Shown: positions 1 through 64,000 of the stretch, one piece after another | Layout of the letters: each line of letters opens with the position of its first letter | Numbering within the stretch: the first letter of the stretch is position 1 | Source: a bacterium ADurb.Bin236 | Lineage (GTDB): Bacteria > UBP15 > UBA6099 | Assembly: GCA_002069885.1 (NCBI GenBank) | Contig: MWCD01000002.1 | Span: 1 to 64,000 of the forward strand | Direction: 5' to 3' | DNA: 64,000 nucleotides | Translations under genes and position numbers: made by a program | Notes under the pieces: model-generated | What the model was told of the DNA's origin: nothing | The model's database searches: none | The model's input: only the letters and a program-made list of their open reading frames with translations

Positions 1-1613
1 TGATATCCACGATAGCGACAGGCACGGCTCCCCTGACGGTGGCATCCACAACGGTGGTGACCAACCTGAACGCGGACTTGTTGGACGGATATCACGCGAC
101 TGATTTTGCGGCTTCTGCGCACTCACACGCGACATTGACGCGTGGCACAGGACTTACCGGCTCGAACTATGACGGCTCGACCGCAACAACATGGGCGGTT
201 TCATACGGCTCGGCTGCCGGCACGGCGGTGCAAGGCGACACGTCAATAACTATAACCGCAGGAACCGGGATGAGCGGAGGCGGAAGCATCACGCTTGGCT
301 CTGGTGGCACGGTGACTCTTAATAACAATGACGCAGGGTCTTCTCAATTCATATTCAAAAACATCGCAGACACCACGCCGACAACGCAGTTTTCAGCGAC
401 AACAAATAACGACACGATCCAATTCGCAGCGGGCGGAAGAACGACGGTGTCATTCACGCCTGCCAGCAAAAGGGTGACATATACCACAACGCTTTCCACG
501 TTGACGCGTGGCACAGGATTGACCGGTTCGAACTATGACGGCTCAGCGGCGCAGACATGGGCGGTAGATTTCGGCACGACGGCGACGACAGTGGCGGCCG
601 GCAACCACACGCATACGAATATGGTGACAGGAACAGGCACGGCGGACAGAGTGGCGTACTGGAACTCTGCAAGCACGATAGCATCAGGGGGCCTCTACTG
701 GGACAACACGAACAGCAGGTTGGGCGTTGCGGTCGCCCCCGGCACATATGCGCTTAACGTGTCCGGCACGGCGAACATATCAGGCAACACGACGATAGGC
801 GGAACGCTTGGAGTGACAGGAGCGATAACGGGGTCGAGCACAGTTCAGGGAACAAGACTGATATCCACGGTTGCTACGGGAACAGCGCCTCTGACGGTGG
901 CGTCGACCGATCTCGTGACAAACCTGAACGCGGACTTGTTGGATGGCAATCACGCTTCCGCATTCGCGACATCAGGCCACACACACGCGCAGTTGACAGC
1001 CGGCACAGGAATTTTGTTGACTGCCTACGACGGCTCAACCGCGAGGTCGGTTTCGCTGGACAAAGACTACACGGACTCATTCTATGTTTTGAAAGCCGGC
1101 GACACTATGACAGGAACTTTGCAGGGCAGACAGTTGAACCCGACGGCGAACAATACATATACCCTCGGAACCTCCGCCCTCAGATACAGCACGGCATATA
1201 TGGTAAATCTTAACGCATCTGGAACAGGAACCGTTTCCGGACTATTAACGCTGGGAACGCAAGCCACAGGAACGGGGCATGCCGTGCGCGCGGATAGATC
1301 GATAACGCTGGCCACAAGCAATGGAATACTCGTTAACGGCACCACATCTCAAACACAGGATCTGACAGCCAATAGGACATACAACCTTTCGCTGGACAAG
1401 TCGCACACAAATTGCGCGTTTACTGCGGCCACGACTTTGAACGTAGCGGCTCAAGACACATCATGCGCGGCAGGTTTCTGCGCCATTGCCGCTGTGGACG
1501 GCGCCGCCTACACAACCAGCGCGTCGGCGAAACATGACAGCGCGTCGCTGTATTTCAACGGAGGCGTCGCGCAGATTGCCACGCTTAGAGTGTTGTGCTG
1601 TCCGTGCCAGTAA
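1..1613 (+). CDS. Tail-fibre-like repeat protein, 3' part of gene (5' end outside window)
   Basis: The frame is open to the left edge of the window, so the GTG at 39 is not a credible start and the gene begins upstream. The visible protein is low-complexity and rich in Thr, Gly, Ser and Ala. It carries two NLNADLLDG(Y/N)HA blocks followed by a SHAT/GHTHA segment, and two copies of an LTRGTGLTGSNYDGS block about 120 residues apart. The ADLLDGxHA motif is typical of phage tail-fibre and related structural fibre proteins; this family link is from memory of the motif. The extreme C-terminus is Cys-rich and ends in CCPCQ, which is odd for a fibre. No other phage structural gene lies within the window, so it may be the end of a prophage or a stand-alone surface fibre. 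Confidence 0.7.
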   Translation, partial: ISTIATGTAPLTVASTTVVTNLNADLLDGYHATDFAASAHSHATLTRGTGLTGSNYDGSTATTWAVSYGSAAGTAVQGDTSITITAGTGMSGGGSITLGSGGTVTLNNNDAGSSQFIFKNIADTTPTTQFSATTNNDTIQFAAGGRTTVSFTPASKRVTYTTTLSTLTRGTGLTGSNYDGSAAQTWAVDFGTTATTVAAGNHTHTNMVTGTGTADRVAYWNSASTIASGGLYWDNTNSRLGVAVAPGTYALNVSGTANISGNTTIGGTLGVTGAITGSSTVQGTRLISTVATGTAPLTVASTDLVTNLNADLLDGNHASAFATSGHTHAQLTAGTGILLTAYDGSTARSVSLDKDYTDSFYVLKAGDTMTGTLQGRQLNPTANNTYTLGTSALRYSTAYMVNLNASGTGTVSGLLTLGTQATGTGHAVRADRSITLATSNGILVNGTTSQTQDLTANRTYNLSLDKSHTNCAFTAATTLNVAAQDTSCAAGFCAIAAVDGAAYTTSASAKHDSASLYFNGGVAQIATLRVLCCPCQ

Positions 1614-1711
1614 TAATTTTTTTGAGAGGCAGACACGGCAGGCGCGTCCGGATGGTTTCAAATCTACCGATTATTGCTTTGCATGACAGCTTTTCCTGCG
1701 CGTTGGTTTTT

Positions 1712-3004
1712 CTATGATAGTACTTGGTCTCCGCGGACAAATTTCTCCGATGACGCGGCATATTGTTTGAACAATTCCCGCATCGCGCTCAAATCGTCAT
1801 TGCTGTAACTGAAGCATGAAAGCGCTTTAAGGCCGTCAGATAAATCATATTTGAGGTCGAATTGCGAAGCTTTGTCGAAAAACAATGTGCCGGGGAAAAC
1901 TCTCAGTTCGAAGCAATTGATTTGAACGCCCAGAGACGCGCAATACTCCAAAGTTCTTTTGAATCCATCCACAGTGTCGCCGGGAAGGCCCATCATGATT
2001 GTGATATTGGAGTTAGGCAGTTTTTTCAGCAGTGAGACTTTTTCTTTGAACTTTTCCGGATCGATCGATCGTTTGACCGTGTCGAATGTGGCAGGGTTCG
2101 TCGAGTTAAGCCCCATTGTGGCGCATGCGATATTGAGTCTCGATAGAATTTCTATCTGCGCCTTGGAAAGATGATCCGCGTGAAGAGCAAAAGTGAAAGA
2201 CAGTTTTCCGGAAGGATCGACATCTAACGCGGCTTGCGCGATTTCTTCAAGGCGCTTGTTGTTGTAGTTAAGCGCAGCGTCGCAGAAATTGATGTTTTTT
2301 TTACAATTCTCAAATGCCCATGCGATTTCTCTTCGAATTATGTCTAGGCTAAAGAACCTGATTTTCGCCTGTTCGTTTCCGCTGACACAAAATGAGCATT
2401 GGTTGGGGCAGCCTCTGCTAGTCTCCATGTAAACTAATTCACCCGGGGGGACATAAACATTGGTTAAATACGGAGAAGGCGATGATTCAAGAGACTGCGC
2501 GCAGCCCGACAATATTTGCGGTTTGAAGAGACCCTTTTTTCGCATATCCGTTTTTGTGGAGATACTGTCCAAGGACCTAAGACTTCCGTCGACAAGTTTT
2601 TTCACAATGGACACGAACGCTTCTTCTCCTTCACCGGTCACGATAAAATCGGGAAGCCATGGTTGTTTCGATAATAATTCGTACCCCGGCGCGTTTGGAC
2701 CGCCTAATACGATAATAGTGTCAGGAAGGGTTTCTCTTATATTGCAAAGAATATTTTCAACCCTATCGAAATTCCAGAGAAAAACAGACAATCCAAGAAT
2801 ATCAGGGTTTTCATTTCTGACAATCTCAACGTCTTGTTGCGCGTCCCCGAAGTTCTCTTTCAAATCAAAAAAAGAAATTCTTACGTCGGGTTCCAGCAAC
2901 TTTTCTTTGGCTGCGGCTAAAAGTTTAGCGGGGCCGTATCCGTAAGCCGAAAGTTTTTCGCCGCTTGAATGAGACATCAGACAAACTCTGAATTTGTAGT
3001 TCAT
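1712..3004 (-). CDS. Cobalamin-binding-type radical SAM protein
   Basis: About 430 residues. The N-terminal 150 residues look like a B12-binding Rossmann domain (LGGPNAPG and VTGEGEEAF segments), followed by a radical SAM core with a CX3CX2C cluster motif (SRGCPNQCSFC, about residues 199-206) and the late MMGLPGDT segment. Members of this superfamily use SAM and a 4Fe-4S cluster, often with cobalamin, for methylations or rearrangements; the substrate is not visible here. I chose the ATG at 3004 because AGAGGTG lies upstream and the domain begins directly after it. The ATG at 3061 sits in AT-rich promoter-like sequence. It lies 180 bp downstream of another B12-type radical SAM gene on the same strand, suggesting joint transcription. 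Confidence 0.85.
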   Translation of the reverse strand: MNYKFRVCLMSHSSGEKLSAYGYGPAKLLAAAKEKLLEPDVRISFFDLKENFGDAQQDVEIVRNENPDILGLSVFLWNFDRVENILCNIRETLPDTIIVLGGPNAPGYELLSKQPWLPDFIVTGEGEEAFVSIVKKLVDGSLRSLDSISTKTDMRKKGLFKPQILSGCAQSLESSPSPYLTNVYVPPGELVYMETSRGCPNQCSFCVSGNEQAKIRFFSLDIIRREIAWAFENCKKNINFCDAALNYNNKRLEEIAQAALDVDPSGKLSFTFALHADHLSKAQIEILSRLNIACATMGLNSTNPATFDTVKRSIDPEKFKEKVSLLKKLPNSNITIMMGLPGDTVDGFKRTLEYCASLGVQINCFELRVFPGTLFFDKASQFDLKYDLSDGLKALSCFSYSNDDLSAMRELFKQYAASSEKFVRGDQVLS

Positions 3005-3184
3005 CAACGCAGAACACCTCTTGAGACGCCGATTATAAGGCGCATTGCCTCGCCTGCGCATATTATATGTTTGATTTAATTATAATAGTATGTCATTTGG
3101 ATTTAGTCCGAACAATTTGCCGTTTGTTCAAAACATGCGATATGCAAAAACACATATCCATGCCAAGAAAAAAACGGCAACCAA

Positions 3185-4567
3185 TCATTTCTTTAATATC
3201 TTGGCGATGTTGATTATTTTTGAAAGAACGAAGGCCGCGTGTCGGGCTGACCTGATTTCTCTTAGGTTTCTCCAGAAGACGGCGGGCCGGGCGTAGAAAA
3301 ACAAAAAGGCCGCAATCATCAGCAGCCGCGCTTTGTTTCGCAGGGGAGCAGCAATGAAATTCGGCGCGATCACATTGAAATCGTCCCAGTCGGCGGTTGA
3401 ATCCGGAAAAAGCTCTAAAAAAAAGCGAGTGCCGGGGAAAGGCGCAAAGAAGGCGAATTGAGCCCTGTCTAGCGGCAGCTTCAGGGCGGCAGAGAATGTG
3501 TTTCTGAAATCATTCTCGCCTTCTCCCGGCAAACCGAACATGAAATTTCCGGTCACGCCGATGCCGCGTTTCTTTATCATAAGTAGCTTTTCACGAACAT
3601 CTTTCAAGTCGAGCGCTTTTCTGCCTAGGGATTTCAGGGAGACGGAAGAGGCAGATTCGATTCCCACCGCAATGGACTCGCATCCGGCCGCGCTCATTTT
3701 TTCCAGCAAATCATCGTCCAAAGAGTCCAGATAGACGCCGTTCGGACAGTACCACTTGAGATTGAAGCCCGACTTTATCAGGCCATCGCACAAGCGCATT
3801 GCGGCTTCCCTGTTCGCGGTCAGGTTCTGATCGACGAACGCCGCGACTTTGACGCCCAGCTCGCAATAGACGTATTCGATTTCCTTGATCATGTTTTCGG
3901 GGGAGCGATATCTGACGCCGGGTCCGGATATTGTTCTCGCCGCGCAATAGGAGCAGTTGTAATTGCATCCTCTTGAATAAGTCATCGGAACAACGGGGAA
4001 ACCGGGAGCAAAAACACCATGAGCATGGTGAGGATATCCTTTGACATCCATTTTGTCCCAAGCAGGGAAAGGCAGCGAGTCGAGGTCTTTTACCGACTGT
4101 TGTGGGTTTGCATTAATTCTCCCATCGTCGCGCCATATCAATCCGGGGATAGTCCGCTCGTCTGTTCCGTCTCCGGCTAGCAGCCGCAACAGCGCGGAAA
4201 AACCAATTTCCGATTCTCCGGAAAACCCGAAATCGAAGGCGGGCTCCTCCAAAAGAACTGAATGGGGAAGCCCGGAGGCGTGAGGGCCTCCGATGATTAT
4301 TTTCGTATAGGGCAAACTGGATTTAACGACCGCCGCCGCGCGCCTTGCTTTGTTGTGGAAGAAGGAATAAGACTGCAATCCGACGACATCGGGTCCGAAT
4401 TCGAGTAGCGAAGCGGCCAAGCCGGCGGGGTCAAGCTTTTCCTTTGCGCAATGGTATATTCTGTTTTCGAAGCCTTCCCTCGAAATGACCGCGGACAGAT
4501 ATCCCAAGCCCAAGTTGGGAACCGTAGCCATGTTCGTTTCTCTTGGAAAGACCAGAGCGACTTTCAT
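3185..4567 (-). CDS. Cobalamin-binding-type radical SAM protein
   Basis: About 460 residues. The N-terminal part is a B12-binding-like domain (NLGLGYLSAVI, IIGGPHASGLP, FGFSGESEIGF). The radical SAM core has SRGCNYNCSYC (CX3CX2C, about residues 201-208), a VGIES segment and FMFGLPGEGE. This is the organisation of the large B12-binding radical SAM family that includes methyltransferases and ring-forming enzymes. The furthest upstream start is a TTG at 4594; the ATG at 4567 fits better because the protein then starts directly with MKVALVFP. No clear ribosome site is seen. The gene may be co-transcribed with the next B12-type RSAM gene at 1712-3004. Whether either acts on the His-rich peptides encoded from 9.4 kb is unknown. 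Confidence 0.85.
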   Translation of the reverse strand: MKVALVFPRETNMATVPNLGLGYLSAVISREGFENRIYHCAKEKLDPAGLAASLLEFGPDVVGLQSYSFFHNKARRAAAVVKSSLPYTKIIIGGPHASGLPHSVLLEEPAFDFGFSGESEIGFSALLRLLAGDGTDERTIPGLIWRDDGRINANPQQSVKDLDSLPFPAWDKMDVKGYPHHAHGVFAPGFPVVPMTYSRGCNYNCSYCAARTISGPGVRYRSPENMIKEIEYVYCELGVKVAAFVDQNLTANREAAMRLCDGLIKSGFNLKWYCPNGVYLDSLDDDLLEKMSAAGCESIAVGIESASSVSLKSLGRKALDLKDVREKLLMIKKRGIGVTGNFMFGLPGEGENDFRNTFSAALKLPLDRAQFAFFAPFPGTRFFLELFPDSTADWDDFNVIAPNFIAAPLRNKARLLMIAAFLFFYARPAVFWRNLREIRSARHAAFVLSKIINIAKILKK

Positions 4568-5281
4568 CGGGGCAGAATGAGCGAGAGCGGCCAAGACCGG
4601 CAGCTCTCCGGGGCAATCCCCGTCCGGCTGCGAATCCGCTGTCGCAACGCAACCTTTCCATAATGGTTCGCGACCGGCAAAGCTGAGCCGGCTGCTATTG
4701 TCAAAACGCTTGACCCGACAAGCTTTTCAATAAATCCGGATTCGTCGATATAGCTGATGAACCGGGCGATTTTCATAGCGGCGAACTGCTTAGTTGCCGC
4801 CGTATTTTTTGTCCATGAACCCTATGTTCTATTCACTGCAAAAATACGCCTTGCGTTCCACGTTTCATCCGCTCCGAACAATCGCTCCCGAATCCTAATG
4901 AAGGATTCTGATAAATCACGTAAAGACATTCTCGCATAGTTGCGCGGCTCGCGCAATATACAGCAACTATTTCACTTGAAGGTCGCTTTAAAAACGAGCT
5001 TAGCCTTGTTTACAATCTTGAATCGCGGCAACGTATTTGATTATTAGAAATTGCTTGTGTGTTTCGTCAGCATTCTTGGACAGAGACAGAAATTCTATTC
5101 TCGCACGTAAAACTAACTGACTTGCTCAATATAGCATAGAACAAATGACAGCTATTAATAATTCGGCTTTTCTGGACATTATAAGAGGCATTTGAAGAAG
5201 CATTATGCGAAAATGCTTTCACATGTCCCAATTTATAAAGAACATAAAATATATTACGCAAAAAGCAATGAAATCACGAGG
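4568..5281. other. Intergenic stretch holding a small mobile element
   Basis: About 700 bp without a convincing gene between the divergent B12-type RSAM gene and the secreted-protein gene at 5378. It contains repeat element R1 copy A (4735-4911), described separately. The rest is AT-rich and shows no ORF with a recognisable product. Short ORFs here only translate the repeat or lack ribosome sites. Confidence 0.6.
4735..4911 (+). mobile_element. MITE-like element R1, copy A
   Basis: About 177 bp, closely similar along its length to a 179-bp element at 63431-63609. The left end has CCGGATTCGTC and the right end GAAGGATTCTG, an imperfect terminal inverted repeat. A perfect 7-bp direct repeat, ATAAATC, flanks it at 4730-4736 and 4911-4917, as expected of a target duplication that partly overlaps the ends. 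Internal hairpins include a bulged stem around the GCGAACTGCTTAGTTGCC segment and a GAATCC/GGATTC stem near the right end. It encodes no transposase, so movement would need a factor supplied in trans. Confidence 0.7.
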
Positions 5282-5309
5282 TTGTTTCGTTAGAGAAGCA
5301 TGGTATAAT
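5282..5309 (+). promoter_or_regulatory. Sigma70-type promoter for the gene at 5378
   Basis: TTGTTT at 5282-5287 and a consensus TATAAT at 5304-5309 with 16-bp spacing. The ATG at 5378 lies about 62 bp beyond the expected start of transcription. Confidence 0.5.
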
Positions 5310-5377
5310 AACATTAATTCTGAGCGTATGAGAGAGACGCCGCATAGAGCGCGAACCATTGATGTCAGGAGAAGATT

Positions 5378-6982
5378 ATGGAGATTCTTTCAACTAAAAT
5401 ACGATTGGATATCCCGCTCTGTTTAATCGGAATTAAGGACAAATCTAAAACGCTGATGTTTTTTTCATTTTCTCATGGCCTTTCAGTCTGGCTTGCTTTT
5501 TTTATGGTCTTTTGCGATATATCCAACTCGGCGGCAGCAGTAGATATGAAAGCAGTTTCAGCTTTGGAGATTACCAGAGAGTCGCTAGCAAATACTGATT
5601 TAGAGTTTTTAGACGATGTGATTGTGAAGGTTTACAGCCCTTCGTTGGTTCTTTTGGCGGAAGGAAAGATGGAGCAAAGCAAAACGTTTTCCATTGAAGT
5701 TCCCGGATTGGACGACTATGAATGGTTATACGTGGAAATCGGCGAACAAGAGAGTCATATATACGGCATATTTAACATTGAAGAAGGCGTGGTTGTGGAC
5801 TATGTAACATCCACGATTATGGAAGCAATGCTGAAAATGAAAACGCGAATGGAGAACATTACATTTGAGGAAATGAAGCATATTTTGTATGAGCTTCATA
5901 AAGCGGCTGATGCAGATGAATTATCCAAAGCAAAAAACGACTCGGACGCGATACGAATGCTTTTTTCGGACGAGGAGTATAGGCTTATGCTCGGCGATAT
6001 GGCTATCTCTTTTTCGACTCCCGGAAACACATTGGAAGAATATGTAAAGCTCAATGAGACCATGAGTCAAGGGATTAGTTTATTCGGCAAGGGCGACGTA
6101 GAAGCATTAAAAATGATGCTGACTGTCGACGCTAAAATCGAAATTGATGGTCAAACGGTGACTGGGGATCAGATAATTGATTCTCTTCGGTCATTAAGGA
6201 ATAAATACGAAGTTTTGAAATGGGACGCTTCATGCGAAAGAATAATCGTCAACGAGAATCGCGCGGAAGTTGAAACATTGGAAAGAATCATTCTGTCAGA
6301 CAAAACTGAAGGCTCGATAACAAAAAACATCAGAATGGGCTTTGTTAATATCTTTGTAAAAAATGAAAATCAATGGAAACTTCAGGAAAGACGAATGAAG
6401 AAATGCGAGCCGGCAAGCGCGTTGATTTTTGCGGACGGCTCGTCGGCGGATTGGACGGGCATAAGACCTTGTGTTTCGAAATTCACATCAAAGAGCGGAT
6501 TAAAAGGGGAAAAGGCTGAACTTAGCTCGATATATATGGCGTTCGATGACCACGGCATTTTCTGGAGATTGGAAAACACAAATAATTTATTTGAAGAGAG
6601 TTTCGGCGACGCTTCCGCTGCTCTGATTGACGAAACGACTCATGTTATGTACGTGGTTTCGTTATTAAACGAAGTTAGCGGCAAAACTGAAGAGGGAGTG
6701 CATAGCTGGACGGGCGTAAACGCAGGCAAGGAGTATTCGATGAATGAAACATCAATGACTGCCCCGGATGGTTTTAATGAAAAAATGAGATACTTGCCTG
6801 ACAATTTTCACGTGGGGGCGTCTTTTGCCGAGGGAACATTATCAAAGAAAGAAATAAAAGGCTTGAATAAAACGGCGTTTTTGAACGCAAGAATTATTAT
6901 TGACAGAGGGGATGGGAAAACCGAAGTGTTGTCAGAGGGCGTGCCGATTGAATTCGAAGTTCCTTTATTGTTGCTTCAATAA
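5378..6982 (+). CDS. Exported protein with a SnoaL/NTF2-like segment, function unknown
   Basis: 534 residues, ATG preceded by AGGAGA at good spacing. A hydrophobic stretch near residues 25-50 (FFSFSHGLSVWLAFFMVFC) followed by Ala-rich residues suggests an uncleaved anchor or a late signal peptide. The middle part (about residues 225-345) reads MSQGISLFGKGDVEALKMM, later VKNENQWKLQERRM; this is the pattern of a SnoaL/DUF4440-type NTF2-like domain (an inference from fold-like pattern only). The C-terminal 180 residues begin with FADGSSADWTGI, as in carbohydrate-binding-like sandwich domains, but I cannot assign a family. It lies between the B12-type RSAM pair and the HXS cluster. The HXS promoter starts only 7 bp after its stop, so it is probably a separate transcription unit. 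Confidence 0.75.
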   Translation: MEILSTKIRLDIPLCLIGIKDKSKTLMFFSFSHGLSVWLAFFMVFCDISNSAAAVDMKAVSALEITRESLANTDLEFLDDVIVKVYSPSLVLLAEGKMEQSKTFSIEVPGLDDYEWLYVEIGEQESHIYGIFNIEEGVVVDYVTSTIMEAMLKMKTRMENITFEEMKHILYELHKAADADELSKAKNDSDAIRMLFSDEEYRLMLGDMAISFSTPGNTLEEYVKLNETMSQGISLFGKGDVEALKMMLTVDAKIEIDGQTVTGDQIIDSLRSLRNKYEVLKWDASCERIIVNENRAEVETLERIILSDKTEGSITKNIRMGFVNIFVKNENQWKLQERRMKKCEPASALIFADGSSADWTGIRPCVSKFTSKSGLKGEKAELSSIYMAFDDHGIFWRLENTNNLFEESFGDASAALIDETTHVMYVVSLLNEVSGKTEEGVHSWTGVNAGKEYSMNETSMTAPDGFNEKMRYLPDNFHVGASFAEGTLSKKEIKGLNKTAFLNARIIIDRGDGKTEVLSEGVPIEFEVPLLLLQ

Positions 6983-6988
6983 TCCACA

Positions 6989-7016
6989 TTGACATATATA
7001 CAGACTTAAATATACT
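6989..7016 (+). promoter_or_regulatory. Sigma70-type promoter of the HXS cluster
   Basis: Perfect TTGACA at 6989-6994 and TATACT at 7011-7016, 16 bp apart, placing transcription start near 7023 and about 30 nt before the first cluster ATG (7054). It is the best promoter-like sequence seen upstream of the plus-strand cluster. Confidence 0.7.
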
Positions 7017-7053
7017 ATAGATAAGATATGTTATTATTGAATGGGATATAACT

Positions 7054-7614
7054 ATGCCTAAAATGCCGATTGAAATTGTTTTTGACTCGAAGATTTTTTC
7101 TGCTGACGCCATTCTTGGGGCTTGTCATAAATTTCTGGCAAAATGTTTTATCACATTAGAACACAGCGAGGACGGCAAGAGAATAATCGCTAGTCTTACA
7201 GCGAGAGAGGGCGTATCCGCAGAGGGGCTTGAAGACGAGTTTCGGGCCGAAACGCTGAATTATGCAGTGAAGCAAAAAATCAACAAAGGGTCGGCTAAAA
7301 TAAGAGACCAGATATTTCACATAGTGTTCAACCCGGAAAGATTGAACGCGCTCGGCGGACAGCTTCAGACGGAGCTTGAAACCAAGGCGGACCCGGATTC
7401 GGTCAAACTCAGCGCGCGGCTTGAAAAGCTCCTTGAGGAGATTGAAAGCGAGGAGTCGATGGGCTATGAGGAGGACCCGCTCGGAATAGCTGTTCCGTGG
7501 GAGGAGAAACATGGAATGCCCGGCGATCTGTTGCACCCCGTGGATCAGTTAAAGAGGCAGGCCGAAAACAATCTCATAAACATAGAAACGGTGAAAGAAA
7601 TTGTCGACTGTTGA
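7054..7614 (+). CDS. HxsD-like protein with C-terminal extension
   Basis: 186 residues. The first 90 (IEIVFDSKIFSADAILGA onward to DEFRAETLNYAVKQKI) match the pattern I know for HxsD of His-Xaa-Ser systems: a beta strand, FDS-type turn, a helix, strands, and a final helix with an EF-A-x-L-N-type stretch. HxsD is a small protein of unknown biochemical role encoded next to the maturases, perhaps a peptide-binding partner. The remaining 95 residues are acidic and contain ESEESMGYEEDPLGIAVPWEE. The next gene is a shorter relative and overlaps by 14 nt. Assignment rests on pattern and neighbours, not on a search. Confidence 0.65.
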   Translation: MPKMPIEIVFDSKIFSADAILGACHKFLAKCFITLEHSEDGKRIIASLTAREGVSAEGLEDEFRAETLNYAVKQKINKGSAKIRDQIFHIVFNPERLNALGGQLQTELETKADPDSVKLSARLEKLLEEIESEESMGYEEDPLGIAVPWEEKHGMPGDLLHPVDQLKRQAENNLINIETVKEIVDC

Positions 7615-7810
7615 ATTTGACAAAAAGATATTTGCAATGAAGGCCGTGAAATCCGCCGTGAAAGACTACAAGGATTTTGCGAATTTCGACGTGACTGAGA
7701 GAAAAGACCGAATCGTCGTGAAGATTGACAATATTGACTACGAGCCGAAGGAAGTTTTTCTGGGTGAATTCGGAAACTACGTGATCCACAAAATGAGCGT
7801 GAGACAATGA
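7601..7810 (+). CDS. Short HxsD-like protein
   Basis: 69 residues. VEFDKKIFAMKAVKSAVKDY aligns with IEIVFDSKIFSADAILGACH of the preceding gene, and LGEFGNYVIHKM aligns with its EFRAETLNYAVKQK. This makes it a compact paralogue. The homologous stretch begins before the first ATG (7637), so the TTG at 7601 is the likely start, overlapping the upstream stop by 14 nt and suggesting translational coupling. Its own stop overlaps the HxsB start (ATGA). It is therefore tightly bound to the maturase in expression and probably in function, possibly as a peptide-recognition subunit. That role is inference. Confidence 0.65.
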   Translation: MSTVEFDKKIFAMKAVKSAVKDYKDFANFDVTERKDRIVVKIDNIDYEPKEVFLGEFGNYVIHKMSVRQ

Positions 7811-9315
7811 GCGCGATAGATATAAAAAAAGTCAAAACTTCGAACTTTAGCGGAATGATGCCGTTCAGTTTCAGAAAAATGGGCGACACGTATATTGTTG
7901 TAAACGAGTATGGAAATTACGTTTTTTTAACGAAAGAAGAATTCGTCAGCCTTGTTGAAAACGGGCCTTCGGCGTTGAGCAGGCCGGTGATAAAAGAGCT
8001 TACGGCGCAGAACATGCTGTTCACAAAAGAAACGGCGGCCAGAGCCGCCGAGAGGCTCAGGGCGAGGTTCGCGGATGCGGCGCGAGCGACGAACCTTCAT
8101 ATAATAGTGCCCACCCTCAGATGCAACCTGCGTTGCGTTTACTGTCAGGCTGCGGCAATGAGCGGCGATAATTACGAAACGGACATGAACACGGACACCG
8201 CGCGCGCGGTGGTCGAAACCATATTCGACGCCCCTACGAAACTGTTGAGCATCGAGTTTCAAGGCGGCGAGCCTCTTCTAAACTGGGACACGGTAAAGTT
8301 TATTATCGAATACGCCGTCGAGCTTAACAAAACGAAAAAGAGAGAACTGAGATTCAACATTGTTTCCAACCATCTTCTGATGGACGACGAGAAGCTGGAT
8401 TTCCTGCTGGAGCACAATGTGGTTATGTGCATGTCTCTGGACGGCCCGGCTTTCGTGCATGACAAGAACCGGGGAATCACTCACGACCGCGCGGTTGAGA
8501 TGTATAAGAAAGTTTATCGCAGATACAAGGAAGCCGGAACGGAGAGGCTGCCTTCTCTAATCGGCACCCTTTCTAAACACTCCATGCCGTATCACAAAGA
8601 AATCGTGGATGAATATCGTTCTCTAAATGCCGGGTCGATTTTTGTGCGTCCCGCCACGACTCTGGGCTATGCCGGCAGGAATTGGGAGAAGATAGGTCTT
8701 ACCCCGGAAGAGTTTCTCGATTTTTATGAGAGGATGTTGGATTACATAATCGAGTTGAATATAAAGGGAGAGAATTTTACCGAAACATACGCTATATACG
8801 CGCTGTGTAAAATCGTCGCGGGCTTCGAACCGGGATATGTGGATATGAAGTCGCCGTGCGGGGCTTCCATAGGACAACTAGCCTACAATTACAATGGAGA
8901 TGTGTACACATGCGACGAGGGCCGTATGTTGGGACATCAGGGAGACCATACTTTCAGGGTGGGCAAATGCGGCGAGTCGAGTTTTGCGGACTTAATAATG
9001 CACAGGGCGACGAAGGCTTGCGCGATCGCTTCCACGCTGGACACAACTCCGGGGTGTTCAGAGTGCGCATACAGGCCGTATTGCGGGATATGCCCCGTCC
9101 TTAACTATCATGAGACCGGCGAGTTATCCCCGAATGTTTTTACCACGCGAAGGCACACTGTCAACGAAGGAATAATTGATATAATCTTCAAAAGGCTGAT
9201 GATTCCCGAAATTGGAGACATATTCGTCCAGTGGACAAAAAACTATATGGAATCGAGCAGCAGAGAAATAGAAGGCGTCAAGGAGACGGAGGAGGACAAA
9301 GCCGGGAAAGAATAG
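7807..9315 (+). CDS. hxsB: His-Xaa-Ser system radical SAM/SPASM maturase HxsB
   Basis: 502 residues. The N-terminal segment FSFRKMGDTYIVVNEYGNY plus VFLTKEEF is characteristic of HxsB as I recall the family. The radical SAM cluster motif is LRCNLRCVYC (C106, C110, C113), followed by FQGGEPLLNW. A SPASM domain follows (about residues 350-430): CGASIGQLAYNYNGDVYTC, then CSECAYRPYCGICPV, giving Cys ligands for auxiliary 4Fe-4S clusters. Such enzymes modify ribosomally made peptides; the HXS chemistry is not known to me. It starts at an ATGA overlap with the short HxsD-like gene and lies directly upstream of three His-rich precursor genes, its likely substrates. Confidence 0.85.
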   Translation: MSAIDIKKVKTSNFSGMMPFSFRKMGDTYIVVNEYGNYVFLTKEEFVSLVENGPSALSRPVIKELTAQNMLFTKETAARAAERLRARFADAARATNLHIIVPTLRCNLRCVYCQAAAMSGDNYETDMNTDTARAVVETIFDAPTKLLSIEFQGGEPLLNWDTVKFIIEYAVELNKTKKRELRFNIVSNHLLMDDEKLDFLLEHNVVMCMSLDGPAFVHDKNRGITHDRAVEMYKKVYRRYKEAGTERLPSLIGTLSKHSMPYHKEIVDEYRSLNAGSIFVRPATTLGYAGRNWEKIGLTPEEFLDFYERMLDYIIELNIKGENFTETYAIYALCKIVAGFEPGYVDMKSPCGASIGQLAYNYNGDVYTCDEGRMLGHQGDHTFRVGKCGESSFADLIMHRATKACAIASTLDTTPGCSECAYRPYCGICPVLNYHETGELSPNVFTTRRHTVNEGIIDIIFKRLMIPEIGDIFVQWTKNYMESSSREIEGVKETEEDKAGKE

Positions 9316-9424
9316 GCTTTGTTGAAGGCGCCGCGCGGGAGAATCGCGGAGCCGCGTCTGAGCCGACAACACGGAACTAGTTCGACCGGATGCCGGCGAA
9401 TGTTCCGGAAAACGAAGGTGGGAC

Positions 9425-10234
9425 ATGGACAAACCAACGAAAAAAACGCCGACCGCCGTCGCGCCTATGAATAAGAGGGGCGCGCTTCCTTCCGCAGTAA
9501 ACGACACTCTGTCATATTTCTCGCGGGAAGAAGCTAAGATATCGAGCAAAGGGGTGGTGACAGGCGCGTTGACCGTGGTGGCGTTGGGCCTTGTGGCGAC
9601 TCCGACTCCTGCCCTCCACACCAGTTTTCACGCCAATTTCGGAACGCACACAAACCAAGGCGGAGTGAACACTCACTCTAGCGTGGCTTCGGCTAATCTT
9701 CACACCAACGCAGGCTCGCACGCCAACGCTTCCGCCGCGACCGGACACTACAGCATAGCGAACCACGCCAGCAAGCCGGTAGTAAACGCGCACAACAGCG
9801 TGAACAATCATACAAACGCGAATGTCGCAAACCATGCGAGCACTCTAGCGACCAACGTGACGGTGAAAGCGGCGGTTAGCGAGAACGTGACGAAGGGCAG
9901 TTTCCACAACAACGGCGCTCAAGGCAAACACACCGCTTGGAACGCGCACGCGAGCGCGGCGGCGGTCCACGCGAATACGGCGGCCACCACGTCGCATACG
10001 AGCACGGCGAGTCTCAACAAACATAACAGCGTCAACACGCACGCGAGCGGAGCCGGAGTCGATTCGCATTCCAATGTGAACGCGCACGCAAGCTGGCCGG
10101 TGGTAGATACTCACATCAGCGTCAACAACCATGCAAACGCCGCCGGTTTCACAGCTCACACGAACGTGTCGGCCGTTAACACTCACACTAACACGGCAGA
10201 ACATACGAACCACAATTCTCACGCGTCTTGGTGA
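9425..10234 (+). CDS. His-Xaa-Ser/Asn repeat precursor 1 (HxsA-like)
   Basis: 269 residues, ATG preceded by GAAGGTGG. A basic N-terminus is followed by a leader-like segment, LSYFSREEAKISSKGVVTG, then a hydrophobic run (TVVALGLVATPTPAL) that could be a membrane or export segment. From residue 65 the protein is almost only H, N, S, T, A, V and G with about 27 histidines, in repeats of the form (V/A)NxHx(S/N), for example VNTHSS, ANLHTN and VNNHTN. A central block interrupts the repeat: TKGSFHNNGAQGKHTAWNAH. It ends in NSHASW. The HxS repeat defines HxsA proteins, but length, Asn variants and the two extra conserved blocks differ from the short repeat I know. It sits 109 bp after hxsB. Confidence 0.85.
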   Translation: MDKPTKKTPTAVAPMNKRGALPSAVNDTLSYFSREEAKISSKGVVTGALTVVALGLVATPTPALHTSFHANFGTHTNQGGVNTHSSVASANLHTNAGSHANASAATGHYSIANHASKPVVNAHNSVNNHTNANVANHASTLATNVTVKAAVSENVTKGSFHNNGAQGKHTAWNAHASAAAVHANTAATTSHTSTASLNKHNSVNTHASGAGVDSHSNVNAHASWPVVDTHISVNNHANAAGFTAHTNVSAVNTHTNTAEHTNHNSHASW

Positions 10235-10279
10235 TAAATTGCGCCTTATTCTCTGGCCGCAGGCCGAGGGGTGGAACAA

Positions 10280-11080
10280 ATGGAAAGAGAAAAGAATAAA
10301 TCGGCGAAGGCGGGTGAAAAAAAACTGCTTCCCGCGATAAAGAGCGACGCTGCAGCTTACTTTCTTAGAGAGGAAGCCAAGGTAAGCACAAAAGGGATAG
10401 CGGCCGGAGCTGCGGCGCTGATAGCGTTAGGAATGATATCGGACCCGACTTGGGGATGGCATTCCTCAGTTCATGCGAATATAAATCTTCACACGAACCA
10501 AGGCGGCGTCAACGGGCACACGAACACGGGCGCGGCAAACATGCATTTCAACTCTTCATCGCACGTTAATCTGGCCGCAGTCAATACGCATTCGAGCATA
10601 AACACACACTCTAGCGCCGGAGCGGTGGACACGCATTCGAGCATCAACAGCCATACCAACCAAACGGCGGCTGGAGGCCATTCCAACGCTGGGCACACAA
10701 ACGCGGCGGCGGTTCATTCCAACGAAACCGTCACAAGGGGCGGGTTTCATAACAGCGGCTCGCAAGGAAAACACAGCGCGTACAACGCGCATTCAAACGC
10801 GAGCGAATCCTCGCACGTAAACTCGGCGGGAACCAACACCCACACCAGCGTAGCGGCTATTTCGAGACATGTCTCGGTAGCCAACCACAGCAACACGGCG
10901 GCGGTCAATTCCCATACGAGCGCAGCGGCTCATTCCAGTTCACCGGCGCAGAACCAGCACGCAAACGCCAATTCCCACGCCAGCAGAGTGGCTTACAGCG
11001 GACATAGAAACCTCGAAGCGACCAACCTGCACAGCAATTCTTCGAGTCATGTGAACCACGGCTCGCACGCTTCATGGTGA
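10280..11080 (+). CDS. His-Xaa-Ser/Asn repeat precursor 2 (HxsA-like)
   Basis: About 266 residues from the ATG at 10280, which has GAGGGGTGG just upstream; a GTG at 10271 is an alternative. Same plan as precursor 1: leader AAAYFLREEAKVSTKGIAAG, hydrophobic run (AAALIALGMI), then about 29 histidines in NxHx(S/N) units (VNTHSS, INTHSS, INSHTN). The central block TRGGFHNSGSQGKHSAYNAH matches that of the paralogues, with Tyr instead of Trp. The C-terminus is GSHASW. Lies 45 bp after precursor 1 on the same strand and clearly arose by duplication. Probable substrate of HxsB and the downstream RSAM enzymes (inference from context). Confidence 0.85.
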   Translation: MEREKNKSAKAGEKKLLPAIKSDAAAYFLREEAKVSTKGIAAGAAALIALGMISDPTWGWHSSVHANINLHTNQGGVNGHTNTGAANMHFNSSSHVNLAAVNTHSSINTHSSAGAVDTHSSINSHTNQTAAGGHSNAGHTNAAAVHSNETVTRGGFHNSGSQGKHSAYNAHSNASESSHVNSAGTNTHTSVAAISRHVSVANHSNTAAVNSHTSAAAHSSSPAQNQHANANSHASRVAYSGHRNLEATNLHSNSSSHVNHGSHASW

Positions 11081-11135
11081 AAAAGGGCTGAGACAACCGC
11101 AAGGATTTATAGAATCGCATAGGAGAAGGTGGAAT

Positions 11136-11942
11136 ATGAAAAAAAACGACCGGCCTTCCAAGCAGATTGAAAGAGCGATTTCTCTCCCCGGAGCGGCCGC
11201 GGACGCGCTCTCGTATTTCATGCGAGAAGAAGCGAAAATTACGTCGTCGTCCGTAATGAAGGGCGGGCTTGCTCTGGCCGCTCTTGGAATGATGTCTTTC
11301 CCGGAAATAGTGAAGTCGGCGCATGAGAGCCTCCACGTAAGCTGGAACAATCACGCAAACAGAGCCGCCGAGGCATACCACATCAACGTAGCGGCCATAA
11401 ACCAGCATGTAAACGCCAACACCCATTCCAGCAGAGCGGCGACAGCGGCTCATTCCAACGTGAACACCCACGCCAGCACGGCGTTGGTAGACGCGCACAA
11501 CAGCGCTAACGTCCATGCCAGCACGGCGGCTGTGAACACCCACGCCAGCAAGCCGGCGATTAACGTGGCGGCGGTCCACGCGAGCGCCGCTGTGACAAAA
11601 GGCAACTTACACAACAATTCGGCTCAGGGAAAACACACTGCTTGGAACGCGCACACGAGCCAAGCCACCAGCGCCCACACCAACACCGCCGCAACTACGA
11701 CCCACAACAATGTGGCCGCGTCAAGCATTCACTCGAATGTGAACTCACACGCCAGCGCCGGAGCATTAAACACTCATAGAAATCACAATAACTCGATAAG
11801 CTCGCCGGCTGTGAACAGGCACGCGCATATCACGTCCCATTCCAACGCGGTGGCAACCAACGTCCACGCCAGCATTGTGGCCGTAAACATGCACAGCAAC
11901 GCAAACACGCATGGAGCGCATAACTCGCACAGCTCATGGTGA
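11136..11942 (+). CDS. His-Xaa-Ser/Asn repeat precursor 3 (HxsA-like)
   Basis: 268 residues, ATG preceded by a strong AGGAGAAGG. Leader DALSYFMREEAKITSSSVMKG and hydrophobic run (GLALAALGMM) correspond to those of precursors 1 and 2. About 29 histidines follow in NxHx(S/N) units (VNTHAS, VNSHAS, HSNVNTHAS). The central block is TKGNLHNNSAQGKHTAWNAH and the C-terminus NSHSSW. The conserved YFxREEAK leader, QGKH block and SHxSW end across three otherwise drifting sequences suggest recognition sites for the maturation enzymes or for secretion. The strongest ribosome site of the three may mean highest expression. Confidence 0.85.
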   Translation: MKKNDRPSKQIERAISLPGAAADALSYFMREEAKITSSSVMKGGLALAALGMMSFPEIVKSAHESLHVSWNNHANRAAEAYHINVAAINQHVNANTHSSRAATAAHSNVNTHASTALVDAHNSANVHASTAAVNTHASKPAINVAAVHASAAVTKGNLHNNSAQGKHTAWNAHTSQATSAHTNTAATTTHNNVAASSIHSNVNSHASAGALNTHRNHNNSISSPAVNRHAHITSHSNAVATNVHASIVAVNMHSNANTHGAHNSHSSW

Positions 11943-12022
11943 CGCGAGGCCGCGCGAGTTTTTAAGCAATTGTTTTAATTGCAAAAATGAGCAAAGATAA
12001 TTAAATATTTTCTTTGGGGGAT
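11943..12022 (+). promoter_or_regulatory. Hairpins and weak promoter-like sequence between precursor and enzyme genes
   Basis: After the third precursor, a short GC-rich self-complementary stretch (CGCG...CGCG at 11943-11954) is followed by TTTTT at 11959-11963. A perfect 6-bp stem, GCAATT/AATTGC with a 5-nt loop, lies at 11966-11982. TTGCAA (11979-11984) and TAAATA (12002-12007), 17 bp apart, could be a weak promoter. This arrangement could lower read-through from the precursor genes into the enzyme genes, but each element alone is weak. Confidence 0.3.
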
Positions 12023-12097
12023 ATGAAGGTCGGGAGGCGCATGGGTTTCACCGACGGATTTAACATCTTGAACCCGCTGAAGAATGACAAGGAATAG
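12023..12097 (+). CDS. Possible tiny ORF upstream of the HxsC-like gene
   Basis: ATG 12023 to TAG 12095-12097 encodes 24 residues beginning MKVGRRMGFTDG and ending NPLKNDKE. An internal ATG at 12041 would give 18 residues and has GGGAGG 3 nt upstream, closer than usual. The ribosome site of the next gene (AAGGA, 12089-12093) lies inside the end of this ORF, and its stop is 5 nt before the next ATG, as in coupled genes. It could be a coupling leader, a minute peptide, or chance. No family is recognised. Confidence 0.3.
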   Translation: MKVGRRMGFTDGFNILNPLKNDKE

Positions 12098-12102
12098 CGA
12101 CA

Positions 12103-13053
12103 ATGGGGAGTTTCGGCTACTTTCAGATAACACGGCGGTGCGATCAGCGCTGCCTGATTTGCTCAAATCCCGAGAACGACAACTCGATATCCTTTGAGAA
12201 GGGGATAGCGTATCTTGATTCGCTGATGTCTGACGGCGGGTATGAGGGCGTTATTATTACAGGAGGAGAGCCGACCCTGTCGGAAGACCTTCCCGAATAC
12301 CTGAAACATTGCGACAGGAAGGGTTTTCCCAGCGTTCTCATCACGAACGGGCAGAACTTGGCCTCAACGGCTTTCGCAAGGAAACTGAAAGCGGCAGGGC
12401 TGGAGAAGGTTGTCCTTTCGCTTTATTCGAGCGACCCGAAAATTCAGGGCAAACTGACCGGCAACCCGGATTCATTGAGCAACGTGAACAAAGCGGCGGC
12501 GAACTTGGAGAAGCTTGGCGGAATAACGCTGAGCGTCACCATAACCATGAACAAGCTCAATGCGGATCACCTCAGCCGAAACGTCGAACACATCGCAAAG
12601 CGCATGCCGAGCGTCAACCACGTGGTTTTCAATAACTTGGACCCGCTGATGAACAGGGCCGCCCAGCACCCGGAAACCCTGCACAGGCTTAACGACATCG
12701 ATATAGAGTTGACTAGGGCGGTTGACATGCTGCGAAGCAACAAAATGACATATCGAATAGAGAGAGTTCCCCTTTGCTATATGGGCGGATACGAGCACAA
12801 CTCGACTGAAACCCGGCGAATAGTGAAAAACGAAAAAGTAAAAATTTTGTTTCTTGACGAAAAAGGGGAGGTGGACCAAGCGCAGGGCGATTTCCTGTAC
12901 GGGAAAGCCGAATGTTGCAAAGTCTGCTATCTGAACGACATCTGCATAGGGTTGTATTCTATGGACGATCGCTATATGTCAGAGGAACTGTTCCCGGTGT
13001 TTCACACAACCAAGGAAGAAGTCGCCGAGAAAGTTCTTTCAAACGCGCCGTGA
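12103..13053 (+). CDS. HxsC-like radical SAM enzyme
   Basis: 316 residues. ITRRCDQRCLICSNPEND gives the CX3CX2C cluster motif at C13, C17 and C20, followed by IITGGEPTL (GGEP SAM-binding motif). The CxICSNP stretch and early motif position resemble HxsC, the second maturase of HXS systems, which I recall with a similar C-x-x-C-S-x-P sequence. The C-terminal part has CCKVCYLNDICIG, probably ligands for an auxiliary cluster. Position directly after the precursors supports the HxsC role, but a generic RSAM peptide maturase remains possible. Ribosome site AAGGA is 9 nt before the ATG. Confidence 0.7.
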   Translation: MGSFGYFQITRRCDQRCLICSNPENDNSISFEKGIAYLDSLMSDGGYEGVIITGGEPTLSEDLPEYLKHCDRKGFPSVLITNGQNLASTAFARKLKAAGLEKVVLSLYSSDPKIQGKLTGNPDSLSNVNKAAANLEKLGGITLSVTITMNKLNADHLSRNVEHIAKRMPSVNHVVFNNLDPLMNRAAQHPETLHRLNDIDIELTRAVDMLRSNKMTYRIERVPLCYMGGYEHNSTETRRIVKNEKVKILFLDEKGEVDQAQGDFLYGKAECCKVCYLNDICIGLYSMDDRYMSEELFPVFHTTKEEVAEKVLSNAP

Positions 13054-13095
13054 CGCGGTTGCGAGCGGCGCGCCCGCAGCCTACTGGAGAAGGAA

Positions 13096-14016
13096 ATGGA
13101 CAACAGGCTCGACCTTAAAGTCGGATATAACTGCAATAACTACTGCAAACATTGCGTCATTGGAGACAAGCGTTTTTTCATACCCGACAGGACGACAAGG
13201 CAGTTGAAGGACGTGCTTGAAGAAGAAAAAGACAATTATCAGGAAGTGGTTTTCACTGGCGGCGAATTCACCATACGGAAAGACTGTTTCGAGCTGCTGA
13301 GCCATGCCGCTTCTCTCGGCTACAAGATTCTTATCCAGACGAACGCCAGAAGATTCGCGTACAGCGCTTTTTGCGACGAGTTCCTAGCCGCCGGGCAGGG
13401 GAAGATAATGACGGTGACTGGGGCGTTGCTTTCGGCTAACTCCGACTGCCACAACTACCTCACCGGAGCAGACAGCTACCGACAGACCGTCAAAGGGCTA
13501 TGCAACCTCAAAGCGCGCGGGCAGCAGGTTTCGATAAACACTGTGGTCACCAAGGTTAATTACAGGACATTCCCGGATCTGGCAAGATTCCTGATAAGAA
13601 TCGGCGTCGATGTTTATCAGTACGCGTTCGTCCACGCGCTCGGCAGCGCCGATAAAAACATCTTATCCATCCTTCCTAAAAAATCTTTGGTCGTTCCTTT
13701 CATCAAGATGGGCATTGATATAGGGCGGGCGGCTGGCGTTCCCGTTTATGTCGAAGCGATACCTTTCTGCCTGATGCAGGGCTATGAAAGAAATATTGCC
13801 GAGAACTATATACCGCAAGTGAAGCTGAACGATGTCACAAACACCGTGGCCGACTTCGACTACGTGCGGAAAACATACGAAAAAGAAAAGGCTCCCTCCT
13901 GCAGGAAGTGCGCCTGCTTCAGCGTTTGCGAAGGCCCGTGGATACAGTATCCCAGAACTTACGGCTGGAAGGAATTCGAGCCTATAGCCCCTGTAAAAGC
14001 GGCCGCCAAATCATAA
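13096..14016 (+). CDS. Radical SAM enzyme of the HXS cluster
   Basis: 306 residues, ATG preceded by GGAGAAGG. The cluster motif is YNCNNYCKHC (C13, C17, C20). The following GGE motif reads FTGGEFT, with Phe replacing the usual Pro. The C-terminus has CRKCACFSVCEGPWIQYP and then YGWKEFEP, a compact Cys-rich ending resembling shortened SPASM-type auxiliary-cluster sites; the gene at 16341 ends in a similar C..C...C-G pattern. Not part of the minimal HxsABCD set as I know it. Spacing (42 bp after the HxsC-like gene, 31 bp before the next) and strand place it in the same transcription unit, so a second modification step on the precursors is the simplest reading. Confidence 0.75.
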   Translation: MDNRLDLKVGYNCNNYCKHCVIGDKRFFIPDRTTRQLKDVLEEEKDNYQEVVFTGGEFTIRKDCFELLSHAASLGYKILIQTNARRFAYSAFCDEFLAAGQGKIMTVTGALLSANSDCHNYLTGADSYRQTVKGLCNLKARGQQVSINTVVTKVNYRTFPDLARFLIRIGVDVYQYAFVHALGSADKNILSILPKKSLVVPFIKMGIDIGRAAGVPVYVEAIPFCLMQGYERNIAENYIPQVKLNDVTNTVADFDYVRKTYEKEKAPSCRKCACFSVCEGPWIQYPRTYGWKEFEPIAPVKAAAKS

Positions 14017-14047
14017 CGGACTGAATGAAGGGTCGGAGAGCTTGTAG

Positions 14048-15067
14048 ATGAGCGAAAAAAAAACCGAATGCGCAAGCGGAATTTCCTCTCAATCCGAGAA
14101 ACCCCTTTTCGGATGGTATGAACCGCAGTATCTACGAGACATCTGCGAAGCGAGAGGCGGCACGGGGCAGCTATTTCTCTATTATTCCGTCTTGGCGGGT
14201 CTTAAGCCGGCGCTCGACGAGTGGGTCCCGACCGACAGGCTCGATAGATATCTCAAGGTTTGCGAGGAACACGGCCTGCTGACGGAAATTGAATCCGTTT
14301 TCTACAACGAAACTTCAGACGAAGTGAGAGATTCCATAGGCGGAGAGTTCCTCACCACTACGGTGGCCTGCGGCGCGCCTGCCGGTTCGGGCTACTCTGG
14401 GCGCGCTCATATTTATGTTTCCAAATCCGAGGAGGCCCTTGATAGAATCAAAAGGACGGGATGGTATCCCATTTCAATAAATCGGAGAATAGTCACCAAG
14501 CCTCAGATAGACTATATGTGGTTCGGAGAACATCTCGGATACCCGAAATGCTGCATCGATTACTTCTCCAGAGTGAACAATCATTCGCTGTACCCCAACA
14601 CGCTTATGCTTCCGTTCAAGAATACCAAGTCGAAGCCCAACTACCTGTGCAACTCTCTCGTGAAGGACGCTTATTGCTATCTTTATCACATTCCCTGCGG
14701 GTTCGACTGTTGCGCCACGGCGGAACTCTCCGCCGAACTGAGGGATTTCATCCAGAAACACGATCGCGGTTACGCGGATTACATAGACAGGCACATGAAA
14801 CTCAACTTCATCGTTTTCAGAGAGAGAGACATATACGCTTTCGACGGAGTTCCCGAAGGAAATGTTCTCAGATACAACATCTCGGCCTTCGTTGACAACT
14901 ACCTTTATCCCGGAGAACTTCTAGGCGTTTTCGCCAACAATGACACTCTAGTGATTCACGAGGATAAAATCCTTGTGATGAGAGACGGAAAGATAACTAA
15001 CACAATATATAAAACGGAAAGGGCGGAATGGTTCTTCATTTCGTTTGCAGATGATAACACCATTTGA
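14048..15067 (+). CDS. GYPKCC-motif protein (DUF483-like), function unknown
   Basis: 339 residues, GGAG upstream of the ATG. Not a radical SAM protein. The centre carries FGEHLGYPKCCIDYFS (about residues 160-175) and, about 50 residues later, HIPCGFDCCATAE. The pair GYPxCC and hxPCxxxC resembles the DUF483 domain as I remember it, a family of unknown function with paired cysteines that could bind metal or an Fe-S cluster. The N-terminal 100 residues are helical-looking; the last 80 look like beta structure (EDKILVMRDGKITNTIYK). The following RSAM gene starts inside its 3' end (17-nt overlap), so the two are translated together. Possible roles are substrate carrier, metal-site protein or peptide-binding partner; all are speculation. 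Confidence 0.65.
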   Translation: MSEKKTECASGISSQSEKPLFGWYEPQYLRDICEARGGTGQLFLYYSVLAGLKPALDEWVPTDRLDRYLKVCEEHGLLTEIESVFYNETSDEVRDSIGGEFLTTTVACGAPAGSGYSGRAHIYVSKSEEALDRIKRTGWYPISINRRIVTKPQIDYMWFGEHLGYPKCCIDYFSRVNNHSLYPNTLMLPFKNTKSKPNYLCNSLVKDAYCYLYHIPCGFDCCATAELSAELRDFIQKHDRGYADYIDRHMKLNFIVFRERDIYAFDGVPEGNVLRYNISAFVDNYLYPGELLGVFANNDTLVIHEDKILVMRDGKITNTIYKTERAEWFFISFADDNTI

Positions 15068-16301
15068 CGAAGGCTTGGCAAAGATGCTGTCGGTCAATTA
15101 TGACTTGCGCCCGTACAGGGAGTACAACGACTATTCATTCGATATCTCAAACAACATGACTCTGATATCTCAGATCACGTTGATGGCTTACAACAACCCG
15201 GAGCGCTTTGAGTCTCTTAAAGGATTCCTCGCCAACTATGCAAGAAATGCGGTCTCCGATCAGTCTCTTGCCAGCGCCGCATACTGCCGCTATGCGGACA
15301 GGGAGTTCGACGAGGGCGTGAATCTGGCGACTTCCCTTCTCGAATTCCGCCCGACGGACTTGGACGCATGGCTGGACGTATGCTTCTTCCTATCGCATAT
15401 TTCCGACGGATACCGCACTCATCTAAACATGAGATTTCATCTCTGCCACTTTATTCACTTCTATTTGAAGTATGATTTCCGGGAAGTGAACAAGGAGTCT
15501 ATCAGCATTTTAGACAGACTCGTAAGGCGCGCGGCGGAGAGCGATCCCGGCATTCGAGAAGGATACGACAGCAAAGCTGCTTTTGACACCGAATACCTGA
15601 TCCTCAACGGCGCCTGCAATAATAATTGCGAAATATGCCACACCCCGGTCAGGCTCAGAGACTATGATTTCGAGGACCGCATAACAAAAATCGGGTCTTT
15701 GCCGTTGTCCAGATACATTTTTATCAAAGCGCGGAAGAAGAAAATTAAGGACTTCGTGCTCAAGGGCGGAGAACCGACGCTTCACCCTGATTACCTGAAA
15801 ATAGTGAGGATGCTGGTGGCGGCTAGAAAAGACATTTCGATTCGCGTAAGGTCCAACGCCAGAGTGTTTTTCGACGAGAGACGGCTGAACAAGCATGTCG
15901 AGGCCAATGTGTCAAACATGACAATCGAAGCCGGAGTCTATTCGGCGGACCCGGAAAAACACGACGCAATAGCTCGGGCGAGGGGAAGCCACGCTCAAAC
16001 AGTCGCCGGGATTAAAAATGTTCTCTCCTCCGGCATGAAAGCTTCGGCCAGAATCACTCTCTGCGACTCAAACATCGGAGATCTGCCGAAAATTCTGGAT
16101 TTCGTTCTTGAAACGTTCGGCTCGCAACCGGGTTTTGTGGAAGCGGCGGTTCTGCTTCCGCCCCCGAGCGGAGAAAGCCTCGCTAAGTATTATCCGGACG
16201 GAGTGAAACGGCTCCGCGACGCCGCCGTTAAAATAGTCGCTGAACGCCAACATTGCGGAAGCATTGTGACTATGCCGAACGCCGTTCTGGCCCTTGACTG
16301 A
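15051..16301 (+). CDS. Radical SAM enzyme with N-terminal helical domain
   Basis: About 416 residues from the ATG at 15051, which overlaps the upstream stop by 17 nt. An ATG at 15084 with GAAGG upstream is an alternative start. The first 180 residues show no known motif and look helical (SQITLMAYNNPERFESLKGF, DREFDEGVNLATSLLEFRP, reminiscent of TPR-type helices). The radical SAM core follows: LNGACNNNCEICH (about residues 189-196) and LKGGEPTLHPDY. The C-terminus lacks a Cys-rich SPASM-like site, unlike the neighbouring RSAM enzymes. The N-terminal domain may bind the repetitive precursor or the GYPKCC partner; this is inference. Confidence 0.75.
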   Translation: MITPFDEGLAKMLSVNYDLRPYREYNDYSFDISNNMTLISQITLMAYNNPERFESLKGFLANYARNAVSDQSLASAAYCRYADREFDEGVNLATSLLEFRPTDLDAWLDVCFFLSHISDGYRTHLNMRFHLCHFIHFYLKYDFREVNKESISILDRLVRRAAESDPGIREGYDSKAAFDTEYLILNGACNNNCEICHTPVRLRDYDFEDRITKIGSLPLSRYIFIKARKKKIKDFVLKGGEPTLHPDYLKIVRMLVAARKDISIRVRSNARVFFDERRLNKHVEANVSNMTIEAGVYSADPEKHDAIARARGSHAQTVAGIKNVLSSGMKASARITLCDSNIGDLPKILDFVLETFGSQPGFVEAAVLLPPPSGESLAKYYPDGVKRLRDAAVKIVAERQHCGSIVTMPNAVLALD

Positions 16302-16340
16302 ACGGATGTCGCGAAGAAAATCGAACTCCTCTAACTTGCG

Positions 16341-17870
16341 ATGAACGAATATAACTCAGAGAATAAAAAATATTGGGTTAGGCTTACGCGCGTCTGCAAC
16401 AACAACTGTCTGTTCTGCCTAGACGCAGACGAGCAGAACGGAAGCTATGAGCCGACGGAAAGCATCCTTGCGTTGTTGCGGGAAGGCCGCGCGAGGGGGT
16501 TCGATCAAGCTGTTCTGTCCGGCGGCGAACCCACTCTTCATCCTGATTTCTTCGCAATTGTGTCAGAAACAAAGAAAATGGAATACAGGAGGACGCAAAC
16601 CATAACCAACGGCCGGATGTTCAGCTATGCCGGCTTTGCCGAAAGAGCCGTTGCCGCCGGGCTGGATGAAGCGACTTTCTCTCTGCACGCCGGAGCCCCG
16701 TCCGCCTTCGAGACTCTCACCCGGACTCCCGGAAGCTATGACGAGGCTTTGAAAGGTTTTATGAGAGCGGCAAAACTTTCCGGCCTTGCGGTTTCTGTAG
16801 ACATTTTGTTGACAGCAAGCACAATACCCAGCCTTACAGATTGGATTAAAAGATTGTCTGACTTAGGGGCGTCTGAGTTCGACATATTGTATCCGATTCC
16901 TTTCGGCGAGGCGTGGAAGCATAAAAACGATATTTTTTTCAACCTAGATGAGAGCGCAAAGGATATTGTCAAAGCGTTCGAGTTCTGCGAAGAACGAGGC
17001 GTCAAAGCGTGGTCGAACAGAATACCGGCTAGAGTGTTCGAGGGCGCGGAAAGGTTTATTCAATCGCCGTTGAAACTCAGAGTCGAGGTGGAAGCTAAGA
17101 GGGGCATGTTCGAAGACCTTGCGAATAGAGGAGTGGAACCGCCTTGCTCTGGAGATAGATGCGCTTTTTGTCATGTGACCGATTTCTGCCGCTCGCTAAG
17201 GAAGTTTTCGGGCGCAATCGCATCAAAGAAATCGCCTTCGATTATTATAACGGAGAACAACGTTGCTCGGCTTGGCGGGGGTTTTCCTTATGAGCCGGAA
17301 ACGATTGTTATAGACGGTCTCGGCATTTTGGAAAACGAGCAGATGAAGCGTTATTTTTTGAAAAGGGACATTCGCATTGAGGCGATCATTAATAAACCTT
17401 TTGAAAATTATCAAAGAATCCCGGATATCGTTTCTACGGTTTATCTGGAAATCAATAGAGAAACCGCAAAAAACCTGTCAAACATCGGAAGCGCTTTGCT
17501 AGATAAAGTTGAGCTGAAAATTATTATGAGAGGGCGCGCTACGCTTGAGGAAACATTGGGAAAAGACATTCCGATAGCTGGTTTCATGCGAGAGTTTTTA
17601 AGAAGCGGAAACATGGAAATAGAGATATTAAATGTCCCACGATGTCTGACCGGGCGCGAGGAGATGCGCGTGTTTGACGCTGTGCCGGCAAACGTGTTCA
17701 AAAGCAGCGGAGAAATCGATTTGGACGAATATGTAGGCTGCTATATGGCAAACTGGATGAGCGAAAAGAGCGCTAGGTGCGCCGGATGTAGTCATTATGC
17801 CGATTGTCCGGGGATTCATATAAACCATGTGAGAGCTTTCGGGTTTTCAAACATTCCGTTCGGAATATGA
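16341..17870 (+). CDS. Large radical SAM enzyme with two C-terminal Cys clusters
   Basis: 509 residues, no clear ribosome site. The RSAM core is N-terminal: LTRVCNNNCLFC (C19, C23, C26) and LSGGEPTLHPDF. A first Cys group, CSGDRCAFCHVTDFC, lies at about 270-285. A 200-residue extension (PETIVIDGLGILENEQM onward) ends in a second group, CAGCSHYADCPGIH, followed by VRAFGFSNIPFGI. That final C..C...C-G pattern resembles the end of the RSAM gene at 13096. The extension alternates beta and helix but I cannot name its fold. Last gene of the plus-strand cluster, 38 bp before the convergent HemN-like gene. Confidence 0.75.
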   Translation: MNEYNSENKKYWVRLTRVCNNNCLFCLDADEQNGSYEPTESILALLREGRARGFDQAVLSGGEPTLHPDFFAIVSETKKMEYRRTQTITNGRMFSYAGFAERAVAAGLDEATFSLHAGAPSAFETLTRTPGSYDEALKGFMRAAKLSGLAVSVDILLTASTIPSLTDWIKRLSDLGASEFDILYPIPFGEAWKHKNDIFFNLDESAKDIVKAFEFCEERGVKAWSNRIPARVFEGAERFIQSPLKLRVEVEAKRGMFEDLANRGVEPPCSGDRCAFCHVTDFCRSLRKFSGAIASKKSPSIIITENNVARLGGGFPYEPETIVIDGLGILENEQMKRYFLKRDIRIEAIINKPFENYQRIPDIVSTVYLEINRETAKNLSNIGSALLDKVELKIIMRGRATLEETLGKDIPIAGFMREFLRSGNMEIEILNVPRCLTGREEMRVFDAVPANVFKSSGEIDLDEYVGCYMANWMSEKSARCAGCSHYADCPGIHINHVRAFGFSNIPFGI

Positions 17871-17908
17871 CGTAGCGGCTAACGGCGAATCCGGCCTTGT
17901 CTTTTGGA

Positions 17909-19327
17909 TTATGTGGAAATGATGATTTCACCGCGCGGGCGCTTTGCTACGGATATAAGCTCCTCCTGATTGTAGAAAAATTTCGAAAGAACGGCTTTTT
18001 CAAAACCATCGCAGAGCATCTCTATGGAATCGTCGCCGACGCTCAACTTGCCCAAGTTTTGCAGTGTTTCAATTTCATCTCTAAAAACCGACTCGATTTC
18101 GAGTCCGAAGACGGTTTTGAACAAAGAACGCGAAACATTTCCAGTTTTGTAAAAGGCTTTCAGAACGAAGTCCCTCATGCGATCGGCAGGCTCGCGCCGG
18201 GAGAATCGATAAACAGAGTCACTGAATCTGAAACCCGGATCCAGCGGGTTCGGAACCCGACCGAGAGCAGCGGAGCCGCCCGGACCGAAGTTGATAGTCT
18301 CGGCCGCGTTTTCCATGAACGACCTTGCCCCGACTCCCAGCCCGATCATCGAGTTTCTCATTTCGGGATGCCACTCGGTAGGCTGGTTGCCGATTAGACA
18401 GACGAAATCCTTTCTCACGAACAACTGACTATTAAGGAAAGGATTTGAAGAATAATTAGTATATCCTGCGCGCGAGGCTGCGTCGACTGTCGCCTCAAGA
18501 TACCTGACCGCGAAATCTTCCGAGTTCTCCGTAATATAGTTTTTTCTTGCTTCTTCACCGTATCGGGAGTTCTCAAGTCTGAAGAAATAAACGTTGATGG
18601 TTGAGGGGCCTAATTGAGAAATTGCTTCAAATGAATCCCTGAAGCCATCGACGCTGTCGCCCGGCAATCCCGCTATTAGATCGAAATTCACCGCGTCCAC
18701 TCCTAGAGAGCGAAGCCGATCCGTTATCCGAGAAAGACAGTCGATGTCCGCGTAATCCCTTCCGGCATTGCTAAGTGCAGCGGGGTTTAAAGATTGAACG
18801 CCAACGCTAATCCTGTTTACGCCTGAGGAGACCGCAACCGCAAGTTGTTCGTCCGTGACTTGCGTGGGTTTTATTTCCAGTGTCCGCGACCCACCGGCGG
18901 TAAAGCTAAAATTCGAGTTTATCTCCGAGAAAAGTTTTTTCAGAAGCTTCTCGGACAACAGCGTCGGCGACCCTCCTCCGATGTGCATTGTCTTAAAATG
19001 GAAATTCTTGAAAGCTCCGGAGAAAAATGAAGCCTCCTTTGCCAGATACCCGACATATTTTCCTAGTTCCGATTCGCTCTCAATTATCCGGGAGTTATAC
19101 ATGCAATAGAGGCATTTGCGCTTTTCACAATACGGCACGTGAACGTAAAGAGATAAAAAAGGCTCGTTTTTATCAGAAAGAAATCCGCGCCAATGCTTGA
19201 GAGCTTCGTCAGGGGCTATATAACTGTCTATCCCGGTCGAAAGATAAACATAAGGATTAAATAGGTTATACTCTTTGGTCAGCAGTTCATATAATTCGAT
19301 TTTTTTGAGAGCGTTGCGATAATCCAT
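17909..19327 (-). CDS. HemN/HemW-like radical SAM protein with unusual CX4CX2C motif
   Basis: 472 residues. The order YVHVPYC, HIGGGSPTLL, SVGVQSLNP, VNFDLIAGLPGD is that of the coproporphyrinogen oxidase-like HemN/HemW family. That family normally has CX3CX2CXC; here the DNA reads VPYCEKRKCLYCMYN, giving C67-X4-C72-X2-C75 with an extra residue and no fourth cysteine. A C-terminal winged-helix-like segment is present (VSRSLFKTVFGLEIESVFRDEIETL). An oxygen-independent haem oxidase role is therefore doubtful; a chaperone-like or peptide-modifying role is possible. It faces the HXS cluster and is not in its operon. Confidence 0.7.
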   Translation of the reverse strand: MDYRNALKKIELYELLTKEYNLFNPYVYLSTGIDSYIAPDEALKHWRGFLSDKNEPFLSLYVHVPYCEKRKCLYCMYNSRIIESESELGKYVGYLAKEASFFSGAFKNFHFKTMHIGGGSPTLLSEKLLKKLFSEINSNFSFTAGGSRTLEIKPTQVTDEQLAVAVSSGVNRISVGVQSLNPAALSNAGRDYADIDCLSRITDRLRSLGVDAVNFDLIAGLPGDSVDGFRDSFEAISQLGPSTINVYFFRLENSRYGEEARKNYITENSEDFAVRYLEATVDAASRAGYTNYSSNPFLNSQLFVRKDFVCLIGNQPTEWHPEMRNSMIGLGVGARSFMENAAETINFGPGGSAALGRVPNPLDPGFRFSDSVYRFSRREPADRMRDFVLKAFYKTGNVSRSLFKTVFGLEIESVFRDEIETLQNLGKLSVGDDSIEMLCDGFEKAVLSKFFYNQEELISVAKRPRGEIIIST

Positions 19328-19475
19328 ATATCTTCCGCGTATAGCGCCGACGTATACAAAATCTTCACCCGCGCGCCAACCAAATTTAAGTAAACACTAT
19401 GTTTGATATTATAATTGATTCGCTTTGATTCCGACCTCATAAATACATTTTCTTTTTTGAGTTGTTGATGAAACC

Positions 19476-19655
19476 GCAGCCCGGAATTTTCACGGGAAAA
19501 TCTGTAAAATCAAATAAAGGGCGATCTATGTCGTTGAATAATAGACTCGAACTGTCGTCACATATGAAACAGCATGCTCTCTCGTTCTAGCTCAAATCGC
19601 CTCGTGCCGCATCCCTTTCTTCGATTTAAATCCGCATTGGTGAAGATTGCGGGCT
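19476..19655 (+). repeat. Dispersed intergenic repeat R2, copy 1
   Basis: About 180 bp, similar over its length to 45640-45820 (shared stretches include AAAGGGCGATCTA and ATCCCTTTCTTCGATTT). Internal arms at 19506-19521 and 19613-19628 are imperfect inverted repeats (AAATCAAATAAAGGG versus the complement of CCCTTTCTTCGATTT). A second stem (CCGCATT/ATTGCGG, one mismatch) lies at the right end. No ORF and no clear flanking duplication. Confidence 0.6.
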
Positions 19656-19724
19656 AGCCGGCGCCGCAAGAGAATCGGAACAGACTTTGGCATTCGCGAT
19701 TACAGGCGCTCGAAAGGACAAACG

Positions 19725-19747
19725 AAAAAAGCCCGCATAAGCGGGCT
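19725..19747 (-). terminator. Intrinsic terminator of tRNA-fMet
   Basis: Read on the minus strand: a perfect 7-bp stem, AGCCCGC/GCGGGCT with loop TTAT, followed by a run of T. It begins 9 nt after the 3' end of the tRNA. Confidence 0.85.
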
Positions 19748-19756
19748 TTCATCGTA

Positions 19757-19830
<74 letters not shown>

Positions 19831-20103
19831 AAAAGATTATAGGGTCGCCGCTGTTGAATGTAAAGGTCTTGAGCAAATCAGGGTTTATTCATCGTCGCGG
19901 CATGGGCGTGGACAGTGTTATCTCAAGCGCCAAGGCGGGAAATGGGGAGTGTGCGTGAGAGTAACCGATAAGCATTGCTCACGAGTGGAGCGTGCCGGGA
20001 TTTGTCTGTGGGTGTCTATGACAGGGCGAAATATTTAACCTGATTATGATTGTGATATAATATTCAGCAGAAAATACACAAAAAGGAATGAGGAGATATT
20101 GTT

Positions 20104-20730
20104 GTGGAGTGCAATATAAAAGAAACTCTTCAAGTTGTTGCTTCAGTTTTAAACATAATTGGTGTTATTTTTGTATTATGGCAAATTGTTCTTTCGCGAA
20201 AATCAGTAGAAAAAGCCGAGGAATCTGTGTTATTAGCACATCGTTCGTTGGAAGCTGCTCGACAAAGTGTAGATGACGCAAAGCTAAGTAGGCAACTAGA
20301 AATTTTACCCAATCATGGTTGGGTCTTTTCTGTAAATGCCAGCTTGACGAGATGGATACGAGAGTTGACGGAAAAGTCTGATAAAATAAAGAGAATAGTT
20401 CAAAACATAAATAGCGATTCAATGAGAGAACTTTTTTCTTCAAATATTAAGAGTCCCACGGACCTTCATTTGAGAAAATACGATCGTGACAATATGCCCT
20501 TATGGCTTAGTCAACTATGGGTTTCTGCGGCGCAGTATTACTACAATGCCATCATTTTACTATCACCAGAACGTCGTAGTGATTCTGTGAAAGACCTTAA
20601 TTCCTATGCCGAACGTTTCGATGAATCTCTGTCTGCAATAAAAACAATTCATAAATATTTGAGCGACATGGTCCCTGAAGTGATAGGGGAAACACCTGCT
20701 TCAATAGATGATGATTCCTTTTTTACATAA
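20104..20730 (+). CDS. Membrane-anchored protein of unknown function
   Basis: 208 residues starting at a GTG with AGGAG 8 nt upstream. A single hydrophobic helix at residues 10-33 (VVASVLNIIGVIFVLWQIVL) is followed by a charged, probably coiled-coil region (SVEKAEESVLLAHRSLEAAR) and a helical soluble part. Base composition is much richer in AT than the genes around it, which suggests acquisition. An integrase remnant lies just downstream on the opposite strand. I recognise no family. Confidence 0.65.
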   Translation: MECNIKETLQVVASVLNIIGVIFVLWQIVLSRKSVEKAEESVLLAHRSLEAARQSVDDAKLSRQLEILPNHGWVFSVNASLTRWIRELTEKSDKIKRIVQNINSDSMRELFSSNIKSPTDLHLRKYDRDNMPLWLSQLWVSAAQYYYNAIILLSPERRSDSVKDLNSYAERFDESLSAIKTIHKYLSDMVPEVIGETPASIDDDSFFT

Positions 20731-20778
20731 CTGGTTTTCTTTACTTCTTTCATCTCGGTCTATCTCACATTACACCTG

Positions 20779-21105
20779 TCAACTGCCCATTGTCACGCCC
20801 TCCGGCACCTGAATGTCCGCGAACGCCTGCATGACTTTCTCATGTGTCGGGTTTACATAAATCTGGGTGGTCATTATACACTTGTGGTGGGCTACTTCTT
20901 CCGCTATGTGGATTCCATGACGGTTCGCTACCTGAGTGACTACGTGGTGGCGGATGTCTTGGAAACGAATATCCTTTATGCCGGCTTTTTCCACAGCCTC
21001 GTCCCAGACCTTTCGGGGGAATCGTAGCCTAGCGCCATACCCGCCCGTCTGGCACGTCTGGATGGGCTGAACGCTGTTCGCAAAATACCTGTTTTGCTCT
21101 CTCAT
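20779..21105 (-). pseudogene. Tyrosine recombinase (phage-type integrase) C-terminal remnant
   Basis: 108 codons. IKDIRFQDIRHHVVTQVANRHG is the region around the second catalytic Arg of tyrosine recombinases (usually HxLR or HDLRHT; here Gln replaces the first His). VAHHKCIMTTQIYVNPTHEKV contains the late His and the Tyr nucleophile of the usual LGH...T..Y pattern. The N-terminal DNA-binding half and first catalytic Arg are missing, and an in-frame TGA lies directly before the ATG, so this is a fragment and not an active integrase. With the low-GC gene at 20104 it marks a decayed mobile island. Confidence 0.65.
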
Positions 21106-21203
21106 TCAAGCCTGTTGTAATCGATTTTCGTCTATTGCTGGTCTCGTTGAAGAAGCTTTTAGATGCGATATTCGCGGGGTGGAAAAGATTAATTGAAAAA
21201 ACG

Positions 21204-21665
21204 TCAATCTTCCGGGAGGGGGCCGATGAAGGGGAGGGCTGAGGAGATGGAGCGGACGAGCTTTTTTGATTTCTCTCTGATCGGCAATACTGACACGGCG
21301 TCGTTGAACGAGCTTTTCATGCTGGGGGCTGATTTGGCTATGATTGTCATCAGGACGATTCCGGTGAAACAGGCGAAGAGACCCGCTATCAACAGGGCCA
21401 TCAATCTGCTGAGAAGGATTATCGACATCGTCACGTAGCAAAGAGCGAATCCGCCGAAGGCTCCGACGTACAGGGCGCGCGCCCGGATTTCTGTTTCCAG
21501 AGACGTTATCCCGACGGGTTTTCCTTTGTTCGAAATTACCGGGCGTTTATACGCTCCGGTTTGCGGTTTGCCGCCGTCGTCCGGGGACACCTTTGCGCCG
21601 CAGCCTGTGCAAAAGGTCTTTTCTTTCTTGGGGTCGAGTATTTTGCCGCATTTCTCGCATTGCAT
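21204..21665 (-). CDS. Zinc-ribbon membrane protein, function unknown
   Basis: 153 residues. The N-terminus MQCEKCGKILDPKK then FCTGCGAKV is a CX2C...CX2C zinc ribbon. Two hydrophobic helices follow (about residues 68-90 and 91-112: FGGFALCYVTMSIILLS and LLIAGLFACFTGIVLMTII), with a basic C-terminal tail. This zinc_ribbon plus two-helix plan is common in small proteins of unknown role. GGAG lies 10 nt before the ATG. No operon partner is evident. Confidence 0.7.
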   Translation of the reverse strand: MQCEKCGKILDPKKEKTFCTGCGAKVSPDDGGKPQTGAYKRPVISNKGKPVGITSLETEIRARALYVGAFGGFALCYVTMSIILLSRLMALLIAGLFACFTGIVLMTIIAKSAPSMKSSFNDAVSVLPIREKSKKLVRSISSALPFIGPLPED

Positions 21666-22095
21666 GGCGGTCGCGCTCCATAATCGGAACCTGACGCGCT
21701 ATGGTTTTCATGCTATTGCTTCTTCCAATAGCGCATTCGCAGAAGTTCCGACACCAGTATACGGCCCGGCATGGAATAAATCAATCGGCCTTAAGCCGCA
21801 GCAGGCGCGACACCGCTTGCAGCGGTGAAAAATGAGGGTTGAAGGGCGCGCAAAGTATTGGCGACCGGTCTTTACGGATGAAGTTCAAAATCTTATAATA
21901 ACACCGTTTTGACCGCCGCCCCCATAGCTCAGGCGGATAGAGCGCCGGATTCCTAATCCGGGTGCAGAGGTTCGAGTCCTCTTGGGGGCATCATCATAAT
22001 ATCTCAAGGAATCGTCGATAGGGAAAGCGGTTTTTAAGTCGGTTTTCGTCGGCGGACTGCAACTTTAACACAGATTTTCACAAGAGAAATCCGGG
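21666..22095. other. Intergenic stretch around tRNA-Arg
   Basis: 430 bp without a protein gene. Apart from tRNA-Arg (21918-21990) it holds an imperfect hairpin near 21710-21735 (ATGC-TATTG pairing with CAATAGCGCAT) and nothing else I can name. Confidence 0.5.
21918..21990 (+). tRNA. tRNA-Arg (CCT)
   Basis: Acceptor arms GCCCCCA and TGGGGGC pair perfectly, D arm GCTC/GAGC, anticodon stem CCGGA/TCCGG with loop TTCCTAA (anticodon CCT), T arm AGAGG-TTCGAGT-CCTCT, discriminator A. CCA is not encoded. Confidence 0.93.
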
Positions 22096-24075
22096 TTAAT
22101 GACTAGATTGGTCTAAAACATCAGCAATCATAGAAATTAGAGCGGCGTTTTCAAAAGGTTTCTGAAGGAAGCCTAGAGCGCCGTCGTTTATGACTCTGCT
22201 CGCGCTTCTGTCTATGCTGTATCCGGAACAAACAATGACCTTGACGTCCGGGTTGATGGCGCGGAGAAGCCTGAAGGTTTCGACGCCGTCGACTTCCGGC
22301 ATCATCATGTCGAGTATGACCAAGTCGATTTCATTTCGGCGTTTTCTATAAAGCTCCAGCGCGCGCGCCGCGCCTGAGGCCGGAATCGGGTTGAGGCCGT
22401 TGAGAGCGAGTATCTCGGCTGTTATCTCCAGAAAATCCTTGTCGTCATCCACAACAAGTATCGTTCCAGCGACTTTCGGCGGAGAGTCTTCGCTCGAAGC
22501 CGCGGGAGCCGCGGGAGACGAGCCTTTTATCGCTGGAAAATAGATGTCAACCCGTGTGCCTTTCCCCGGCGCGCTGTTTACGGACATGAAGCCATTGTGT
22601 CGTTGCACTATGCCAAGAGTGATAGGCATACCGAGACCGGTTCCTTTTCCGCGTTCCTTTGTGGTGAAAAAAGGCTCGTAGATTCGATTGATTACATCCG
22701 CCGGCATTCCCTTTCCGGTGTCGATTACTGATATGCGGCAGTAGTCTCCGAAGGACGAGTTGGGGATTGCGGCGCAATCTTTGTCATTCAGCGAAACATC
22801 CTCTGCCATTATGGTTATGACGCCGTTTTCCGACATTGAATCGCAAGCGTTAATGCTAACGTTAAGAAGAGCCTGAATGGCTTGGTTCATATCCAGAGAC
22901 ATAGTGGCGGAGCTTTTTGCGGTTTCGGAGCAGATATTGATATTTTTCGAAACGGTGCGCTTGAGCAGGTCGAGCAGTTCGGACACAATCGCTTCGGCGG
23001 AAGTTGAGCGGACATCCAGTTTTTCCTTGCGCGCGAATGTTAGCAGATTCATGGTCATGTCTTTTGCGCGGGCGGAGACTTTCTTGATTCTGTCCATGTG
23101 TTTAAAATTTGGGTCGGACTCGTCCAGACTGTCCAGAACGACGCTTGTAGTGGCGATAACGATGGCGAGTATATTGTTGAACTCGTGTGCTATGCCTCCG
23201 GCCAGTTTTCCTATGGCGTCCATCTTCTGGGATTGAATGAGCTGATCCTGAGTTCTTAAAAGTTCCGCGGTCCGTTCGGCGACCAATTCTTCGAGTTTTT
23301 CGCGGTGTTTTTCCAATTCGATTGCAGCAAGTTTCTTCTCCGTGATATCGTGCGCGATGGCGATAAGATATTTGTTGCCGTCGGGGTCGTGGAAGAGGGC
23401 CTTTTCCGCGATCTGCCATCTTTCCCTGCCGTCGATCTCGGTGAGCTTTTCCTCATTGATGTTGGGTTCGCCGGTGGCGAACACATTCTCTTCGACTGCT
23501 CTAAAAACGTCCGCCTCTTCTTTGCGAATAAAATCGTAATCGGTTTTTCCTATCATCTCTTCTACGGGCAGTTGAAACATGTCGCCGATTATTTTGTTGA
23601 TGAGAACCCACTTGTGTTCGCTGTCTTTAACGGCGAGCGGATAGGGAATAGCGTCTATGACGCTCTGAAGAAAATCCTTAGTTTTCTTCAACTCGGACGT
23701 CCGGGTTTTCACCAGCTTTTCCAGATGGATGTTTTGTTGTTCTTTTATGTTCCAATTCGTGACATCGGCGAGAGTTATTATTGCCCGTTCGCTCGACAGG
23801 GGGGTCACCGAGTGGAGCAGGTTCCTGCCGTCCCTGACGTCTTCGAAAACCATTTTGCGTCCGGATTCGAGACATTCTTTCAATATCGCTTTTCTGCGTT
23901 CTGACACTTCCGGGAGCATAAATTTCTCAAAGTGGTTTTCGATCAACTCTTCGGCGGTTCTATTCAAATTCAGGCATGCCGCATTATTGCAGAACTCGAT
24001 AGTTCCGTTTTTGTTTATTATGAGAGTCGGGACGTCGATGTTGTTCAGAATGGCTAACTCAGTCGAGTTCTTCAT
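22096..24075 (-). CDS. PAS-containing hybrid sensor histidine kinase with receiver domain
   Basis: 659 residues, no membrane segments, so probably cytoplasmic. Domain order: PAS (about residues 5-115, DVPTLIINKNGTIEFCN), a second PAS (about 135-250, VIDAIPYPLAVKD), a helical linker, HisKA with the phospho-acceptor in GGIAHEFNNILA, HATPase (DTGKGMPADVI, then FFTTKERGKGTGLGM), and a C-terminal receiver (ILVVDDDKDF, LVILDMMMPEVDG). It senses through PAS and passes phosphate from His to its own receiver Asp; the output partner is not adjacent. Expressed alone on the minus strand. Confidence 0.9.
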   Translation of the reverse strand: MKNSTELAILNNIDVPTLIINKNGTIEFCNNAACLNLNRTAEELIENHFEKFMLPEVSERRKAILKECLESGRKMVFEDVRDGRNLLHSVTPLSSERAIITLADVTNWNIKEQQNIHLEKLVKTRTSELKKTKDFLQSVIDAIPYPLAVKDSEHKWVLINKIIGDMFQLPVEEMIGKTDYDFIRKEEADVFRAVEENVFATGEPNINEEKLTEIDGRERWQIAEKALFHDPDGNKYLIAIAHDITEKKLAAIELEKHREKLEELVAERTAELLRTQDQLIQSQKMDAIGKLAGGIAHEFNNILAIVIATTSVVLDSLDESDPNFKHMDRIKKVSARAKDMTMNLLTFARKEKLDVRSTSAEAIVSELLDLLKRTVSKNINICSETAKSSATMSLDMNQAIQALLNVSINACDSMSENGVITIMAEDVSLNDKDCAAIPNSSFGDYCRISVIDTGKGMPADVINRIYEPFFTTKERGKGTGLGMPITLGIVQRHNGFMSVNSAPGKGTRVDIYFPAIKGSSPAAPAASSEDSPPKVAGTILVVDDDKDFLEITAEILALNGLNPIPASGAARALELYRKRRNEIDLVILDMMMPEVDGVETFRLLRAINPDVKVIVCSGYSIDRSASRVINDGALGFLQKPFENAALISMIADVLDQSSH

Positions 24076-24211
24076 TTATTCTCCGCAAGACGCGTTGCCC
24101 GGAATGTCAATCATCGCGCGACTAACTCGTCTTTATCAAAACGATAATATAAATGGCTTTAAAGCAATATGCAAACATCGCCGCGGACGCGAAAACGAAT
24201 ATGAGCCGTTT

Positions 24212-24658
24212 TCATTTTGACGAAAGTTCTGAAGAGCAGTTCGGGCACTTGATTGCGCGCACGGAAATAGTCGAGACGCAAAATGGACATTCCATCGTTG
24301 TCGGAGCTTCGGCGGGAGCTGGCTGGGGCTGTTTCTTAAGCCGGTTCACCTGTTTGACTATCAAGAAAATGACGAACGCGATTATTGCGAAGTCGATGAC
24401 GGTTGATATGAAAACGCCGTAGTTTATGGTGGGAGCGCCAGCGGCCTGAGCCTCCGCCAGAGACGCGTAAGTAGCTCCGTTTAGCGCCACGAAAAGGTTG
24501 GCGAAATCCATGCCGCCGGTCAACTTGCCAATCGGGGGCATGACGATGTCGTTGACCAGAGAGGTCACGATTTTTCCGAAGGCTGCGCCGATAATCACGC
24601 CGATGGCCATATCCAGCACGTTGCCTCGCAATGCAAATTCCTTGAATTCCTTGAGCAT
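24212..24658 (-). CDS. mscL: Large-conductance mechanosensitive channel with zinc-ribbon tail
   Basis: 148 residues with a textbook ribosome site (AGGAGG) before the [23 protein letters not shown] and [17 protein letters not shown] are the MscL N-terminal helix and first pore helix; the second is around [20 protein letters not shown]. The channel opens under membrane tension to release solutes on osmotic downshock. The usual C-terminal helix is followed by a Pro/Ala linker and a [18 protein letters not shown] zinc ribbon, which would sit in the cytoplasm. This tail is not part of the classical channel, though similar tails occur in MscL of some bacteria. Confidence 0.92.
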
Positions 24659-24867
24659 AGCGGCCTCCTAATTAGAGTATTTGCGGATTATATTACAACT
24701 ATTCTGTTGAAGGCGCAATACCTTTGAATCGGCGATTATGTGAGCGACGCTTAAGATAATCCATGTTGAATATGCTGTCAACTGCGAGAAAACGGTTAAG
24801 CGTAGCCTATGGTTTAGCAGAAGGAACCGGGTTAAAATAGGTGTCATGCTATTAGGAGGAAGGGGCG

Positions 24868-25866
24868 ATGATTAGATTCGTCAAGGGCGCGCTTATCGGG
24901 TTGCTGGTTGCGCTGGGCGCGACAGTTTTCATGTTGGCTTACGTAAATTCTCCAGCGAACGGAAACGACGGGCCGAGAACGTTTGCGATTCAGAGGGGGG
25001 ACAACGCGACGGCGGTGGCGATGAGACTGCGCGAGCAGGGTTTCATCAGAAGCCCGTCATATTTTCTTCTGGCGGCGACGCTGGGCGATCAGACGCGCTC
25101 TTTTATGCCGGGAAGGTATACAATATCCGGCTCGATGAGCGCGAGAGACATACTTGCAAGGCTCGCCTACGGAAAACCGGAGGAGTCGGTCGACAGAGTG
25201 ACTTTTCCTGAAGGGATGACCGCCGAAGAAGCGGCGTTGAGGCTTGAGGAATTCGGATTGTGCGACGCGGACGAATTCATGTCAGTAGTGGAAGACCCGG
25301 AGGCGCACGGAATAGACACGCGCGGGATTGAGCCGCCGACGCTTGAGGGATTCCTTTTCCCGGACACGTATTTCATCGATGAAATGACGACATGCAAATC
25401 GATGGCAAAGAGGATGACGACGGAGTTTTTCAAAAAGTTCGGGTCTGCCGAGTCGGCGCGCGCGTCGGAGCTTGGGATGTCGCCGTTAGATGTTGTGACG
25501 CTGGCGTCGCTGGTGGAGAAAGAGGCGCGATTGTCGTCCGAGCGCGGGTTGATATCCGGCGTGATTCACAATAGGCTGAAAGCGAAGATGCTGCTGCAGA
25601 TTGACGCGACGGTGCAGTACGCGCTGCCGGAGCGCAAGGAGAGGCTGCTTTATAAAGACCTAGAAGTTGACTCCCCGTATAACACATACAAGAGGGCTGG
25701 GCTTCCTCCGGGGCCGATATGCAATCCGGGGACGGCCGCCATCCGCGCCGCGCTCTATCCTGAGAAATCGGACTATCTATATTACGTGGCCAGAGGCGAT
25801 GGCGGACATGTGTTCAACCGCACGTTCGACGAGCATGTGCGCTCGAAGCGGGGAGCCGGAAGGTGA
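24868..25866 (+). CDS. mltG: Endolytic murein transglycosylase MltG
   Basis: 332 residues, AGGAGG before the ATG. One N-terminal membrane helix (ALIGLLVALGATVFMLAYV), a LysM-like region, then the YceG fold with FPEGMTAEEAA, EGFLFPDTYF, the catalytic Glu of ASLVEKEA (E217, equivalent to E. coli E218), NRL...LQIDATVQYAL and SPYNTYKRAGLPPGPICNPG. MltG cuts nascent glycan strands at the inner membrane and so sets strand length. The next gene is an RSAM on the same strand 46 bp away. Confidence 0.93.
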   Translation: MIRFVKGALIGLLVALGATVFMLAYVNSPANGNDGPRTFAIQRGDNATAVAMRLREQGFIRSPSYFLLAATLGDQTRSFMPGRYTISGSMSARDILARLAYGKPEESVDRVTFPEGMTAEEAALRLEEFGLCDADEFMSVVEDPEAHGIDTRGIEPPTLEGFLFPDTYFIDEMTTCKSMAKRMTTEFFKKFGSAESARASELGMSPLDVVTLASLVEKEARLSSERGLISGVIHNRLKAKMLLQIDATVQYALPERKERLLYKDLEVDSPYNTYKRAGLPPGPICNPGTAAIRAALYPEKSDYLYYVARGDGGHVFNRTFDEHVRSKRGAGR

Positions 25867-25912
25867 GCCTTGGCGAGTTGGCCGCGATCGTAATTTTGCC
25901 GGAAGGCGTGCT

Positions 25913-27007
25913 ATGAACGGAATCGGCAGGGAAATATGGCTGCGCTCGGTGGACGTTCCTTTTCACAGGTCGTTCAGGTCTTTCGGCGTTCCCGTGCTTG
26001 CTCCTTTTCACATATCTTTCGCAGTCACATATCGTTGTCTGAACCTGTGCCAGACATGCCAGAGCTTCAAAAAATCGCGGATGCGCGAACTGACTCTCAA
26101 CGAATACTCGAGCGTGTTCGACAAGATGACATTCTCGCCGTTCTGCGCGACGTTCACCGGAGGGGAGCCGTTTCTCAGGCAGGATTTCGGCAAGATAGCG
26201 GCTCTGGCGTGCAAGAAGCTGAAGCCGGCGATTGTGATGTTCGAGACCTGCGGAGATCATCCCGAAAGGGTTCGCCGCGTGGTCAGCGCGTTGGCCGGAC
26301 ACTACTCCGACATTCTTTTTATAGTGTGGATATCAATGGATGGAACCGGGGAAGCGCTGGATTCGATGCGGGGCGGGGTTCCGGGGTCTTTCGAGTCGGC
26401 GCTGAAGACATACCGGTTGTTGCGCGGCTCTCCGGCGACAAATCTTCTGGTGGGGTTCAACGCGGTGGTGTCGCGTTACAACGCGGCGCTCGCGCCCAAG
26501 CTGCTGGACGACCTCTTCATGCTGTATCCCGACCTTGTGTCTATGGACGCGGCGGGAGGAGCGGAGTCGCTGGGAGTCGCCGGTGTGGATGTTTCCCCGA
26601 CTGCCGAGGAATTCGCCACGGCGGTCGAGGCGTATCTCGAAAAGCTCAACGCCCTTAGAGGCAGAGGCGAGATAAGGTTTATGAAACGGCTTCTGGCGCG
26701 GCGGGCCGAAACGGCGCTGGAAAGCCTTAGGACAAATGACAGGGCGGGCAACTGTTTCGCGGCTCACGCCTATCTTTATATTGATCCGAGAGGCTCTGTG
26801 TGCGACTGCCCGGTGGCGGCGCGCGAGATGGGCGACCTGCGGGAAAACGACTATTCGCTTGAGCGCGTGTTGAAATCCGCGACCGCGCGACAAGTTCGCA
26901 AACAGGTCAATTCCGGGGTGTGCGCGTGCCCGATGTCGGCCCCGTCGATGGCTAATATGTTCATGTCTCCGGGCGGGTACGTCAATCTCGCCGGAGCGAG
27001 CATGTAG
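25913..27007 (+). CDS. Radical SAM protein of unknown substrate between mltG and folP
   Basis: 364 residues from the ATG at 25913 (GGAAGG 8 nt upstream). The frame is open further upstream inside mltG, but that part is only read-through. FAVTYRCLNLCQTC supplies C42, C46 and C49 in CX3CX2C, and TFTGGEPFLRQDF the GGEP motif. A C-terminal segment (IDPRGSVCDCPVAAREMGD and SGVCACPMSAP) carries Cys pairs that may bind an auxiliary cluster, though they are spaced unlike a standard SPASM domain. It is followed at 10 bp by folP, so it may belong to a housekeeping operon and not to the HXS group. Confidence 0.78.
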   Translation: MNGIGREIWLRSVDVPFHRSFRSFGVPVLAPFHISFAVTYRCLNLCQTCQSFKKSRMRELTLNEYSSVFDKMTFSPFCATFTGGEPFLRQDFGKIAALACKKLKPAIVMFETCGDHPERVRRVVSALAGHYSDILFIVWISMDGTGEALDSMRGGVPGSFESALKTYRLLRGSPATNLLVGFNAVVSRYNAALAPKLLDDLFMLYPDLVSMDAAGGAESLGVAGVDVSPTAEEFATAVEAYLEKLNALRGRGEIRFMKRLLARRAETALESLRTNDRAGNCFAAHAYLYIDPRGSVCDCPVAAREMGDLRENDYSLERVLKSATARQVRKQVNSGVCACPMSAPSMANMFMSPGGYVNLAGASM

Positions 27008-27017
27008 AGGAGCGGGG

Positions 27018-28247
27018 ATGGAAATATTCGAGATAAATCCCAGAACGCCGGAAGACGCCGAGGTGGAATTGTTGCGGCTTGGCGCACAGGGAGAGGGCGC
27101 GGCAGGGTCGCGCCTTCTGTTTCAGGCGCTTCTGGTCAGAGGGGCGTCCCCGGCTGACGCGCTCGCGCTCAAGGAGGAGATGTCGGCGGCGGGAGGAGAC
27201 GCCACTCTGCCGTTGTCCGTTTATCAGGGGGGCGGAGACGGCGCGGTCGACGTGATTTTGACAGGGGCTTTAGACTCGCATCGCCGTTGCGCTTCGGCAA
27301 TCGTTTCGCGCTCCCGCGCTCTCGAATCCGTGGCGGCTTCAATGAACCGGCTGATTTCGCGGCTCGACGGCTCCGCGCCGACGCCGCCGGCGCTTTGGCC
27401 GGACGGGCCTATGCCCTTCGGCTCCCGCACTTACGTAATGGGAATAATCAACGCCACGCCGGACTCGTTTTACGACGGAGGCCGGAACATTGATGTTGGC
27501 GCGGCGCTCAATACCGTCGCAGAAATGGCGGAAGCCGGAGTCGATATCGTGGATGTGGGCGGAGAGTCAACACGACCGGGTTCGGCTCCTGTGGGCGAAG
27601 AGGAGGAAATCCGCCGCGCCCTTCCTCTCATAAGGGAGATACGCGCTTCTTTCCCGGCGTTGAGAATATCGATTGACACATACCGCGCGAGAACTGCCGA
27701 TGCCGCGCTCGCAGCCGGCGCGGGAATGATAAACGACATCTCCGCAATGAGAATCGACCCGGACATCGCGAGGGTGGCGGCGGAGTTCGGCGCTCCGCTA
27801 TGCCTGATGCACATGCGGGGCGAGCCGCGCAACATGCAACTGAATCCTTCATATCCCGGCGACGTGTGTTTCGAGATTAACACGTTTTTCTCCGAACGCA
27901 TACGCGCCGCTTTGGATGTCGGGGTGAAAGAGAGCCAGATAGTCATCGATCCCGGAATAGGTTTCGGAAAAACGGCGGAGCATAATCTTGAAATATTAAA
28001 CCGTCTGGACGAGTTCAGGCCGCACGGCAGGCCGATACTCATAGGGGCGTCGAGGAAGAGTTTCATAGGCGCGGCGCTGGACCTGCCGGTGGAGGAAAGG
28101 CTGGAAGGCTCTCTGGCTGCCGCGGCGCTCTCCGTGGCGCGCGGCGCAGACATTGTTCGCGTCCACGATGTCCGCGCGACTGTCCGCGCGGTTAGGCTGG
28201 CGGATGCCGTCGTCAGAAAAAAAAGGATGCTGGAACGCAATGATTGA
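27018..28247 (+). CDS. folP: Dihydropteroate synthase with N-terminal extension
   Basis: 409 residues. The C-terminal 270 are a standard DHPS TIM barrel: YVMGIINATPDSFYDGG (signature 1), GVDIVDVGGESTRPGS (signature 2), SIDTYRA, MLMHMRG-like LCLMHMRGEPRNM, DPGIGFGKTAEHN, and a late RVHDV. It condenses pterin pyrophosphate with p-aminobenzoate in folate synthesis. About 135 extra N-terminal residues (TPEDAEVELLRLGAQGEG onward) resemble the extension of some anaerobe and archaeal DHPS proteins. The stop overlaps the start of the next gene. Confidence 0.92.
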   Translation: MEIFEINPRTPEDAEVELLRLGAQGEGAAGSRLLFQALLVRGASPADALALKEEMSAAGGDATLPLSVYQGGGDGAVDVILTGALDSHRRCASAIVSRSRALESVAASMNRLISRLDGSAPTPPALWPDGPMPFGSRTYVMGIINATPDSFYDGGRNIDVGAALNTVAEMAEAGVDIVDVGGESTRPGSAPVGEEEEIRRALPLIREIRASFPALRISIDTYRARTADAALAAGAGMINDISAMRIDPDIARVAAEFGAPLCLMHMRGEPRNMQLNPSYPGDVCFEINTFFSERIRAALDVGVKESQIVIDPGIGFGKTAEHNLEILNRLDEFRPHGRPILIGASRKSFIGAALDLPVEERLEGSLAAAALSVARGADIVRVHDVRATVRAVRLADAVVRKKRMLERND

Positions 28248-28470
28248 GATTGACGCTCAGGGACTGAAAGCGGGCGAGTTCGCCGAAATTCTCTGCGAGC
28301 GCTGCGGCAACGCTCCTCTGGCTTACTATTGCCCGGTATGCGATTACAAAGTGTGCGGCGACTGCGTGCTCAGGGCGTTCCGGAAACGCCGGGATGGCTC
28401 TCTTGTCTGCAAACGATGCGGACACACCGACCGCAATCTCGACACTTTCATCGGCCCGGACAAACCTTAA
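28240..28470 (+). CDS. Small zinc-finger protein coupled to folP
   Basis: 76 residues from the ATG at 28240, which overlaps the folP stop. CERCGNAPLAYYCPVCDYKV followed by CGDC and CKRCGH gives four CX2C knuckles, enough for two zinc sites in the manner of a B-box or treble-clef finger. No enzymatic motif. Coupling with folP implies co-expression; its role is unknown. The longer frame upstream (from 28153) only overlaps folP and is rejected. Confidence 0.7.
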   Translation: MIEIDAQGLKAGEFAEILCERCGNAPLAYYCPVCDYKVCGDCVLRAFRKRRDGSLVCKRCGHTDRNLDTFIGPDKP

Positions 28471-28536
28471 ACGCGTCTGCGAATAATCAGATTTCATAAA
28501 TTGACAATATGGATAGGAACTGACGGAATGCGGCGG

Positions 28537-29562
28537 TTATTCCCCGCCGAGGCAGCCGCACGCCGCCGATATGTCCGCTCCGCGGCTCTGGCGGACAAGG
28601 GCGTCAATGTTGTTGTTTAGCAACACGCGTCGAAATTTGTCCACCCTGTCGGCGGGCGGCGTCTTGTATTTTGCGCCCGGAAACTCGTTGAACGGAATAA
28701 GGTTGATTTTGCACGGGATGTCAGCCACAAGCGCGGCCAGCGCGCGGGCGTCGGACTCCGCGTCGTTCACTCCGTCCAGCATCACGTATTCGAAAGTGAT
28801 TCTCTCTCTCGGTCTAAGCGGATGCCTGCGGCACGCGGCCATAAGGTCCGGCAGAGGATTCTTCTTGTTGACAGGCATTATCTGAGAGCGAATCTCGTTG
28901 TCCGGCGAGTTGAGAGACACCGCCAGCTTAGCGAGTCCGAGCCGCCCGAAGTCGCCCATCTTCCTAATTATTCCGGATGTCGAAACAGTGATTCTGCGGT
29001 AAGACATGCCCATCCCGAATTCGCCGGTGATGGCTTTGAGGGCCTGCGCCACAGAATCGAAATTCATAAGCGGCTCGCCCATCCCCATCATCACGATGTT
29101 TGTCAGGGCGTCATCCGGCCCGAGAGCGCGGCGCGCGAGTATTATCTGATCGAGTATCTCGCCCGCAGTCAGATTGCGTATTAGCCCGCGCCGTCCGGTC
29201 AGGCAGAACCCGCACGCCAGCGCGCATCCGCATTGGCTGGACACGCACAGCGTTCGCAAACCGTCCGCCGGAATCAGCACGCTCTCTATCTTGGCTCCGT
29301 CGTAAAGGTTGAAAATGAACTTCCTAGAGCCGTCGGAGGATTTGATTTCTTTGTCGAGCGTCAGCGCGTCCACATTGTGAGTCTGCCCCAGCTTTTCGCG
29401 CAATCCCTTGGACAAGTCGGTCATTTCGTCGAATGACCCCGCAAGCCCGCGCCAAAGCCAACGCTCTATCTGTTTTGCCCTGAATGCCGGTTCGCCGCAT
29501 GACTTAACCGCTTCTCTCAGGTCTTCAGGCGTAAGGTTCTTTATCGATTCCATATTCTCCAT
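28537..29562 (-). CDS. rlmN: 23S rRNA (adenine2503-C2)-methyltransferase RlmN
   Basis: 341 residues. Radical SAM motif SSQCGCALACGFC (C113, C117, C120), then the NIVMMGMGEPLMN segment and SYRRITVSTSGI, all diagnostic of RlmN. The C-terminal SAACGC supplies the second methyl-carrying Cys (about C335, equivalent to E. coli C355 in AACGQL). It methylates A2503 of 23S rRNA and A37 of some tRNAs. Divergent from thiE across a short gap. Confidence 0.95.
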   Translation of the reverse strand: MENMESIKNLTPEDLREAVKSCGEPAFRAKQIERWLWRGLAGSFDEMTDLSKGLREKLGQTHNVDALTLDKEIKSSDGSRKFIFNLYDGAKIESVLIPADGLRTLCVSSQCGCALACGFCLTGRRGLIRNLTAGEILDQIILARRALGPDDALTNIVMMGMGEPLMNFDSVAQALKAITGEFGMGMSYRRITVSTSGIIRKMGDFGRLGLAKLAVSLNSPDNEIRSQIMPVNKKNPLPDLMAACRRHPLRPRERITFEYVMLDGVNDAESDARALAALVADIPCKINLIPFNEFPGAKYKTPPADRVDKFRRVLLNNNIDALVRQSRGADISAACGCLGGE

Positions 29563-29624
29563 GTTTGCCGTCCCGGTGTAGAATTATAGCGGACGAACAG
29601 AAGACGGGGAACAGAAACGAAACT

Positions 29625-30266
29625 ATGACGGGAATCAAGGCTGAGGAAACAAGCCTGTATTTCATAACGGACGACAGGCGCAGCTTGGGGCGGAGCGCGG
29701 AGGAAACCCTCGCGGCGGCGGTAGCCGGAGGCGTAAAGCTCGCGCAGTTCCGCCCATCGGGATTGTCCGACGCTGAGTTCCTGCGCTCAGCCCGCGCGCT
29801 TGCCGCAATCGCAGCGTCCGCCGGATGCGCTCTGTTGTTGAACGACCGGGCCGACATCGCGCTCGCCGCAGGCGCCGCCGGAGTCCATCTCGGACGAAAC
29901 GATGTTCCGATACCCGACGCTCGCCGCATCCTCGGCGCTCGCGCCCTAATCGGCTACTCCGCACATGACCCCGCCGAAGCCGCCGCCGCGCAGCGCGCGG
30001 GAGCGGACTTCATCACTTACTCGCCGATATTTCCGACCACATCCCACTCTCTTCCCCGCCCAGCCGTCGGCGCGCGCGGGTTGCGCGACATTATAGACTC
30101 TGCCCGCCTGACTATCCCCGTATTCGCCCTCGGCGGCGTCGGACTCGAACAGATATCCGAACTCAAAGCCGCAGGCGTCCGCCGCGCCGCCGTCGTCACC
30201 GCCATCACCGAGCAACCCGACATGGCCCTCGCCGCCTCCCGCCTTATCGCCGCTTTACATGATTAG
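29625..30266 (+). CDS. thiE: Thiamine-phosphate synthase ThiE
   Basis: About 213 residues from the ATG at 29625; the TTG at 29565 lies next to the rlmN start and is unlikely. LYFITDDRRSLGRS, VKLAQFRPSGLSD, LLLNDRADIALAAGAAGVHLGRND, IGYSAHDPAEA, ADFITYSPIFPTTS and VFALGGVGLEQI follow the ThiE barrel with its phosphate-binding sites. It joins hydroxymethylpyrimidine pyrophosphate and thiazole phosphate. The usual QLR-K motif reads QFRPS, so a catalytic Lys seems replaced; function is probable but not certain. DNA is very GC-rich towards the 3' end. Confidence 0.87.
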   Translation: MTGIKAEETSLYFITDDRRSLGRSAEETLAAAVAGGVKLAQFRPSGLSDAEFLRSARALAAIAASAGCALLLNDRADIALAAGAAGVHLGRNDVPIPDARRILGARALIGYSAHDPAEAAAAQRAGADFITYSPIFPTTSHSLPRPAVGARGLRDIIDSARLTIPVFALGGVGLEQISELKAAGVRRAAVVTAITEQPDMALAASRLIAALHD

Positions 30267-30321
30267 AGGGCGACATCTTACACCTGCTCGAGCGACCTTC
30301 CAATTAATAAACTTTATTTGA

Positions 30322-30327
30322 TATAAT
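30322..30327 (+). promoter_or_regulatory. Possible -10 element for the acyl-CoA ligase gene
   Basis: Consensus TATAAT at 30322-30327 in an AT-rich 60-bp patch. The best -35 candidate is TTCCAA (30298-30303, 18-bp spacing), which is weak. Confidence 0.4.
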
Positions 30328-30393
30328 CAAAACACATCATTCGGTATCTGCGAAAAATCGGTTGTCGCTGTAAACATGAAACGGGGCGGATTC

Positions 30394-32178
30394 ATGCACA
30401 AGAGCGTCTATCATTTATTTTTGTCGAACGCGGGCCGGATGGGAGACAGGATTTTTCTGCGCCATAGGAGGGACGGGCGTTGGAAGGGGGTTACATGGGA
30501 CGAGCATGCCGCGGCGGCGGAGGCCGTCGGTTTGGCCCTCGTCAGGCTGGGAGTGGAAGCGGGGCGTCGCGTCGGCGTTGTTTCCGGCAGCCGCGTCGAA
30601 TGGGTCTTCGCCGACATGGGCATCATATCCGTCGGCTGCGCCACCACCGCCGGTTACCCGTCGTCGCCCGCGCGCGATATAGCGTATATCCTCGCTCACT
30701 CCGAATGCCCGGCGGTGTTCGTTGAGAACGCAGCGCAGATGCGGAAAATCATCTCCGAACTGCCCAATCTGCCGGACATCAGAAAGATAATCGTGTTTGA
30801 CCCCGAAGGCGCGCCGGAACACCCGATGGCGGTGTCGTTCGAGGATTTTCTGGACTTCGGGCGGGAGGCGGACGAAGCGTCCGCCGCAGAACGCCTTCGC
30901 AGAATCGACGCTCTCAAACCGGACGACACTGTCACAATCATATATACCTCCGGAACGACCGGCCCGCCGAAAGGAGCGATGCTTTCCCACGCCAACTGCG
31001 TGTTCATCGCCGAGACTTGTTCAAACCTCGAATTCGTGAAAGAGAGCGACGAATCGCTGTCGTTTCTGCCTTTGGCGCACGCGCTCGAACGCGTTGTTTT
31101 CTACGCGTCGATGGCGGCGGGCGGCGTCATAAATTTCGCCGAAAGCATTGAGAAGCTCGGCGACAACATGAAAGAGACGAGGCCGACCGTGCTGGTCGGC
31201 GTGCCAAGAGTCTATGAAAAAATTCACGAGCGCGTGATGGCTAACGTCGCGGAGTCTTCGCGATTCAAACAGAAGATGTTCTACTGGGCGGTGGGTGTCG
31301 GACGCCGGGCGTTCAACCTGACAAGCCGGGGAGGGCGGTTACCGGCGAGGACGGCTCTGAAACTGGCGGTCGCTGACGCGCTAGTTTTCAAAAAGATTAA
31401 AGCGGCGGCGGGCGGGCGCATCCGTTGGATCGGCAGTGGCGGCGCGCCTCTTGCTCCTGAGTTACAGTATTTCTTCTGTTCCGTCGGCATGCCTCTCATT
31501 CAGGCTTACGGTCTCACCGAGACCGCCGCTCCCGCGATAATCACTCCCGTCGACGCCATCCGTATCGGAACCGTAGGCAAACGCATCGACGGCGTGGACG
31601 TAGAAATCGCTCCCGACGGCGAAGTCATCATCCGGGGGCCGAGCGTGTTCAAGGGATACTTCAAAAACGAGGAAGCCACCCGCGAGGCGTTTGACCGCGA
31701 CTGGTTCAAATCCGGCGACCTCGGCTCGTTCGACTCCGAAGGCTATCTGTCCATCACCGGCAGAAAAAAAGACCTGCTCATCACCGCCGGAGGAAAAAAC
31801 ATCTCTCCTCAGAATCTGGAGCATCACTTCAGCTGCATACCGTTGGTCAGTCAGGTCGTTATTTGCGGAGACGGTCGCAAATATCTCACCGCGCTTTTTA
31901 CTCTGGCCGAGGAAGACCTGCGGCGGTTCGCCGCCGAACGCGGGCTGAAAGAGGAGGCTGGAACTCCGCTTGCGCGCCGCCCGGAGGTCGATGAATTCAT
32001 CGCGCGCGGCGTGGAAGAGAAAAACAAGGAGCTGCCACCTTACGAGACAGTGAAGAAATTTAAAATCATCCCCGGAGAATTCACCATCGAATCAGGCGAA
32101 ATGACTCCTACAATGAAAATCAAACGCAACGTGATATTCGCAAGATACAGCGCGGAGATAGAAAGCATGTACGATTGA
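30394..32178 (+). CDS. Long-chain acyl-CoA synthetase (AMP-forming)
   Basis: About 594 residues from the ATG at 30394, which has GGGGCGG upstream; the ATG 18 nt earlier is an alternative. VTIIYTSGTTGPPKGAMLSH is the AMP-binding P-loop of the ANL superfamily, followed by FLPLAHALERV, QAYGLTETAAPA, the WFKSGDLG motif and ITGRKKDLLITAGGKNISP (hinge). The size and DSxSFLPLAHxxER pattern fit the long-chain fatty acid ligase group. It activates fatty acids to acyl-CoA through acyl-AMP. Monocistronic and convergent with proS. Confidence 0.92.
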   Translation: MHKSVYHLFLSNAGRMGDRIFLRHRRDGRWKGVTWDEHAAAAEAVGLALVRLGVEAGRRVGVVSGSRVEWVFADMGIISVGCATTAGYPSSPARDIAYILAHSECPAVFVENAAQMRKIISELPNLPDIRKIIVFDPEGAPEHPMAVSFEDFLDFGREADEASAAERLRRIDALKPDDTVTIIYTSGTTGPPKGAMLSHANCVFIAETCSNLEFVKESDESLSFLPLAHALERVVFYASMAAGGVINFAESIEKLGDNMKETRPTVLVGVPRVYEKIHERVMANVAESSRFKQKMFYWAVGVGRRAFNLTSRGGRLPARTALKLAVADALVFKKIKAAAGGRIRWIGSGGAPLAPELQYFFCSVGMPLIQAYGLTETAAPAIITPVDAIRIGTVGKRIDGVDVEIAPDGEVIIRGPSVFKGYFKNEEATREAFDRDWFKSGDLGSFDSEGYLSITGRKKDLLITAGGKNISPQNLEHHFSCIPLVSQVVICGDGRKYLTALFTLAEEDLRRFAAERGLKEEAGTPLARRPEVDEFIARGVEEKNKELPPYETVKKFKIIPGEFTIESGEMTPTMKIKRNVIFARYSAEIESMYD

Positions 32179-32253
32179 TGCCGGAATCCGCAGACCCGGC
32201 CTGACAACCAGAGTTGGGAGAATTGTTGTAAGAGGTCCGCGCGCTGTTGAGGC

Positions 32254-34011
32254 TCAACCGACTGCGTCCGCCGAGTCCAGCAACGCCTGCTTCATCGACC
32301 TCAGAGTCCCCGACACTTCGTTCGCTAGGTTTTCCAGAGGCACGATTCGCGACTCCTTCTCCGTCCGCAGCTTGAACTCCGCGCCGCCCGCCTTAAGCGA
32401 CCTGTCAGATATGATTATCCGCATCGGGATGCCGCGCAGATCGCAGTCGGCGAACTTGACGCCCGGAGACGCGTCGCGGTCGTCGAAAAGCGTCTCGACT
32501 CCCGCCTCGTTCAAAACTTCGTAATATTTCTCCGCCAGAGCCTTCGTCTCCGTGTTTTTAGAAACCGCCGTTATCAGCGCCTCGAACGGGGCTACGCTCA
32601 CGGGCAGCGCAAGCCCGAACTCGTCGTTGTATTTCTCCGCCAGACACGCCAGCAGTCGCCCGACGCCTATCCCGTAAGAACCCATTATCACAGGCTTCAT
32701 CTCTCCGTCTTCGTCCACGAACTGCGCGCCGAGCGCGTTCGAATACTTCGTGCCAAGCTGGAAGATGTTGCCGACCTCGACCCCGTTCGCCACACGCAGC
32801 GCGGCGCCGCATTCGGGACATCCCGCCCCTTCGTAAACTATCGCTATCTGCGCCGTCATGTCTGGCTCATAGTCGCGCCCGCAGTTCGAGTTGAGAAGAT
32901 GGAAATCCTTCTCGTTCGCCCCGCAAACAAGGTTGGCCGAGCGCGCCACTAGCTCGTCCACTACAACCAGCGCCGCGCCCTTCTTTATCCCCACCGGAGA
33001 CGCGAACCCGGCCACCGCGCCTACAGCCGAAATTTCCTCTTCATGCGCCGGGCGCAGCGTCGCCGCTTTTGTCAGGTTCTTCAACCCGGTGAAATTTACG
33101 TCCATGTCCCCGCGCACTATCGCAAACACAAGTTTCTCCGGCGCGTCAGGCCCGAACCCAGCCATAAAGAACACAGCCTTCGCGATTTTCGTTTTTTCAA
33201 CCCCGAGGAATCCCGCCACGCTTTCGATGGATGTCACATCAGGAGTGGAGACTTTTTCGAGCGGCTTCAGTTCCCCGCCGTCAATCGGTTCTACCCTGAA
33301 CTTTGCCACCTCCGCGTTTGCCACGTAACCGCACGCGTCGCAGATTGCCAGAGTGTCCTCCCCGATGGGGGTTACGTACATATATTCGTGCGCCACGCTG
33401 CCGCCCATCAACCCTACATCGCTTTTTACAACCGTCACCGGCAGCCCCGCGCGCGCGAACATCCTCAGATACGCCTTGTAGTGCGCCTCGTACTGTTTCA
33501 GCATCCCAGCCTCGTCCCGGTCCAGCGAATACGAGTCTTTCATCACGAACTCGCGGGTGCGGATCAGCCCCCCGCGCGGCCTCACCTCGTCCCGGAACTT
33601 CGTCTGCAACTGATACACAAGGCAGGGAAGCTGCCGATACGACTTTATCTCGGTGGCCGCCAGCGACGCCACCACCTCCTCGTGCGTCAGCGCCAGCGCC
33701 ATGTCCCTGTCCCACCTGTCGCGAAACCGCAGCAACACCTCGTCTATCGCGTCCCAGCGGCCCGTCCGCTTCCAGATGTCCGCCGGATGAACCACCGGCA
33801 TCGTCAGTTCTTGCCCGCCAATCCGATTCATCTCCTCGCGCAGAATGTTCTCTATCTTTTTGAGCGACCTGTGGGCAAGCGGCAGATAAGAAAATATCCC
33901 CGCCGCCAGCATCCTAACATAGCCGCCCCGAAGCAACGCCTCGTGGGACTTTAATTCGACATCTGCGGGAGCCTCCCGCAGTGTTTCTCCAAACAGTTTT
34001 GACACTCTCAT
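32254..34011 (-). CDS. proS: Prolyl-tRNA synthetase (bacterial type)
   Basis: About 585 residues from the ATG at 34011, preceded by AAGGAAGG; the frame extends 31 codons further upstream without a ribosome site. RVSKLFGETLREAP, class II motif 2 region FRDEVRPRGGLIRTREFVMKD and motif 3 GSYGIGVGRLLAC are seen. A YbaK-like editing insertion (about residues 225-385: SVAGFLGVEKTKIAKAVFF) marks the bacterial form. The C-terminal anticodon-binding domain begins near PVSVAPFEALI. It charges tRNA-Pro. tRNA-Gly lies just upstream on the other strand. Confidence 0.95.
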   Translation of the reverse strand: MRVSKLFGETLREAPADVELKSHEALLRGGYVRMLAAGIFSYLPLAHRSLKKIENILREEMNRIGGQELTMPVVHPADIWKRTGRWDAIDEVLLRFRDRWDRDMALALTHEEVVASLAATEIKSYRQLPCLVYQLQTKFRDEVRPRGGLIRTREFVMKDSYSLDRDEAGMLKQYEAHYKAYLRMFARAGLPVTVVKSDVGLMGGSVAHEYMYVTPIGEDTLAICDACGYVANAEVAKFRVEPIDGGELKPLEKVSTPDVTSIESVAGFLGVEKTKIAKAVFFMAGFGPDAPEKLVFAIVRGDMDVNFTGLKNLTKAATLRPAHEEEISAVGAVAGFASPVGIKKGAALVVVDELVARSANLVCGANEKDFHLLNSNCGRDYEPDMTAQIAIVYEGAGCPECGAALRVANGVEVGNIFQLGTKYSNALGAQFVDEDGEMKPVIMGSYGIGVGRLLACLAEKYNDEFGLALPVSVAPFEALITAVSKNTETKALAEKYYEVLNEAGVETLFDDRDASPGVKFADCDLRGIPMRIIISDRSLKAGGAEFKLRTEKESRIVPLENLANEVSGTLRSMKQALLDSADAVG

Positions 34012-34177
34012 GGCATTGCCTTCCTTTATTGAACTCGCGTCCGCCGTCCGCTCCTCGCAGCAGCCCACGATGCGACCTGTCAGCCGCGCGTAATGATACC
34101 ACAACCCCCGCCCTGTCTCAAGCCGCGCTGCTCTCTTGACTTGCCGCCCCTGTGGTGTAAAATAATCATGCAGTCGC

Positions 34178-34250
34178 GCGGGAATAGCTCAGTTGGTAGA
34201 GCATCAGCTTCCCAAGCTGAGGGCCGCGGGTTCGAGTCCCGTTTCCCGCT
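34178..34250 (+). tRNA. tRNA-Gly (CCC)
   Basis: Acceptor arms GCGGGAA and TTCCCGC pair perfectly, D arm GCTC/GAGC, anticodon stem CAGC/GCTG with loop TTCCCAA (anticodon CCC), T loop TTCGAGT, discriminator T. CCA is not encoded. Confidence 0.93.
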
Positions 34251-34276
34251 TATCATCATTTCAAGAGCGGAAGTAG

Positions 34277-36502
34277 TTATCTGGCGGCTTTATCGTATAT
34301 GGATAAGTAATTTGCTTTGTTCAGGGAGTCTTGTCCCAATTCAGCGAGGATGGTTTCGATGGCGGTTCCTTTGAAGGTCAGATATTGTTTAAGATATTTA
34401 TCCGCAGAGTCAAATTTATTAAGCTTGAAACTCACATAGGACATCAGCAGCAAAGCTTCGGAATGCGAGGGATTGCTTGACAGCAATTCATCAAGAATCG
34501 CCGCTGCGCTGTCATGTTTGTCCTGCATGGAAAGGACGGCGGCCAAGTTGAAAGCGGCAAGCTGGGATTTCGGGTCTAGGCGACGCGCTTCGAGAAGTTG
34601 CCTGCGGGCGTCTTCAAGCCGCAACAGCCTGCGATAGGATATTCCGAGGTAAAGGCGGTATTCGAAAGCGTCTGGAAATAGTTCCGCAAGAGAGGAGTAT
34701 TCGGTTGCCGCGGTCCTGTAATCACCTAACAGCAAATAGCATCTGGCGGCCATCGCCTTTGAGGGCGCGTGGTTGGGCGCGAGCCACAGCGAGCGTCGGA
34801 ACTGCTCCAGCGCTTCGACATGCCTGCCTTTCTTGAACTGTATGCTCCCGATTCTGAAATATGCCGGGGCGTAATTGGGCTGTATGTCGCGGGCCTTGAA
34901 AAAAGCCCAAAGAGCGTCGTCCGATTTGCCTGCGTCATTCAGCGACGCCGCATAATGAAAAATTAGCTCTTCGTCATAAGGAGAGGCTTCGATGGCGCGC
35001 CGGGCATGGAGTTCGGCTTCGTCGAAATCGAGATTGTTCGAGGCTTCCACGCTTTTTCGGAACGAGACGTCGGCGAATGTTTGGGGAACATATATTATCA
35101 GGCACGCGCATAGGAATATCAGCGCGGCGAGCGGAAGCCAGTATCTGGACGCCGCTGAAGGGTTTGCATTATGGTTGCGAGACACGGAAGCGCCGCTTGA
35201 CCGCAGAACCGACACGCAACCGGCGAACGCCGCGAGCGGAAACCACTCCAAAGGACTGTATATTACGGACTGAAAAGCCATGCCCCTGAAAAGGATTCCG
35301 GCGGCGGCGGAGCAAAGGGCGGCGGCAATGATTTTGTCTTCGACGCAAAGCTCGCTGCGAGCGCGGATGTTTTTTGCCGAAACGCGGAAGAAAGAAAACA
35401 CGAAAAAGAGCAGGGCGGCAAGACCGATGAATCCTGTCTGCGCGGCCATCTGGATGTAATCGTTATAGATATGCGACACATAAATGAAATCCATATTTGG
35501 GTCGTCGGCGATCAAGTCCTTAGTGTAAAGAGGGAGAAAGATTTTAAGGTTGCCGGCTCCGACGCCCAAGAGCGGGTTGTCCAAAGCCATTTCCGCGCCG
35601 CCGCGCCACATGACCAAGCGCGGTTTGCCTTCGCCGGACGCAAATGATAATGAGCTTTGCGCCCTGTGAACGATGTTCGAGCCGCGCGGAGAATATTTGT
35701 ATGTGTAAGCGGCAAAAAGCGCTCCTACCAGAGCAATCGCGACGGCAAGCTTTATGAGCGCGCGAAAACGTTTTCTGTCGATAATCAACAAACAGACGAG
35801 AAGAGCGGCGAAAGCTACGATGCCCGCAAGCCAAGCGCTACGGCTGTAGCTTATCAGCAGGCATATAAGAAGCATGAGGCAGCTTGCGCCCCAGAACAGC
35901 TTTGCCCGACTTCTTTCCGCCAATATCATGAGGGCGACCGCGAAAACGAAGTTCCACAGGATATATCCGCCCAGAATGTTCGGGTCGTCGAACATTCCGG
36001 CCACCCTCACGCCCCAGTCAACATACCAGTAAGGAAAAATCCTTATGTATTGAAGGAGAGCTATTATTGACATAAGAACGGCGGCGACCACCGAAACGGT
36101 CATCAGCGTTTTAATCTGCCTTGAATCGCGGATGATTGCGGCCGCTGATATGAACATCAAAGAAAAACCGATGAACAGCATGATGTCCTTTATGGCCAGA
36201 TAACGGTTTGCCGCCACTTCGAAAGACACAATCGTAGCAAGAGTCAGCAATAAGATTGAACCGCCGACAGGGGCGCGCAAAGCGCGAGCCGCAGGCGCTC
36301 CGCCTCGGAACATGGAAACAGTCGCAAATATTATGGCAATGCCCGTCATGAAGAACGCCGTCTTAACGCCGTATGGATTATATGCGGCAGGCAGCGCCGC
36401 GAAAGGGCATATCAAGAAAAGTGATATTAAAACGAAACGGCCCGCCTTTTCGCCGCCGGCGGCGTGTTCCGCAATATGATTGTGTTGAGCGTTTTCAGCC
36501 AT
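34277..36502 (-). CDS. O-antigen ligase-type membrane protein fused to TPR repeats
   Basis: 741 residues. About 11-12 membrane helices fill residues 25-460. The Wzy/WaaL-type PF04932 core lies around LLISYSRSAWLAGIVAFAALL and the periplasmic loop GGAEMALDNPLLGVGAGN then YIYVSHIYNDYIQ-like IYVSHIYNDYIQMAAQTG. The remaining 270 residues are tetratricopeptide repeats (DFDEAELHARRAIEASPYDEE and five or so more units). Enzymes of this family join glycan chains to lipid or protein acceptors. The TPR part may dock a partner. The ATG overlaps the upstream cyclase stop by 8 nt, so it is the last gene of the cyclase operon. Confidence 0.82.
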   Translation of the reverse strand: MAENAQHNHIAEHAAGGEKAGRFVLISLFLICPFAALPAAYNPYGVKTAFFMTGIAIIFATVSMFRGGAPAARALRAPVGGSILLLTLATIVSFEVAANRYLAIKDIMLFIGFSLMFISAAAIIRDSRQIKTLMTVSVVAAVLMSIIALLQYIRIFPYWYVDWGVRVAGMFDDPNILGGYILWNFVFAVALMILAERSRAKLFWGASCLMLLICLLISYSRSAWLAGIVAFAALLVCLLIIDRKRFRALIKLAVAIALVGALFAAYTYKYSPRGSNIVHRAQSSLSFASGEGKPRLVMWRGGAEMALDNPLLGVGAGNLKIFLPLYTKDLIADDPNMDFIYVSHIYNDYIQMAAQTGFIGLAALLFFVFSFFRVSAKNIRARSELCVEDKIIAAALCSAAAGILFRGMAFQSVIYSPLEWFPLAAFAGCVSVLRSSGASVSRNHNANPSAASRYWLPLAALIFLCACLIIYVPQTFADVSFRKSVEASNNLDFDEAELHARRAIEASPYDEELIFHYAASLNDAGKSDDALWAFFKARDIQPNYAPAYFRIGSIQFKKGRHVEALEQFRRSLWLAPNHAPSKAMAARCYLLLGDYRTAATEYSSLAELFPDAFEYRLYLGISYRRLLRLEDARRQLLEARRLDPKSQLAAFNLAAVLSMQDKHDSAAAILDELLSSNPSHSEALLLMSYVSFKLNKFDSADKYLKQYLTFKGTAIETILAELGQDSLNKANYLSIYDKAAR

Positions 36503-37985
36503 TGTTAATATGTTTTGAGTCGTCTATTAAAAGACGGTAGACGGTGATGGAGGCGGATTTGCCTTTTACGGCGGCTTCGAGCGGCGCTGAATAGCTGAAG
36601 GCGTCTTTGGTTTTTGCGAAGGTGGAGGCGCTGACGAGGATGGGGATATTGTCTTTGCTGGAAAGCGACTTGATGCGCGCGGCGAGGTTCACGTTGTCGC
36701 CGATGACGGTGTATTCCATGCGGCGGACGCTGCCAATGTTTCCGGCGACTGCCGGGCCGGAGTTTATGCCGATGCAGACGTTGAAGGGAGAGCGGCCTTC
36801 GCTCTGCCATTTCTCATTCAGAAGAGCGAGTTTCTGTTGCAGTTTGACAGCGCAGGAGACGGCCTTCATCTCGCTGTCGGGGTCGGCAAGGGGCGCGCCC
36901 CAGAACGCCATTACGTTGTCGCCGATGAACTTGTCCAGAGCGCCGTCGTGCTCGAACACGGTGTCTATCGCCGCTGAGAAGAATTCATTGAGGTCGGAAA
37001 GGAGTTGTTCCGGGGGGGAGGTTTTCATAAGGAGGCTGAAATTAGTCACTTCTGTGAACATGATAGAGACGTTTCGAAGTTCGCCGCCGGGGTCGATTTT
37101 GTCAGGAGTTTTAAGGATTTCCTCGGCGACTGAGCGAGACAGGTAGGAAGTGAAAGTGTCGCGGATTTTTATTTTTCGCATTTCGTGGTGGACGCGGGAG
37201 CGGAGCTTTTCGCCTAGCAGGAGCGTGTTTTCGACCGTCTGTTTGACGGCTTCCAAGAATGTTATGGTCTCTTTGTCGAAGCGCTCCGGGGGAGAGTTGA
37301 GGACGGAGATTACGCCTTTCACGGTTCCGGCGTATCCTAGAGGGAAAGCGGCAAGATGGGAGATTGAGGCGAGGCCGCCTTCATGCCCGGTCCACAACAT
37401 GCGGGAGTCGTGCGCGGGGCTGGCGCTGACGATAAAATGTCGCGTTTCGGCGACCTTGTAGAAAAGATGCCCCGCGGGCAGAGGGGCCGCGCCGGGGTCT
37501 CTCCACGGCCTGAGCGCGCCGTCCGGCCCGAAGACATGTATGGCGGTTTCTTTTGTCTGGCATCTGTCCGCGAATGCGTTTTCAAGAGTTGCAAAAAGCT
37601 TTTCTTCGTCAATACTGCCTCGCGTCGCGCGTATCAGTTCGTGTATGTATTCGAGCGAGTCGTTGTTTTCCCGCTCTTTGCGAAGTATGTGGGCGAACAT
37701 GACGGAGAAGATAGCGATGAAAATGACAGCCGTCACGTGGTCCGGGCTGAAGTTTCCATATTTCGAATATTTGATGATGACGAGCGGGCCTTGCAGAACG
37801 CAGATGACAAGCGAGAGCGCGATGGCGCCGGAGCGGCGGAAGTTGAGTCCGGCATAAACGATTGGGACGGCCAGAAGCATGCGAACCCAGCCCAATCCCC
37901 AGTGCTCCCGGTCGTAGTAATGGGCGACCGATACAATGACGATAATTGCGACGCTCAGGGCTGCTAAGGTTGCGGTCTTTCTCAT
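36495..37985 (-). CDS. Class III adenylate/guanylate cyclase with GAF domain (C2-like active site)
   Basis: About 496 residues from the ATG at 37985, which overlaps the upstream stop (ATGA). N-terminal membrane helices (about residues 5-105) precede a GAF-like domain (about 125-270) and the class III cyclase domain. The substrate Lys and second metal Asp are in DKFIGDNVMAFWG, the adenine-type Asp in YTVIGDNVNLAAR, and the transition-state Asn and Arg in NLAAR are intact. The first metal Asp, expected in a FxDIxxFT context, is Glu (MFTEVTNFS, codon GAA). That pattern resembles the C2 half of mammalian cyclases. A second cyclase with the opposite defect lies two genes upstream. Confidence 0.87.
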   Translation of the reverse strand: MRKTATLAALSVAIIVIVSVAHYYDREHWGLGWVRMLLAVPIVYAGLNFRRSGAIALSLVICVLQGPLVIIKYSKYGNFSPDHVTAVIFIAIFSVMFAHILRKERENNDSLEYIHELIRATRGSIDEEKLFATLENAFADRCQTKETAIHVFGPDGALRPWRDPGAAPLPAGHLFYKVAETRHFIVSASPAHDSRMLWTGHEGGLASISHLAAFPLGYAGTVKGVISVLNSPPERFDKETITFLEAVKQTVENTLLLGEKLRSRVHHEMRKIKIRDTFTSYLSRSVAEEILKTPDKIDPGGELRNVSIMFTEVTNFSLLMKTSPPEQLLSDLNEFFSAAIDTVFEHDGALDKFIGDNVMAFWGAPLADPDSEMKAVSCAVKLQQKLALLNEKWQSEGRSPFNVCIGINSGPAVAGNIGSVRRMEYTVIGDNVNLAARIKSLSSKDNIPILVSASTFAKTKDAFSYSAPLEAAVKGKSASITVYRLLIDDSKHINNG

Positions 37986-38929
37986 GTCAGGCCTGTGATT
38001 AAAAGGAGCGCGGCGAGAGCGGTGAAAAGGCATGCAGCCGGGACTGCGCTCCTGAATTTCGAGAAAGTAATGTAAGTCGAAAGAATCATAATGACAACGC
38101 TGGCGGCCAGACCGGAGACGGTGGTTCCAAGGGGCGTCTTAGTGGCGATAGCCACGCCCGCGAACGAAGGAACACTTAGAAAAACGGACATGACAGAGAG
38201 AGCTATAAGCATGTCGGAAGGCGACGCGCCCCATGATTTCAGTTTGTTCCAGACGGCAAAGAAAAGGCAGAACACCGCAAGATACATCGGGAACACCTGA
38301 GCGGTGTTGACTATTAGCCGCCACGGCTCGATTTTAAAATCAAACCCGAAGTTTTTCATTCCCCAAGACATGTATAGAGCTAGAGCGGCGGCTATTGCCA
38401 GCCCGGCGATAGAGTTGACGACAAGCCCTTTGCGGACTAACCCCAGCTTTTCCATCGCGGCAGGGTCGGAAACGGTCCAATAAGCGGGCAGCCACAATCC
38501 CAGCGCAAAAACTAAAGTCACAACCGGCGGGTTGCTGTAGAAAATAGTATTCCATGTCTGGAACAAAACAGTCGCGGCGGCGAGCATAAGCGCTCGTTTT
38601 GCAGTCAGGCCTCCCGAAAACAGGAGAGCGCCGCCGAACCCCAGAATGTACAGCGCGCCCACCAGTATGTCCTTCGTCTCGACGGTTATAGCGCCCTTTT
38701 CCCAAAAGATGGAAAGAACGCCTGACACGAGGCTGCCGAGGGCTAAAATTAGGGACGCCGTGATGACCGTAGAATTGGCGAACGCGCCGGGACGGGATTG
38801 CTTTTGGAGAGAATCCATAGCCGCGCTTATATCTGCGGCGACGGCCACGCCGTAAGAGGAAGCGTGAACCGCTTCCTGCTTGCGTCGCTTGCGGTTCGCT
38901 CCGTTGTCATGTTGCGAGTCGTTCTTCAT
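37982..38929 (-). CDS. Multi-pass membrane protein of the cyclase operon
   Basis: 315 residues. A charged, cytoplasmic-looking N-terminus of about 50 residues is followed by about eight hydrophobic helices (for example ASLILALGSLVSGVLSIFW and VLFALGLWLPAYW-like stretches). No catalytic motif and no family recognised. The stop overlaps the start of the downstream cyclase, a pairing that mirrors the other cyclase plus membrane-protein pair in this operon. It may sense a membrane or extracellular signal for the cyclase; this is inferred from position only. Confidence 0.65.
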   Translation of the reverse strand: MKNDSQHDNGANRKRRKQEAVHASSYGVAVAADISAAMDSLQKQSRPGAFANSTVITASLILALGSLVSGVLSIFWEKGAITVETKDILVGALYILGFGGALLFSGGLTAKRALMLAAATVLFQTWNTIFYSNPPVVTLVFALGLWLPAYWTVSDPAAMEKLGLVRKGLVVNSIAGLAIAAALALYMSWGMKNFGFDFKIEPWRLIVNTAQVFPMYLAVFCLFFAVWNKLKSWGASPSDMLIALSVMSVFLSVPSFAGVAIATKTPLGTTVSGLAASVVIMILSTYITFSKFRSAVPAACLFTALAALLLITGLT

Positions 38930-38953
38930 TTGCTTCCGGTCCGGCTCCTCCGC

Positions 38954-39805
38954 CTATATGCTGACTGTCTTGATGAATAAATAGTGAATGACGAAAGCCG
39001 CCAGCAGGGGTCTGGTCGTGCGGCAGTAGAAATATGTCATTCCAAGAGCGACATGGCAGGAGAAACTCTGCATAATGGAGCCGCCGATGGCTATTTCAAG
39101 TTTCATGTCGTAGCTGAGTATGGAAGGAATCCAGTAACAAAACATAATGAATATATTGAGCGCTATAGGCAGAATGATATTGTACCGGAACTCCATGAAT
39201 CTGCGAGTCAGGACGCCATACAGGATTCCCCAAAGGACGCCGTAATAGAGGGCGCTGGTGGCGGCAAACCAGATGTATTTATTCAATGGAAGAACATTAA
39301 CGCCCAATTTTCTTATAAACGCCTGACCGATCCAGACGTATGAAATCAGGACTGCCGCGGCAAGAGCGGTGAAAACTATTTCCGCTCCCGGTTTGGCCGG
39401 CGTGGTGTATCCGAGAGCTTGGAACACGCGCGGGTTTGCGCTGTTGACTTTCGAGATACAGAACAGCGACGGGATAATCAGAAAGAGGAAGTTGTAGGAG
39501 AAGCCGAGAGGGATGGGTATAGTGGCGGCTGCGAACAGGGCGGCGGCGGCGGAGTACCACAGCCAACCCGAAACAGGCAGCCCCCCTGCGATGACGATGG
39601 CGGCGGGAAACATGTAAACGAGAAAGATGGAGATGAAGAAGATTTCCCTGCGCATTCCCGGCGGGATTATGTTCACCCCCGGAATAAGCATGGCCATTAG
39701 AGGGACGAAAGCGAGAAGGCATCTGCGGAACGCCGGGTCGGCGGTTATCTTGAATTTCTGGAAGCCGGGATAATAACCGGCTCCGGCTGCGAACGGCGCG
39801 CTCAT
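38954..39805 (-). CDS. Multi-pass membrane protein of the cyclase operon
   Basis: 283 residues with about eight hydrophobic helices (LLAFVPLMAMLIPGVNIIPP, IFFISIFLVYMFPAAIVIAG and others). The segment ATSALYYGVLWGILYGVL and the final LLAAFVIHYLF recall the CPBP intramembrane peptidase layout, but the EExxxR motif is absent, so I do not assign that family. Its start overlaps the stop of the upstream cyclase (ATGA), and 24 bp separate it from the next membrane-protein gene. Confidence 0.65.
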   Translation of the reverse strand: MSAPFAAGAGYYPGFQKFKITADPAFRRCLLAFVPLMAMLIPGVNIIPPGMRREIFFISIFLVYMFPAAIVIAGGLPVSGWLWYSAAAALFAAATIPIPLGFSYNFLFLIIPSLFCISKVNSANPRVFQALGYTTPAKPGAEIVFTALAAAVLISYVWIGQAFIRKLGVNVLPLNKYIWFAATSALYYGVLWGILYGVLTRRFMEFRYNIILPIALNIFIMFCYWIPSILSYDMKLEIAIGGSIMQSFSCHVALGMTYFYCRTTRPLLAAFVIHYLFIKTVSI

Positions 39806-41337
39806 ATCCGCTCCATTGAGAGGCTGAAAAGCCTGCCGAAACCGGGCGGCGAATCAGGGATTTCCGTCAGCGCGGATGACAGGTTCGAGGCTCCTGCGGC
39901 GCTTTCGGAGATTATGGTTTTTGCGTTCAGAGTCCGGGACAAAGACTCCATTTTCACTGCCTTTTCGACTTCCTCTCCCATGATGGTGAAAGTTTTTTTG
40001 CGCTCGTCTCCGAGATTGCCGATAAGCGCCTTGCAGGTGTGGATGGCGATGCCGGATGACAGCGGCGTCATGGACCGACGCTCCCAATCGGAATTGAGAG
40101 AATCAAGCGCGCGGGACATCTCGGCGGCCGCCTTGACTGCGCGGGCGGCGTGTTCCGGATCCGGGGCAGGGGCGCCCCAGTACGCGATTATGCAGTCTCC
40201 GATGAACTTGTCTATCGTTCCTTTGTTGTCGAAAATGACGTCCACCATCGCGGTGAAGTATTCATTCAACTGATTGACAAGCTCCTTCGGCGTGACTTTT
40301 TCAGAGATTGCCGTGAAGTCTCTGATGTCGGAAACCAGCACGGTCACTTCCTCCCAGCGTCCCTTAAGCAAGCCGGGCCGTTCGAGCACGTAATCGGCTA
40401 CGGAAGAAGATACGAAGCGGGAAAAAAGCTCCCGCATCTGCTCCTCGCGCAGCTTTTCCTGCTGGCTTTCTTTTTCCTGAACTATGTTGTGGATTGCGCT
40501 TCCGGCGGTCTCCGCGATAGCTTTCGCGATGGACATGTCTTTGTCGGAAAAGTTCTCATCGTTCTTCTTGTCCATCAGCAGGAAAGAGCCGTAGACGGAA
40601 CTTTCGAACGAAACGGGAACGGCTAAAGCGGATTTGACGTGGGCGGCGCGGGGGCCGACGGTCAGCCGTTTGTCGTGTCCGGCGCTGTTGGTGGATATAA
40701 GGGCGTTGGCTCGCGCGCACCAGAGGAGAATATTGTCGGGAGGCGGCTCGACGCTTTCCTCTCCGGGAGGGTCTTGGGAGAACACCGAGGACAGGGAGCA
40801 TTTGCCGGGAGTGATTTCTGCGTCGCGGCAAACAAGGGCGGCTCCGCCCGCCGCGTCGGTCAGGATTGCGGCTTCCTCGCAAGAGCGCCGGATTATCGAA
40901 GCTTCGTCCGGCTCGGCCAGAATCCTCATGAAAACCTGCGACAGTGTGTCCACATACCTGCTTGTTTTCCGCGTTTTGCCCACTGTTCCGCCGACGAATA
41001 TGCCGAAGAAGATATAAAAGAAGAGAATTATAATCGCCGATGACGGGTCGAAATCGTATGTCCGAGAGCGGGCCGCTATGGGGATAATCGGAACGAACAT
41101 AAAGATATTCAACAAGCTGCTGATTATGCTTCCCGTGTAGCCGAAAGTCGCGCCCGCATGATACAAGGGAACTATCATCAAGAATCTCAAATAAATGTGG
41201 CTTTTCCATTCCCCGGAGAATGAAATATAAAAGACGGCGTATGCCGCAAGGAACTCAAAAAAAATCAACGCCCATCTCGCTTTATCGGATAGATTAATTC
41301 TTTTTTTTGCCGGATTGCCGCCGTCCGGAGTTTGCAT
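39802..41337 (-). CDS. Class III cyclase-like protein with GAF domain (C1-like active site)
   Basis: About 511 residues from the ATG at 41337; a TTG 48 nt upstream is rejected. Membrane helices (about residues 20-120), a GAF-like domain (about 140-290), then the cyclase domain. Both metal Asp residues are present, in VSDIRDFT and KFIGDCIIAYWG. The segment that should read VNxAARxE is VEKAVKME: the transition-state Asn is Glu and the Arg is Lys, and the preceding adenine-type Asp is Glu (IMGEEVE). As a homodimer it should be poor or inactive, but it could serve as the C1-type metal subunit for the second cyclase. First gene of the operon. Confidence 0.85.
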   Translation of the reverse strand: MQTPDGGNPAKKRINLSDKARWALIFFEFLAAYAVFYISFSGEWKSHIYLRFLMIVPLYHAGATFGYTGSIISSLLNIFMFVPIIPIAARSRTYDFDPSSAIIILFFYIFFGIFVGGTVGKTRKTSRYVDTLSQVFMRILAEPDEASIIRRSCEEAAILTDAAGGAALVCRDAEITPGKCSLSSVFSQDPPGEESVEPPPDNILLWCARANALISTNSAGHDKRLTVGPRAAHVKSALAVPVSFESSVYGSFLLMDKKNDENFSDKDMSIAKAIAETAGSAIHNIVQEKESQQEKLREEQMRELFSRFVSSSVADYVLERPGLLKGRWEEVTVLVSDIRDFTAISEKVTPKELVNQLNEYFTAMVDVIFDNKGTIDKFIGDCIIAYWGAPAPDPEHAARAVKAAAEMSRALDSLNSDWERRSMTPLSSGIAIHTCKALIGNLGDERKKTFTIMGEEVEKAVKMESLSRTLNAKTIISESAAGASNLSSALTEIPDSPPGFGRLFSLSMERI

Positions 41338-41487
41338 AAGGTTTATTCTCGGCCGTTCGATTTTAAACCACGAAAGGCAAGTCAATTACAGAATGAAAAA
41401 ATCACGGAGTTCATTTTACCTTTTCTCGCAATAATATGGAAGTAATAAAAAATTGGATAGGGTTATTCTTTGAGAATCTGGCCGGGG

Positions 41488-41847
41488 CTAGATGATTGTC
41501 GGAAGGCCCATGGGAGTTGTGGAATCTAGCAGAAGATGAGTCATATACGCGGAAAGCATTGCTTTCAGAGCGAGCTTGTTGTCATTGGAAGCGTCCTTTA
41601 GGTTGTCCACGGAGGCAAGGGCAAGAGCGGCGGCGCCGAGGGTGAAATAGCTATGGAAGAAGCGTCTGTGCCGACGGTGAAGAGGCGGCTCAAGGATGTC
41701 CGGGAGGGACCCGGCGAGTGCGCCGAACAAGAAATGGGCTATAGCTTCGTCCCGCGCGATTTCCTTGTCCGCAAAGGTTCTTTCGACGGCGTAGAACGAC
41801 GCTCCGGCTATTCCGCCGACGATGGCGTGCAGATTAGTTAAAGGCAT
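41488..41847 (-). CDS. YdjM-like membrane-bound metal-dependent hydrolase family protein
   Basis: 119 residues from the ATG at 41847 (GGGAGG upstream; a TTG at 41865 is rejected). HFLFGALAGSLPDILEPP, HRRHRRFFHSYFTLG and the late MTHLLLDSTTPMGLP follow the PF04307 pattern: the His/Asp residues in LPDxxExxxHRxxxHS and HxLLDxxTPxG probably bind metal. Family members are small inner-membrane proteins of uncertain activity. Stands alone on the minus strand. Confidence 0.75.
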   Translation of the reverse strand: MPLTNLHAIVGGIAGASFYAVERTFADKEIARDEAIAHFLFGALAGSLPDILEPPLHRRHRRFFHSYFTLGAAALALASVDNLKDASNDNKLALKAMLSAYMTHLLLDSTTPMGLPTII

Positions 41848-41916
41848 ATCCCGCGCCTCCCGCAAAGCATATACGAGTGTATAAACAAACGGCTCTCCGG
41901 CGTCAACTTGCGAGCG

Positions 41917-43269
41917 TCAGTCGGCTCTGGGTTTTACCTTCCAGACTGTCATAGCGAGAATCAGGGACAGGACGGCGGAGCCGAGCCAGAAGTAAATTGC
42001 GGCGTCGAAGTTGTAAACACACTGTCCGTCGCAGATGATTTTATTCTTTTCGAGGAGATGTCCGCTGATTAACTCCTGAGCAGATGCCCCCATGTAGCTG
42101 AAAAGGCCGATGAAGCCCATGACCGCGCCGGTCACCCTTCGGGGGGTTAGGTCGATGGCAGTCAGTCCGCCGAGGAAGGCGACTGTTCCGCTGACGGCGA
42201 ACCCGAAGACGGAAATGCTGAGCACGTCCAGCCATTTGTGTCCGGGCGGCGCGTAGAAGAAAACAGCCAAAGCTGAGACTTGGAGAAGTCCGTAAAGAAG
42301 GGTGGCTTTGTGGCGGTTCGAGTTGAATACCTTGTCCGAGATGATGCCTGAAAGCGCTCCGCCGGCGATTCCGACGATGGGAGACATTCCGAGTATCGCG
42401 CCGGCTTCGACCAAGCTGTAATGTTTGACTTCCTGAAGGTAAAGGATGCCCCAACTGTTTATGCCGTAGCGGGCGACGTATGTGAGCGCGCTGGCGAGGC
42501 CGAGAACCCAGACCGCCGGATATTTCATCGCCTGCAACTGCTGTTTGAGCAAGGATTCGGAAGCGGTGGCGGGGTCGGGCATCGGTTCATTCTTGTATTC
42601 CGCGATGTTGGGAAGCCCCTGAGTTTCCGGCCTGTCCGAAAGCATGAACACCAGAGCTATGGCCATTAGGACGCCGAGGGTTCCCGAAGCGCCGAAGCCG
42701 TACCGCCAGCCGAAATAGCTGACGACAACGGAAGTGCAGATGAAAGTGATGCCTTCGCCTATGCTGTGGGAGACATACCAGATGCCATACCAAGTGCCGC
42801 GCTCTTTTTTTGAGAACCACTGAGAAAGGCTCACCACGCTGGGCGCGGCTCCCATCGCCTGAAACCATCCGTTCATTCCCCAGAGGATAAAAAACACCCA
42901 GAAGAGAGACGAGAAACCCATCGCCAAGTTTATCAGCGCGGATATCAACAGTCCCGCCGACATGAATTTCCTTATGTTGCACCTGTCTGCGAGGACGCCG
43001 TTAAAAAACTTGCCGAAGGCGTAAGTCGCCATGAGGATAGCGCCGATTTTGCCCAGTTGCGCCGCGTCGACAATCCCGGCTTCCATCATGGGTTTTTTCA
43101 CTACGGACAGGCTCAGCCGGGTGACGTAGAAAAAACCGTACCCGATGGTTATGCCGATGAACACGGACCATCGCCTGAAAGTAAATCTTTTTCGAAGTTC
43201 GGCATCGGAAAGGTTCAGCCTCGGAGCGTCAGGGCCGGTTTTGAAAAAGTTGGTTATCATAGAAAACAT
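41917..43269 (-). CDS. MFS transporter of the organophosphate:phosphate antiporter (GlpT/UhpT) family
   Basis: 450 residues with 12 predicted helices. The N-terminal GYGFFYVTRLSLSVVKKPMM, GKFFNGVLADRCNIRKFM and MNGWFQAMGAAPSV are typical of GlpT/UhpT/UhpC relatives, including the conserved Arg in YVTR. These exchange organic phosphates such as glycerol-3-phosphate or hexose phosphates for phosphate; UhpC-type members act as sensors. The substrate cannot be read from sequence. Ends a minus-strand run with the Na/Ca exchanger gene upstream. Confidence 0.85.
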   Translation of the reverse strand: MFSMITNFFKTGPDAPRLNLSDAELRKRFTFRRWSVFIGITIGYGFFYVTRLSLSVVKKPMMEAGIVDAAQLGKIGAILMATYAFGKFFNGVLADRCNIRKFMSAGLLISALINLAMGFSSLFWVFFILWGMNGWFQAMGAAPSVVSLSQWFSKKERGTWYGIWYVSHSIGEGITFICTSVVVSYFGWRYGFGASGTLGVLMAIALVFMLSDRPETQGLPNIAEYKNEPMPDPATASESLLKQQLQAMKYPAVWVLGLASALTYVARYGINSWGILYLQEVKHYSLVEAGAILGMSPIVGIAGGALSGIISDKVFNSNRHKATLLYGLLQVSALAVFFYAPPGHKWLDVLSISVFGFAVSGTVAFLGGLTAIDLTPRRVTGAVMGFIGLFSYMGASAQELISGHLLEKNKIICDGQCVYNFDAAIYFWLGSAVLSLILAMTVWKVKPRAD

Positions 43270-43365
43270 ATTGTCGTTCCGCCGTCTTTTTCCGGCAATT
43301 ATATCAGCTAGAGCGATAAAGGGGTAAATAATATTTTACGAGGCGCATCAAGCGGCTTGCATTGG

Positions 43366-44307
43366 TTAAGAGAAAATCCAGACGACATAGGCGATATAAG
43401 CCGCGAGGAGGATGAATCCCTCAAGGCGGTTGATGTCCCGTTTGAAAATCATGAAAGGCAGCAGAACGACTGAGAATGCCAGCATTGCCGGCGTCTGGGT
43501 CGAAATGACGGACGCTTCGACAGGGATGGGGCTGACTAGGGCTGTGAGGCCGAGGATGAAAAGTATGTTGAAGATGTTGCTGCCTACGACGTTGCCGATG
43601 CTGATGTCGGATTCCTTCCGAGCCGCGGCGACCATCGACGTGGCAAGCTCCGGGAGAGATGTGCCGAAAGCGACGATGCTGAGCCCCACAACCAGTTCGC
43701 TGACGCCTATTTTTAGAGCAAGAGAAATGGCTCCGGTTATCATGAGGTTGGCTCCGACAACCAGCCCGGCGATTCCGCCAAGCGCGAAAAGGAGATTTTT
43801 CAGTTTGGAGTTTTCAGGAGCGGCCTCTTCGCCGCCGTCGTTTTTTCCGGCTGCAATTTCTTTTCGCGCCGACTGAATCTGCTGGAATGTGAATAATACA
43901 ATGCCTGCCATAAGCAGAGCGCCGTCGAACCTGCCGACGGAGCCGTCGGCAATGAGCGCCCAGAATAGGAGAGACGCTCCGAGCATAATCGGCATTTCGC
44001 GCTTTAACATTCCGCTGTTAACCGATAGCGGGCGCACGAGCGCGGCCATGCCGAGTATCAATCCTATGTTGCAAATGTTGCTTCCCACGATATTGCCGAC
44101 GGCGATTGAGGATGAGTTTTTCAGAGCAGAGGTGAATGAGACGAAGAATTCGGGCATGCTCGTGCCGAACGCGACAACGGTCAGGCCTACGATCATCGGT
44201 CGGATGCCCATTGCGAGAGCAAGGTTTTTCGAGCCGCGCACCAGAAACTCGGCCCCGAAATAAATAACGGCCAGCCCCGCCGCCAGATATACGATGTCTA
44301 TAACCAT
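43366..44307 (-). CDS. Calcium/sodium antiporter (CaCA family)
   Basis: About 313 residues from the ATG at 44307, which has GGAGG just upstream; a longer frame start at 44325 is rejected. The two alpha repeats are plain: VVAFGTSMPEFFVS with GSNICNIGLILG, and IVAFGTSLPELATS with GSNIFNILFILG. The acidic residues in those PE motifs bind the cation. About ten helices with a charged central loop (SARKEIAAGKNDGGEE). It probably exports calcium in exchange for sodium or protons. Confidence 0.9.
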   Translation of the reverse strand: MVIDIVYLAAGLAVIYFGAEFLVRGSKNLALAMGIRPMIVGLTVVAFGTSMPEFFVSFTSALKNSSSIAVGNIVGSNICNIGLILGMAALVRPLSVNSGMLKREMPIMLGASLLFWALIADGSVGRFDGALLMAGIVLFTFQQIQSARKEIAAGKNDGGEEAAPENSKLKNLLFALGGIAGLVVGANLMITGAISLALKIGVSELVVGLSIVAFGTSLPELATSMVAAARKESDISIGNVVGSNIFNILFILGLTALVSPIPVEASVISTQTPAMLAFSVVLLPFMIFKRDINRLEGFILLAAYIAYVVWIFS

Positions 44308-44410
44308 GATCCTCCGCAACCGCAATCAGTCTGCCGCTGATTAATTGTTTGTGTATCCTGCGAGGAAAACAACTGCTTCTGAAAAAATCCTCTTTGTAGA
44401 GAAAACTGCG

Positions 44411-44437
44411 ATTTGAAAGTCAAATTGGTTTTCAAAT
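44411..44437. promoter_or_regulatory. Perfect 8-bp inverted repeat upstream of the amidohydrolase gene
   Basis: ATTTGAAA (44411-44418) and TTTCAAAT (44430-44437) separated by 11 bp in the 246-bp gap between divergent genes. It could be an operator; no promoter hexamers are convincing next to it. Confidence 0.3.
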
Positions 44438-44553
44438 GGAACAGGGGAGCAAAAAGATGTAGAATTCAAATCTGCTGCGCGCCCTGAATCAGGAGCCGCG
44501 CGGAATAACCAATCCGGCAGGTTGGGGATCGAGGAACGGAAAAGGAGCGGCAA

Positions 44554-45582
44554 ATGGATAAGACAAAAAGGAAATTCGACAACTGGCGGCAACTAACTGA
44601 ACTGGGATATTTCAAGAAGCTCGAAGACGGGCGTCTGGCGCTTGTAGAGCCGGGCGTTGAGGGAATTATTGATTTCCATACGCATCTGGGATGGACATCG
44701 CTTATCGCGGCTAGGGTGGATGTGACTCGCGAGACGCCTGAAACGAAACATAATTTTCATCCGGACCTCGCGGTGGATATGGATATTTACATGGGTCAGA
44801 ACTTTTACAACGAAAGGCCGAAATGGGGCGTTCAGGACTACACGGCCTGCACCGTCAAACCTTTCATCAAGGGAAAACACCACACGCACACGATACCCAA
44901 CGCAATCCGGGAGATGGACGCGCTGAAGATACAAAAAAACGTGATGCTGTCGCTGGATTTCAAGTGGTCGAACTACAACACGAGAAAGATGGGAAAGGCG
45001 CTGAAGGGGAATGACCGTTTCGTGTTTTTCTGCATGACGCACCCGAAGAGCAAAAAACGGGAGCGAACTATGGAAGAGTTTCTGGAGATGGGGGCAAAAG
45101 GACTGAAGATACATCCGGAAATGCAGTTCAGCTCGGTGGACAAGCCGGAGATGATAAGCATGTTGAAGTTGTGGAAGGAGAAATCGGGCGGGTTGCCGGT
45201 TCTGGCGCACAGCGGATTCAATGGATTCGAGCCTAAGAGTTCCAAAGAACACGCGGCGGTGGAGCATTACTGGGCGTTCGCGGAAGCGCTGGAAGGCTCC
45301 CCGGCGATTATGGGGCACTCTTCCATGAACCAGTACCGGACAGCGATAGAGATTGCCGAGAAGCATCCTCACGTGTATCTTGAGATAGGCGGACAGCCGC
45401 CGGCGCACGTGAGCGAGATGCTTGACCGCCTCGGTCCCGACCGCCTTCTGTACGGCTCGGATTGGCCGATATATCCTCAAGCCACCGCCATCGCAAAAGT
45501 CCTTGTTTCGACAGAAGGGATGCCGGAAGTAAGAAAGAAAATTCTGCGAGAAAACGCCCGCAAGGTTCTTAAATTAAACTGA
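44554..45582 (+). CDS. Amidohydrolase-2 family metal-dependent hydrolase
   Basis: 342 residues, AAGGAG 7 nt before the ATG. IIDFHTHLGW near residue 30 is the metal-binding HxH of the amidohydrolase barrel. Later come GAKGLKIHPEMQF, PVLAHSGFNG (metal His), GHSSMNQYR and the terminal LYGSDWPIY Asp motif, the order of the ACMSD-type amidohydrolase_2 group. Such enzymes perform hydrolysis or non-oxidative decarboxylation; the substrate is unknown. Followed by a clear intrinsic terminator, so it ends its own transcription unit. Confidence 0.85.
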   Translation: MDKTKRKFDNWRQLTELGYFKKLEDGRLALVEPGVEGIIDFHTHLGWTSLIAARVDVTRETPETKHNFHPDLAVDMDIYMGQNFYNERPKWGVQDYTACTVKPFIKGKHHTHTIPNAIREMDALKIQKNVMLSLDFKWSNYNTRKMGKALKGNDRFVFFCMTHPKSKKRERTMEEFLEMGAKGLKIHPEMQFSSVDKPEMISMLKLWKEKSGGLPVLAHSGFNGFEPKSSKEHAAVEHYWAFAEALEGSPAIMGHSSMNQYRTAIEIAEKHPHVYLEIGGQPPAHVSEMLDRLGPDRLLYGSDWPIYPQATAIAKVLVSTEGMPEVRKKILRENARKVLKLN

Positions 45583-45632
45583 CGCGCTGGGAGTCAGGCT
45601 ATCTCATTATCTGTTGCTCCGTCCCCGAATGT

Positions 45633-45655
45633 CCGGGCCGTCGGCCCGGATTTTT
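45633..45655 (+). terminator. Intrinsic terminator after the amidohydrolase gene
   Basis: Perfect 7-bp stem CCGGGCC/GGCCCGG with loop GTC (45633-45649) followed by ATTTTT. It lies 51 bp after the stop and overlaps the left edge of repeat R2 copy 2. Confidence 0.85.
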
Positions 45656-45820
45656 CGCGAGAAAATCCGAGAAATCGAATAAAGGGCGATCTACGTCGTT
45701 GAATCATCGACTCGAACTGCCGTCACATACGAAACAGTATGCTCCCTTGTTCTCGCTCGATTCGCCTCGTATCTCATCCCTTTCTTCGATTTCAGCCCGC
45801 ATTGGTGGGGAATGCGGGTT
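45640..45820 (+). repeat. Dispersed intergenic repeat R2, copy 2
   Basis: About 180 bp matching 19476-19655. Arms GAAATCGAATAAAGGG (45671-45686) and CCCTTTCTTCGATTTC (45778-45793) are inverted repeats pairing at 15 of 16 positions. At the right end CCCGCATT/AATGCGGG forms a perfect 8-bp hairpin that ends directly at the stop codon of the S15-type hydrolase gene. No ORF of its own. Confidence 0.6.
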
Positions 45821-47912
45821 AATCCTCAATGACAGGAAGCGTGATGCGGGAAGGGCGCGCCGCGTCGCGGTGTATCGTCACCGTAGGCAGGATGTTGTCC
45901 GGAGCGGCGGGGTTGTTGGAAGGCGAGAGCGCCGGGTCGAGACGGAACGTCGGCCAGTCGGATGTCGCAATAGACAGACGTATGCGATGCCCCTTTTTGA
46001 ACACCCATGATGTCGGCATGAGGTCGAACTTGAGTTCGACCACGTCCCCTCCGTTGAATATACCATCAACGTAATCAGCTTGTTCATAACCGTGCCACGG
46101 AAGCTTCGGCAGGACTTCCACTCCGGTTGAGCCGCGAAGGATTATTTTATTGATGTCTTTTAGTCCGGCGAACCCGGCGCGCATGGGGTTTTCTGTTATG
46201 AGAACGGCCCTGCCGTCCGGATGCACGTCTTCGAGATAAAGGAAAAAATCACCGTTGCCGGCCGTGGAGGAAGCCCAGAAATGAGCGACTGGGTGGCCTG
46301 TGACTTCGATGTCGGATTCCAACTCGGCGGTAGTGTACGTCAGGCATTTTTTATCAAGTTCTGAGCGGTCGGGAACATCTTCATCGAGAATGTACATTAG
46401 CCAGCGGTTGCCTTTTCGCGGCCCGAAACTGGAGTCGTGACTGAAATCCGATTTGTGTGAATCGGCTCCTGCGGTTCCTTGCGCCGTAGAGAGGGAATTG
46501 CTTTCCGAGAAAAAGAAATCCACGTTTTTCGCGCGCGCCGGGGGCCATTCGTTTTCGCTCCGCCAGCCCTTGCCCATTACCTGAATGGTAATCGGCGGCT
46601 CCGCATCGATTCCGTTTTCTATCCCCTTAAGGTATCTGTCGAAGAAGCGGAGGGTTTCCGTTTCGACGCCCTTGAGAGTTTTATCTTGGCTGACTCCGAG
46701 GTGTTTGTAGAACGGGGACATGAGGATATGGGAACCGGGAATCATCAGAAGTTTGGAAGGATTGGTTTCGCGAGCGGTGGAGAAGAATGTCATGGTTGAG
46801 CGGGGCTGGGCGTCGAACCATCCGCCGACATGGTAGAGGGGGATGCCCGAACTCATTATTTCGGGGACGCGCGCGATTGGGCTGATGTCGTAACCGGAGA
46901 AGTTGCCGAAGGAAGGGTCGAGTCCGAGCTTGGCCGTGTCGCTGTCAATGAACAGGGCTTTCGATATCCAGTCGTTGAGGGACGCGTTTTTCAGGTGGTC
47001 GCGCGTGGCAAGGTAGTAGAGATGTTCACGCGGGCTGCCATCGGCGTATTCGGGCGGGTCGTTCGGGTTGTCCGGATACGCGTAGTCGTCCAAGAAGTCG
47101 CCGTTTTTGTTTTTGTCTAACGGAATCTCATCGAGCAGCTCGCCGTCGCCGTCCTCGTCGACCGCCGGGGCGCTGGGCATCACCGGAAAAGTCCCGGCTG
47201 TTTTGTTCATGTTGAGGTTCATTGTGCGCAGCAGTTCGGCGTATGAAGTGATGAAACCTTGATTGAAGGCGCCGCCGACATAGATGTCCTGATAGCCGAA
47301 CGGATAGACCATAATGAAGATGGCTTTGAGCGGGGCGGGCTTGCGGGAGGCGGTGAGGATGGAGGAAATCGCCATGTAGGAGCCGCCTTTCATGCCGACC
47401 GAGCCGTCGCTCCACGGCTGGGAAGCTATCCATTCGACGATCTCCGCGCCGTCTCTGCCGATTTCGGGGGAAAGGTCGAGGCGGTGGCCGAAAGAGGCTC
47501 CGGAGCCTCTGATGTCCGCGATGACGAGCGCGTACCCGCGCTCAAGGAGCAGCTTGCTGAAACAAAAGGGCATGGGAATCTCAGCGCCTCTACCGCCCAT
47601 CAGGTTCTTCGCCTTGGTCTTTTCCAGAGGTTTGAACGCCGCGCTGATGAACGCCCTCGAATACGGCGTGAACTCCATCACCGTCGGGAACTTGTCTCTT
47701 TTCGGCCCCTTGTCGGGCAGATATACGTCGACGGCGAGTTTCACCCCGTCCGACATCTCGACGAGGTATGTTGTTTTCGCGTAGCTGTCGTATTCCTTTG
47801 AAGAATAACCGGAGTATTCAAAAGGTTGGCTTATCTTTTTCTCCGGCGCGGCCGACAGGGCTCCGGCAGCGGATATCGCAATCAACATTGCCATCAATAA
47901 AATTCTTTTCAT
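45819..47912 (-). CDS. Exported CocE/NonD-type (X-Pro dipeptidyl-peptidase S15) hydrolase
   Basis: 697 residues with a classical signal peptide (KRILLMAMLIAISAAGALSA, cleavage near Ala-20). The alpha/beta-hydrolase part has VMEFTPYSR, ALVIADIRGSGASFG (oxyanion region) and the nucleophile in GMKGGSYMA (GxSYxA). The C-terminal 200 residues are the PepX_C jelly roll (ESDIEVTGHPVAHFWASS, HRIRLSIATSDWP). Family members cleave X-Pro dipeptides, esters or beta-lactams. A polar insertion DEDGDGELLDEIPLDKNKNG may bind calcium. A strong promoter lies upstream. Confidence 0.88.
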   Translation of the reverse strand: MKRILLMAMLIAISAAGALSAAPEKKISQPFEYSGYSSKEYDSYAKTTYLVEMSDGVKLAVDVYLPDKGPKRDKFPTVMEFTPYSRAFISAAFKPLEKTKAKNLMGGRGAEIPMPFCFSKLLLERGYALVIADIRGSGASFGHRLDLSPEIGRDGAEIVEWIASQPWSDGSVGMKGGSYMAISSILTASRKPAPLKAIFIMVYPFGYQDIYVGGAFNQGFITSYAELLRTMNLNMNKTAGTFPVMPSAPAVDEDGDGELLDEIPLDKNKNGDFLDDYAYPDNPNDPPEYADGSPREHLYYLATRDHLKNASLNDWISKALFIDSDTAKLGLDPSFGNFSGYDISPIARVPEIMSSGIPLYHVGGWFDAQPRSTMTFFSTARETNPSKLLMIPGSHILMSPFYKHLGVSQDKTLKGVETETLRFFDRYLKGIENGIDAEPPITIQVMGKGWRSENEWPPARAKNVDFFFSESNSLSTAQGTAGADSHKSDFSHDSSFGPRKGNRWLMYILDEDVPDRSELDKKCLTYTTAELESDIEVTGHPVAHFWASSTAGNGDFFLYLEDVHPDGRAVLITENPMRAGFAGLKDINKIILRGSTGVEVLPKLPWHGYEQADYVDGIFNGGDVVELKFDLMPTSWVFKKGHRIRLSIATSDWPTFRLDPALSPSNNPAAPDNILPTVTIHRDAARPSRITLPVIED

Positions 47913-47992
47913 GAAGCCTCCCAGAGTTGCGTCCCCGTCTATTCAGAAGGCGCGGCGTCCGCATGTCTGCATATCGTCGTCTTCCGCGTAGC

Positions 47993-48021
47993 ATACTATG
48001 AAAAATGAAAACGAATGTCAA
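47993..48021 (-). promoter_or_regulatory. Sigma70-type promoter of the S15-type hydrolase gene
   Basis: On the minus strand TTGACA (48021-48016) and TAGTAT (47998-47993) with exact 17-bp spacing, about 80 bp before the ATG at 47912. The rest of the 343-bp divergent gap (47913-48255) holds only a weak candidate for the plus-strand mannosidase gene: TTGCGG then TAGTAT at 17 bp near 48190-48215. Confidence 0.65.
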
Positions 48022-48255
48022 TCAAGCAAGGACGCGCGCAGAGCGGCTGCTTGTTGAAACGCAGACGACATACGCGCAGGACGAAGGGAAGGGGGAAATA
48101 AATATCTCGAGGAATCTTTCGCGGCAATGTTGTTGAAAGAGGGGCTTTCGCGCTTGTGAAAAATGCCACAAGCGGTTATAATCAAACTGTTGCGGGATGT
48201 CGCTGGTGTGATAGTATAGTGTCTGGAAACTGGAACGGATGAAAGGCGGCGCGGG

Positions 48256-50934
48256 ATGGCGAGGTTTGATCCGCTGAAGGATTTGGCGGGCCGGTTTGCG
48301 AGGCCTCTGTTCGAGGCAGTCCTCGGCGCGCAGAACGCGCCGCATCAGATGTGGCGTTTCACGGCTATAGCGCAAAGTCATCTCGACGCGGCGTGGAAGT
48401 GGCGCGTTTTCCAGACCAAGAGCAAAGCCAAGCAGACTTTCAAGAACGCTCTCCGGCAGATGGCGAACTATGACGAGTTCAAGTTCTCCATGTCGTCTCC
48501 CCAATATTACGAATGGATGAAAGACCGCAACCCGGCGATATTCCGGGCGGTGCAGGACGCGGTGAGAGGCAAACACTGGGAGCTTGTGGGCGGGATGTGG
48601 GTGGAACCCGACCTCAACCTGCCGGACGGGGAGAGCCTCGTGAGGCAGCGCCTGTATGGCCAGCGCTTCTACCTGAACAACTTCGGGCGGATGAGCGAGG
48701 TTGAGTGGCTGCCGGACACGTTCGGATTCTGCTGGACTCTGCCTCAGATACTGGCCAAAAGCGGCGCGAAGTATTTCTACACCGCGAAACCCGTCTGGAA
48801 CGACACGACGAGATTTCCGTTCAGCACATTCAAATGGCGCGGGCCGGACGGCTCGGAGGTTCTTGTCCACATCTCAGACCTGCAGGCCAAGGGCCTCCTG
48901 AACATGGCGAACTACAAGAAGACGAACAGGCTGGCGAACTTCCGCAGCGAGCTTGTGGCGAACTACGACACGCGGCCCGGAGACATTCAGGCGGGGTTGT
49001 CGAACGACGTCATCCCAGAGGCGGCGATAGTTTACGGGATGGGGGACGGCGGGGCGGGGCCGATGACGTTCGAGGTCGAGGCGGTCCATCAGTTGTACGA
49101 CGCGGGATTGGTTGAGATCGGGACGGCCAAGGAGTTCTTCGGCAAGCTGGAAAAACACGGCGAGCGCCTGCCGGTGTGGAACGACGAGATGTACCTTGAA
49201 TTCCACAGGGGATGCTACACGACGCAGGGATGGATAAAGAGCGCGAACAGGAAAGCGGAGATAGCGGTTCGCAACGCGGAAATCACCCACACGATGAATT
49301 CTCTGTTCGGCGACCCGTATCCGGGCGAGGTTATAAGGGAGAACTGGAGAAAGCTGCTGTTCAACCAGTTCCATGACATCCTTCCCGGCAGCAGCATCCC
49401 GGAGGTGTACGAGGACGCGCGGGTGGACTTCGAGGAATTTTTCTCCGCCACGCACGGGTTGATCCGCTCGGGAATCGAATCCATTGGCCGCCGCATTCAC
49501 ACCGTCAACGAAAAACTGTCGGACGCCACTCCTGTGATTGTGTTCAACACTCTTTCGTGGAAGAGGACGTCCACGGCGTTCCTGCGGGTTGAGGAAGAGG
49601 ACATTCAGGTGCTCGATGCCGATGGTTGCCCGACGAATTCCAAGGTGATAGACCTCGACGGACACAGAACTCTGGCGTTCACCGCCGAGAACGTTCCTGA
49701 CATCGGGTACAAAACATATTATCTGAGAAAGCGCGAGCCGGGGACATGCGCGGCTCCGGCGATCCCCACCGCCCGGCCTCTCGAAGACGGCTCCATTCAA
49801 CTTGAAAACGAGCTGATAAGGGCGGTGGTGGACGGCGAGACCGGATGGCTGGTCAGTCTAGTGGACAAGACGACGGGGGCGGAGACTCTTGCCGGGCCGT
49901 CCAACAGGCTCAGGCTGTACCGCGACGACAACATCGCGTATCCGGCGTGGAATATTGAAAAAAGATACAGGCACAGGGAGATAGAGATCGGTCCGCCGAC
50001 AAGCCCTCCGACGATTGTGGACAACGGCGAGCTTGGCGCGTCCGTCGAGATAAAAAGAAAAATCGGCGAGGCGTCCGAAGTCTCCCAGTTGATAACGCTG
50101 TTCCCGCGCAGGCAGATGCTCATATTCACCACGAATGTAAACTGGCAGGAAAAGAAAGCCATTCTCAAGGTGGACTTCGACACGGCGATAAAGGCTGAAA
50201 GGGTGGTCAGCGAGATACCTTACGGCGCGATATCTAGGCCGACGCATCCGAGGCTGCCCGCGCAGAAAGCCCGCTGGGAGCTTTCTGCCCATAAATGGAT
50301 CGACTTGAGCGACGGAACCAACGGTCTGTCGGTTCTCAATCAGGACAAATACGGGTTCTCCGTGTTCGAGAACAAGCTGTCGGTCACGCTCCTGAGAGCG
50401 CCGAAGTATCCGATGCCGATTGTCAACGCATGGGGGCTGCCGCCCGCGTCGGAGCGTCCCGTTTACACTGATCAGGGCGAGCATCTCATCCGGTACGCGG
50501 CGTTCCCTCACGCCGGCGACTGGCGGGACGCCAAGGTGTGGCGCATGGGCGCCGAGTTCAGCAACACTCTCATGGTTGTTCGCGCCGAGCATCACCCCGG
50601 GGCCCTTCCTCGGGAGGCGACCGCTCTTTCCTGCTCTTCAAACTCGACATATATCGGCGCGCTCAAAAGACCGGAGGACAGCCCGGACACGCCGACCGCG
50701 AAATATCATCAGGTCGTCGTCCGGCTGGTCGAGGCGGAAGGCGCTCACGACCGTGTCACCCTCAAGTTCGGCCCGCGCATGACCATCACCGACTCCAAAG
50801 AAACCGACCTGCTCGAATTCAGCCAGAAACCCATCCCCGACCAGAAAATAGGCGAACTTTCCGTTCCTATGAAACCGTTCGAGATAAAGACGGTCAAGAT
50901 AACTCTGGTCGAAACGATGAAACTGGACCAATGA
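48256..50934 (+). CDS. GH38 family alpha-mannosidase
   Basis: 892 residues, no signal peptide, so probably cytoplasmic. FTAIAQSHLDAAWKWR carries the zinc-binding His-x-Asp. EWLPDTFGFCWTLPQIL contains the Asp nucleophile, and GGMWVEPDLNLPDGESLVRQ and FHDILPGSSI are further GH38 landmarks. The central three-helix bundle and the large C-terminal beta-sandwich domains complete a normal length. It removes alpha-mannose residues with retention. A second carbohydrate-active gene follows 125 bp downstream on the same strand, suggesting joint use on a mannose-containing glycan. Confidence 0.93.
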   Translation: MARFDPLKDLAGRFARPLFEAVLGAQNAPHQMWRFTAIAQSHLDAAWKWRVFQTKSKAKQTFKNALRQMANYDEFKFSMSSPQYYEWMKDRNPAIFRAVQDAVRGKHWELVGGMWVEPDLNLPDGESLVRQRLYGQRFYLNNFGRMSEVEWLPDTFGFCWTLPQILAKSGAKYFYTAKPVWNDTTRFPFSTFKWRGPDGSEVLVHISDLQAKGLLNMANYKKTNRLANFRSELVANYDTRPGDIQAGLSNDVIPEAAIVYGMGDGGAGPMTFEVEAVHQLYDAGLVEIGTAKEFFGKLEKHGERLPVWNDEMYLEFHRGCYTTQGWIKSANRKAEIAVRNAEITHTMNSLFGDPYPGEVIRENWRKLLFNQFHDILPGSSIPEVYEDARVDFEEFFSATHGLIRSGIESIGRRIHTVNEKLSDATPVIVFNTLSWKRTSTAFLRVEEEDIQVLDADGCPTNSKVIDLDGHRTLAFTAENVPDIGYKTYYLRKREPGTCAAPAIPTARPLEDGSIQLENELIRAVVDGETGWLVSLVDKTTGAETLAGPSNRLRLYRDDNIAYPAWNIEKRYRHREIEIGPPTSPPTIVDNGELGASVEIKRKIGEASEVSQLITLFPRRQMLIFTTNVNWQEKKAILKVDFDTAIKAERVVSEIPYGAISRPTHPRLPAQKARWELSAHKWIDLSDGTNGLSVLNQDKYGFSVFENKLSVTLLRAPKYPMPIVNAWGLPPASERPVYTDQGEHLIRYAAFPHAGDWRDAKVWRMGAEFSNTLMVVRAEHHPGALPREATALSCSSNSTYIGALKRPEDSPDTPTAKYHQVVVRLVEAEGAHDRVTLKFGPRMTITDSKETDLLEFSQKPIPDQKIGELSVPMKPFEIKTVKITLVETMKLDQ

Positions 50935-51059
50935 CGCAATCCGTCGGCGGCGCGCTGATTCTGCATCCTGAGAAAAACCCACGTACAGTCAATTATTGAA
51001 AATTGAATAATGCCGCGCGCGGCGGGCGTCTATCTGTTAAAATTCAAGGAGCGCGCGCA

Positions 51060-53438
51060 ATGGCGCGGCGCGGGGGGCGTATGGATCTGCTTGAATCGCT
51101 GTTCAAGAACAGCATTATGAGGAAACTCGCGGCTCGCAAGGAATTCAAAGGGGACATCCTCGACACATTCAGGGCGTTTATGAAAGTGGGCAGGCCGTCA
51201 GACCCCGCGTTTCCGTCCGAGATGTTTCCGCTCGCCGCCCGGTTGTACGGGCGCGGCGCGCTCACTTACATGGCGGTTCAGCCTAACCCCGACTGGGTGT
51301 GGCCTTTTTTCATCGAGCGGCAGTTCGATCCTCATTCGCCTGATTTCGCGGGACGCGGGCATCTCTTCATCGCGCTGAACACGACCCACCGCAACTGGAC
51401 GGCCATAGGCCGCGTCGGCTCGGACCACGAAGCGGTTGTTGATCCGAGGGGGCTTGTCACGCCTCAGTATAACGGATGGTCGGCGGATGTTTGGTTGCGG
51501 GAAGGAGAAAAGCTTCACGCGCCGTCCCGCATGCCGGAAGTGAAACAGTACAACGTGAACAGGGTTCCCGTCGTGCGCACGGTGTTCGAGGCGGGCGGCA
51601 GGGAGGTTGAGAGCGACGCGTTCGGCGCGGTTGTGGCCGGTGTTGAATCGGTGGTTATGAGGGTGACGACTAGGAACGTAGGGGCGACTCTCAAGAGCGC
51701 GTCTCTGGCGTTCAGCCTCAGGCCGTACAATCCGGAGGGCATAAGCGTCGTGTGGGAGGCCGGGGCGGACGCCGATGGTTTTCTCGTCAACGGCAAGCGC
51801 GCGGTCGCGTTCACTGTCGAGCCGGATTCGGTGGACTGCTCGAACGAGGAGGACGGGGATGTCTCTCTGTCGCTCGGAGCCGGGCTGGGCAGAACGCGGG
51901 CGAAGTGCCGTTGCGGTATGGCCACAGCGGTGGCGGAGTTTAGCCTGCCGGTCGAGCCGAGGGCGGAGCGTGTTTTCTGGTTCGCGATGCCGGTCAAGGC
52001 GGGAGCGGCCCCGCGCGAATGGTCGGCTCAGGTGCATAACGCCAATCTGAAAAAAGAGATGGAGGACGTCCTGCGCCAGTGGAAGGAAAGGCTTGCGGGA
52101 ACGGCCCGCGTAGAGATTCCGGACGACAAGCTTCAACGCGCTTTCGACGTCAACAAGGCGTACCTGCTGCTCCTCTGGGACGGAGACGCCATCTGTCCGG
52201 GGCCTTTCACTTATCACCATTTCTGGTTCAGGGACGCGGCGTATCAGGTGACGGCGCTCGAAAAAATGGGGTTCGAGAGGGAGGCCGCTCAGGTCGTCGC
52301 CTCTTATCCGGGGCGCCAGCGCAAGGACGGGTTCTTCATCTCCCAGAACGGGGAGTGGGACGCCAACGGACAGGCGATGTGGACTCTTCTTCAACATTAT
52401 AAATATACGGGCGACAAGAAGTTCCTTGAGACGGTTTATCCTTCGATCGTCAAAGGCGCGGAATGGATTAAGAAGAAACGGATGTCCACGACCTCGGACA
52501 GAGACAGCGAGGTTTACGGGCTGATGCCCGCCGGGTTCAGCGCGGAGCATCTGGGGCCGAACGATTATTTTTACTGGGACGATTTCTGGTGCGCGGCGGG
52601 AGTGCGGGCGGCGGCGGAGGCGGCCGAGGCTCTCGGAAAGAAAGAGGACCTCAAGCAGTTCCATCAGGAGTTCGACCGCTACATGGGGCACATAGAAGCC
52701 TCGCTGTCAAAGACCGCGCGGCGGCTCGGCGCGGAACTGATACCGGCTTCGCCGTACAGGCGCATGAACTCCGGCGCCATCGGCTCCGTTTGCGCCCAGT
52801 ATCCGCTCGATCTGTACCCGCCCGGAGACGCGCGCATGAAGAACACTCTCGACGAGCTTCGCCGATTCTCGTTCTTCGAAGACGGCTTCTTTCAGAACAT
52901 GTTCCATTCCGGAGTGAACGCGTATCTGTCGCTGCAGATTGCCCAGTGCTTGGCGAAGAGGGGCGACCTCTACGCGTGGAAAATGCTCAAACATATCCTT
53001 GATCTGGCCACTCCGACGTTCACTTGGCCCGAAGCCGTGCATCCGCGCACGCGGGGCGGCGTCATGGGCGACGGGCATCACGGATGGGCCGCGGCGGACT
53101 TCCTACACATGGTCCGCAACCTGCTTCTCTCCGAGGACGGGGATTCTCTGGTCGTGTTTCCTCTTCTTCCTCCAGAGTGGGCGGAGGACGGCAAATCCGT
53201 TTCCATCTTCGACGCCCCGACTCATTTCGGCAAGATAAATGTTTCGATGAAAATCGAGGGCGGGCGCGCGTCGGTCTCCTTCGACAACAGGTATTTCAAC
53301 ACTCCGCGACGCATCGAGATTCGTTTCCCGAAAAAGATTTCCACTCTCACCGTGGACGGCAGGAGCGAGGTTCTCGGGTTCACGGACAGGGTGGAGCTGG
53401 ACCCGGAAGTCAAATCGATAGAGGTCACATTTTCGTGA
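51060..53438 (+). CDS. (alpha/alpha)6-barrel glycosidase-like protein (GH63/amylo-glucosidase type)
   Basis: About 792 residues from the ATG at 51060 (AAGGAG 9 nt upstream; the frame extends to a TTG at 51003). The N-terminal 330 residues look like a beta-sandwich. From about residue 360 the sequence follows the six-hairpin toroid of GH63/GH37/debranching relatives: DGDAICPGPFTYHHFWFRDAAY, GFFISQNGEWDANGQAMWTL, YFYWDDFWCAAGVRAA and TWPEAVHPRTRGGVMGDGHHGW. Acidic residues in WFRDA and WPEAV are plausible catalytic groups. Exact specificity is unclear. Neighbouring GH38 suggests a role in breaking down or trimming a glycan. Confidence 0.75.
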   Translation: MARRGGRMDLLESLFKNSIMRKLAARKEFKGDILDTFRAFMKVGRPSDPAFPSEMFPLAARLYGRGALTYMAVQPNPDWVWPFFIERQFDPHSPDFAGRGHLFIALNTTHRNWTAIGRVGSDHEAVVDPRGLVTPQYNGWSADVWLREGEKLHAPSRMPEVKQYNVNRVPVVRTVFEAGGREVESDAFGAVVAGVESVVMRVTTRNVGATLKSASLAFSLRPYNPEGISVVWEAGADADGFLVNGKRAVAFTVEPDSVDCSNEEDGDVSLSLGAGLGRTRAKCRCGMATAVAEFSLPVEPRAERVFWFAMPVKAGAAPREWSAQVHNANLKKEMEDVLRQWKERLAGTARVEIPDDKLQRAFDVNKAYLLLLWDGDAICPGPFTYHHFWFRDAAYQVTALEKMGFEREAAQVVASYPGRQRKDGFFISQNGEWDANGQAMWTLLQHYKYTGDKKFLETVYPSIVKGAEWIKKKRMSTTSDRDSEVYGLMPAGFSAEHLGPNDYFYWDDFWCAAGVRAAAEAAEALGKKEDLKQFHQEFDRYMGHIEASLSKTARRLGAELIPASPYRRMNSGAIGSVCAQYPLDLYPPGDARMKNTLDELRRFSFFEDGFFQNMFHSGVNAYLSLQIAQCLAKRGDLYAWKMLKHILDLATPTFTWPEAVHPRTRGGVMGDGHHGWAAADFLHMVRNLLLSEDGDSLVVFPLLPPEWAEDGKSVSIFDAPTHFGKINVSMKIEGGRASVSFDNRYFNTPRRIEIRFPKKISTLTVDGRSEVLGFTDRVELDPEVKSIEVTFS

Positions 53439-53475
53439 GGCAGGGATTCCGCCGAGGGGCGGGGACGAGGGATAA

Positions 53476-55368
53476 ATGAAAAAACCGGGATTGGCGTTTA
53501 TGTTGCTTGCGGCTCTCTCGCTTGCGGGGCTTGTCGCTTCAGGATGGATTTTGAAAAAAAGGGTCGCTCACGAGCGCGCCGACAAAACCGTGCAGATCGT
53601 CGTAGATTACCCTTCAATTCTGGCCCTGTCGCCGGACGGCGAATCGGCCCGGCTGGCCGTCGAACGCCTGACCGAAATCGGAGTTTACAGCTTCGGCGTG
53701 TTCGAAACCAGAATCGACGACCTCGTCGGCAACGGGTCGCTGGAAGTGAACACCGTGCCCAAGGGCGGAGCGGGCGGAGGCTGGGAAGCCAAAGTCGCAG
53801 ACCCGAAGGTGTGGGCGCTGGCGTCCTCTTTCTTCGAGGCGCATTTCGGGCCGGGCGCGTGCGACGCCGCCACCATGATCTGCAACATCCCCGCGCTCGG
53901 AGAAAAAAGATCGGATTTCTCTTTCGGCATGCCGGCGACTGAATATGATTTCCGCACGACACCCAGACCGCTGAACACGCCGTTTGAAAAAAGGGAATCC
54001 ATAGCTCTGAAAATGAAAGCGCTCGACGCGGAGAAAGAGCCGTCGGTCGTGATATTCGACGGGTCCGCCGTCATGGGCAGCCCGACTCTGATTGAAGCGG
54101 CCGTGGAGGAGATGAAACGGCGCGAGGGCTGGGCGTTCGGCATGGTGGAAATGACGGCGCAGGAGGGCGCGCGGACGTTCGCGAAGAAACTGCCTGGCAG
54201 AGTGCTCGTGGCGCACAGCATTTCCGCTGAAGAAATCGCCATTACTCCACAGAGAAAAGCGGTGGAGCGGTTCAGGCGCGCGGCCCGCGAGCGCGGCGTG
54301 CGCGTCCTCTACGTCAGGTTCTATTCCAATATGTATGGACAACCCGCCCGGCAGGAAATCGAGCGCAACATAGAGTACGTCGGCAAAATCGCGGACGCGC
54401 TTCGCAAAGACGGCTTCGTCATCGGAAAGGCCGAGCCGCAGATACCGCTCATAATTTCCAAACGGTCGCGCGCGGCGGTGGCGGCGGGCGCGGTGGCGTT
54501 CGTCGGTCTGCTTTGCGCGGTGGCGTTCGGTCTGCCCGCTTGGATGTCTCTGGCAGCCTCTCTCCTGACCCTCGCCGCGATATTCGCCTTGCCCGAAACC
54601 GCCGGGCATTACAGGCAGGTGCTTAAACTCGTTTCTCTGGGAGTCGGCGCTCTCACTCCCGCGCTCGCGGTCGGCGTCGCTTTCCTCGTCGGGTTGAGGT
54701 CGAAGGCCACCCGGTCGGTTCCCGGACTTGGCGAGGCGGTGGCAAGGTGGGCCGCCGCTTGCGCCATCACCCTAGCAGGAGCCGCCTTTGCCGCGGCTCT
54801 GCTTTCCCACAGAGATTTCTTCCTCAGGCTCGACTCTTTTTCCGGCGTAAAAATTGCTCTGCTGGTTCCTCTCATCCTTATCGCGGTTCTCTATCTCAGG
54901 CACACGGGAGAGACGCTCGCGTCTTTTCTGGAATCGCCTGTGAGAAAAGCGGAGGCTGCGGCATGCGCGGTTCTTTTGGTGGTGGTCGCTCTCTATTTGT
55001 TGCGCTCAGGCAACGAAGCGGGCGGAGCCGTCACCTCGGCGGAGGGAGATCTGCGCTCCCGGCTCGAAGGCCTGCTCAGTGTCCGGCCCCGGTTCAAGGA
55101 GTTCGCCATCGGCCATCCCGCCATGTTGCTTATCGGCGTGGCCCCGCTCGCGAAAAAACGCTACGCGGCTCTCGCCCTTCTGTTTTTAGGCGTCATAGGG
55201 CAGGCGAGCATGTTCAACACATTCTGTCATCTCCACACTCCGCTGGAAATCTCTTACATTAGAACAATTCTCGGCATAATAATCGGGTTGATAATCGGCG
55301 TCGGGGCGAGGACCGCCGCTATGATATTTCTTGAGATAGCCGACGTTTTCACGCTGCCCCGGAAATAA
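53476..55368 (+). CDS. DUF5693 family membrane protein
   Basis: 630 residues. After an N-terminal anchor (AFMLLAALSLAGLVASGWIL) comes a soluble part beginning TVQIVVDYPSILAL, with LAVERLTEIGVYSFGVFET and PGRVLVAHSISAEEI. This is the pattern of DUF5693, which in other bacteria is found near polysaccharide and S-layer anchoring genes. From residue 330 on there are about nine membrane helices (for example AAVAAGAVAFVGLLCAVAFG). Function unknown; an envelope polysaccharide role is likely by analogy. 37 bp after the glycosidase gene and probably co-transcribed. Confidence 0.75.
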   Translation: MKKPGLAFMLLAALSLAGLVASGWILKKRVAHERADKTVQIVVDYPSILALSPDGESARLAVERLTEIGVYSFGVFETRIDDLVGNGSLEVNTVPKGGAGGGWEAKVADPKVWALASSFFEAHFGPGACDAATMICNIPALGEKRSDFSFGMPATEYDFRTTPRPLNTPFEKRESIALKMKALDAEKEPSVVIFDGSAVMGSPTLIEAAVEEMKRREGWAFGMVEMTAQEGARTFAKKLPGRVLVAHSISAEEIAITPQRKAVERFRRAARERGVRVLYVRFYSNMYGQPARQEIERNIEYVGKIADALRKDGFVIGKAEPQIPLIISKRSRAAVAAGAVAFVGLLCAVAFGLPAWMSLAASLLTLAAIFALPETAGHYRQVLKLVSLGVGALTPALAVGVAFLVGLRSKATRSVPGLGEAVARWAAACAITLAGAAFAAALLSHRDFFLRLDSFSGVKIALLVPLILIAVLYLRHTGETLASFLESPVRKAEAAACAVLLVVVALYLLRSGNEAGGAVTSAEGDLRSRLEGLLSVRPRFKEFAIGHPAMLLIGVAPLAKKRYAALALLFLGVIGQASMFNTFCHLHTPLEISYIRTILGIIIGLIIGVGARTAAMIFLEIADVFTLPRK

Positions 55369-55445
55369 AACTGGCCTCGCTCAAACTTACGAAATAACTT
55401 GCCTAGCATCAGCGCGAACAAATCGCGTTAATATTTCATGCGCGG

Positions 55446-55474
55446 TTGACAACTGCGCGATATAGCGATATGAT
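55446..55474 (+). promoter_or_regulatory. Near-consensus promoter of the MerR-like regulator
   Basis: TTGACA at 55446-55451 and TATGAT at 55469-55474 with exact 17-bp spacing, the strongest promoter sequence seen in the window. Transcription should start near 55481, inside the palindrome at 55479-55490. Confidence 0.8.
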
Positions 55475-55478
55475 AACT

Positions 55479-55490
55479 GTAAAGGCTTAC
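55479..55490. promoter_or_regulatory. Candidate operator, site 1
   Basis: GTAAAGGCTTAC, with perfect GTAA/TTAC half-sites around AGGC, sits at the predicted transcription start of the MerR-like gene. A 12-bp match with one change (GTAAAGGCATAC) lies at 56054-56065, and neighbouring bases are also shared (AACT before it; ACGC two bases after it). Confidence 0.5.
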
Positions 55491-55510
55491 GACGCAAGGA
55501 GGGTTGTTTT

Positions 55511-56035
55511 ATGTCTAAACCGATAAAAGAATGGCTGACGCAGGAAGAGCTTGAAGCGGAACTTAAACGCGCGGGCGTTGACCTTGCCGAGGAGCGCAGC
55601 AACCGGAACGTGCGCCGCGTTCTTTACTATTACAGGTACAAAGGGCTTATCACGCCGCCCATCCGCAAAATGGTCGGAAAACGCCTCACCCTTTTCTATC
55701 ACAACATCGTGATAAGCGAATTCCTCACGATTCGGCTGCTAAAAGAGAAAGGGAAATCCCTCGACGAAATAGCCGAGTATATGAAGAAGGGGGCGAAGGC
55801 GGAATTCGCATCCGCCGTATGCGACGCCGTGAGGGACGTTGAGGCGCGTTTCGGGTTCGAGCAGAACACCGCCATGATGACCATGTCCGCGCTCAGCAAA
55901 GACGGCCAGTTCATCTACCTGAAAGCGAAGAAGAAAAACCTCAAGGCGATAACAGAAGCCCTCAGGCAGATAGGCTTCGAACCCGAAACGCTCAAGAGCG
56001 AAGATATCGACGAGCTTATGAAATATATGAAATAA
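55511..56035 (+). CDS. MerR-like transcriptional regulator
   Basis: 174 residues, ATG preceded by AAGGAGG. EWLTQEELEAELKRAGVDL begins a winged helix. VRRVLYYYRYKGLITPPIRK plus KRLTLFYHNIVISEFLTIRLLKEKGKSLDEIAEY matches the MerR pattern YYxxxGLIxP....RxY....v..L..I..L...G.sLdeI. The C-terminal 70 residues (FIYLKAKKKNLKAITEALRQIGFEPETL) are not a known ligand domain. A palindrome at its own start and again before the next gene suggests it controls both. Confidence 0.7.
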   Translation: MSKPIKEWLTQEELEAELKRAGVDLAEERSNRNVRRVLYYYRYKGLITPPIRKMVGKRLTLFYHNIVISEFLTIRLLKEKGKSLDEIAEYMKKGAKAEFASAVCDAVRDVEARFGFEQNTAMMTMSALSKDGQFIYLKAKKKNLKAITEALRQIGFEPETLKSEDIDELMKYMK

Positions 56036-56053
56036 ATAATTTGCCACAAAACT

Positions 56054-56065
56054 GTAAAGGCATAC
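56054..56065. promoter_or_regulatory. Candidate operator, site 2
   Basis: GTAAAGGCATAC, one base different from the site at 55479-55490 and embedded in similar flanks (AAACT before, ACGC after). It lies 19 bp after the regulator stop and 37 bp before the tiny ORF that precedes the caspase-like gene. Confidence 0.45.
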
Positions 56066-56101
56066 TACGCGCTAGGGTTTAAAATGCATAACAAGGGGGG
56101 A

Positions 56102-56146
56102 ATGATTATGACAACAGGATTGCTGGGGCACATCGGATTGAAATAG
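56102..56146 (+). CDS. Possible 14-residue leader ORF
   Basis: ATG 56102 to TAG 56144-56146 encodes MIMTTGLLGHIGLK, with AAGGGGGG directly upstream. Its stop codon overlaps the ribosome site (TAGGAGG) of the following gene, a layout typical of translational coupling. It may be a coupling leader and not a functional peptide. Confidence 0.35.
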   Translation: MIMTTGLLGHIGLK

Positions 56147-56158
56147 GAGGATATAATT

Positions 56159-56887
56159 ATGAGTAAAATGAAAAATGCTTTAGAAGACTATATATTTAGC
56201 GGCGTTGACGCAAAAGAACTCGATCGCAAAGAAGATATGTTTGAGCGATATATTTGCGATGAACAGCATGATAATTATTTGCGTGATATTCAGCGAATGC
56301 CGATGCGTTCAAGAGCGTCAAGAACATTTCTTATATTTGTTTTTGAGGACAAAAACAATGCGTTTATCTATCCTGCCCAAGCTTTAAGGAGGAGAATCAG
56401 AAGAGGCGATTACGATTTCAATCCCTCATTAGATCAAGTTCGCTTAATAGACGCGCACAATATTAGAGATGTTAATGACGCTTTAGTGAATAATAGAAAC
56501 ATATTCGCGATTTTTATTTACGGACACAGCTTTGGAGGGAGCGCGGGCATTGGAATCAGCGACCGCCGGCATGAAAGGTATAATATTGCTTATAGTAAAA
56601 ACATGAAAAGAAGTATTCCGGTGAACAAGCTGCACAAAGCAAATGTTCTTCCGGATGGGTTCATCCATCTATACTCGTGTAATGCAATCAGTGATTCAGG
56701 AAGTGACATTGCTCATGCAATGGCAAATCACTTCGGAGTTAAGGTATGGGCAAGTAAATCAGGGGTAAGCTTATGGCCTCCTTTTGTTCGGGTGGAAAAT
56801 AAAAGAGGCGTATATGTCAATCCAAGTCAACGGTTGTTTGATAAAACGACAGGTTTCGATTGGGCGTTGCCGAAGACAAAAGAGTGA
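56159..56887 (+). CDS. Caspase-fold-like protein with His/Cys pair
   Basis: 242 residues, AGGAGG upstream. A beta strand ends in FAIFIYGHSFGGSAGIG, and about 45 residues later another ends in FIHLYSCNAISDSGSDIAHAM followed by FGVKVWASKSG. This GH(S)...G and SCN pair, with IAxxxAxxxxVxVxAS after it, is the layout I know from caspase-like cysteine peptidase domains (C25/C80/DUF4347-type) in bacterial adhesins and toxins: His and Cys would be the catalytic dyad. No signal peptide. AT-rich relative to most of the window and placed beside a regulator sharing a candidate operator. Assignment is by pattern only. Confidence 0.5.
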   Translation: MSKMKNALEDYIFSGVDAKELDRKEDMFERYICDEQHDNYLRDIQRMPMRSRASRTFLIFVFEDKNNAFIYPAQALRRRIRRGDYDFNPSLDQVRLIDAHNIRDVNDALVNNRNIFAIFIYGHSFGGSAGIGISDRRHERYNIAYSKNMKRSIPVNKLHKANVLPDGFIHLYSCNAISDSGSDIAHAMANHFGVKVWASKSGVSLWPPFVRVENKRGVYVNPSQRLFDKTTGFDWALPKTKE

Positions 56888-56912
56888 TATACTGTTTCCG
56901 AACAGGTGAACG

Positions 56913-57644
56913 ATGGCGACAGACGCGCAAATAGAAGCTCTTGTCAAAGCTATCTGCGTATTTCTGCTTTGCGGCGGGGTTATCCTCTATGTGCGCTCTT
57001 CTAAAGACGCGACGACAGGCTTGTTGGGCAGAATCACTGGAGGCGCAGGTTGCTTAATAGGATCAGTTTGCATAATCGCTAGCTATTGCATGATCAGCTC
57101 TCTTTATATTGCGATGGTTGTTTCGCTGTTCGTTTATTTGCCCGCCTGCGGAGTATTATTGATGCGTGGCAAAACAAAAGCGTTCAGAATAATAGCGGCG
57201 CTCTATTTTACAGCGTTCTTATTGTTAGCGGGTTGCGCGACGGCGGTTGCTCGCAAGAACTTTGCTGAAGCGTCTCTTAAGCATCATTTTGGACAATGCG
57301 CAAAGGCGCTATACCCACTTGAAACATTGCAAAAGGAGCATTACGAAGAATACGGCGCATACGCCGGCGGCCTTGATCAGCTTTATGAACGCGCCCAAAA
57401 ACTTTGCCCGACAAACGAATATTATTGCAACCTCTCAGAACAAGAGTTGAAAGACGCATGCAGAAGCGTCAGCTTATCATTGGCAGAAGATGGCGGATAC
57501 AAATTAGAAGCAAGAACTAAGGACAGGACGAACTGCAATATCATCATCACTCCGGAAGGAATTAACAGATGGCATCATTGGGAGTGCAAGAGCAACAAAC
57601 GGATTCGCGACGAAGAGAATACGGATGCAAACAGAAAGCATTGA
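56913..57644 (+). CDS. Membrane protein with pilin-like C-terminal domain
   Basis: 243 residues, 25 bp after the caspase-like gene. Four hydrophobic helices in residues 8-115 (AICVFLLCGGVILYVR, GAGCLIGSVCIIASYCM, YIAMVVSLFVYLPACGVLL, IAALYFTAFLLLAGCATAV). The soluble part (LYPLETLQKEHYEEYGAYAGGLDQL, then GGYKLEARTKDRTNCNIIITPEG) resembles the globular domain of type IV pilins and pseudopilins, which have the same Y-x-E-x-G-x-Y and late G-Y-x-L-x-A pattern. The usual pilin leader is missing, so this would be a rearranged form. Cysteines in the soluble part could pair. Confidence 0.5.
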   Translation: MATDAQIEALVKAICVFLLCGGVILYVRSSKDATTGLLGRITGGAGCLIGSVCIIASYCMISSLYIAMVVSLFVYLPACGVLLMRGKTKAFRIIAALYFTAFLLLAGCATAVARKNFAEASLKHHFGQCAKALYPLETLQKEHYEEYGAYAGGLDQLYERAQKLCPTNEYYCNLSEQELKDACRSVSLSLAEDGGYKLEARTKDRTNCNIIITPEGINRWHHWECKSNKRIRDEENTDANRKH

Positions 57645-57950
57645 CCCGCAAATTACGCCGGCTCCGGCTGAAACAACAAACCGCACATGCCGGTTTTCGC
57701 CATCAGCGAACGGGGAAATATTTAGAAGAATGTTTTCCACGCAAATCCATAGAAGATAAAGGATGTTCAAACATTGAACAGTCAAAAGAGAAACTTTTAC
57801 TACGATATTTGTTTTGGCGCAGGCCGGAATCACAGAATGCTGCAGATATATTTGGCGGATTTCTTAATAAACAATAAATCATGGCGATATTTGATCGAAC
57901 AGCATTGATAGAAAGAATTCAAATATGGATTCACGGAAAAGCATTATTGA
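57645..57950. other. Gap without a convincing gene
   Basis: 306 AT-rich bases between the pilin-like and dockerin genes. An ORF at 57569-57877 overlaps the end of the pilin-like gene in another frame and its product has no family look. No clear promoter or hairpin was found. Confidence 0.4.
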
Positions 57951-58778
57951 ATGCTTGTTATAAACTCCAGTCAACCCAAAACATCCCAATTTAAAGCTCC
58001 GGATGCGTTGGCGCGAGATTCAGCGGTGGGACACGTTTTGTTTTTGTTTGCGAAAAATAAGCCAATATATGATAAAATAACTATTAGCAACTATTACGAA
58101 CATGACAACAACTACGCAATAATTTTGCGGCGGTGCCGCTCAAAAACAGGCGGTGGATACATCAAACGACATAAAAGCCTGATAAGAGCAATAAAAACCA
58201 TCATTTTGTATGGATATGGCGTTTTGTGGGGCGAAGAGCATTCTCGCACAGACACGAATAAGGACGGAAAGATAAGCATGCATGAGTTGCAATTTTTGAA
58301 AGCTGCTTTTACGCGTAGCGTGTATGATGCAACAAATGCGGAATGGAATTATTGTATTGTCGATAAAAAAAGAGAGGGTTGCGAAAACACTGCGCCTTTC
58401 AATCCGTCGGATGACCTTGTTAATGCAAAGAAGTGTTGCAGGAGCAAGGAAACCGATCCGTTGGGTTTCATTAAGTATTCCGACGCTGATTGGAACAATG
58501 ACGGAAAGGTGAGCGTTGCTGATCTTGGGCCGTTGAAGAGGAATTTCGGACTTGATTGCGGGCCGAGAGCCAAGAAAGACGTCTTGCGCGGCGTATTACC
58601 AGAAGAGATGCGCGGGATGGCGCGGCTGGACTTCAACGAAGACGGCGTCATCGACTTTAAGGACGAGGAACTGATGGAACTCGGGAAAGATAGATGCGAA
58701 TATTTAGATTTTAAAGAAACATGTCTTGTCTGCGATGATGATGCGTCGCCGACAAGCTATACGGATTGTTTGCCATGA
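57951..58778 (+). CDS. Dockerin/EF-hand-type calcium-binding protein
   Basis: 275 residues as read, start uncertain: there is no signal peptide at the ATG, and the first 90 residues look unlike a protein domain, so a frameshift or later start is possible. Three calcium loops are clear: TDTNKDGKISMHELQFLKAAF, DADWNNDGKVSVADLGPLKRNF and LDFNEDGVIDFKDEELM. The last two form a dockerin-like duplicated segment (DxNxDGxVxxxDL). Dockerins bind cohesin modules to assemble extracellular complexes. The 3' 200 bp recurs almost unchanged at 60686 and 62868. Its stop overlaps the next gene (ATGA). Confidence 0.7.
   Translation: MLVINSSQPKTSQFKAPDALARDSAVGHVLFLFAKNKPIYDKITISNYYEHDNNYAIILRRCRSKTGGGYIKRHKSLIRAIKTIILYGYGVLWGEEHSRTDTNKDGKISMHELQFLKAAFTRSVYDATNAEWNYCIVDKKREGCENTAPFNPSDDLVNAKKCCRSKETDPLGFIKYSDADWNNDGKVSVADLGPLKRNFGLDCGPRAKKDVLRGVLPEEMRGMARLDFNEDGVIDFKDEELMELGKDRCEYLDFKETCLVCDDDASPTSYTDCLP
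58500..58697 (+). repeat. Dockerin DNA block, copy 1
   Basis: About 198 bp, from GACGGAAAGGTGAGC to GATAGATGCG, nearly identical to 60686-60882 (I see one difference, GGG versus GGA before AAAG) and close to 62868-63059. Confidence 0.85.
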
Positions 58779-60574
58779 GTACAGGGATGAAAAGATATAA
58801 AGAAATGAACAAATGCATAAAAAGCATATTTCTAGGAGTCATCGGCATATTATCAATGTCAATGTCAATGACTTCCTGTGGCGGGGGGCTTATGCCGCAG
58901 CCGCCTCAGCTTGTTATGTATGGCGATATGGATGGCTATGTTTTTATGCCATACGGGAGTTCAGCGACGAGGATCGCCAATGATGTGATAGCGACTAAAC
59001 CGGCGAAAGACGCTGTTGTAAGCGCCACATGCGGAGACACTGTTAAAAGCGCGGCGACGAATGCAGATGGCTATTTTTATATACAGAAATTGCCTGTTGC
59101 TTCATGTTTAGTTGAAATCAGCTTAAATGGATTCACAAAAGTTCCTTATCAGATAAGCGTGACCACGAATCAAACAGTGAGAGTTGGAGGCGCGCAAGGA
59201 ACAACGATGACGCCGATAACACATGGCGTGATAAGGGTGACGTCGAATGTGGCGGGCGGAGTAATAGTGTTGGATGGAGAACTCACGGATGTGATCATGC
59301 CATCTGATTTGTATTGTGATTTCCCATATGTGCAACCCGGGAACCATACAATCGGAATAACAAAGGAAGGGTTTGAATCTGTAAGTCCGGTTGAAGTGGA
59401 GGTTTTATCGGGAAGCATTGCAAGTGTGGAAATACGAATGACGCCGATAGGTAACAGGCCTCCCGTGGCGAATGCCGGCGCGGGCGGAAAGTGGTTGGCG
59501 GGTTATAAACATGAGAACTATAGGTGGGATGGAGATGTGGTTGTATATGATCTTATTCCAATTAGCTATGCGCTTGACGGAAGCGCAAGCTCCGATCTTG
59601 ACGGAGATGAACTGACGTACATATGGGAACAAGTTGAAGGACCGATCATTGAAATAAAGGATATGACATCAAGCATCGCCACATTCACCCCGATTGAAGC
59701 AGGAGTATATAAATTTAACCTTCGCGTCAATGATAGATATCATGACAGCGTAAGCGACGATATCGATGTGGAAATTGCAAAAATCGGCGGCAAAATCGTT
59801 TACACATCAACTTTGTATCAAAAAAGCAGCGACATATTCAAAGTAAATGCGGACGGAACAGGGTTTGAACGACTGACGACCGACGACGCGTTCGACGGAT
59901 GGCCTCGATGGTCGCCGGACGGGACGCAGATAGTGTATTTCAGCAACAGGGACGGGAACGCAGAGATATACAAGATGAATGCGGACGGAAGCGGTCAGAC
60001 TAGGCTGACGGACAATGCGGCGTATGACGGGGTTCCGGACTGGTGCGCTGACAACAAGATTTATTTCACATCAGACAGGGATGGCAATAAGGAAATATAT
60101 TCGATGAATTCTGACGGGAGCAATCAACAAAGGCTCACAGTAAACACTCGTAAAGACACAGGAGTGGCGTGCTCGGCTGACGCGAGCAAATTGCTGTATA
60201 TGAGGGTCTACGGCGGAGATAACTATGAAGTGATGATAATGGACACAGACGGCGGCAATGAAGCAAGGCTGACAGATGACACAAAGGTGCATTCTTTTGT
60301 CAATTGGACTCCCGACGGGAGAATATTATATACGACAGCGGATTCTCTTGGCGGAGAGGACAAATTGTATGTGATGAACGCTGACGGGACTAACAAGCAA
60401 ATATGGAATGTTCCTGCGGGAGAGAACGACATAGAAGATGCGGTAATGACGGATGATGGCAACTTTATATTCTATGTTAAAGATTTGTTTATTCACGTTA
60501 TGTATTCGGACGGTAGCGCGAATCTGAATCTTGGAGTTTACGGCGCTGTGCTTGACTACCATCCCGGTCCGTGA
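58775..60574 (+). CDS. Lipoprotein with PEGA, PKD and TolB-type propeller domains (paralogue 1)
   Basis: About 599 residues from the ATG at 58775 (overlapping the upstream stop) or 595 from the ATG at 58787. A lipobox, MSMTSC then GGG, marks a lipoprotein. Domain order: a carboxypeptidase-regulatory-like beta sandwich (AVVSATCGDTVKSAATNADGYFY), a PEGA-like repeat (GGVIVLDGELTDVIMP), a PKD domain (PPVANAGAGGKW, LDGSASSDLDGDELTYIWEQ) and a C-terminal beta-propeller of about six TolB/WD40-like units (NADGTGFERLTTDD, PRWSPDGTQIVYFSNRDGN). Likely an outer-surface binding protein. A divergent tandem copy follows at 60996. Confidence 0.85.
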   Translation: MSTGMKRYKEMNKCIKSIFLGVIGILSMSMSMTSCGGGLMPQPPQLVMYGDMDGYVFMPYGSSATRIANDVIATKPAKDAVVSATCGDTVKSAATNADGYFYIQKLPVASCLVEISLNGFTKVPYQISVTTNQTVRVGGAQGTTMTPITHGVIRVTSNVAGGVIVLDGELTDVIMPSDLYCDFPYVQPGNHTIGITKEGFESVSPVEVEVLSGSIASVEIRMTPIGNRPPVANAGAGGKWLAGYKHENYRWDGDVVVYDLIPISYALDGSASSDLDGDELTYIWEQVEGPIIEIKDMTSSIATFTPIEAGVYKFNLRVNDRYHDSVSDDIDVEIAKIGGKIVYTSTLYQKSSDIFKVNADGTGFERLTTDDAFDGWPRWSPDGTQIVYFSNRDGNAEIYKMNADGSGQTRLTDNAAYDGVPDWCADNKIYFTSDRDGNKEIYSMNSDGSNQQRLTVNTRKDTGVACSADASKLLYMRVYGGDNYEVMIMDTDGGNEARLTDDTKVHSFVNWTPDGRILYTTADSLGGEDKLYVMNADGTNKQIWNVPAGENDIEDAVMTDDGNFIFYVKDLFIHVMYSDGSANLNLGVYGAVLDYHPGP

Positions 60575-60882
60575 GGGAGCGGGGGGAGATGGGGAAAGAG
60601 TATGGAAATAAAACATAAGCATTAAGCGGACGAATGAGGGGAGATTGTGAAAAAAAGGAGTTGAAGGCCAAGACGGCGATCAGGACGGAAAGGTGAGCGT
60701 TGCTGATCTTGGGCCGTTGAAGAGGAATTTCGGACTTGATTGCGGGCCGAGAGCCAAGAAAGACGTCTTGCGCGGCGTATTACCAGAAGAGATGCGCGGG
60801 ATGGCGCGGCTGGACTTCAACGAAGACGGCGTCATCGACTTTAAGGACGAGGAACTGATGGAACTCGGAAAAGATAGATGCG
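60562..60882 (+). repeat. Tandem-duplication block, copy 2
   Basis: Direct repeat with 62723-63059. Similarity runs from the last codons of the lipoprotein gene (CCGTGAGGGAGCGGGG) through a conserved spacer to the end of the dockerin segment. The 2.18-kb distance between copies is the length of the dockerin plus lipoprotein unit. Confidence 0.8.
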
Positions 60883-60980
60883 GACATATTCAAAGCAAAC
60901 CCGGAGGCGGTTGTCTAGTCTGCGATGATGATGATGATGGGACACCGGAGATTGATCCTTGTGTAACAAATGCAAACTGA
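60651..60980 (+). pseudogene. Dockerin segment without a start (fragment)
   Basis: An open frame of 109 codons after a TGA at 60648-60650. It reads GQDGDQDGKVSVADLGPLKR, then the same dockerin pair as in the gene at 57951, and a new Cys/Asp-rich tail (CLVCDDDDDGTPEID). There is no ATG. The GTG at 60693 lies inside the calcium loop and lacks a ribosome site; the AAAGGAG at 60654-60660 faces a TTG in another frame. I read it as a truncated copy left by tandem duplication. Confidence 0.65.
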
Positions 60981-60995
60981 GAAGGTAAAGACGCG

Positions 60996-62735
60996 ATGAG
61001 AAGCGCTTATAAAGTTGTGAGAATTGCATGTTTTGATTTCTTTTTGATATTCTGCGTATTTACTGTTTCATCATGTGGGGGCAGTGGGTTATTGCCTGAT
61101 CTACCAAATATTGCATTTGGAAGTGTTGATGGCTTTGTATTCGTGCCCTATGGAAGTTCAGCGGCAAGGGCGGCGAATCAGCCTGTCGGCTACAAACCTG
61201 CCAATGAGGCATTGGTATTATTGAATTGCAGCGGGCAGAGCAAGACGGCGCAGACGGACGCGACAGGATATTTTTCAATTCAAACCGTGATAGGCGAGTC
61301 GTGCGCGTTGCGGATACAAATTAGCGGATATGCGGACAAAGTTTACAATCAGATAGCTGTGTATCCTAATCAGACAACAAGGGTGGGGGGAGCGGACGGG
61401 GTCAGAATGACACCTGATGAATACGGCGAGATAAGAGTCGTAGCAAATGTTTCAGGTGGAGAGATAGTGATTGATGGAGAAAGCACGGGAATAGTGATGC
61501 CTGATGAGATGAGTTATTCATTCTCTTACGTCGCGCCGGGAGAGCACACAGTCGGTATATCGCAGAGCGGGTATCAGCAAGCTTCGACGCAAACTGTGAA
61601 CGTGACGGCAGGAGGATTATTTGAGGTGACTTTCATATTCTTGCCGCCGGATGTCGTCCCGCCTGTGGCGAACGCTGGAGAAGATGGAAAGTGGTTTGCC
61701 GGATTTGAGTACACGTTGGATGGAAGCGGAAGTTATGATATCGGCGGAGGAAGCATTACATATCAGTGGGGCCAAGTCTCTGGGCCTGCGACAGAGATGT
61801 CGTCAATAAATGACGTTAAACCGATATTCACACCAAAAGAGCAAGGCATATATGTATTTTCACTTACAGTAATAGATTCAGCGAACAACCATAGCAATCT
61901 TGATACGGTTGCTATTGAAGTGAATGAGTTGACAGGAAAAATCGTATTTACTGCATCAAGGGGAGAAGGAAATAAAAATATTTACACGATAAACGCCAAT
62001 GGAACAAATTTAAAGAAGCTGACGGATAACAACTACTTTGACGGATGGCCAAAGTGGTCGCCGGACGGCGGGAAGATTCTGTACACAGCGAATCCGAGCG
62101 ATGACGAACTGACATTTTATGTCGCCACCATGAATGCGGACGGAACAGGGATCAATGTGACTGACACCATGGGAAGAACGCGCGACTGGTCGCCGGACGG
62201 CAGCCAGATATTGTACGAATGGAGCTATCTGGGCACGGATCAATTGTATCAATCCGCGCCTGACGCAACTGACAAGTCGCTTTTGACTACAACGCCGAGA
62301 GACAAGTTTTTTGCCGCCTATTCTCCTGACGGGACAAAAATAATGTTCACTGTCCAAGTCAGTTACGACGGAATTGAGATAGTAGTGATGAATAGAGACG
62401 GGAGCGATTACAGGCAACTTACAAACGAGAACAAAACGCATGGCTACATCAGTTGGACGCCAGACGGAAGGATACTGTACACCACCGCCGATTGCATCGG
62501 ATGCAAATCAACGTTGCATGTGATGAACGCGGACGGAACAGGCAGGCAGGCGTGGCCTATGCCTGTCGGGGTGACCGATATTCTAAGTCCTATTATGACA
62601 GATGATGGTAGATTCATATTTTATGACGATGGAGAATGGGGAAACAACCACATTTGTGTGATGTATTCGGATGGAAGCGCTTATACATGCCTTGGAACCA
62701 CTGGGTCACAGCCCGACTACCACCCCGGGCCGTGA
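60996..62735 (+). CDS. Lipoprotein with PEGA, PKD and TolB-type propeller domains (paralogue 2)
   Basis: 579 residues, GAAGGTAAAG before the ATG. Lipobox VSSC then GGSG (Cys-27). Same architecture as the gene at 58775: VLLNCSGQSKTAQTDATGYF, PEGA-like GGEIVIDGESTGIVMP, PKD PPVANAGEDGKWF with LDGSGSYDIGGGSITYQW, and a propeller with WPKWSPDGGKILYT and WTPDGRILYTTAD units. The paralogues share the plan and end (YHPGP) but have diverged clearly along their length. Anchored in a membrane and probably facing outward. Confidence 0.85.
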   Translation: MRSAYKVVRIACFDFFLIFCVFTVSSCGGSGLLPDLPNIAFGSVDGFVFVPYGSSAARAANQPVGYKPANEALVLLNCSGQSKTAQTDATGYFSIQTVIGESCALRIQISGYADKVYNQIAVYPNQTTRVGGADGVRMTPDEYGEIRVVANVSGGEIVIDGESTGIVMPDEMSYSFSYVAPGEHTVGISQSGYQQASTQTVNVTAGGLFEVTFIFLPPDVVPPVANAGEDGKWFAGFEYTLDGSGSYDIGGGSITYQWGQVSGPATEMSSINDVKPIFTPKEQGIYVFSLTVIDSANNHSNLDTVAIEVNELTGKIVFTASRGEGNKNIYTINANGTNLKKLTDNNYFDGWPKWSPDGGKILYTANPSDDELTFYVATMNADGTGINVTDTMGRTRDWSPDGSQILYEWSYLGTDQLYQSAPDATDKSLLTTTPRDKFFAAYSPDGTKIMFTVQVSYDGIEIVVMNRDGSDYRQLTNENKTHGYISWTPDGRILYTTADCIGCKSTLHVMNADGTGRQAWPMPVGVTDILSPIMTDDGRFIFYDDGEWGNNHICVMYSDGSAYTCLGTTGSQPDYHPGP

Positions 62736-63059
62736 GGGAGCGGGGGGAGATGGGGAAAGAATATGGTAAAAAAAACATAAGCATTAAGCGGACGCATGAC
62801 GGGGTTTGTGGCAAAAAGGAGTTGAAGGCCAAGACGGCGATCAAGACGGCGATTAGGACGGAAAGGTGAGCGTTGCTGATCTTGGGCCGTTGAAGAGGAA
62901 TTTCGGACTTGATTGCGGGCCGAGAGCCAAGAAAGACGTCTTGCGCGGCGTATTATTACCAGAAGAGATGCGCGGCATGGCCCGGCTGGACTTCAACGAA
63001 GACGGCGTCATCGACTTTAAGGACATGAATTTGATGGAACTCGGGAAAGATAGATGCGG
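62723..63059 (+). repeat. Tandem-duplication block, copy 3
   Basis: Matches 60562-60882. It has an extra GACGGCGAT unit before the dockerin loop, one extra codon (TATTATTACC) and a small change near 63026 (GACATGAATTTG). Confidence 0.8.
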
Positions 63060-63069
63060 GTTTTTATAA
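62866..63069 (+). pseudogene. Dockerin segment with upstream in-frame stop (fragment)
   Basis: 67 codons from a GTG that lies inside the first calcium loop. The upstream codons GAC GGC GAT CAA GAC GGC GAT TAG GAC GGA AAG show that a 9-bp duplication and a CAG-to-TAG change cut the frame. The protein (VSVADLGPLKRNFGLDCG to DFKDMNLMELGKDRCGFL) is otherwise an intact dockerin pair. No usable start, so not expected to be made. Confidence 0.65.
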
Positions 63070-63147
63070 GACATAACAGATGGTCATTTTAATTAAGGAT
63101 ATTTGATGGCGAAAATGTTGAACAATCAATAATGGATGGAGCTCAGG

Positions 63148-63793
63148 ATGAAAAACAGCAGATTACTGTCGAGCATGACTCTAATTGGAATACACGCAAT
63201 GATGGCTATGGCGCTATTATCGGCAAGGGCGGAAGCGTCTCCGCTGATCTATTTGCGCGGAGTTCCAGCGCATGTGACGGAAACTAGCGGATTCGATTCG
63301 GTTCAACACGAATTCACGGCAGAAATAGTCTTGGCTGGGGCCAGCAGGCTCAAAGGGATGAGCATAACGTTTATGTATGACTCGAGTGTGATGGAGGCAG
63401 TTGATGAGAACGGACAGACCGCTGATTCATCCCGGATTCGTCGATAGAGCTGACGAACGGGGGCGATTTTCATAGCGGCGAACTGCTTCGTTGCCGCCAC
63501 ATTTTTTTGTTCACGAACCCTATGTTCTATTCACTGCAAAAATGCGTCTTGCGCCTCGCATTTCATCCGCTCTGAACAATCGCTCCCGAATCCTAATGAC
63601 GGATTCGGGTTCATTGACTATATATCCGGGATTGTTTGACACAGAGATAAGCAACGAAGTGGAAGACACTAGGTCGGTGGTAATTGGGGATGAGGCAGAC
63701 ACAACGCTGCAAGGGATTATAAGATTGACGGGATTATCCACGGGAAGCGCGGTTGATGTAAGCGGGGAGGAAGTTATACGAAGAACTAAATGA
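63148..63793 (+). pseudogene. Cohesin-like exported protein, interrupted by element R1
   Basis: The ATG at 63148 (GGAG upstream; ATG 63136 also possible) starts a signal peptide (LIGIHAMMAMALLSARAEA). Then comes FTAEIVLAGASRLKGMSITF plus MYDSSVMEAVDENG, the strand pattern of a cohesin (xxVxLxGxxxLxGxxxxLxYDxxxLE). The frame stops at 63447 inside a 179-bp element. After it, in another frame, LTIYPGLFDTEISNEVEDTR and LQGIIRLTGLSTGSAVDVSG continue the cohesin-like sequence. Removing 63431-63614 (the element and one TTCAT copy) joins the parts in frame. Even then the protein ends at 63793, so it may also be truncated at the 3' side. Confidence 0.6.
63431..63609 (+). mobile_element. MITE-like element R1, copy B
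   Basis: 179 bp. The ends CCCGGATTCGTC (63431-63442) and GACGGATTCGGG (63598-63609) are inverted repeats matching at 10 of 12 positions. A 5-bp direct repeat, TTCAT, flanks it (63426-63430 and 63610-63614). Similar along its length to 4735-4911. Near the right end CCCGAATCC/GGATTCGGG forms a perfect 9-bp hairpin. No coding capacity. Confidence 0.75.
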
Positions 63794-63879
63794 AAGCTCC
63801 CATTAACTATTTTGTGAAAAGCATCATGCGCAAAAGAAAAAGTTTTGCGCATGGCACACTTGGTAGTGGGTAGAATCAT

Positions 63880-64000
63880 CTAATAGCATGTATAAACCGT
63901 TTCCATGTCGAGCCAGTTCGGCCCGGCTTTGACGTCTGCCGGAAGTTCGACGGATAGAGCGCCCCAATCGCGTCCCGCTGCTTCCATTGCTCTGCGGGTT
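63880..64000 (-). CDS. 3' end of an unidentified gene running off the right edge
   Basis: On the minus strand one frame is open from the window edge to TAG at 63882-63880, reading RRAMEAAGRDWGALSVELP, then VKAGPNWLDMETVYTCY. The composition looks like protein and the frame has no stops over 39 codons, but the family cannot be told from this piece. Confidence 0.4.
   Translation of the reverse strand, partial: TRRAMEAAGRDWGALSVELPADVKAGPNWLDMETVYTCY

Follow-up and report, generated by a model that had tools for sequence, protein, structure and literature searches.

The closest described relative of the locus considered here is the His-Xaa-Ser (HXS) system HxsABCD (TIGR03976 to TIGR03978; Haft and Basu 2011, as cited in PMC9062424). 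NCBIfam already names HxsA2, HxsA3, HxsA4, HxsC4 and HxsD_rel, and the last three of these (NF038313, NF038332 and NF038315) make up a variant with examples in G004 and G005:C205, two of the genomes compared here, and relatives in other phyla. In the literature that we searched, we found no description of HXS chemistry or of the products of HXS enzymes.

Judged by its sequence, the locus, which a bacterium of an uncultured lineage carries in a window of 64,000 nucleotides (the whole stretch of DNA analysed), is an expanded variant of the HXS system and not a textbook member. As in HxsABCD, HxsB scores above its cut-off, small HxsD-related proteins are encoded, and His-x-Ser precursors stand beside radical SAM (RSAM) maturases. 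In contrast to HxsABCD, no HxsC or HxsA above cut-off is present, four further HxsC-like RSAMs and a DUF483-like protein are added, and there are three long precursors whose His residues lie 6 or 9 positions apart and whose HxS/N motifs hold Asn about as often as Ser. With the HxsA4/HxsC4 variant, the locus shares an HxsD_rel protein above cut-off, several HxsC4-like RSAMs (those of the variant include orthologues of C1 and C2), an EE(A/G)K leader and a C-terminal HxSW. It differs from that variant in that the latter has a single precursor of about 120 aa with tight GSH repeats and a cluster without a GYPKCC gene, and in that C1 to C4 fall far under the HxsC4 cut-off.

Layout of the run and its family assignment

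The run occupies 7054-17870 on the plus strand and comprises two HxsD-like proteins, HxsB, three His-repeat proteins, four further RSAMs and a protein with a GYPKCC motif:

6989..7016, plus strand: promoter-like site TTGACA-16-TATACT, 11 of 12 consensus matches
7054..7614, plus strand: D1, HxsD-like, 186 aa, C-terminal extension (TIGR03976 33.6 bits, cut-off 50; NF038315 17.8 bits)
7601..7810, plus strand: D2, HxsD-related, 69 aa (NF038315 HxsD_rel 72.1 bits, cut-off 41)
7807..9315, plus strand: HxsB radical SAM/SPASM maturase, 502 aa (TIGR03978 474 bits, cut-off 370)
9425..10234, plus strand: A1, His-repeat precursor, 269 aa, 27 His at spacing 6 or 9
10271..11080, plus strand: A2, His-repeat precursor, 269 aa, GTG start
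11136..11942, plus strand: A3, His-repeat precursor, 268 aa
12103..13053, plus strand: C1, HxsC-like radical SAM, 316 aa, C-terminal Cys motif (Pfam Radical_SAM; TIGR03977 96 bits)
13096..14016, plus strand: C2, HxsC4-like radical SAM, 306 aa (NF038332 108 bits; dN/dS 0.026)
14048..15067, plus strand: GYPKCC protein, DUF483-like, 339 aa (PF04467 20.0 bits), invariant Cys168, Cys169, Cys217 and Cys221
15045..16301, plus strand: C3, radical SAM, 418 aa, N-terminal extension of about 180 aa (Radical_SAM at residues 188-354)
16341..17870, plus strand: C4, large HxsC4-like radical SAM, 509 aa, two extra Cys motifs (Radical_SAM 70.9 bits)

Neighbouring genes overlap or stand 31-160 bp apart, and the only terminator-like hit on the plus strand within the run is a weak one inside C2. 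The sequence-only reading had described five RSAM enzymes (HxsB and C1 to C4) and three His-repeat proteins behind a good promoter. Its count was correct and all the genes were found at their places, with the start of C3 at 15045 (TTG) and 15051 an internal ATG, while the promoter-like site is the best of 26 promoter hits in the 14.5 kb between 5000 and 19500. The proposed relationship to the HXS system was borne out by an NCBIfam profile search, in which only HxsB, the sole one above the cut-off in the genome, and D2 qualify at the curated cut-offs among the proteins of the run. D1 scores below the HxsD cut-off, and its orthologues are present in G001, G002, G005 and G004.

Measured against orthologues in G001, dN/dS is 0.03-0.22 for all 11 genes, and by these ratios all eleven are under purifying selection; for the His-repeat genes, values of 0.12-0.22 rule out spurious ORFs of low complexity. 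Two genomes of the same genus have an identical gene order as far as their contigs extend, and G005, which belongs to another family of the same taxonomic order, keeps D1-D2-HxsB-A1-A2-A3-C1-C2-GYP-C3 and lacks C4.

The HxsC-like enzymes and the DUF483-like protein

C1 to C4 are HxsC/HxsC4-like by profile likeness, though far below the curated cut-offs: the best of them reaches the 96 bits of C1 against 267.9 for HxsC (TIGR03977), and C2 and C4 reach 108 and 98.5 bits against 500 for HxsC4 (NF038332). Six relatives among the RSAMs of other loci also all score below the HxsC4 cut-off. In a domain-wide sample, orthologues of C1 occur in 5 of 337 genomes and full-strength orthologues of C2 in the same five, all with HxsB, and the main copies of the C1, C2 and GYPKCC families sit in the HxsB locus. 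The genes of 12103-17870, as checked for C1, C2 and the GYPKCC family, are thus not found mostly without hxsB, which agrees with the earlier view that the extra genes are part of the locus. A merely accidental proximity of the extra RSAMs is ruled out by this co-occurrence of C1 and C2 with HxsB together with the gene order conserved across families.

It might be argued that the HXS system seen here is an ordinary one with duplicates peculiar to the lineage, in which HxsB and a single HxsC-like enzyme suffice and the other copies are redundant and add little. All of these RSAMs do fall within one HxsC/HxsC4-like radiation, and the G005 cluster lacks C4, but C1 and C2 each fall into a clade of their own, well supported and shared with other phyla, a C2-C4-C1 set recurs at other loci, and C1 to C4 are all among the genes under purifying selection. 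We therefore regard redundancy as quite improbable, and C1 to C4 are, as far as phylogeny and selection can tell, old and distinct enzymes and not recent duplicates. Relatives of C4 are found in HxsB loci of several phyla, while close relatives of C3 are confined to this order, with none close in other phyla; given this and the absence of C4 from the G005 cluster, not every enzyme is essential.

The sequence-only reading had taken two RSAM maturases as the norm from which this locus alone departed, but at least five RSAMs are present in 37 of 84 related records. Since multi-RSAM HxsB loci are widespread and NCBIfam already names variant families, of its proposal of a distinct subtype or a new system, the first part stands, as a variant, and the second does not. 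Such loci turn up commonly in metagenome-assembled genomes from phyla that have few cultured members, and therefore their product may be widespread.

The GYPKCC protein scores under the gathering score of DUF483 (25 bits for PF04467) and is longer, but its homologues in G005 and G031 pass the cut-off, and its GYPxCC region, like that of relatives encoded at other HxsB loci, aligns to the profile. To our knowledge, no function has been assigned to DUF483. The family to which the protein belongs is present in 5 of 386 genomes, all five with HxsB, and its domain is fused to an RSAM in L072 and matches within the frame of a large RSAM at G005:C6. A DUF483-like, four-cysteine family with this distribution and these occasional fusions looks new, and would tie an uncharacterised domain to RSAM maturation with no exception among the 386 genomes. 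Its relationship to DUF483 had not been pointed out in the sequence-only reading.

A PDB sequence search with the GYPKCC protein returned nothing, and comparison of its predicted model (pLDDT 73.7, pTM 0.76) with PDB structures gave no confident relative. The best match, 2guk, an uncharacterised Porphyromonas protein (Z 7.1, model residues 24-178), covers two of the four cysteines, and the likeness may reflect just a common arrangement.

His-repeat precursors in two arrays

A1 to A3 share an architecture in which a leader of about 60 residues (LP...YF..EEAK(I/V)(S/T)..., ending in a hydrophobic segment) precedes His-x-Ser/Asn repeats arranged in two blocks. Their His-x-Ser repeats are those expected of an HXS system, with 25-28 HxS/N motifs per repeat region compared with 7-10 in shuffles (sd about 2.3). 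HxsA models give no match to them even at E 10, and HxsA4 (NF038313, cut-off 55 bits) has no match anywhere in this genome (G000) at E 1e-5. The distance from one His to another is nearly always a multiple of three, as in the GSH repeats of HxsA4. Relative to the G005 orthologues, 27 of 27 His are retained in A1, 28 of 29 in A2 and 25 of 29 in A3, against 35%, 40% and 49% of other residues; between families, this amounts to 86-100% for His and 35-49% for the rest. Among 18 aligned precursors, 22 of the 35 invariant columns are His, so that the lineage itself shows which residues matter, in a register of three. His at a 6/9-residue spacing and conserved so far above other residues looks like a new feature as read from these alignments. 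AlphaFold, run with seven homologues of A1, gave no usable model (mean pLDDT 30). The strict His register is a further point absent from the earlier reading.

A second array, A1'-A2'-A3', lies away from the operon at G000:C6 and brings the genome total to six precursors. Of the histidines of the window precursors, 85 of 85 are kept in it, compared with some 61% of the remaining residues. The array begins about 22 bp after the gene of a fibre-like protein, a relative of the one encoded at the start of the window, and is followed by proteins that show signal-like N-termini and DUF11-like sequence. No RSAM was found beside it; the contig ends 1.5 kb away and enzymes may lie beyond, and in G003 the 18 kb surrounding the corresponding array contain none. 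A three-precursor array set among apparently secreted proteins, with no RSAM found beside it, also looks new, and was likewise missing from the sequence-only reading.

This setting, and a regular and most-conserved His spacing that would also suit the binding of zinc, nickel or iron, could indicate that the His-repeat proteins are unmodified metal-binding or matrix proteins and that the RSAMs act on another substrate, for instance the fibre-like protein or a small molecule. We consider this unlikely, as the leader of A1 to A3 resembles that of HxsA4 precursors (in G004 and G005, precursors from related clusters score above the HxsA4 cut-off and carry the EE(A/G)K leader and HxSW end), a His-x-Ser repeat gene stands beside the RSAMs at most multi-RSAM HxsB loci, and C1 and full-strength C2 follow HxsB without exception in the sample.

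A proposed pathway and the flanking genes

The run is probably an expanded HXS operon for post-translational modification, whose one enzyme set would serve six precursors, half of them encoded in the operon and half elsewhere in the genome. In such a pathway, the HxsD-like proteins would probably bind the precursor leader, and HxsB and C1 to C4 would then modify the regularly spaced repeat units by radical chemistry. The invariant cysteines, the co-occurrence and the RSAM fusions suggest that the DUF483-like protein is probably a partner of the RSAM enzymes that binds a metal or an Fe-S cluster, and the hydrophobic segment and the secreted neighbours of the second array point to a probable export of the modified proteins, which would then form surface or extracellular structural material. 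A fuller version, in which a single multi-RSAM set modifies six long precursors at a strict His lattice, building a modified and possibly metal-binding or cross-linked extracellular structure, and DUF483 proteins are an unrecognised class of RSAM partner, is doubtful. If it is true, HXS-type systems would be makers of surface material rather than of small peptides. With two separate precursor arrays for one enzyme set, the lineage offers a natural experiment.

Several genes outside the run may be related to it:

39..1613, plus strand: fibre-like protein, large and repetitive, represented by its C-terminal part (frame already open where the contig starts)
1712..3061, minus strand: B12-binding radical SAM (B12-binding and Radical_SAM domains), divergent, possible accessory
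3185-4594, minus strand: second B12-binding RSAM flanking the run
5378..6982, plus strand: 534-aa protein, likely export signal, DUF4440-like part, possible accessory
17909..19327, minus strand: HemN-like radical SAM (TIGR00538 and others below cut-off), convergent, possible accessory

A phage origin of the GYPKCC, 534-aa or fibre-like proteins is unsupported, as a PHROGs search gave no match for any of the three. A homologue of the 534-aa protein adjoins the G005 cluster, the protein of 1712..3061 is 37.6% identical to the product of a gene divergent from that cluster, and the HemN-like RSAM has its best relative outside the genus in the G031 HxsB locus.

Gene run and its conservation

The locus that the sequence-only reading had proposed as an enlarged HXS (His-Xaa-Ser modification) system is a real, well-conserved and expanded HXS variant, and the gene positions of that reading were borne out by an ORF check, as follows.

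7054-7614, plus strand: D1, HxsD-like protein
7601-7810, plus strand: D2, HxsD-related protein
7807-9315, plus strand: HxsB, radical SAM (RSAM) maturase
9425-11942, plus strand: A1, A2 and A3, His-repeat precursors
12103-13053, plus strand: C1, HxsC-like RSAM
13096-14016, plus strand: C2, HxsC-like RSAM
14048-15067, plus strand: GYPKCC, DUF483-like four-cysteine protein
15045-16301, plus strand: C3, HxsC-like RSAM
16341-17870, plus strand: C4, HxsC-like RSAM

Adjacent genes from D1 to C4 overlap or are separated by gaps of 31-160 bp, and a promoter-like site at 6989-7016, with 11/12 matches, is the top-scoring one in its region. HxsB passes the TIGR03978 cut-off (474 bits against 370) and D2 that of NF038315 HxsD_rel (72 against 41); the HxsD match of D1 reaches 33.6 bits, below the cut-off of 50. 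Pfam identifies C1-C4 as radical SAM proteins, and the top NCBIfam match for each is HxsC or HxsC4, all far under the cut-off, with highest scores of 108 bits for HxsC4 (cut-off 500) and 96 for HxsC (cut-off 268). The DUF483 match of GYPKCC is weak, at 20 bits under a cut-off of 25, and none of A1-A3 matched the NCBIfam HxsA models.

Against a same-genus genome, dN/dS is far below 1 for every gene of the run: 0.026 for C2, 0.07 for HxsB and GYPKCC, and 0.12-0.22 for A1-A3. Gene order is identical, up to the contig ends, in two same-genus genomes (G001 and G002), and in another family of the order (G005) it is D1-D2-HxsB-A1-A2-A3-C1-C2-GYPKCC-C3, without C4. A short variant, found in G004 and at a second G005 locus, differs from the window run in having no GYPKCC gene; it combines a single GSH-repeat precursor of ~120 aa, which passes HxsA4, with D2, HxsB and at least three HxsC-like enzymes, orthologues of C1 and C2 among them.

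Further radical SAM genes flank the run on the minus strand. Two upstream encode B12-binding proteins (1712-3061 and 3185-4594), the first 38% identical to the product of a similarly placed gene beside the G005 cluster. A HemN-like gene (17909-19327) is convergent with C4; in G001 it is split into three frames (L029:13063-14537), a pseudogene or an assembly error, and its relatives are located in HxsB loci of other phyla.

RSAM enzymes and the GYPKCC protein at HxsB loci

Scanning the HxsB alignment against ~85,000 species genomes gave 78 loci in Elusimicrobia, Omnitrophota, Patescibacteria, Deltaproteobacteria, Myxococcota, Schekmanbacteria and others. When RSAM frames were counted on the HxsB strand, ~10 kb around, at least five were present in 37 of 84 records, some of which are duplicates and many of which are cut by contig ends. 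Relatives of C1, C2 and C4 are present in many of the scanned loci, the adjacent set C2-C4-C1 recurs, and in a tree C1 and C2 come out as supported, old clades that span phyla, with long branches in several rows and the longest in C3. Thus, the multi-RSAM HxsB locus is a common state, already catalogued in part, and the main inference of the sequence-only reading was right in direction, but the many RSAMs are not its novel part. What looks novel here is the link to DUF483, the second array and the long precursors with their histidine lattice; the literature searched on HXS holds passing mentions only.

The tie of the extra genes to HxsB, a check that the sequence-only reading had set for itself, holds for GYPKCC, C1 and C2. 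In a domain-wide sample of 386 genomes, seven have HxsB over the cut-off and five have the GYPKCC family; HxsB is present in all five, which represent three independent lineages. The main GYPKCC copies lie inside the HxsB locus in the window genome, G001, G005 and G031, and in G002 the two genes are on separate contigs, with GYPKCC starting its contig, as for a split cluster. Five of seven multi-RSAM HXS genomes picked irrespective of GYPKCC carry it. Among 337 genomes sampled across the domain, C1 occurs in five and C2, at >400 bits, in the same five, both always at the HxsB locus; weaker C2 relatives also occur elsewhere, one of them in G246, where HxsB was not found.

At L072:17564-19828, and probably also at L159:4906-7479, a DUF483-like domain and an RSAM domain form a fusion; at L157:1627-4244 the DUF483-like domain immediately adjoins an RSAM protein, and a weaker match lies within the frame of a large RSAM on G005:C6. 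Cys168, Cys169, Asn202, Cys217 and Cys221 are invariant in an alignment of 11 relatives, which suggests a putative metal or Fe-S site. No HxsB is in view on the contigs of the DUF483-like domains of G005:C6 and G002:C104.

Precursors and the second array

In the leader common to A1-A3, the invariant core LP...D..-YF..EEAK is followed by a hydrophobic stretch; two repeat blocks come next, with the conserved segment T(K/R)G..HN...QG(K/T)H(T/S)A(W/Y) between them, and the C-terminal end is SHxSW. Successive histidines are spaced 6, 9, 9, 6, 9, 6, 9, 6 etc., and almost every spacing is divisible by three; this is the triplet register of GSHGSH repeats, except that only a chosen subset of triplets retains His. 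Between the window and G005, histidines are retained at 27/27, 28/29 and 25/29 positions in A1, A2 and A3, against 35%, 40% and 49% of the other residues, and His makes up 22 of 35 invariant columns among 18 aligned precursors. AlphaFold gave no usable model of A1.

The window genome has only one HxsB over the cut-off, and yet it carries a second tandem of three precursors (G000:C6:105802-108336; L155:8288-10840), one orthologue each of A1, A2 and A3, at 64-67% identity and with 85/85 histidines conserved. A repetitive fibre-like protein of 1053 aa, with a relative at the window's left edge, lies ~22 bp before this array, and the genes after it encode DUF11-like proteins with signal-like N-termini. 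No RSAM was found nearby before the contig ends, 1.5 kb past the array, and the same arrangement in the same-genus genome G003 (G003:C13:38928-41506; L156) has none within 18 kb. These observations suggest that the enzymes may work in trans, on an operon of surface proteins.

The analysis establishes which genes are present and in what order, the selection on them, their co-occurrence, the register of the histidines and the second array. A tentative mechanism may be added: the HxsD-like proteins would bind the precursor leader, HxsB and C1-C4 would carry out radical modification of the repeats with GYPKCC as a possible cofactor or partner protein, and the precursors would be exported to the surface.

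In Elusimicrobia, Omnitrophota and other HxsB loci, some precursors end in GGWC, a second C-terminal type, in place of HxSW or GSHGQW (L071, L075, L076, L083, L089, L100, L101 and L109), which may mark a different product.
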